Assembly (NCBI GenBank): GCA_013202335.1
Contig: JABMQR010000065.1
Span: 1-15,801 of the forward strand
Reading direction: 5' to 3'
Length of the DNA: 15,801 nucleotides
From: Bacteroidota bacterium
GTDB lineage: Bacteria > Spirochaetota > Spirochaetia > JABMQR01
Shown here: piece by piece, positions 1 to 15,801 of the stretch
Position numbering within the stretch: position 1 is the first letter of the stretch
How the letters are laid out: each line of letters begins with the position of its first letter
Translations under genes and position numbers: made by a program
The notes under the pieces: model-generated
What the model was told of the DNA's origin: nothing
Seen by the model: only the letters and a program-made list of their open reading frames with translations
Databases searched by the model: none

Positions 1-1272
1 CAAATAATACCTGGCGGAACGCAGCTGCTTAGTAAGCGTTCAGAATTGTATGCTCCGGGATTGTGGCCTCCCTATGCAAAAAAAGCATCAGGCTGCACAA
101 TTGAGGATCTTGACGGGAATAATTTTCTTGATTTTTCTACCATGGGAATCGGATCCTGTTTGCTGGGATATGCAGATAAAAAAGTAAATGAAGCGGTACA
201 GAGGGTTGTTGCCGATGGATCCATGTGCTCTTTAAATTTCCCGGAAGAGGTTGAGCTTGCAGAAGAGCTGCTTGATCTTCATCCTTGGGCTGATATGGTG
301 CGTTATGCACGTTCTGGCGGAGAGATTCTGGCACAGGCGGCAAGAATAGCCAGGGCAGGTACAGGAAAAACCAGAATAGTCTTTTGCGGTTACCATGGCT
401 GGCACGACTGGTATTTGGCAGGAAATTTACAGGATGGGGATCAGTTAGGTGATCATTTACTTAAAGGATTACAACCACTGGGAGTTCCTTCAGGATTAAA
501 AGGAACCGCAGTCCCTTTTCATTATAATGCAATCGAAGAACTTGATGCAGCTCTGGCACTTGGTGATACAGCAGCTGTTATCATGGAGCCTTTCCGATAT
601 CAGGAACCCGAGAATGGGTTTTTGCAAAAGGTGAAAGAAAAAGCAAAAAAAGCCGGAGCGGTTCTTATATTTGATGAAGTTACTTCCGGTTGGCGGTATG
701 TACACGGTGGGATACACCAACTCTATTCGGTAACCCCCGATATTGCAGTATATGCAAAAGCGATAAGTAACGGATATCCCTGTGCTGCCCTCGTAGGGAA
801 AGAAGAGATAATGCAGTATGCCCAGGAGACCTTTATATCTTCTACCTATTGGACTGAACGGGTAGGTTCAGCGGCGGCAATTGCAACTATAAAAGAGCTT
901 AAAGAGCAGCAGGTTGCAGAGTATCTTTTAGAAACAGGCGGGAAAATTCAGACTATTTGGAAAAGTGCTGCAGACTCACATAATATCTCAATAACCATAG
1001 AGGGCCGTCCGGCGTTAACACACTTCTCGTTCAATCATGAGAACCCTCAGATTCTTGCAACACTACTGACACAGGAACTGCTTGATCAGAATATATTGGG
1101 AAATACCGCGTATTACGGTAGTTTTGCACATAAAGAGGAGCATATTGCAGTTTATGAGACAGCGTTATACGAAGCTTTTAAAAATATAGCTAAAGCAATG
1201 GAGAGTGATGGTGGTCCTGAAAGATTCCTGCGTTGTGAGCAGGCATATAAAGGATTTACCCGACTGACATAA
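1..1272 (+). CDS. Class III aminotransferase, glutamate-1-semialdehyde aminomutase-like (5' partial)
   Basis: The frame is open from base 1 and its first residues (IIPGGTQLLSKRSELYAPG) match the usual N-terminal region of this family, so the gene begins left of the window; an apparent TTG start at 46 is internal. Of 423 visible residues, numbered from codon 1, the PLP pocket shows GYHGWHDW near 130-137, the PLP-pyridine aspartate D225 in FDEVTSGWR, and the Schiff-base lysine K253 in YAKAISNG. Class III fold-I aminotransferases move an amino group to an aldehyde or ketone, often of a sugar or a C5 compound. True GSA aminomutase works in haem synthesis; here the neighbours are an aldolase and an aldo/keto reductase, not haem genes, so a sugar-modifying aminotransferase is more likely (inference). 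The next gene follows after 90 bases with a good ribosome-binding site. The fold is certain, the substrate unknown. Confidence 0.85.
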   Translation, partial: QIIPGGTQLLSKRSELYAPGLWPPYAKKASGCTIEDLDGNNFLDFSTMGIGSCLLGYADKKVNEAVQRVVADGSMCSLNFPEEVELAEELLDLHPWADMVRYARSGGEILAQAARIARAGTGKTRIVFCGYHGWHDWYLAGNLQDGDQLGDHLLKGLQPLGVPSGLKGTAVPFHYNAIEELDAALALGDTAAVIMEPFRYQEPENGFLQKVKEKAKKAGAVLIFDEVTSGWRYVHGGIHQLYSVTPDIAVYAKAISNGYPCAALVGKEEIMQYAQETFISSTYWTERVGSAAAIATIKELKEQQVAEYLLETGGKIQTIWKSAADSHNISITIEGRPALTHFSFNHENPQILATLLTQELLDQNILGNTAYYGSFAHKEEHIAVYETALYEAFKNIAKAMESDGGPERFLRCEQAYKGFTRLT

Positions 1273-1362
1273 TACATTTGTTATTCCGAAAACCGAAAAG
1301 TAAACACCTGCCGGAGCAGCGGGTCTATCAACATAAAAGATAATAGTTAAAGGAAATTAGCC

Positions 1363-2127
1363 ATGGAAATGCGTAAAAGCAGAGTTTTAGAGACAATGAG
1401 AGCAGGAAAAGTTGCGAAATCAATAAAATTAAACCTATGCGATCCAAGAATTGTTGAGATTGCAGGTATGTGCGGATTTGATGCTGTATGGTTAGATATG
1501 GAACATGTCCCCACAGACTGGCGTACTATTGACGAGGGAATTAGAGCAGGAAAAATTTATGATATGGATACCATTATTCGGGTGGAGAAGGGCTCCTATT
1601 CTGATTATATACGCCCGCTCGAAGCAGATGCTGCCGGTCTGATTATTCCGCATCTTATGTCACTGCAGGAAGCCAAAGATATTATAAAAACAACAAGGTT
1701 CCATCCTTTAGGTCTTCGTCCTGTTGACGGGGGAAATGCTGACGGGAGCTACTGTATGTTGGATTTTGATACGTATCTTCAGGAAGCAAACAAAAATAGG
1801 TTTATATGTGTACAGGTTGAGGACGTTGAAGTAATGGCAGATCTTGAACAGATTGCTGAACTTGACGGAATTGATATGATTTTCTTCGGACCAGCCGATT
1901 ATTCACAATCTCTGGGTACTCCGGGGCAGTGGGATAATCCTGAGTTGGGTCGCGTGCGAAAAGCGATAGCAGATGTCTGTAGAAAAAATAATAAGTTTGC
2001 TGCAACTGTCGGCGGGCCTGGAAACTACAAAGAACTGGTAGATTTGGGATACTCCTATATTAATGTTGGTGCGGATGTCGTAGGACTTTCCACCTATTTC
2101 AACCAGATTATCAAGGAATGTAATTAA
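1363..2127 (+). CDS. HpcH/HpaI (citrate-lyase beta) family class II aldolase
   Basis: A 254-residue protein of normal family length. Metal-dependent HpcH/HpaI aldolases reversibly join pyruvate (or a related 2-oxo acid) to an aldehyde to give 4-hydroxy-2-oxo acids. Visible motifs are LDMEH (residues 44-48, H48 as the expected catalytic base), R73 in IIRVE, the metal ligands E153 (QVED) and D179 (FFGPADYSQSLG), and HPLGLRP (114-120) in place of the more usual YPPxGxRG loop, which hints at a different acceptor or donor. The ATG is preceded by AAAGGAAATTAGCC. The reductase gene starts six bases after the stop, so the two are surely co-transcribed. With the aminotransferase upstream this could make or break an amino-keto-sugar acid (inference). 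The family is secure; the substrate cannot be read from sequence. Confidence 0.85.
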   Translation: MEMRKSRVLETMRAGKVAKSIKLNLCDPRIVEIAGMCGFDAVWLDMEHVPTDWRTIDEGIRAGKIYDMDTIIRVEKGSYSDYIRPLEADAAGLIIPHLMSLQEAKDIIKTTRFHPLGLRPVDGGNADGSYCMLDFDTYLQEANKNRFICVQVEDVEVMADLEQIAELDGIDMIFFGPADYSQSLGTPGQWDNPELGRVRKAIADVCRKNNKFAATVGGPGNYKELVDLGYSYINVGADVVGLSTYFNQIIKECN

Positions 2128-2133
2128 GGATAT

Positions 2134-3084
2134 ATGAGCGTGAAATTAGCAGGATCAGAACAGAATCAACTCTCACGGCTGGGATTGGGAACAGTTCAGT
2201 TCGGTTTTGATTATGGAGTTAACAATACCCGGGGACAGGTCTCTTATGATGAAGTGTGCAGCATTCTGACCAGTGCTTCTGATCAGGGTGTGAACTTTTT
2301 AGATACTTCAAGATTGTATGGAGCCAGTGAAAGTGTCTTGGGAAAGGCCATTGCAAAAATTGGTAGAGATTTTACTATCTGCACCAAACTGGATCTTCCG
2401 AAAAATTTTTCAGAACTGAGTGAAAAAGAGATTGGTGAAGCAGTTAATGCATCATTTTTGGGAAGCTGTGAGAGTTTGCAAATGGATACTCTTCCTATGT
2501 ATCTGCTGCATAATTATGATTACAAAACTACCCATGGCGGATATGTTTGGACCCTGCTCAAAGAGATGAAAGCCAAAGGTTTAATTGGAAAGCTGGGTGT
2601 TTCTATTGGGAGAGGTCCGGATGAAGCGCTGCAATGTCTTCAGGATACAGATGTTGAGGTTATGCAAATCCCTTTTAATGTCTTTGATCAGCGTTGGAAA
2701 AGAGAGGGCGTTCTCACCCAGTGTAGGGAAAAGGGTATTGAGCTTATAAATCGAAGCACCTTTCTTCAGGGCTTATTATTAATGAGTGTTGAAAAAGCAG
2801 CAAAATTGGTTCCTGTTTCACGGGATAGAATTACAAAACTGCTGAACATATCAGAATTTTCCGGTGTTCCGGTTAAAGAGTTGGTGTTCAGGTATGTTAT
2901 TGATAACCCCTTTATCAATACAACAATTGTGGGTGTAGATTCACTGGATCAGCTTGAAGAAAATATTCGTTTACAGAATCTGGGACCGCTTGACCAGGAA
3001 ACGATTAACTCAATTGAGTCAGCTTTTTTAGATTCACCGGATGAGTTGGTGAACCCGGCTTTATGGAACATTTCATACCCTTAG
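2134..3084 (+). CDS. Aldo/keto reductase
   Basis: A 316-residue NAD(P)H-dependent oxidoreductase with an (alpha/beta)8 barrel. The aldo/keto reductase catalytic tetrad is complete: D57 and Y62 (FLDTSRLYG), K85 (ICTKLDL) and H126 (LLHNYD). The N-terminal GLGTVQFG strand and the C-terminal TTIVGVDSLDQLEENI segment, which binds cofactor phosphate in the family, are also present. The start ATG lies six bases after the aldolase stop, with AAGGA overlapping that stop. The protein resembles the branch of reductases found in sugar and polysaccharide loci and probably reduces a sugar aldehyde or keto-sugar made or used by the two upstream enzymes (inference). It is the last gene of the left-hand group: a 167-base repeat-bearing gap follows. 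Confidence 0.88.
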   Translation: MSVKLAGSEQNQLSRLGLGTVQFGFDYGVNNTRGQVSYDEVCSILTSASDQGVNFLDTSRLYGASESVLGKAIAKIGRDFTICTKLDLPKNFSELSEKEIGEAVNASFLGSCESLQMDTLPMYLLHNYDYKTTHGGYVWTLLKEMKAKGLIGKLGVSIGRGPDEALQCLQDTDVEVMQIPFNVFDQRWKREGVLTQCREKGIELINRSTFLQGLLLMSVEKAAKLVPVSRDRITKLLNISEFSGVPVKELVFRYVIDNPFINTTIVGVDSLDQLEENIRLQNLGPLDQETINSIESAFLDSPDELVNPALWNISYP

Positions 3085-3190
3085 GCCAGCGGCCAGCCGG
3101 AGGCTGGAGGCTGGAGGCTGGAGGAAGCAGGAGACTGGAGACAGAAGGGGAAACGGGAAGCAGAAAGAAAGGAACTGGAGAGAGAAGATG
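3084..3190 (+). repeat. GGCCAGC/GGAGGCT tandem repeats and purine-rich tract
   Basis: Two copies of GGCCAGC (3084-3097) are followed by three perfect copies of GGAGGCT (3099-3119). Degenerate GGAGACT/GGAGACA units come next, then a run almost free of pyrimidines to about 3190. CCAGCC (3093-3098), three loop bases and GGCTGG (3102-3107) make a perfect 6-bp GC hairpin, and GGCTGG recurs at 3109-3114 and 3116-3121, so the left arm could pair with several copies. The repeat begins within the TAG stop of the reductase gene. It could be a weak terminator or structural element between two gene groups, or simply slippage-expanded intergenic DNA. No open reading frame with a credible start occupies the gap. 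Confidence 0.8.
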
Positions 3191-3251
3191 GAAGAGTTTT
3201 ATGGATAGAGTAGTTTTGGAAGATCGAAATATTTAAATACGAGGTGATTAT

Positions 3252-4193
3252 ATGAGTAATTTTAATTTTGAACCGTCAGAGTATATTCCTTATAGGGATA
3301 AAGAAGTTATGGATAGGGTTCGTAATATAAAAAGAGAGGATTTTGATAAACATCCTAATCCGGATTTTAAGATCATCATTCTTCCGGATGAAGAGACAAT
3401 GGCCTGGCAGCATATCATGAACTTCTTTTATACTATTAAGGAAGGAGCTGATAACAATCGGGACACAGTCTTGATTCTTGGGCAGCCGGATCCTGCCTAC
3501 AAACTACTTGCCTGGGCAATTAACAAGTTCAGGATAAATTGTAATAAACTGCATACCTTTAATATGGATGAGTATGCTGACCAGGACGGCAACACCGCAC
3601 CTGAAACCTGGCCCAAGGGTTTTCTCTACTCAGCGTTGAACAACTTCTGGTCACAAATTGATGAGGACCTCAGACCGCCGAGAAATCAGATACACGGACC
3701 GCAAACAAAGAATATTGAGTACTACGGTAAAATGATCGAAGATCTGGGGAATGCTGATTTGTGTCAGAGCGGCCCGGGCTGGACAGGTCATGTCGCCTTT
3801 GTTGAACCTGGTATACCCGGAAGTGAATTTGAGGGGACATTGGAAGAGTTTAAAGAGATGGGGCCGAGAATTGTAACCTTGAATCCCTTTACAATCGCCC
3901 AGAATTCTCTGCATGCAAGCTTCGGATATGCAGGTGATTTGGGGGCAGTTCCGCCCAAAGCCGCAACAATCGGCCCGGCTGAAATTATAAAGGCAAAAAA
4001 AAGAACCGACTGGAATGGTATAAGAGTTGATGGTTCGGAATGCTCCTGGGAGAAATTTGCAACCAGGCTGATTGCCCACGGACCAGTAACACCGTTGGTT
4101 CCAACATCGATCCATCAGCTGCTAAGAACAGATTTTTATGTAACTGAATTTCTTGCATCGGATATTGTGCCCCGGTTTGACAAGACTTTCTAA
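3252..4193 (+). CDS. NagB-like (glucosamine-6-phosphate deaminase/6-phosphogluconolactonase superfamily) protein
   Basis: A 313-residue protein, longer than classical NagB (about 266), with a GAGGTG ribosome-binding site before its ATG. NagB-type enzymes isomerise and deaminate glucosamine 6-phosphate to fructose 6-phosphate. The motif FNMDEY (103-108, with D106 the likely equivalent of NagB Asp72) and GPGWTGHVAFVEP (174-186; H180 and E185 match NagB His143 and Glu148) place it in the superfamily. The NagB motif reads GVGNDGHIAFNEP, so the ring-opening triad aspartate (Asp141) is a threonine here (T178). The usual short sugar-phosphate loop is also different. The reaction is therefore probably not standard GlcN6P deamination. 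It is the first gene of a five-gene operon with two UroD-like proteins; the next start is 13 bases after its stop. Cytoplasmic, with no signal peptide. Confidence 0.75.
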   Translation: MSNFNFEPSEYIPYRDKEVMDRVRNIKREDFDKHPNPDFKIIILPDEETMAWQHIMNFFYTIKEGADNNRDTVLILGQPDPAYKLLAWAINKFRINCNKLHTFNMDEYADQDGNTAPETWPKGFLYSALNNFWSQIDEDLRPPRNQIHGPQTKNIEYYGKMIEDLGNADLCQSGPGWTGHVAFVEPGIPGSEFEGTLEEFKEMGPRIVTLNPFTIAQNSLHASFGYAGDLGAVPPKAATIGPAEIIKAKKRTDWNGIRVDGSECSWEKFATRLIAHGPVTPLVPTSIHQLLRTDFYVTEFLASDIVPRFDKTF

Positions 4194-4205
4194 TAAGGAA
4201 TTAAC

Positions 4206-5273
4206 ATGACAAGTTTGGAAAGAGTCCAGGCAGCTTCAGAAAGAAAAAAGACAGATCGGCCCTGCAGCAGTCTGCGATGTACTCCGGAAGCATGGGAAGG
4301 TTTGCGTAAATATTTTTCCGTATCCACAAACCTCGAAGTCATGGATATTCTTGATATTGACTTGCGCTGGGTTGGAGCTGCTTTTACCGGACCTGAAGAA
4401 AAGAGTGCTGTTCCTATCGGCAGTGAAGGATATGATTTTTGGGGATGCCGGACCAGGGCAGTAAAAAACGAGTTTAATACCTACTATGAATTTGATTATC
4501 ACCCGTTACATAGTGCGGAGACGGTTGAGGATGTTCATGCCCACGACTGGCCAAGTCTGGATTGGTGGGATTATGGGTCTATTCGTGAACAGGCGGAGGC
4601 TCATGATGCAGCAGACAGACGGGCACACCTCTATTTTGCCGGGGGAACTTTCGAGACCCCCTGGTATATTCGCGGTATGGAAGCCTTCTTTATGGATATG
4701 TATATAAATCCGGAAATTGTTAAGGCAATCTGTACCCATGTTGGGGATTATTATGAAGACCGGGCATGGCGGGCCATTGATGCTGCCGGTGACTGTATTC
4801 ATATGATTGGTTCAGGCGGTGATATAGGAAGTCAGCGGGGAATGATGATAGCTCCGGATATGTGGAGAGAACACATTAAGCCCCATACCAAACGATTAAT
4901 CACTCCTTTCAGGAAAAAGGGATTCATGACCTTCTATCACTCCTGCGGTTCGCTGGTACCGGTAATCGATGACCTGATTGAAATCGGACTGCAGTTTCTG
5001 GATCCCATACAAATCACAGCTGAAGGCATGCAGCCGGAACCTCTGGCTGAACAGTTTGGCGACAGGCTCTCTTTCCACGGGGCTGTTGATGAAGTAGAGC
5101 TGCTGCCCCATGCAACCCCCTCGGAAGTGTATAAGGAAACTATTAGATTGATAGATGTACTTGGTAAATGTAATGGATTTATTGTATCCCCCAGTCATCA
5201 GGTGCAGGGTGATACTACTCCTGAAAACATTGAAGCAATATTTAAAGCGGTAAAAGACTATCCAAATCTGTAA
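4206..5273 (+). CDS. Uroporphyrinogen decarboxylase superfamily protein, HxCG (methyltransferase-like) type
   Basis: A 355-residue UroD-superfamily TIM barrel. It begins with the family opening MTSLERVQAA and carries YHSCGSLVPVIDDLIEIG (244-261). The H245-x-C247-G pattern is that of MtaA/CmuA-type corrinoid methyltransferases, where His and Cys bind zinc to activate a thiol; C322 or H331 (SPSHQVQG) could supply a further ligand. LDPIQITAEGM (265-275) and the late TPENIEAIF stretch are typical of this COG0407-like group. True haem UroD has different active-site residues, and no haem gene is nearby. No corrinoid protein or corrinoid-activating protein is in the window, so a classical methyl-transfer pathway is not shown. 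It lies 13 bases after the NagB-like gene (AAGGA site) and 22 bases before a second UroD-like gene. Fold high confidence, reaction unknown. Confidence 0.8.
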   Translation: MTSLERVQAASERKKTDRPCSSLRCTPEAWEGLRKYFSVSTNLEVMDILDIDLRWVGAAFTGPEEKSAVPIGSEGYDFWGCRTRAVKNEFNTYYEFDYHPLHSAETVEDVHAHDWPSLDWWDYGSIREQAEAHDAADRRAHLYFAGGTFETPWYIRGMEAFFMDMYINPEIVKAICTHVGDYYEDRAWRAIDAAGDCIHMIGSGGDIGSQRGMMIAPDMWREHIKPHTKRLITPFRKKGFMTFYHSCGSLVPVIDDLIEIGLQFLDPIQITAEGMQPEPLAEQFGDRLSFHGAVDEVELLPHATPSEVYKETIRLIDVLGKCNGFIVSPSHQVQGDTTPENIEAIFKAVKDYPNL

Positions 5274-5295
5274 AAAACAGGATTAAGGAGTAACT

Positions 5296-6402
5296 ATGAA
5301 TCCACGGGAAAGAGTTGAGGCTGTTTATGCAGGGGAAACACCTGATCAGGTACCGCTGCTGCTGGACTTAAGTCACTGGTACAAAAAGAATTTTCATAAG
5401 GAATTTGACCTTGCAGGATATCAGAATGTTGATGAAGGCCTAGTTAACCTGCATAAAGAAGTAGGTGCGGTTTGTTATTGTGAAATGGGAAGCTTTTACT
5501 CTCTGACCCCCGATTCTAAAGACATTTCATTTTCAACAGATACTAGAGATGGAATTTTTTCGACAAAGATTACCACACCCCTGGGAACTCTCTGCGAAGA
5601 GAGATCTTTCAGCGATAACAGTTATTCCTATAATATTAAAAAGCACCTCTTGGATTCAGCAGCAGATTTTAAGATTGTTGAATATTTAATGGATCATCTT
5701 ATCTGTACACCCAAATGGGATGAATATAAAAAATGGAGTGAGGCCTTAGGGGAGTACGGATATCCCTATACACAGCTACCGTACTCCGGTCTGGGATATC
5801 TTATCTCAAGAAACTTTGGTGTTGAACCGACGGTTTATGCTGATATGGATTATCCTGATGAGATGAAATCACTGACGGAATCAGTGAACAGCAGAAATCT
5901 GAAAATACTGGATACCATTATTGACGGTCCTTTCTCAACCCTGCTTATCAGTGATAATTTTGACAGTAATATACAGACAAAACAACTTTTTGATCGATAT
6001 TCACGTGATTACTATACAGAAGTAGCCAGAAGAATGCATGAAAAAGGAAAAACTCTGGCGGTTCATGTTGATGGAGAGATGCGGGGTGCAGTTGCCTGGA
6101 TGGCAGAGTGCGGGGTGGACTGTATCGATGCAGCAACTCCGGCACCCATGTTCTCTCTGACACCGGAAGAAGCCAGACGTCAGGCCGGTAATGACATTAT
6201 CCTCTCCGGCGGAATCCCGGCTACCGTTTTTGGTGCACAGGGAACTGATGCGGAGTTTGTGGAATCAGTAAAAAGCTGGCTCGAAATACGCCGGATATCG
6301 CCAAGATTATTTATGGCTGCCGGTGATCAGGTGCCTACCGATGCTCCTTTACACAGAATAAAGATACTGCCGGAGCTGGTTGCAGAGTATGGAAGATATT
6401 AG
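5296..6402 (+). CDS. Uroporphyrinogen decarboxylase superfamily protein, HVDG type
   Basis: A 368-residue second UroD-superfamily member with a strong AAGGAG site. It opens with MNPRERVEAVYAGETPDQVP, typical of the family. At the position of the HxCG motif it has H257-V-D259-G260, so the zinc-binding cysteine is missing. It goes on with ECGVDCIDAATPAPMF (271-286), LSGGIP (303-308) and GDQVPTDA (343-350), motifs of a separate, widespread and uncharacterised subgroup. The lost cysteine argues against thiol methylation; an acid in its place suggests other chemistry or another metal site (inference). It follows its HxCG relative by 22 bases, and the two are too different to be a recent duplication. 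They may act as partners or on successive steps. The next gene starts inside its last codons. Confidence 0.78.
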   Translation: MNPRERVEAVYAGETPDQVPLLLDLSHWYKKNFHKEFDLAGYQNVDEGLVNLHKEVGAVCYCEMGSFYSLTPDSKDISFSTDTRDGIFSTKITTPLGTLCEERSFSDNSYSYNIKKHLLDSAADFKIVEYLMDHLICTPKWDEYKKWSEALGEYGYPYTQLPYSGLGYLISRNFGVEPTVYADMDYPDEMKSLTESVNSRNLKILDTIIDGPFSTLLISDNFDSNIQTKQLFDRYSRDYYTEVARRMHEKGKTLAVHVDGEMRGAVAWMAECGVDCIDAATPAPMFSLTPEEARRQAGNDIILSGGIPATVFGAQGTDAEFVESVKSWLEIRRISPRLFMAAGDQVPTDAPLHRIKILPELVAEYGRY

Positions 6403-7405
6403 GAATAGATGGCACAAAGAACCTGGTCCCAGAATAGAGGGATCCGGGGATCTTGATATTTCAAAACTGCAGGCTCCTGGTATTGTCCGCATTCCTTCGG
6501 GAGGCTATCGACTTTTCTATACAGCAGTTGGTCCGGCAAAACCATATCCCAATTGTCAGGGCTATATCCTGAGTGCGGTGTCCGAAGATGGTCTTCTGTT
6601 TCACAAAGAACCGGGTATCAGGCTTGCACCACAACCAGATCTGGCTCATATGAGTCTGCGTATTATTGCCCCGTCTGTTACTCAATGTGATGACGGTCTG
6701 TGGCGTATGTACTTTGAATCACGGGGTTCAGTAGATGAACCTACGGTGATATGCAGTGCTGTATCAACAGATATGCTTCATTGGGAGCATGAAGACGGCA
6801 TCAGGTTACAGGGGTTTGAGGGTGTTCGCGCTCCCCGCTATCTTCGATTGGCTGATGGGCGGGGGCGGTTGTACTGTATTGCTGCTGAATCAGACTGTGG
6901 AGCAAAAAGAACTCAGGTCATCAGTGCTGTTGCTGCAGATGGCCTTAATTTTGTATTGGAATCCGGTTGTCGACTGCGAGATCGACAGTCCCCATATGAT
7001 AGTATGGGAATTACCGCAGCAGAAGTCGTACAATCTGGTGAATTAGGAGAAATCTGCAGTTGGACCATGTTCTATTCAGCATGGCAGGATGTACCTCAGG
7101 GAACAATAGTCCCAATGCATCCAAGCCAGGAAGACAGTCTCAGCGACGATTTCGCGGCAGCCTCTATTGCAAGTGATATGGCCGGCTATCGATCACGGAT
7201 ATTCAGATCCTATTCAAAGGATGGTCTGAAGTGGGAAGCGGGTGAGTGTGTGATTGAAGGCGTAGGATACGATTCTGATGATTTAGATGCGGTGCATGCC
7301 GAAGATATGTCGTTGATTAAAATAGGTGCTCACCGGTATCGGATGTATTATGCATCCTGTGACAAGCATGGGATATGGCGGATTTTAAGTGCTGTAACAG
7401 AATAA
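6389..7405 (+). CDS. Five-bladed beta-propeller, GH43/GH32-like
   Basis: A 338-residue protein built from five repeats, each with an (A)P-x-V/I start, a YRLFYTA-like strand and a SAVSEDGLLF-like strand: about 30-72, 94-132, 148-188, 210-282 (with an acidic insert near 232-262) and 304-336. This is the architecture of glycoside hydrolase clans with five-bladed propellers (GH43, GH32, GH130-type). Carboxylates of the kind such enzymes use are scattered through it, but I cannot identify a convincing catalytic triad, so it may be a glycosidase, a phosphorylase-like enzyme or a non-catalytic relative. No signal peptide is seen, so a cytoplasmic protein acting on an imported small glycoside is likely. 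The ATG at 6389 lies within the upstream UroD-like gene (14-base overlap); a TTG at 6380 in the same frame is an alternative start. Translational coupling is expected. Confidence 0.7.
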   Translation: MEDIRNRWHKEPGPRIEGSGDLDISKLQAPGIVRIPSGGYRLFYTAVGPAKPYPNCQGYILSAVSEDGLLFHKEPGIRLAPQPDLAHMSLRIIAPSVTQCDDGLWRMYFESRGSVDEPTVICSAVSTDMLHWEHEDGIRLQGFEGVRAPRYLRLADGRGRLYCIAAESDCGAKRTQVISAVAADGLNFVLESGCRLRDRQSPYDSMGITAAEVVQSGELGEICSWTMFYSAWQDVPQGTIVPMHPSQEDSLSDDFAAASIASDMAGYRSRIFRSYSKDGLKWEAGECVIEGVGYDSDDLDAVHAEDMSLIKIGAHRYRMYYASCDKHGIWRILSAVTE

Positions 7406-7446
7406 CTGGATCGATAAATATTGGGAAAAATGGTAAGGGTATAGAT

Positions 7447-8385
7447 ATGAAAAAACTTGATCTAAAATCAACCGGGAAAAGATTTCCGGAAGCAATTATG
7501 GCAACATGCTGCGTTCCATGGGGAGAAGACTATTCTCTTGATGAGGGCATGTTCAGAAGGTTGATTCGCTTAACCCTTGAACACACTCCGTATGTATATC
7601 TGTTTGGAACGGCCGGTGAAGGGTATGCCATACAGGGAGATCTCTATAAAAAAGTAGTTTCGGTATTTGCCGATGAAGTTGGTAAAAACAACGGTTTTCC
7701 TATGGTAGGAGTTATCTCTTCATCACTGCAGGAGATGCATGAGAAAATTGAAACGGCAAAAGCATTAGGAATTAGATTGTTCCAAATTTCATTGCCCTGC
7801 TGGGATATTCCGACAGGAGACGAAATAGATACCTTTTTTAACTCTCTGCTGTCAAAACATACAGACTGTCAGTTTATGCATTACAACAGGAGACTTCAGG
7901 GACGGGTTCTCGGCGTTGATGAATACACAAGACTAAGCGAAGCACACCCAAATCTGATTGGAGCGAAAATATCTTCAGACTCATTAACCTATATTAACAG
8001 CTTGATTACAAGTGGTCTTCCACTCCAGTGGTTCTTTACCACACCTGGATTTGCTTATGCATCAATGTATAAGCAATGTGGATTGTTAATATCTGCAGCC
8101 AGTATCAACTGGGATATGGCAAAACGCTATTTTCAGGCCGGCTTACAGAAGGATTATGCAGCTCTTATGGGCTTTCAGGAAAATCTCATTGGTCTGGTGA
8201 AAAAATTAATAGTGATAATGCCCCCGGGTGCACACATGGATGGATCGTACGATAAATTATTTCCGAAAATGTATATTCCGGATTTTCCTCTTCGGCTTTT
8301 ACCGCCGTACGTAGGCGCGGAAGAAGAAACCTTTAGTAGATTGAAGGATATTCTGTTTAAGTATTATCCGGAATGGATGCATTGA
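7447..8385 (+). CDS. Dihydrodipicolinate synthase/N-acetylneuraminate lyase family protein
   Basis: A 312-residue class I aldolase of the DapA/NanA family. These enzymes form a Schiff base with pyruvate or another 2-oxo acid and add or release an aldehyde. Visible residues are the GTAGE loop (54-58; GTTGE in DapA), Y146 in FMHYNRR and the Schiff-base lysine K174 in IGAKISS. The tail after residue 220, including MPPGAHMDGSYDKLF, is unlike DapA, so this is probably a catabolic aldolase or dehydratase rather than the lysine-pathway enzyme (inference). The ATG at 7447 follows GGTAAGGG; the same frame is open to an ATG at 7375, but that would overlap the propeller gene and add residues not typical of the family. 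It is the last gene of the operon, 41 bases after the propeller, and converges on the exporter gene. Confidence 0.85.
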   Translation: MKKLDLKSTGKRFPEAIMATCCVPWGEDYSLDEGMFRRLIRLTLEHTPYVYLFGTAGEGYAIQGDLYKKVVSVFADEVGKNNGFPMVGVISSSLQEMHEKIETAKALGIRLFQISLPCWDIPTGDEIDTFFNSLLSKHTDCQFMHYNRRLQGRVLGVDEYTRLSEAHPNLIGAKISSDSLTYINSLITSGLPLQWFFTTPGFAYASMYKQCGLLISAASINWDMAKRYFQAGLQKDYAALMGFQENLIGLVKKLIVIMPPGAHMDGSYDKLFPKMYIPDFPLRLLPPYVGAEEETFSRLKDILFKYYPEWMH

Positions 8386-8419
8386 GAAGATAATCAAATC
8401 TCAAACAGTTTGTTTTTTT
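8382..8419 (+). terminator. Possible weak terminator at the end of the UroD/DapA-like operon
   Basis: TTGAGA (8382-8387) pairs with TCTCAA (8399-8404). A short CAAA-CAG-TTTG hairpin (8402-8412) then runs directly into seven T residues (8413-8419). The stems are AT-rich and short, and the element overlaps the end of the converging exporter gene, so this is only a plausible intrinsic terminator for plus-strand transcription. Confidence 0.3.
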
Positions 8420-9021
8420 ACAAAAGGCCATAGAGCCATCCCGATCAGTATTACACCTACTGCTGCATTCATCCAGGTGAGAATAGAGGAGGATAGTACT
8501 GCTTTTATTCCGCTTCCAAGGGCAGCTACCAGAGTTTGACAAATAAGGGTTGAAAGAGCTGCTCCCATACCAAATCGATACATCTCAGATTTTCTCAGGT
8601 TTTTTTCAGTCATCCTTACTGTGCAGACTCCACCCCAAAATACAATTGTAAGAGGATTGGCTGCGGTCATGATTAATCCCTTTAGGAAAGCATCGGAAAC
8701 CGATCCGGTGGAGATCAGGGAGATTGAGGGGATTACTTTGATATTGAAGGCTTCAAGAAGGATCAAGATACCGAAAAAGCCAATAAAGATAGCCCCGGTA
8801 ACCTTTAAAATATATTTTACCCGCTCTTTGTTCAGGAAAGAAGTAACTCCGGTTATCGCAAGGAAAATAAATGCGGCATCTGCGAGAGTGACTCCCAGAA
8901 CAGCAGGGAATGCTCCTGCAAAACCGACTGTTCCTGCTAGAGAGAAAATATATACTGAAATTGGTCCGACTGCAGCCTGCAGCACCAAACCAAATGAAAA
9001 TCCTGATAGTACCTGTCTCAC
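8401..9021 (-). CDS. LysE/RhtB-family exporter
   Basis: A 206-residue hydrophobic protein with about six membrane segments. The N-terminal GLVLQAAVGPISVYIFSLAG matches the LysE/RhtB signature region, and a central LKVTGAIFIGFFGILIL is also typical. Family members export amino acids or small metabolites across the inner membrane. The start is GTG at 9021-9019 with AAGGAT upstream; no ATG start fits better. It is transcribed away from the aldehyde-dehydrogenase operon, with which it shares a 120-base control region, and its end almost meets the DapA-like gene (15-base gap). The shared region makes co-regulation with the organic-anion module possible, for example for removal of a toxic amine or amino acid product, but LysE proteins also occur as unrelated neighbours. 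Substrate unknown. Confidence 0.82.
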   Translation of the reverse strand: MRQVLSGFSFGLVLQAAVGPISVYIFSLAGTVGFAGAFPAVLGVTLADAAFIFLAITGVTSFLNKERVKYILKVTGAIFIGFFGILILLEAFNIKVIPSISLISTGSVSDAFLKGLIMTAANPLTIVFWGGVCTVRMTEKNLRKSEMYRFGMGAALSTLICQTLVAALGSGIKAVLSSSILTWMNAAVGVILIGMALWPFVKKQTV

Positions 9022-9071
9022 GTAGTTATCCTTTTCGGCACTCTACCAGTAAAACAAAATCTTGGGAATAC

Positions 9072-9100
9072 TGGACAATACCCCACACCTCTGCTATAGT
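9072..9100 (+). promoter_or_regulatory. Predicted sigma-70 promoter for the aldehyde-dehydrogenase operon
   Basis: TGGACA (9072-9077), a 17-base spacer and TATAGT (9095-9100), with TG one base before the -10 (TGCTATAGT, an extended -10). Five of six matches at each hexamer make this the best promoter seen in the window. Transcription would start near 9107, inside the palindrome that follows. Confidence 0.65.
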
Positions 9101-9120
9101 TACTTACACAAAGTAAGTAA
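9100..9120. promoter_or_regulatory. Perfect palindrome, candidate repressor operator
   Basis: TTACTTAC, five bases ACAAA, then GTAAGTAA: perfect 8-bp arms. It overlaps the last base of the -10 box and the expected transcription start and ends 21 bases before the GTG start. This placement suits a repressor of the GntR, TetR or similar type, which would block the dehydrogenase operon and possibly the divergent exporter. No regulator gene is in the window. Confidence 0.6.
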
Positions 9121-9141
9121 TAAGGGTTTCGTGGAGGGAAT

Positions 9142-10578
9142 GTGTCAAAAAAACAGGAAATGAGTGTGAGTGAACAAGTGGTTTCTGAAATGATAAGTGC
9201 ACTGGTGGAAAAGGCTCGTAAAGCCCAGGCCTTGATCGCGTCATATACACAGGAACAAATTGATGAAGTTTGCGTCGCGGCTGGATGGGAAGTGTATAAG
9301 GATGATAACATCTCAGAACTTGCAAAAATGGCTGTGGATGAGACTGGAATGGGAAATGTTCAGGATAAATTTAAAAAGCACAAAGGTAAAATCCTTGGAG
9401 TCCTTAAAGATTTGAAGGGATCGAAATCTGTTGGTTTAATTGATTATGATGAAAGCAAAGGAATCAGTAAATACGGAAAACCGGTAGGTGTGGTCGGGGC
9501 GTTAACTCCGGTTACCAATCCAACAGCAACCCCGGGGAGCAATGCCCTGAGCATCCTGAAAGGGCGGAATGCAGTTATTTTTGCACCCCACCCGAAATCA
9601 AAGAATTGTTCAATACGAAGTGTTGAGATGATGCGGGACGGTTTAAAAGCTGTTGGCGCTCCTGAAGACCTCATTCAAATTGTTCCGGAACCAAGCATTC
9701 CTGCTACTCAGGAACTGATGAGACAGGTAGACCTGGTTTTGGCAACCGGCGGCGGAGCAATGGTGAAATCAGCATATTCAAGCGGAACACCGGCTTATGG
9801 TGTGGGTCCGGGTAATGCTGTACAGATTGTTGCAGAGGATGCTGACGTTGCAGCTGCTGCAGCAAAAATCACTTTAAGTAAGTGTTTTGATAATGCAACA
9901 AGTTGTTCAAGTGAGAACTCTGTTGTTGTCCATGCCTCCGTATACGAAGAATTTATGACGCTCCTTGAAAAAGAGGGTGGCTGGCTGGTTTCCGGCAATG
10001 ATCGTGAAACATTAAAAAACTGGATGTGGCAGAAGAACAGGAATGGAAATGTAAGTTTATATCCCGGAATTATTGCTAAAGATGCAGCAGCTATAGCTGC
10101 TCAGGCCGGCTTAAATATCCCTGAAAATAAGAGAATGCTGGTGGTCGAAGGAATAATGCCTCTTGAGGAAGATCCCTTTGCAGAAGAAAAACTGAGTCCG
10201 GTTCTTACCATCTGGAAATACAATAATTTTGACGAAGGTTATGAGATTCTTAAAAGACTGACTGACAACTGCGGTACCGGCCACTCCTGTGGAATTCATA
10301 CAAAAAACAAATCATATGTAGAAAAGCTGGCTATGAATATCAGAACCAGCCGTATATTGGTTAATCAGCCGCAGGCACCGGGTAATGGCGGTAACTTTTG
10401 GAACGGAATGCCGTCCACTGTTACACTTGGCTGCGGAACATGGGGTGGTAACATCACCACAGAAAATATCACCTATAAACATTTTTTAAATATCACCTGG
10501 GTATCGGAGCTCATTCCGGAGGACAAACCAACGGATGAAGAGATTTTCGGTGACCTGTGGGCAAAAGCGGGGAAATAA
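9142..10578 (+). CDS. sauS: CoA-acylating aldehyde dehydrogenase, probable sulfoacetaldehyde dehydrogenase
   Basis: A 478-residue acylating aldehyde dehydrogenase that interconverts an aldehyde + CoA + NAD(P)+ and acyl-CoA + NAD(P)H. It shows GVVGALTPVTNPTATP (116-131), the cofactor-region motif ATGGGAMVKSAYSSGTPAYG (201-220) with VGPGNA after it, and the nucleophile C255 in FDNATSCSSENS. The NATSCSSEN form is what I associate with acylating sulfoacetaldehyde dehydrogenases (SauS, sulfoacetate pathway); EutE/PduP enzymes have NNLPC here. It heads an operon with a two-subunit acyl-CoA synthetase and an anion symporter, which supports reduction of sulfoacetyl-CoA to sulfoacetaldehyde. The GTG start has GGAGGG three bases upstream, a short spacing; an ATG at 9160 is the alternative. 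The next start is one base after the stop. Acylating family near certain, sulfonate substrate moderately likely; acetaldehyde or another short aldehyde remains possible. Confidence 0.75.
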   Translation: MSKKQEMSVSEQVVSEMISALVEKARKAQALIASYTQEQIDEVCVAAGWEVYKDDNISELAKMAVDETGMGNVQDKFKKHKGKILGVLKDLKGSKSVGLIDYDESKGISKYGKPVGVVGALTPVTNPTATPGSNALSILKGRNAVIFAPHPKSKNCSIRSVEMMRDGLKAVGAPEDLIQIVPEPSIPATQELMRQVDLVLATGGGAMVKSAYSSGTPAYGVGPGNAVQIVAEDADVAAAAAKITLSKCFDNATSCSSENSVVVHASVYEEFMTLLEKEGGWLVSGNDRETLKNWMWQKNRNGNVSLYPGIIAKDAAAIAAQAGLNIPENKRMLVVEGIMPLEEDPFAEEKLSPVLTIWKYNNFDEGYEILKRLTDNCGTGHSCGIHTKNKSYVEKLAMNIRTSRILVNQPQAPGNGGNFWNGMPSTVTLGCGTWGGNITTENITYKHFLNITWVSELIPEDKPTDEEIFGDLWAKAGK

Positions 10579-10579
10579 G

Positions 10580-11701
10580 ATGAAACTTTTTGAGCATCAG
10601 GCTAAGAAAGTCTTTCGGGAGGCAGGTATCCCGACACCACGTGGTGTTTTAGCGACAAATATTGAAGAAGTAAAAGCAGCTTTGGCTGAAATCGGGCTGC
10701 CTTGCGTTCTTAAAAGCCAGGTTCTTACCGGGGGACGGGGTAAGGCCGGGTTAATTAAAGTTGTTACTGCTGAAGCTGAGGCGCTGGCTGCAGCTGAACT
10801 CCTGTTTTCTTCTGAACATCAGGTAAAGACTCTTCTCATAGAAGAGGCCGTGGATATCAGCAGAGAGATATATATATCAGTTACCGCTGATCCAGTAGAA
10901 GCAACAGCTTTGATTCTTGCCAGTGCCGATGGTGGTGTGGAGATAGAGGTTCTTGCCGAAACCAGTCCGGAAAAAATAATCCGGGAATTTGTCGATATTA
11001 ACATCGGACTGCAGTCATATCAGGCAGCTGATATTGCTTATCGTCTGAGTACCAACCCGAATGAAGCAAAGCAGATCCAGAAAATTCTTATGTCATTGTA
11101 TAAGGTTTTTTCCCGGCATGATGCAGAGCTCGCGGAAATAAATCCACTGTTTGTTACAAAGTCAGGAGATGTGGTCGCCGGTGACGGGAAGCTGATGATT
11201 GATGAAAATTCAATGCATCGTCAGCCGGATTTTGAAAGAACCCGGGAATATTACGATAGTGATATGGAGTTCGAAGCGGCTCAGGAGGGAATTCCGTATC
11301 TCCAGTTTGATGGAGATATCAGTCTGATGTGTGCCGGTGCGGGACTGACTACAACGGTTTACGACCTTATAAATTACGAGGGAGGAACTATTGCAAACTA
11401 CCTGGAATTCGGTGGACCAAACTATCGGAAGGCAGTTCGTGCTATGGAACTTTGTCTGCGGAATGATTCCAAAGTAATTCTGATTGTTACCTTTGGAACT
11501 ATTGCCAGAGCAGATGTTATGGCCGAAGGAATCGTCGATGCAATCCGTAGATTGCGCCCCGATCGCCCAATTGTTGTATGTATTCGTGGAACAAACGAGG
11601 AACAGGCAGTAAAAACATTAAAAGAAGCGGGACTTGATCCGCTTTACGATACCGAAGAAGCAGTGCGGAAAGCAGTTGAACTCTGCAGGACGGGGGCATA
11701 G
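10580..11701 (+). CDS. ADP-forming acyl-CoA synthetase, beta (SucC-like) subunit
   Basis: A 373-residue homologue of succinyl-CoA synthetase beta (388 in E. coli). The ATP-grasp domain opens with MKLFEHQAKKVFREAGIPTP. It has K45 (VLKSQ), GGRGKAG (51-57), and the magnesium-site residues E186-x-N188-P (AEINPLF) and D202 (AGDGKL). The C-terminal flavodoxin-like domain carries YLEFGGPNY (274-282), where SucC has VGGGA. The enzyme would couple ATP use to acyl-CoA formation via a phosphohistidine on the alpha subunit. It starts at ATG 10580, one base after the dehydrogenase stop, with GGGGAAATAAG as its site, and ends one base before the alpha-subunit start: strict translational coupling. Since the neighbours are SauS-like and a transporter, not citric acid cycle genes, the acid is probably sulfoacetate or a similar short anion (inference). 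Confidence 0.83.
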   Translation: MKLFEHQAKKVFREAGIPTPRGVLATNIEEVKAALAEIGLPCVLKSQVLTGGRGKAGLIKVVTAEAEALAAAELLFSSEHQVKTLLIEEAVDISREIYISVTADPVEATALILASADGGVEIEVLAETSPEKIIREFVDINIGLQSYQAADIAYRLSTNPNEAKQIQKILMSLYKVFSRHDAELAEINPLFVTKSGDVVAGDGKLMIDENSMHRQPDFERTREYYDSDMEFEAAQEGIPYLQFDGDISLMCAGAGLTTTVYDLINYEGGTIANYLEFGGPNYRKAVRAMELCLRNDSKVILIVTFGTIARADVMAEGIVDAIRRLRPDRPIVVCIRGTNEEQAVKTLKEAGLDPLYDTEEAVRKAVELCRTGA

Positions 11702-11702
11702 T

Positions 11703-12596
11703 ATGAGTATTTTTATTACAGAAAATACCCGGGTTCTGGTTCAGGGAATAACCGGTAAAGAGGGCAGCTTCTGGACAAAGCACATGATAGAACTTGGAAC
11801 AAAAGTTGTTGCCGGGGTTACTCCCGGTAAAGAGGGACAAGTCGTTGAGGAGTGTCCGGTCTATCATACAGTCAGGCGTGCGGTCGCAGAAAATGATATT
11901 GATGCGGCGATGCTTTTTGTTCCCCCACGGTTTACCAAAGATGCAGTTTACGAAGCACTCGACAGCGGCATCAAAAAGATCGTTACCATAGCAGATGGGA
12001 TTCCTCTTCATGAGATGGTACAGATTCGTGCCGCAGCAAAGTCCTGCGATGCAATGGTGATTGGCGGCAACACTTCCGGCTGTATAAGTCCGGGGGTTGC
12101 CATGATGGGTATGTTTCCCTACTGGATTGAACGGGTTTATAAAAAGGGTCGCATAGGGATAATGACGCGAAGCGGCTCCCTGACAAATGAAGTTACCGCA
12201 ATGGTGGTACGGGCCGGCTTTGGCGTCAGCTCACTTATTGGTATTGGTGGAGATCCTGTTCCTGGTACACGATTTGCAGAGATGCTTCCTTTGTATGAAG
12301 CAGATATCGAAACAGATGCACTGGTAATTATTGGGGAGCTTGGCGGAACTATGGAGGAAGAGGTCGCTGAAGCGATCCATGCAGGCGTGTTTACCAAACC
12401 CGTAGCCGCATTTCTTGGCGGCAGAACAGCCCCAAAGGGTAAACGTATGGGTCATGCCGGGGCTATAGTTACTGGTGGAAGAGGTACTGTAGAGGGTAAG
12501 ATTAAGGCACTTGAAGCTGCTGGAGCAGTTGTTGCTGAAAGACCCAGTCGGGTTGGAGATCTTTTGAAAGAGAAACTCATGCAGGTAGAGATATAA
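11703..12596 (+). CDS. ADP-forming acyl-CoA synthetase, alpha (SucD-like) subunit
   Basis: A 297-residue homologue of succinyl-CoA synthetase alpha (289 in E. coli). It opens MSIFITENTRVLVQGITGKEG, the CoA-binding Rossmann domain, followed by GVTPGKEG. The phosphorylated histidine is H251 in KRMGHAGAI, and E212 (GELGG) matches the glutamate that holds the phosphohistidine. TRSGSLTNE (155-163) replaces SRSGTLTYE. The strongly conserved GPNCPG loop near the active site is GGNTSG (121-126), a clear departure from true SucD that fits a changed acyl substrate. The start ATG 11703 is one base after the beta-subunit stop; the frame is open further upstream, but those starts lie in the beta gene and lack family similarity. 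The symporter start follows 12 bases after its stop. Confidence 0.83.
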   Translation: MSIFITENTRVLVQGITGKEGSFWTKHMIELGTKVVAGVTPGKEGQVVEECPVYHTVRRAVAENDIDAAMLFVPPRFTKDAVYEALDSGIKKIVTIADGIPLHEMVQIRAAAKSCDAMVIGGNTSGCISPGVAMMGMFPYWIERVYKKGRIGIMTRSGSLTNEVTAMVVRAGFGVSSLIGIGGDPVPGTRFAEMLPLYEADIETDALVIIGELGGTMEEEVAEAIHAGVFTKPVAAFLGGRTAPKGKRMGHAGAIVTGGRGTVEGKIKALEAAGAVVAERPSRVGDLLKEKLMQVEI

Positions 12597-12608
12597 AAGG
12601 GGAATTTG

Positions 12609-14087
12609 ATGGGTAAAGGTGAGAAATTGATAAAAGGTGAAAAACCAGCAGATTTAAAGAAGTTGATTATTCTTATAGCCGCATTTGCCGTTATGATTAT
12701 AATCAGGAGCCTGCCTCTCCCCGATTCCATACGAATCGCCGGTGATGCTGAGTTAACAGTAGCCGGCCAGACAGCTCTGGGAGTTCTGGTTTTTGCCCTG
12801 ATTCTCTGGATGACGGAAGCCATACCTTTTCACGTAACCGGGTTGATGAGTATTATACTTCTTGCACTATTTAAGACAGATACTTACAAGAATATTGTTT
12901 CAATTGGGTTTGGGAATAACATCGTAACTTTTTTTATTGGTGTACTGGTTCTTTCAGCATTTATAACAACATCAGGTCTTGGTAAACGGATAGGAATGCT
13001 GATTCTCTCAAAAACGGGAAACAATACAAAGAGTATTTTATTTGGTTTTATCTTAACAGGGACCCTGCTTTCAATGTGGGTAACAAATATGGCTGTAGCA
13101 GCCATGCTGATGCCTTTGGCCGTCGGGGTATTGGAAGAAGAGGGAATAAAACCGCTTAAAAGCAATTTTGGCAGGGCACTGCTTATAGCTTGTGCCTGGG
13201 GATCAATAATTGGCGGAATAGGAACACCTTCCGGTGCGGGTCCAAACCCTTTGGCCATCGGTTTCATAAAAGAGATGGCAGGAATAGATATTACTTTTGG
13301 TAAATGGATGATGTTTGGCGTCCCAGCTGCATTGCTTATGGTTCCGGCTTCTTGGTTAGTACTTATTATCTTTTTCAAACCTGAGATGTCCCATCTATCC
13401 AAAACGAAGCAGGAGATGAAGGAAGAGTTCAAGGCTTTACCCGGTATGAGCAGAACTGAAATTGTAACCCTTATTCTCTTTTTTATTACCGTTATTCTCT
13501 GGTTAACTTCACCGATCATTGGAAAGTGGTTAGGGATCAGCATCCCCATATCTATGCCGGTTCTTCTCACATCATGTTTCTTTTTTATTCCAAAAGTTGG
13601 TGGTACTCCCTGGAAAAAAATAGAACCGGAAATCTCATGGAGCGGCATCATTCTTATTCTGTCAGGGATCTCACTTGGAATGATGCTCTATTATACCGGC
13701 GTTGCAAAATGGCTCTCTCTGGTACTTCTATCGGGGATAGGGACTCTTCCATCAGTAGTTATGGTATTTGTTATCGTGTTAATGATTTCATTGTTAAAGA
13801 TTATTTTTTCCAGTAATACAGTCACTGCAACCATCATTATTCCCATTATGATTGAGTTAGCATCCTCACTTGGATTGCCGGTTCTCTCTGTTGCGATTCC
13901 GGCCTCCCTGGTTGCCTCTTTGGCTTTTATACTTGTTACCTCATCTCCAACAAATGTTATTCCCTATTCTGCCGGGTACTTCTCTATTGCTGATTTTGCG
14001 AAATCAGGATTGTTGATGACACTTTTTGGTTCGATAATAATGACATTTGTAGTATTTGAAATTGGTTCAATGACGGGACTGTATTAA
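12609..14087 (+). CDS. DASS/SLC13-family anion:sodium symporter
   Basis: A 492-residue inner-membrane transporter with about 11-12 hydrophobic segments. Family signatures include LWMTEAIPFHVTGLM (66-80), the first binding-hairpin motif WVTNMA (157-162, variant of SNT), GTPSGAGPNPLA (205-216), the second motif FSSNTVTATIIIP (400-412) and SSPTNVIPYS (445-454). DASS proteins move dicarboxylates, citrate or sulfate with sodium ions. In this operon the cargo is most likely the acid that the adjacent synthetase activates; sulfoacetate is a dianion of similar size to a C4 dicarboxylate (inference). The first binding motif lacks the usual serine (VTN for SNT), which may reflect the substrate. The ATG at 12609 has AGGGGA upstream; a TTG three bases earlier is less likely. 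A nested inverted repeat lies shortly after its stop. Confidence 0.86.
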   Translation: MGKGEKLIKGEKPADLKKLIILIAAFAVMIIIRSLPLPDSIRIAGDAELTVAGQTALGVLVFALILWMTEAIPFHVTGLMSIILLALFKTDTYKNIVSIGFGNNIVTFFIGVLVLSAFITTSGLGKRIGMLILSKTGNNTKSILFGFILTGTLLSMWVTNMAVAAMLMPLAVGVLEEEGIKPLKSNFGRALLIACAWGSIIGGIGTPSGAGPNPLAIGFIKEMAGIDITFGKWMMFGVPAALLMVPASWLVLIIFFKPEMSHLSKTKQEMKEEFKALPGMSRTEIVTLILFFITVILWLTSPIIGKWLGISIPISMPVLLTSCFFFIPKVGGTPWKKIEPEISWSGIILILSGISLGMMLYYTGVAKWLSLVLLSGIGTLPSVVMVFVIVLMISLLKIIFSSNTVTATIIIPIMIELASSLGLPVLSVAIPASLVASLAFILVTSSPTNVIPYSAGYFSIADFAKSGLLMTLFGSIIMTFVVFEIGSMTGLY

Positions 14088-14112
14088 CGTATCAACTAAC
14101 TACCGAATTATT

Positions 14113-14144
14113 AAACAGTAACAATACTTGTTTTGTTCCTGTTT
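14113..14144. repeat. Nested inverted repeat after the symporter gene
   Basis: AAACAG (14113-14118) pairs with CTGTTT (14139-14144), and inside it AACAA (14120-14124), TAC and TTGTT (14128-14132) form a second perfect hairpin. AT-rich DNA without a clean T-run follows. It may end transcription of the symporter operon weakly or be an operator for the next promoter. Confidence 0.4.
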
Positions 14145-14177
14145 ATTTAATTGGCTCACCCCTTATGTGATATTTTC

Positions 14178-14186
14178 TGGTATAAT
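14178..14186 (+). promoter_or_regulatory. Extended -10 promoter for the steroid-reductase-like gene
   Basis: TGGTATAAT is a full consensus extended -10 (TGnTATAAT). TTGGCT at 14151-14156 is too far upstream (24 bases) to be a normal -35 box, but extended -10 promoters can do without one. Transcription would start near 14193, about 24 bases before the gene's ATG. Confidence 0.55.
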
Positions 14187-14216
14187 CCAAAATAAAAAAG
14201 GATATGGTACTGGTAC

Positions 14217-14969
14217 ATGGGGTCGTTCTATTCCATTTTGTTACTGCTTGAATTCTGTCTGGCACTGCCAATTTTCATCCTCCTTTTCTTTATCAAAGCA
14301 CCGTATGGGAAATTTCTCCAAAGGGGATGGGGACCATCAATAAAAGCAACTACTGCCTGGATTTTAATGGAATTACCCGCATTTATGATTCCTCTCATAT
14401 TTTTTCTCTTTTCAGGAAAAATAACCAACCCTGTCTATCTGGTTTTCCTGGGAATCTGGCAGCTCCACTATATCCAGAGAACATTTGTCTATCCCGTAAT
14501 ATTAAATAAAAGTTCGCATAAAGTTCCCTTTCTTATCATACTCTTCTCCCTGATTTTTAACATTATCAATGGATGGGTAAATGGTTATGGTATTTTTATT
14601 AAGCTGGATACTGGAACAGAATGGCTTTATTCCCCCCGTTTCATCATCGGATGCCTTATATTCCTTTTGGGATTTGTGATAAATCTGCATTCCGATTATA
14701 TTCTGAGAAATCTCAGGGCTCCAGGAGAGACTGAATATAAAATCCCAAATAAGGGACTCTTTAAATATGTTAGTAGTCCTCACTATCTTGGGGAAATACT
14801 TGAGTGGGGTGGTTGGGCGCTGCTTACCTGGTCATTAGCAGGCACAGCTTTTTTAGTCTTTACTATGGCGAATCTTGTACCCCGTGCAGTTACCAGCCTG
14901 GAGTGGTATAGGACAAATTTTCCTGAGTATCCTGCGAAGCGAAAGGCAATAATCCCGTTTGTATTTTGA
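14217..14969 (+). CDS. Steroid 5-alpha-reductase (3-oxo-5-alpha-steroid 4-dehydrogenase) family membrane protein
   Basis: A 250-residue integral membrane protein with about seven hydrophobic segments, the length of human SRD5A1/2 (about 255). The similarity runs end to end: APYGKF (28-33), MELPAF (51-56; E52 matches catalytic Glu57 of SRD5A2), HYIQRTFVYP (84-93; Y85 matches Tyr91), SPRFIIG, INLHSD (155-160), ILRNLRAPGETEYKIP (162-177), YLGEILEW (190-197) and the ending WYRTNFPEYPAKRKAIIPFVF. These enzymes use NADPH to reduce the 4,5 double bond of 3-oxo-steroids. Bacterial members are known, including some acting on bile-acid or steroid intermediates; others may act on unrelated lipids. It has its own promoter and a rather distant AAGGA site (about 14 bases). 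It ends 26 bases from the converging toxin gene. Family assignment strong, natural substrate unknown. Confidence 0.85.
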   Translation: MGSFYSILLLLEFCLALPIFILLFFIKAPYGKFLQRGWGPSIKATTAWILMELPAFMIPLIFFLFSGKITNPVYLVFLGIWQLHYIQRTFVYPVILNKSSHKVPFLIILFSLIFNIINGWVNGYGIFIKLDTGTEWLYSPRFIIGCLIFLLGFVINLHSDYILRNLRAPGETEYKIPNKGLFKYVSSPHYLGEILEWGGWALLTWSLAGTAFLVFTMANLVPRAVTSLEWYRTNFPEYPAKRKAIIPFVF

Positions 14970-14995
14970 AATTGCCTCAGTTTTCTGATGAAAAA

Positions 14996-15397
14996 TTATG
15001 TAAAAGCAGCTAGAACTCTTTTGTCAAAACTGTGTAAAGGCAATTGCAGTCTCAAAGAGAGTTCTACATAGGCCGCATCATAGTAGCTAAGTTTTTTATT
15101 TACAGCTATTTCCCTTATGCGTAAACGTGCAGCAGAATCCGGGATAGGATCTGTTACTATCGGTAAATCTGCTATATCCATCTCAATCCCCTGAAGTTCA
15201 TCAAAAGAAATTCTTTTTCTGTTTAGCGCTGTAACTAAAGTATTACCTACTTCATACCAAAAAAGGAAAGGTACAAAAATCTGTCCATTACCGGCAATCA
15301 GATCTTCCAGAATTTTTTCTATCTGTTCACCGGTTTCTTCCTGCATAAAGAGCGCCATGGCTGCTGAAGTGTCCAGAACAAGTGCTTGAATACTCAT
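14996..15397 (-). CDS. vapC: PIN-domain toxin, VapC-like
   Basis: A 133-residue PIN-domain ribonuclease. The four acidic residues that bind magnesium are present: D9 (LVLDTSA), E49 (FWYEVGN), D107 (SYYDAAY) and D125 (SFDKRVL). VapC toxins cleave specific RNAs and stop growth when not bound by antitoxin. The frame is open up to 15436, but the ATG at 15397-15395 is chosen because it has AGAGGTAGT just upstream, begins with the typical PIN strand and lies one base after the antitoxin stop, giving translational coupling. The partner is a Phd/YefM-type antitoxin, a common pairing for PIN toxins. Its 3' end converges on the steroid-reductase-like gene with a 26-base gap and no clear terminator. Confidence 0.87.
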   Translation of the reverse strand: MSIQALVLDTSAAMALFMQEETGEQIEKILEDLIAGNGQIFVPFLFWYEVGNTLVTALNRKRISFDELQGIEMDIADLPIVTDPIPDSAARLRIREIAVNKKLSYYDAAYVELSLRLQLPLHSFDKRVLAAFT

Positions 15398-15398
15398 A

Positions 15399-15656
15399 CT
15401 ACCTCTGACCCTCATTGCGAAAACTCTGTATTTCATCAGTAGTAATTGTTTCTCTTTTACTAATCATATACCGGCGGGCGGCAATCCTTTTTAATGCTGT
15501 TTGACCGGCTTCTTCCCGGTAAAACCCTTCAGGGGCGAGTATTGCTACCGGTTTTCCCCGACGTGTTACGTGAATAACGTTACCCTTTTCTACCTCTTTT
15601 AAAAGCTGGCTAAAATGGGTTTTTGCTTCGAATGCACCTATTTCTCGACTACTCAT
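15399..15656 (-). CDS. Phd/YefM-family antitoxin
   Basis: An 85-residue type II antitoxin. The N-terminal DNA-binding dimer domain shows EIGAFEAKTHFSQLLKEVEKG (5-25) followed by VIHVTRRGKPVAILAP (27-42), the hallmark of Phd/YefM proteins. The charged C-terminal tail (about 50-85) would wrap the PIN toxin. It is expected to bind its own promoter with the toxin as co-repressor; a perfect 15-base palindrome sits 20 bases upstream of its ATG. The ATG at 15656-15654 has only a weak purine stretch before it. The gene ends one base before the toxin start. Confidence 0.87.
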   Translation of the reverse strand: MSSREIGAFEAKTHFSQLLKEVEKGNVIHVTRRGKPVAILAPEGFYREEAGQTALKRIAARRYMISKRETITTDEIQSFRNEGQR

Positions 15657-15675
15657 ATCAATAAAACACTTTCAA

Positions 15676-15690
15676 CAGACTAGTAGTCTG
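15676..15690. promoter_or_regulatory. Palindromic operator candidate of the toxin-antitoxin operon
   Basis: CAGACTA, one base G, TAGTCTG: a perfect 7-bp-arm palindrome 20 bases upstream of the antitoxin ATG. Phd/YefM antitoxins bind such palindromes to repress their operon. No clear minus-strand -35/-10 pair was found around it. Confidence 0.55.
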
Positions 15691-15703
15691 TAACATCTAA
15701 ATG

Positions 15704-15753
15704 TTTACAATAAATAATATTTATGCTATCCTCTAAATAGTGTACTATAGAGG
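15704..15753 (+). promoter_or_regulatory. Predicted promoter and overlapping inverted repeat for the rightmost gene
   Basis: TTTACA (15704-15709), a 17-base spacer and TATCCT (15727-15732) form a plausible promoter. The imperfect inverted repeat CCTCTAAATAG-TGTA-CTATAGAGG (15730-15753) overlaps the -10 and the expected start site, so it may be an operator. An AGAGGGGG ribosome-binding site follows. Confidence 0.45.
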
Positions 15754-15763
15754 GGGTGTTTGT

Positions 15764-15801
15764 ATGGCTAAAAGAAAGAAGCAAATAAAACTGTCAGAAA
15801 A
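15764..15801 (+). CDS. Start of an unidentified gene (3' partial)
   Basis: The ATG at 15764 follows a strong purine site (AGAGGGGG, about 6 bases away) and opens MAKRKKQIKLSE before the window ends. The lysine/arginine-rich start suggests a small basic protein or a DNA-binding protein such as another antitoxin, but twelve residues are too few to assign a family. The predicted promoter just upstream supports it as a real gene. Confidence 0.5.
   Translation, partial: MAKRKKQIKLSE

What the first reader, a model, noticed from the sequence alone, without database searches (positions are those of the whole stretch)
9142..14087. Compact sulfoacetate-type uptake and activation module using a SucCD-like ligase
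A SauS-like acylating dehydrogenase (NATSCSSEN motif), both subunits of an ADP-forming acyl-CoA synthetase and a DASS symporter are translationally coupled (one-, one- and 12-base gaps). In the known sulfoacetate route of Cupriavidus the activation is by an AMP-forming ligase (SauT) with an MFS-type importer (SauU). Here both parts are replaced by energy-saving alternatives, as expected of an anaerobe. The enzyme using sulfoacetaldehyde (a reductase plus isethionate sulfite-lyase, or Xsc) is not in the window.
Basis: partly seen in the sequence, partly recalled or inferred. Interest (0 to 1): 0.72.

Follow-up and report, generated by a model that had tools for sequence, protein, structure and literature searches.

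The report
Sulfoacetate-forming end of sulfoquinovose breakdown
These four genes most likely finish the breakdown of the plant sulfosugar sulfoquinovose in a spirochaete by turning its leftover two-carbon piece into sulfoacetate, making ATP and exporting it; this is a known pathway, probably running in the opposite direction to the one first proposed.

Summary
In detail: an acylating aldehyde dehydrogenase (9142-10578), both subunits of a SucCD-type ligase (10580-11701, 11703-12596) and a DASS carrier (12609-14087) form one tight unit. The enzymes look like sulfoacetaldehyde/sulfoacetate enzymes, but ADP-forming activation is not new: SauS-SauCD (Bilophila) and SqwD-SqwKL (sulfo-transketolase variant) are in print. 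The direction is probably the reverse of that proposed. Of 19 spirochaete loci found with this module, 17 hold sqwG, sqwH and sqwI of sulfoquinovose (SQ) degradation on the same stretch, one has them on another contig, and one showed sqwI only. Trees of dehydrogenase, ligase and carrier place the window among them. A perfect palindrome (9100-9120) sits at the promoter; the same element marks SQ operons of relatives (29 sites, in 15 of 20 loci; none in 23 control loci), also some SQ genes on other contigs. So the module probably belongs to an SQ regulon although no other SQ gene was recognised in the window. dsrA is missing from 11 of 11 spirochaete relatives tested and present in 8 of 8 tested Desulfovibrionaceae-side genomes. 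Best reading: sulfoacetaldehyde to sulfoacetyl-CoA to sulfoacetate plus ATP, then export. New member of a known kind; possibly unreported: the operator and DASS as sulfoacetate carrier.

The parts
9072..9100 (+). promoter-like site TGGACA-17-TATAGT, sharing one base with the operator-like palindrome
   Evidence: highest score (10 of 12) of 11 promoter-like sites in 8900-14300; 10.5 are expected in shuffles, so the match alone is weak; its position against the palindrome is the support
9100..9120 (.). operator-like palindrome TTACTTAC-ACAAA-GTAAGTAA, shared with SQ (sulfo-transketolase) operons of spirochaete relatives; possibly bound by a ROK-family regulator encoded elsewhere (inferred)
   Evidence: (only match in the window at up to 3 mismatches; mean 0.06 in shuffles, 12 of 200 shuffles with at least one)
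9142..10578 (+). CoA-acylating sulfoacetaldehyde dehydrogenase (SqwD/SauS type)
10580..11701 (+). ADP-forming acyl-CoA ligase, beta (ATP-grasp, SucC-like) subunit; one of SqwK/SqwL
11703..12596 (+). ADP-forming acyl-CoA ligase, alpha (CoA-binding, phosphohistidine, SucD-like) subunit; the other of SqwK/SqwL
12609..14087 (+). DASS (NadC/SLC13-type) carrier, probably for sulfoacetate, probably working as exporter or exchanger here (inferred)

Best explanation
The unit is the oxidative end of the sulfo-transketolase pathway of sulfoquinovose (SQ) degradation, in a spirochaete near Sphaerochaetaceae. Sulfoacetaldehyde, released by the sulfofructose transketolase SqwGH, is oxidised with NAD+ and CoA to sulfoacetyl-CoA by the dehydrogenase (SqwD). 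The two-subunit ligase (SqwKL) turns this into sulfoacetate and makes ATP from ADP and phosphate through its phosphohistidine. The DASS carrier lets sulfoacetate out. The unit has its own promoter with an operator of the SQ regulon at the start site, so it can be induced together with sqwGHI, the SQ isomerase, the importer and the sulfoquinovosidase even when these lie elsewhere in the genome. Shown: the genes, their kinship, the linkage in relatives and the shared element. Inferred: substrate, direction, export by DASS, a ROK protein as the binding factor, and presence of sqwGHI elsewhere in this genome.
For: Linkage: of 19 spirochaete loci with the four-gene module, 17 hold sqwG, sqwH and sqwI on the same stretch; L002 starts at a contig end and its genome has sqwGHI on another contig; L040 showed sqwI only. 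Some of the 19 are close kin of each other. Trees: dehydrogenase with L001 and L003 (100/99), inside 9 rows whose 8 others are sulfo-TK-linked (96/97); ligase with L003 99/95; DASS with L003 99/96, then L082 100/99. Operator-like element at up to 2 mismatches: 45 hits (29 merged sites, in 15 of 20 sulfo-TK loci) against 0.2 expected, 0 in 23 control loci of equal total length, 1 exact in the window. Genome-wide in 8 relatives: 8 exact matches, 7 on sulfo-TK contigs and 1 before an SqvD-type isomerase on another contig. Direction: dsrA over cut-off in 0 of 11 spirochaete and 8 of 8 Desulfovibrionaceae-side genomes tested; SqwI-type isomerase in 11 of 11 and 1 of 8. In print: SqwD/SqwKL, named also for Spirochaetes.
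Against: No sqwG, sqwH, sqwI, sqvB, GH31 or ROK relative was found in the 15.8 kb window (tblastn), and no genome of the organism is held, so the rest of the pathway is not shown. The dehydrogenase misses the NF047625 cut-off (541.8 against 600). Its best match by sequence among solved structures is an acetylating succinate-semialdehyde dehydrogenase. DASS carriers mostly import (recalled), and in two Desulfovibrionaceae-side loci a DASS lies beside the same trio, where import is likely. The element is missing at up to 2 mismatches from 5 of the 20 sulfo-TK loci. At 1 mismatch, the whole-genome total (31 places in 8 genomes) barely exceeds the backward control (24); 2 of the 5 fetched places off the SQ contigs precede unrelated genes. 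In the ligase tree the Desulfovibrionaceae-side branch has only 91/88 support. The contexts of the two closest proteins (91%, P0001, P0002) could not be read.
Confidence: 0.82

Rival explanations
1. One reading: sulfoacetate is imported by DASS, activated by the ligase at the cost of ATP and reduced to sulfoacetaldehyde, which feeds a reductase plus isethionate sulfite-lyase, or Xsc (Bilophila-type SauSCD).
For: Eleven Desulfovibrionaceae-side loci have the same trio without sqwGHI (dehydrogenase 50-58% identical, L103 64%), with TTT (7) or DASS (2) carriers; the reactions are reversible (established chemistry); no sulfo-TK gene is in the window.
Against: In the dehydrogenase tree the window lies in a starred clade of sulfo-TK-linked rows, outside the starred 10-row Desulfovibrionaceae-side clade (L103 is unresolved); ligase and carrier trees agree. 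It carries the SQ-operon element. dsrA in 0 of 11 spirochaete relatives tested.
Confidence: 0.1
2. Same reactions in the same direction, but sulfoacetaldehyde comes from another source such as taurine, and the sulfo-TK genes are absent from this genome.
For: No sqwGHI in the window; SauS-like paralogues beside class III aminotransferase-like genes occur in other spirochaetes (L041, L044).
Against: The shared SQ-operon element and the nearest relatives' sulfo-TK linkage. The window's own class III aminotransferase is cut by the window edge and ends 7.9 kb before the module, and no such element lies near it.
Confidence: 0.05
3. Another acid: acetaldehyde, succinate semialdehyde or 3-sulfopropionaldehyde (HpfX/HpfYZ type) oxidation with the same chemistry.
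For: Superfamily overlap; best sequence match among solved structures is an acetylating succinate-semialdehyde dehydrogenase, 340.9 bits; HpfX/HpfYZ do the same chemistry on a C3 sulfonate (PMC11489063, passages).
Against: NCBIfam: SauS 541.8 bits against AdhE 438.2, acetylating acetaldehyde dehydrogenase TIGR02518 371.9 and succinic semialdehyde 60.8; ligase loop TFGT[IV] instead of E. coli IFGGI in all 31 module rows; linkage to a pathway that yields sulfoacetaldehyde. No HpfX or HpfYZ sequence was compared.
Confidence: 0.03

Closest known systems
SqwD-SqwKL, oxidative sulfo-transketolase variant (Chu et al. 2023; known here through passages in PMC12890257, PMC11659671, PMC11489063; the paper itself was not held)
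   Same: CoA-acylating sulfoacetaldehyde dehydrogenase plus ADP-forming two-subunit ligase; reported for Spirochaetes, Firmicutes and Tenericutes; most relatives of the window lie beside sqwGHI
   Different: In the window the unit stands alone with its own promoter-like site and operator-like element; its carrier is DASS, whereas PMC11659671 names SqwE as the exporter. No published SqwD or SqwKL sequence was compared.
SauS-SauCD of Bilophila wadsworthia and Desulfovibrionaceae-side loci found here (Liu X. et al. 2023; known through passages in PMC12890257 and PMC12625764; paper not held)
   Same: Same three enzymes, dehydrogenase 50-58% identical (L103 64%); same chemistry
   Different: Works in the reductive direction; carrier TTT in 7 of 11 loci; dsrA in 8 of 8 tested genomes; separate branch; no SQ element found. 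No sequence named as Bilophila was compared.
SauSTU of Cupriavidus-type aerobes (Caballeronia, Sulfitobacter and Ruegeria plasmid loci stand in here)
   Same: Homologous dehydrogenase with the same ATSCSSEN motif
   Different: AMP-binding ligase gene next to it, MFS or TTT carrier, separate clade
HpfX-HpfYZ (3-sulfopropionate) of Enterococcus gilvus (PMC11489063, passages)
   Same: Same enzyme pair and ATP yield on a C3 sulfonate
   Different: Linked to HpfG/HpfD; its ligase was reported inactive on sulfoacetate; sequences not compared here

Membership tests
SqwD-SqwKL oxidative sulfo-TK unit | CoA-acylating aldehyde dehydrogenase of the clade found beside sqwGHI | tested here: met
SqwD-SqwKL oxidative sulfo-TK unit | adjacent two-subunit ADP-forming ligase with phosphohistidine | tested here: met
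SqwD-SqwKL oxidative sulfo-TK unit | sqwGHI in the same genome | not testable with these tools
   not in the window; no genome held. Of 19 related spirochaete modules, 18 have sqwGHI in the genome and one showed sqwI only
SqwD-SqwKL oxidative sulfo-TK unit | shares the operator-like element of SQ operons (my criterion, not a published one) | tested here: met
SqwD-SqwKL oxidative sulfo-TK unit | enzyme activity on sulfoacetaldehyde/sulfoacetate | not testable with these tools
   needs purified proteins
Bilophila-type SauSCD | groups with SauSCD-type loci of sulfite reducers | tested here: not met
   (ligase branch support only 91/88)
Bilophila-type SauSCD | isethionate sulfite-lyase and dissimilatory sulfite reductase in the genome | tested here: inconclusive
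   own genome not held; dsrA in 0 of 11 spirochaete relatives tested; PFL-like enzymes in 6 of 6 genomes searched (G001-G006), not typed
Bilophila-type SauSCD | TTT carrier SauXYZ | tested here: not met
   carrier is DASS
Cupriavidus-type SauSTU | AMP-forming SauT and MFS SauU | tested here: not met
NCBIfam SauS equivalog NF047625 | score at or above 600 bits | tested here: not met
   541.8 bits; for comparison two sulfo-TK relatives 537 and 540, two Desulfovibrionaceae-side 468 and 495, two AMP-type 684 and 800
Acetaldehyde dehydrogenases (EutE, AdhE) | groups with EutE or AdhE | tested here: not met
   (one sequence each; their branches are long)

The most novel reading that the evidence does not exclude
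Spirochaetes hold a scattered SQ regulon together with one operator (TTACTTA-n7-TAAGTAA, probably read by a ROK repressor), which lets the sulfoacetate-forming unit travel apart from sqwGHI, and in it a DASS carrier, of a family known mainly for uptake, serves as the sulfoacetate exporter or exchanger.
Probability: 0.5. Interest if true: 0.4.

Novelty: new member of a known kind. Interest (0 to 1): 0.27.

Why it matters
Sulfoquinovose is made at an estimated 10 billion tons a year (PMC12890257, start of abstract), and the C2 sulfonate that fermenters excrete decides which sulfite reducers can feed on it. A rumen study reports Sphaerochaetaceae transcribing the isethionate-forming sulfo-transketolase pathway (PMC13219744, abstract and passages); the window and its relatives suggest that spirochaetes of the same neighbourhood use the sulfoacetate-forming version. 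The operator-like element offers a simple way to find scattered SQ genes of spirochaetes in fragmentary genomes.

Tried and rejected
Rejected: uptake for sulfonate respiration as the main reading (trees, element, dsrA). Rejected: succinyl-CoA synthetase (137/372 and 135/289 identities to E. coli SucC and SucD; changed loop). Rejected as main: acetaldehyde or succinate-semialdehyde oxidation.

Led nowhere: own-genome searches (none held); the context of the 91% relatives P0001 and P0002 (no tool reaches their contigs); HpfYZ-type relatives on plasmids (the 25 of 103 records listed are succinate or malate ligases and Azospirillum-type pairs, not followed); the E. raffinosus locus L099 (no ligase relative beside the dehydrogenase); typing of PFL-like enzymes; only repeated the 26 genomes. 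Until I read PMC9594981 my scripts called the DUF4867 proteins SqvD; they are SqvB, and the fucose-isomerase-like proteins are SqvD. MhpF and PduP were not put into the tree. Of 19 spirochaete genomes with the module, 11 were searched for dsrA and SqwI; of 11 Desulfovibrionaceae-side genomes with the trio, 8 were.

Weak points of the element test: the pattern was taken from the window, L003 and L082, so those are not independent; the other loci are. Overlapping hits were merged. Of the 31 places with up to 1 mismatch, 20 lie on sulfo-TK contigs, 1 before SqvD in G480, and 10 on other contigs; of those 10 I fetched 5: three precede a KduI-like cupin gene that also sits in sulfo-TK clusters (L130, L131, L133), two precede unrelated genes (L132, L134).
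Full report
WHAT IS THERE. Searches confirm four collinear plus-strand genes: a 478-residue acylating aldehyde dehydrogenase (9142-10578, GTG start; an in-frame ATG lies 18 bases on), a 373-residue SucC-like subunit (10580-11701), a 297-residue SucD-like subunit (11703-12596) and a DASS carrier (12609-14087). Gaps are 1, 1 and 12 bases. Family scans give SauS NF047625 as the best NCBIfam model for the dehydrogenase (541.8 bits, under its 600-bit cut-off; next AdhE 438.2), succinate-CoA ligase models for the two subunits, and the DASS model for the carrier. No tRNA gene and no Rfam family at gathering score was found in the window.

WHAT IS ALREADY IN PRINT. Two ADP-forming versions are known. 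A 2026 review (PMC12890257) and three further papers (PMC11489063, PMC12625764, PMC11659671; [quoted passage not shown] the review names Spirochaetes, Firmicutes and Tenericutes for the latter. A 2022 review (PMC9594981, passages) already noted such dehydrogenase and ligase genes in sulfo-TK clusters. The two primary papers (Liu X. 2023, Chu 2023) were not held. PMC12625764 also reports sauSCD and sauST clusters with a TTT carrier. A 2026 survey reports frequent SQ monooxygenase (sulfo-SMO) clusters, a different SQ route, in Spirochaetota (PMC13372026, passages).

RELATIVES AND THEIR NEIGHBOURS. A scan of named genomes found 7 loci: three spirochaetes at 74% (L001-L003), three Desulfovibrionaceae-side loci at 57-58% (L004-L006) and a short fragment (L007). 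A sample of 392 genomes of the phylum (19 with a match at 1e-130), the families of G002 and G003 (6 of 26 and 2 of 139 at 1e-170) and 149 genomes of the family of G005 (13 at 1e-120) gave more. Stretches of up to 20 kb were fetched and laid out with tblastn. Nineteen spirochaete loci have the dehydrogenase with both ligase subunits, and all 19 also have the DASS carrier. In 17 of them sqwG, sqwH (split transketolase) and sqwI (RpiB-type isomerase) lie on the same stretch, often with a GH31 glycosidase, a DUF4867 protein (SqvB), a KduI-like cupin or a ROK regulator (families checked on examples). L040 has sqwI, but no sqwG/H was found there or in two flanking stretches (L080, L081). L002 begins at a contig end; its genome has sqwGHI on another contig. 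Several of these loci are close kin (for example L038 and L039). In 11 Desulfovibrionaceae-side loci the trio lies without sqwGHI, with a TTT carrier in 7 (L103-L109), a DASS carrier in 2 (L004, L005) and no carrier seen in 2 that reach a contig end (L006, L110). Eleven further loci have the dehydrogenase without the ligase (L035 at a contig end, L041-L048, L111, L112).

TREES. Dehydrogenase, 49 rows: all ligase-linked rows plus the contig-end row L035 form one clade (100/100). The AMP-type SauS (Caballeronia, Sulfitobacter and Ruegeria plasmids), EutE, AdhE and the rest lie outside. The window groups with L001 and L003 (100/99), inside nine rows of which the other eight are sulfo-TK-linked (96/97). 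Ten Desulfovibrionaceae-side rows form their own clade (100/100); L103 is unresolved beside the sulfo-TK rows. Ligase, both subunits joined, 32 rows: window with L003 (99/95), then L082 (97/86), while L001 lies elsewhere; the Desulfovibrionaceae-side branch has 91/88, not starred. DASS, 22 rows: window with L003 (99/96), then L082 (100/99); the two Desulfovibrionaceae-side carriers are split off (100/100). L003 is named Sphaerochaetaceae, and L082 came from the search of L003's family. The outgroup branches are long, so the root is unsure.

LIGASE. Against E. coli SucC and SucD the window shows 137/372 and 135/289 identities. The E. coli stretch NIFGGI reads VTFGTI in the window; FGT replaces FGG in all 31 module rows. 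From memory, this loop is near the succinate carboxylate in known structures; that was not tested. The phosphohistidine context GHAG is kept in all rows.

OPERATOR-LIKE ELEMENT. A perfect inverted repeat, TTACTTAC-ACAAA-GTAAGTAA, lies at 9100-9120, sharing a base with the best promoter-like site (TGGACA-17-TATAGT, 9072-9100). It is the only match in the window with up to 3 mismatches (mean 0.06 in shuffles; 12 of 200 shuffles had at least one). L003 has the same element 21 bases before sqwD, and L082 has it before both sqwD and sqwG. A scan with up to 2 mismatches gave 45 hits (29 merged sites, in 15 of 20 loci; none in L029, L034, L036, L038, L040) in 20 sulfo-TK loci (342 kb; 0.2 expected), 0 hits in 23 control loci (345 kb; 0.2 expected), and the one window site. 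Of the 29 sites, 24 lie within 40 bases of the next ORF start, among them sqwG, sqwD, the cupin gene, the GH31 gene, an ABC binding-protein gene (L077) and a TTT binding-protein gene (L003); a fucose-isomerase-like gene, which PMC9594981 describes as SqvD, follows a site at 101 bases in L003. Over 8 whole relative genomes there are 8 exact matches: 7 on sulfo-TK contigs and 1 on another contig of G480, 81 bases before an SqvD-type isomerase gene (77% identity over the 69 residues left before the contig end). With 1 mismatch there are 31 places: 20 on sulfo-TK contigs, the one before SqvD, and 10 on other contigs. Five of those 10 were fetched: three precede the cupin gene that sits in sulfo-TK clusters elsewhere (G405, G407, G408), two precede unrelated genes (L132, L134). 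The backward control gives 24, so the total count alone proves little; the placement does. A ROK protein is the obvious candidate binder because its gene lies beside many of these sites; binding is inferred. The library held no paper with sulfoquinovose and 'ROK family', and the one paper with sulfoquinovose, operator and palindrom* is an E. coli survey (listing only).

DIRECTION. dsrA passes its cut-off in 8 of 8 Desulfovibrionaceae-side genomes and 0 of 11 spirochaete genomes tested; a weak partial match in G480 is far below it. A close SqwI relative (1e-40) is in 11 of 11 spirochaetes and 1 of 8 of the others (G552). So the spirochaete relatives have the source of sulfoacetaldehyde but not the respiratory sink of sulfite. 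This favours oxidation to sulfoacetate with ATP formation, then export. DASS as the exporter is inferred from its presence in all 19 spirochaete loci with dehydrogenase and ligase; DASS carriers mostly import (recalled), and in L004 and L005 the same family probably imports sulfoacetate, which at least supports the substrate. No paper in the library holds both sulfoacetate and DASS as whole words.

VERDICT. The module is real and correctly drawn. It is most likely the SqwDKL end of sulfo-TK SQ degradation, run towards sulfoacetate, in a spirochaete close to Sphaerochaetaceae. It is a new member of a known kind. What seems unreported, within the searches made, is the element that ties scattered SQ genes together and the DASS carrier in place of SqwE.

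Noticed in passing
window 1-8385 (+): A run of eight same-strand genes: class III aminotransferase (cut by the window edge), HpaI-type aldolase, aldo/keto reductase, NagB-like, two genes of which the first resembles MtaA/CmuA methyltransferases and both look UroD-like by eye, a 341-residue protein without Pfam match, and a DapA-like aldolase. It looks like a separate cluster; no relative of these genes was found in the SQ loci at 1e-15.
   Followed up: partly
window 8401-9021 (-): A LysE-family exporter is divergent from the module; the palindrome begins 79 bases from its start, so it could share the control. No LysE relative was found in L003 or L082.
   Followed up: no
window 14996-15656 (-): PIN-domain protein with a short upstream partner, toxin-antitoxin (VapBC) like by eye.
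   Followed up: no
L041 and L044: SauS-like dehydrogenases (55% and 50%) beside class III aminotransferase-like genes and without SucCD in other spirochaetes; possibly a taurine or aminosulfonate route.
   Followed up: no
L102 (Mycolicibacterium chubuense plasmid) and hit H2 (Nocardioides JS614 plasmid): Relatives at 46-48% on plasmids; from memory these strains grow on ethene by way of coenzyme M conjugates, so the enzyme may act on a sulfonated aldehyde there too.
   Followed up: no
G552 (L104 and C10:117190-117654): A Desulfovibrionaceae-side genome that has both the SauSCD-type trio with TTT and an SqwI-like isomerase (63%).
   Followed up: no
L003:5346-8455: A TTT carrier preceded by the operator-like element in the Sphaerochaetaceae relative (binding-protein homologue, 84%, on contig C129 of G480); it may be the SQ or sulfonate importer of this lineage instead of the ABC importer.
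   Followed up: partly
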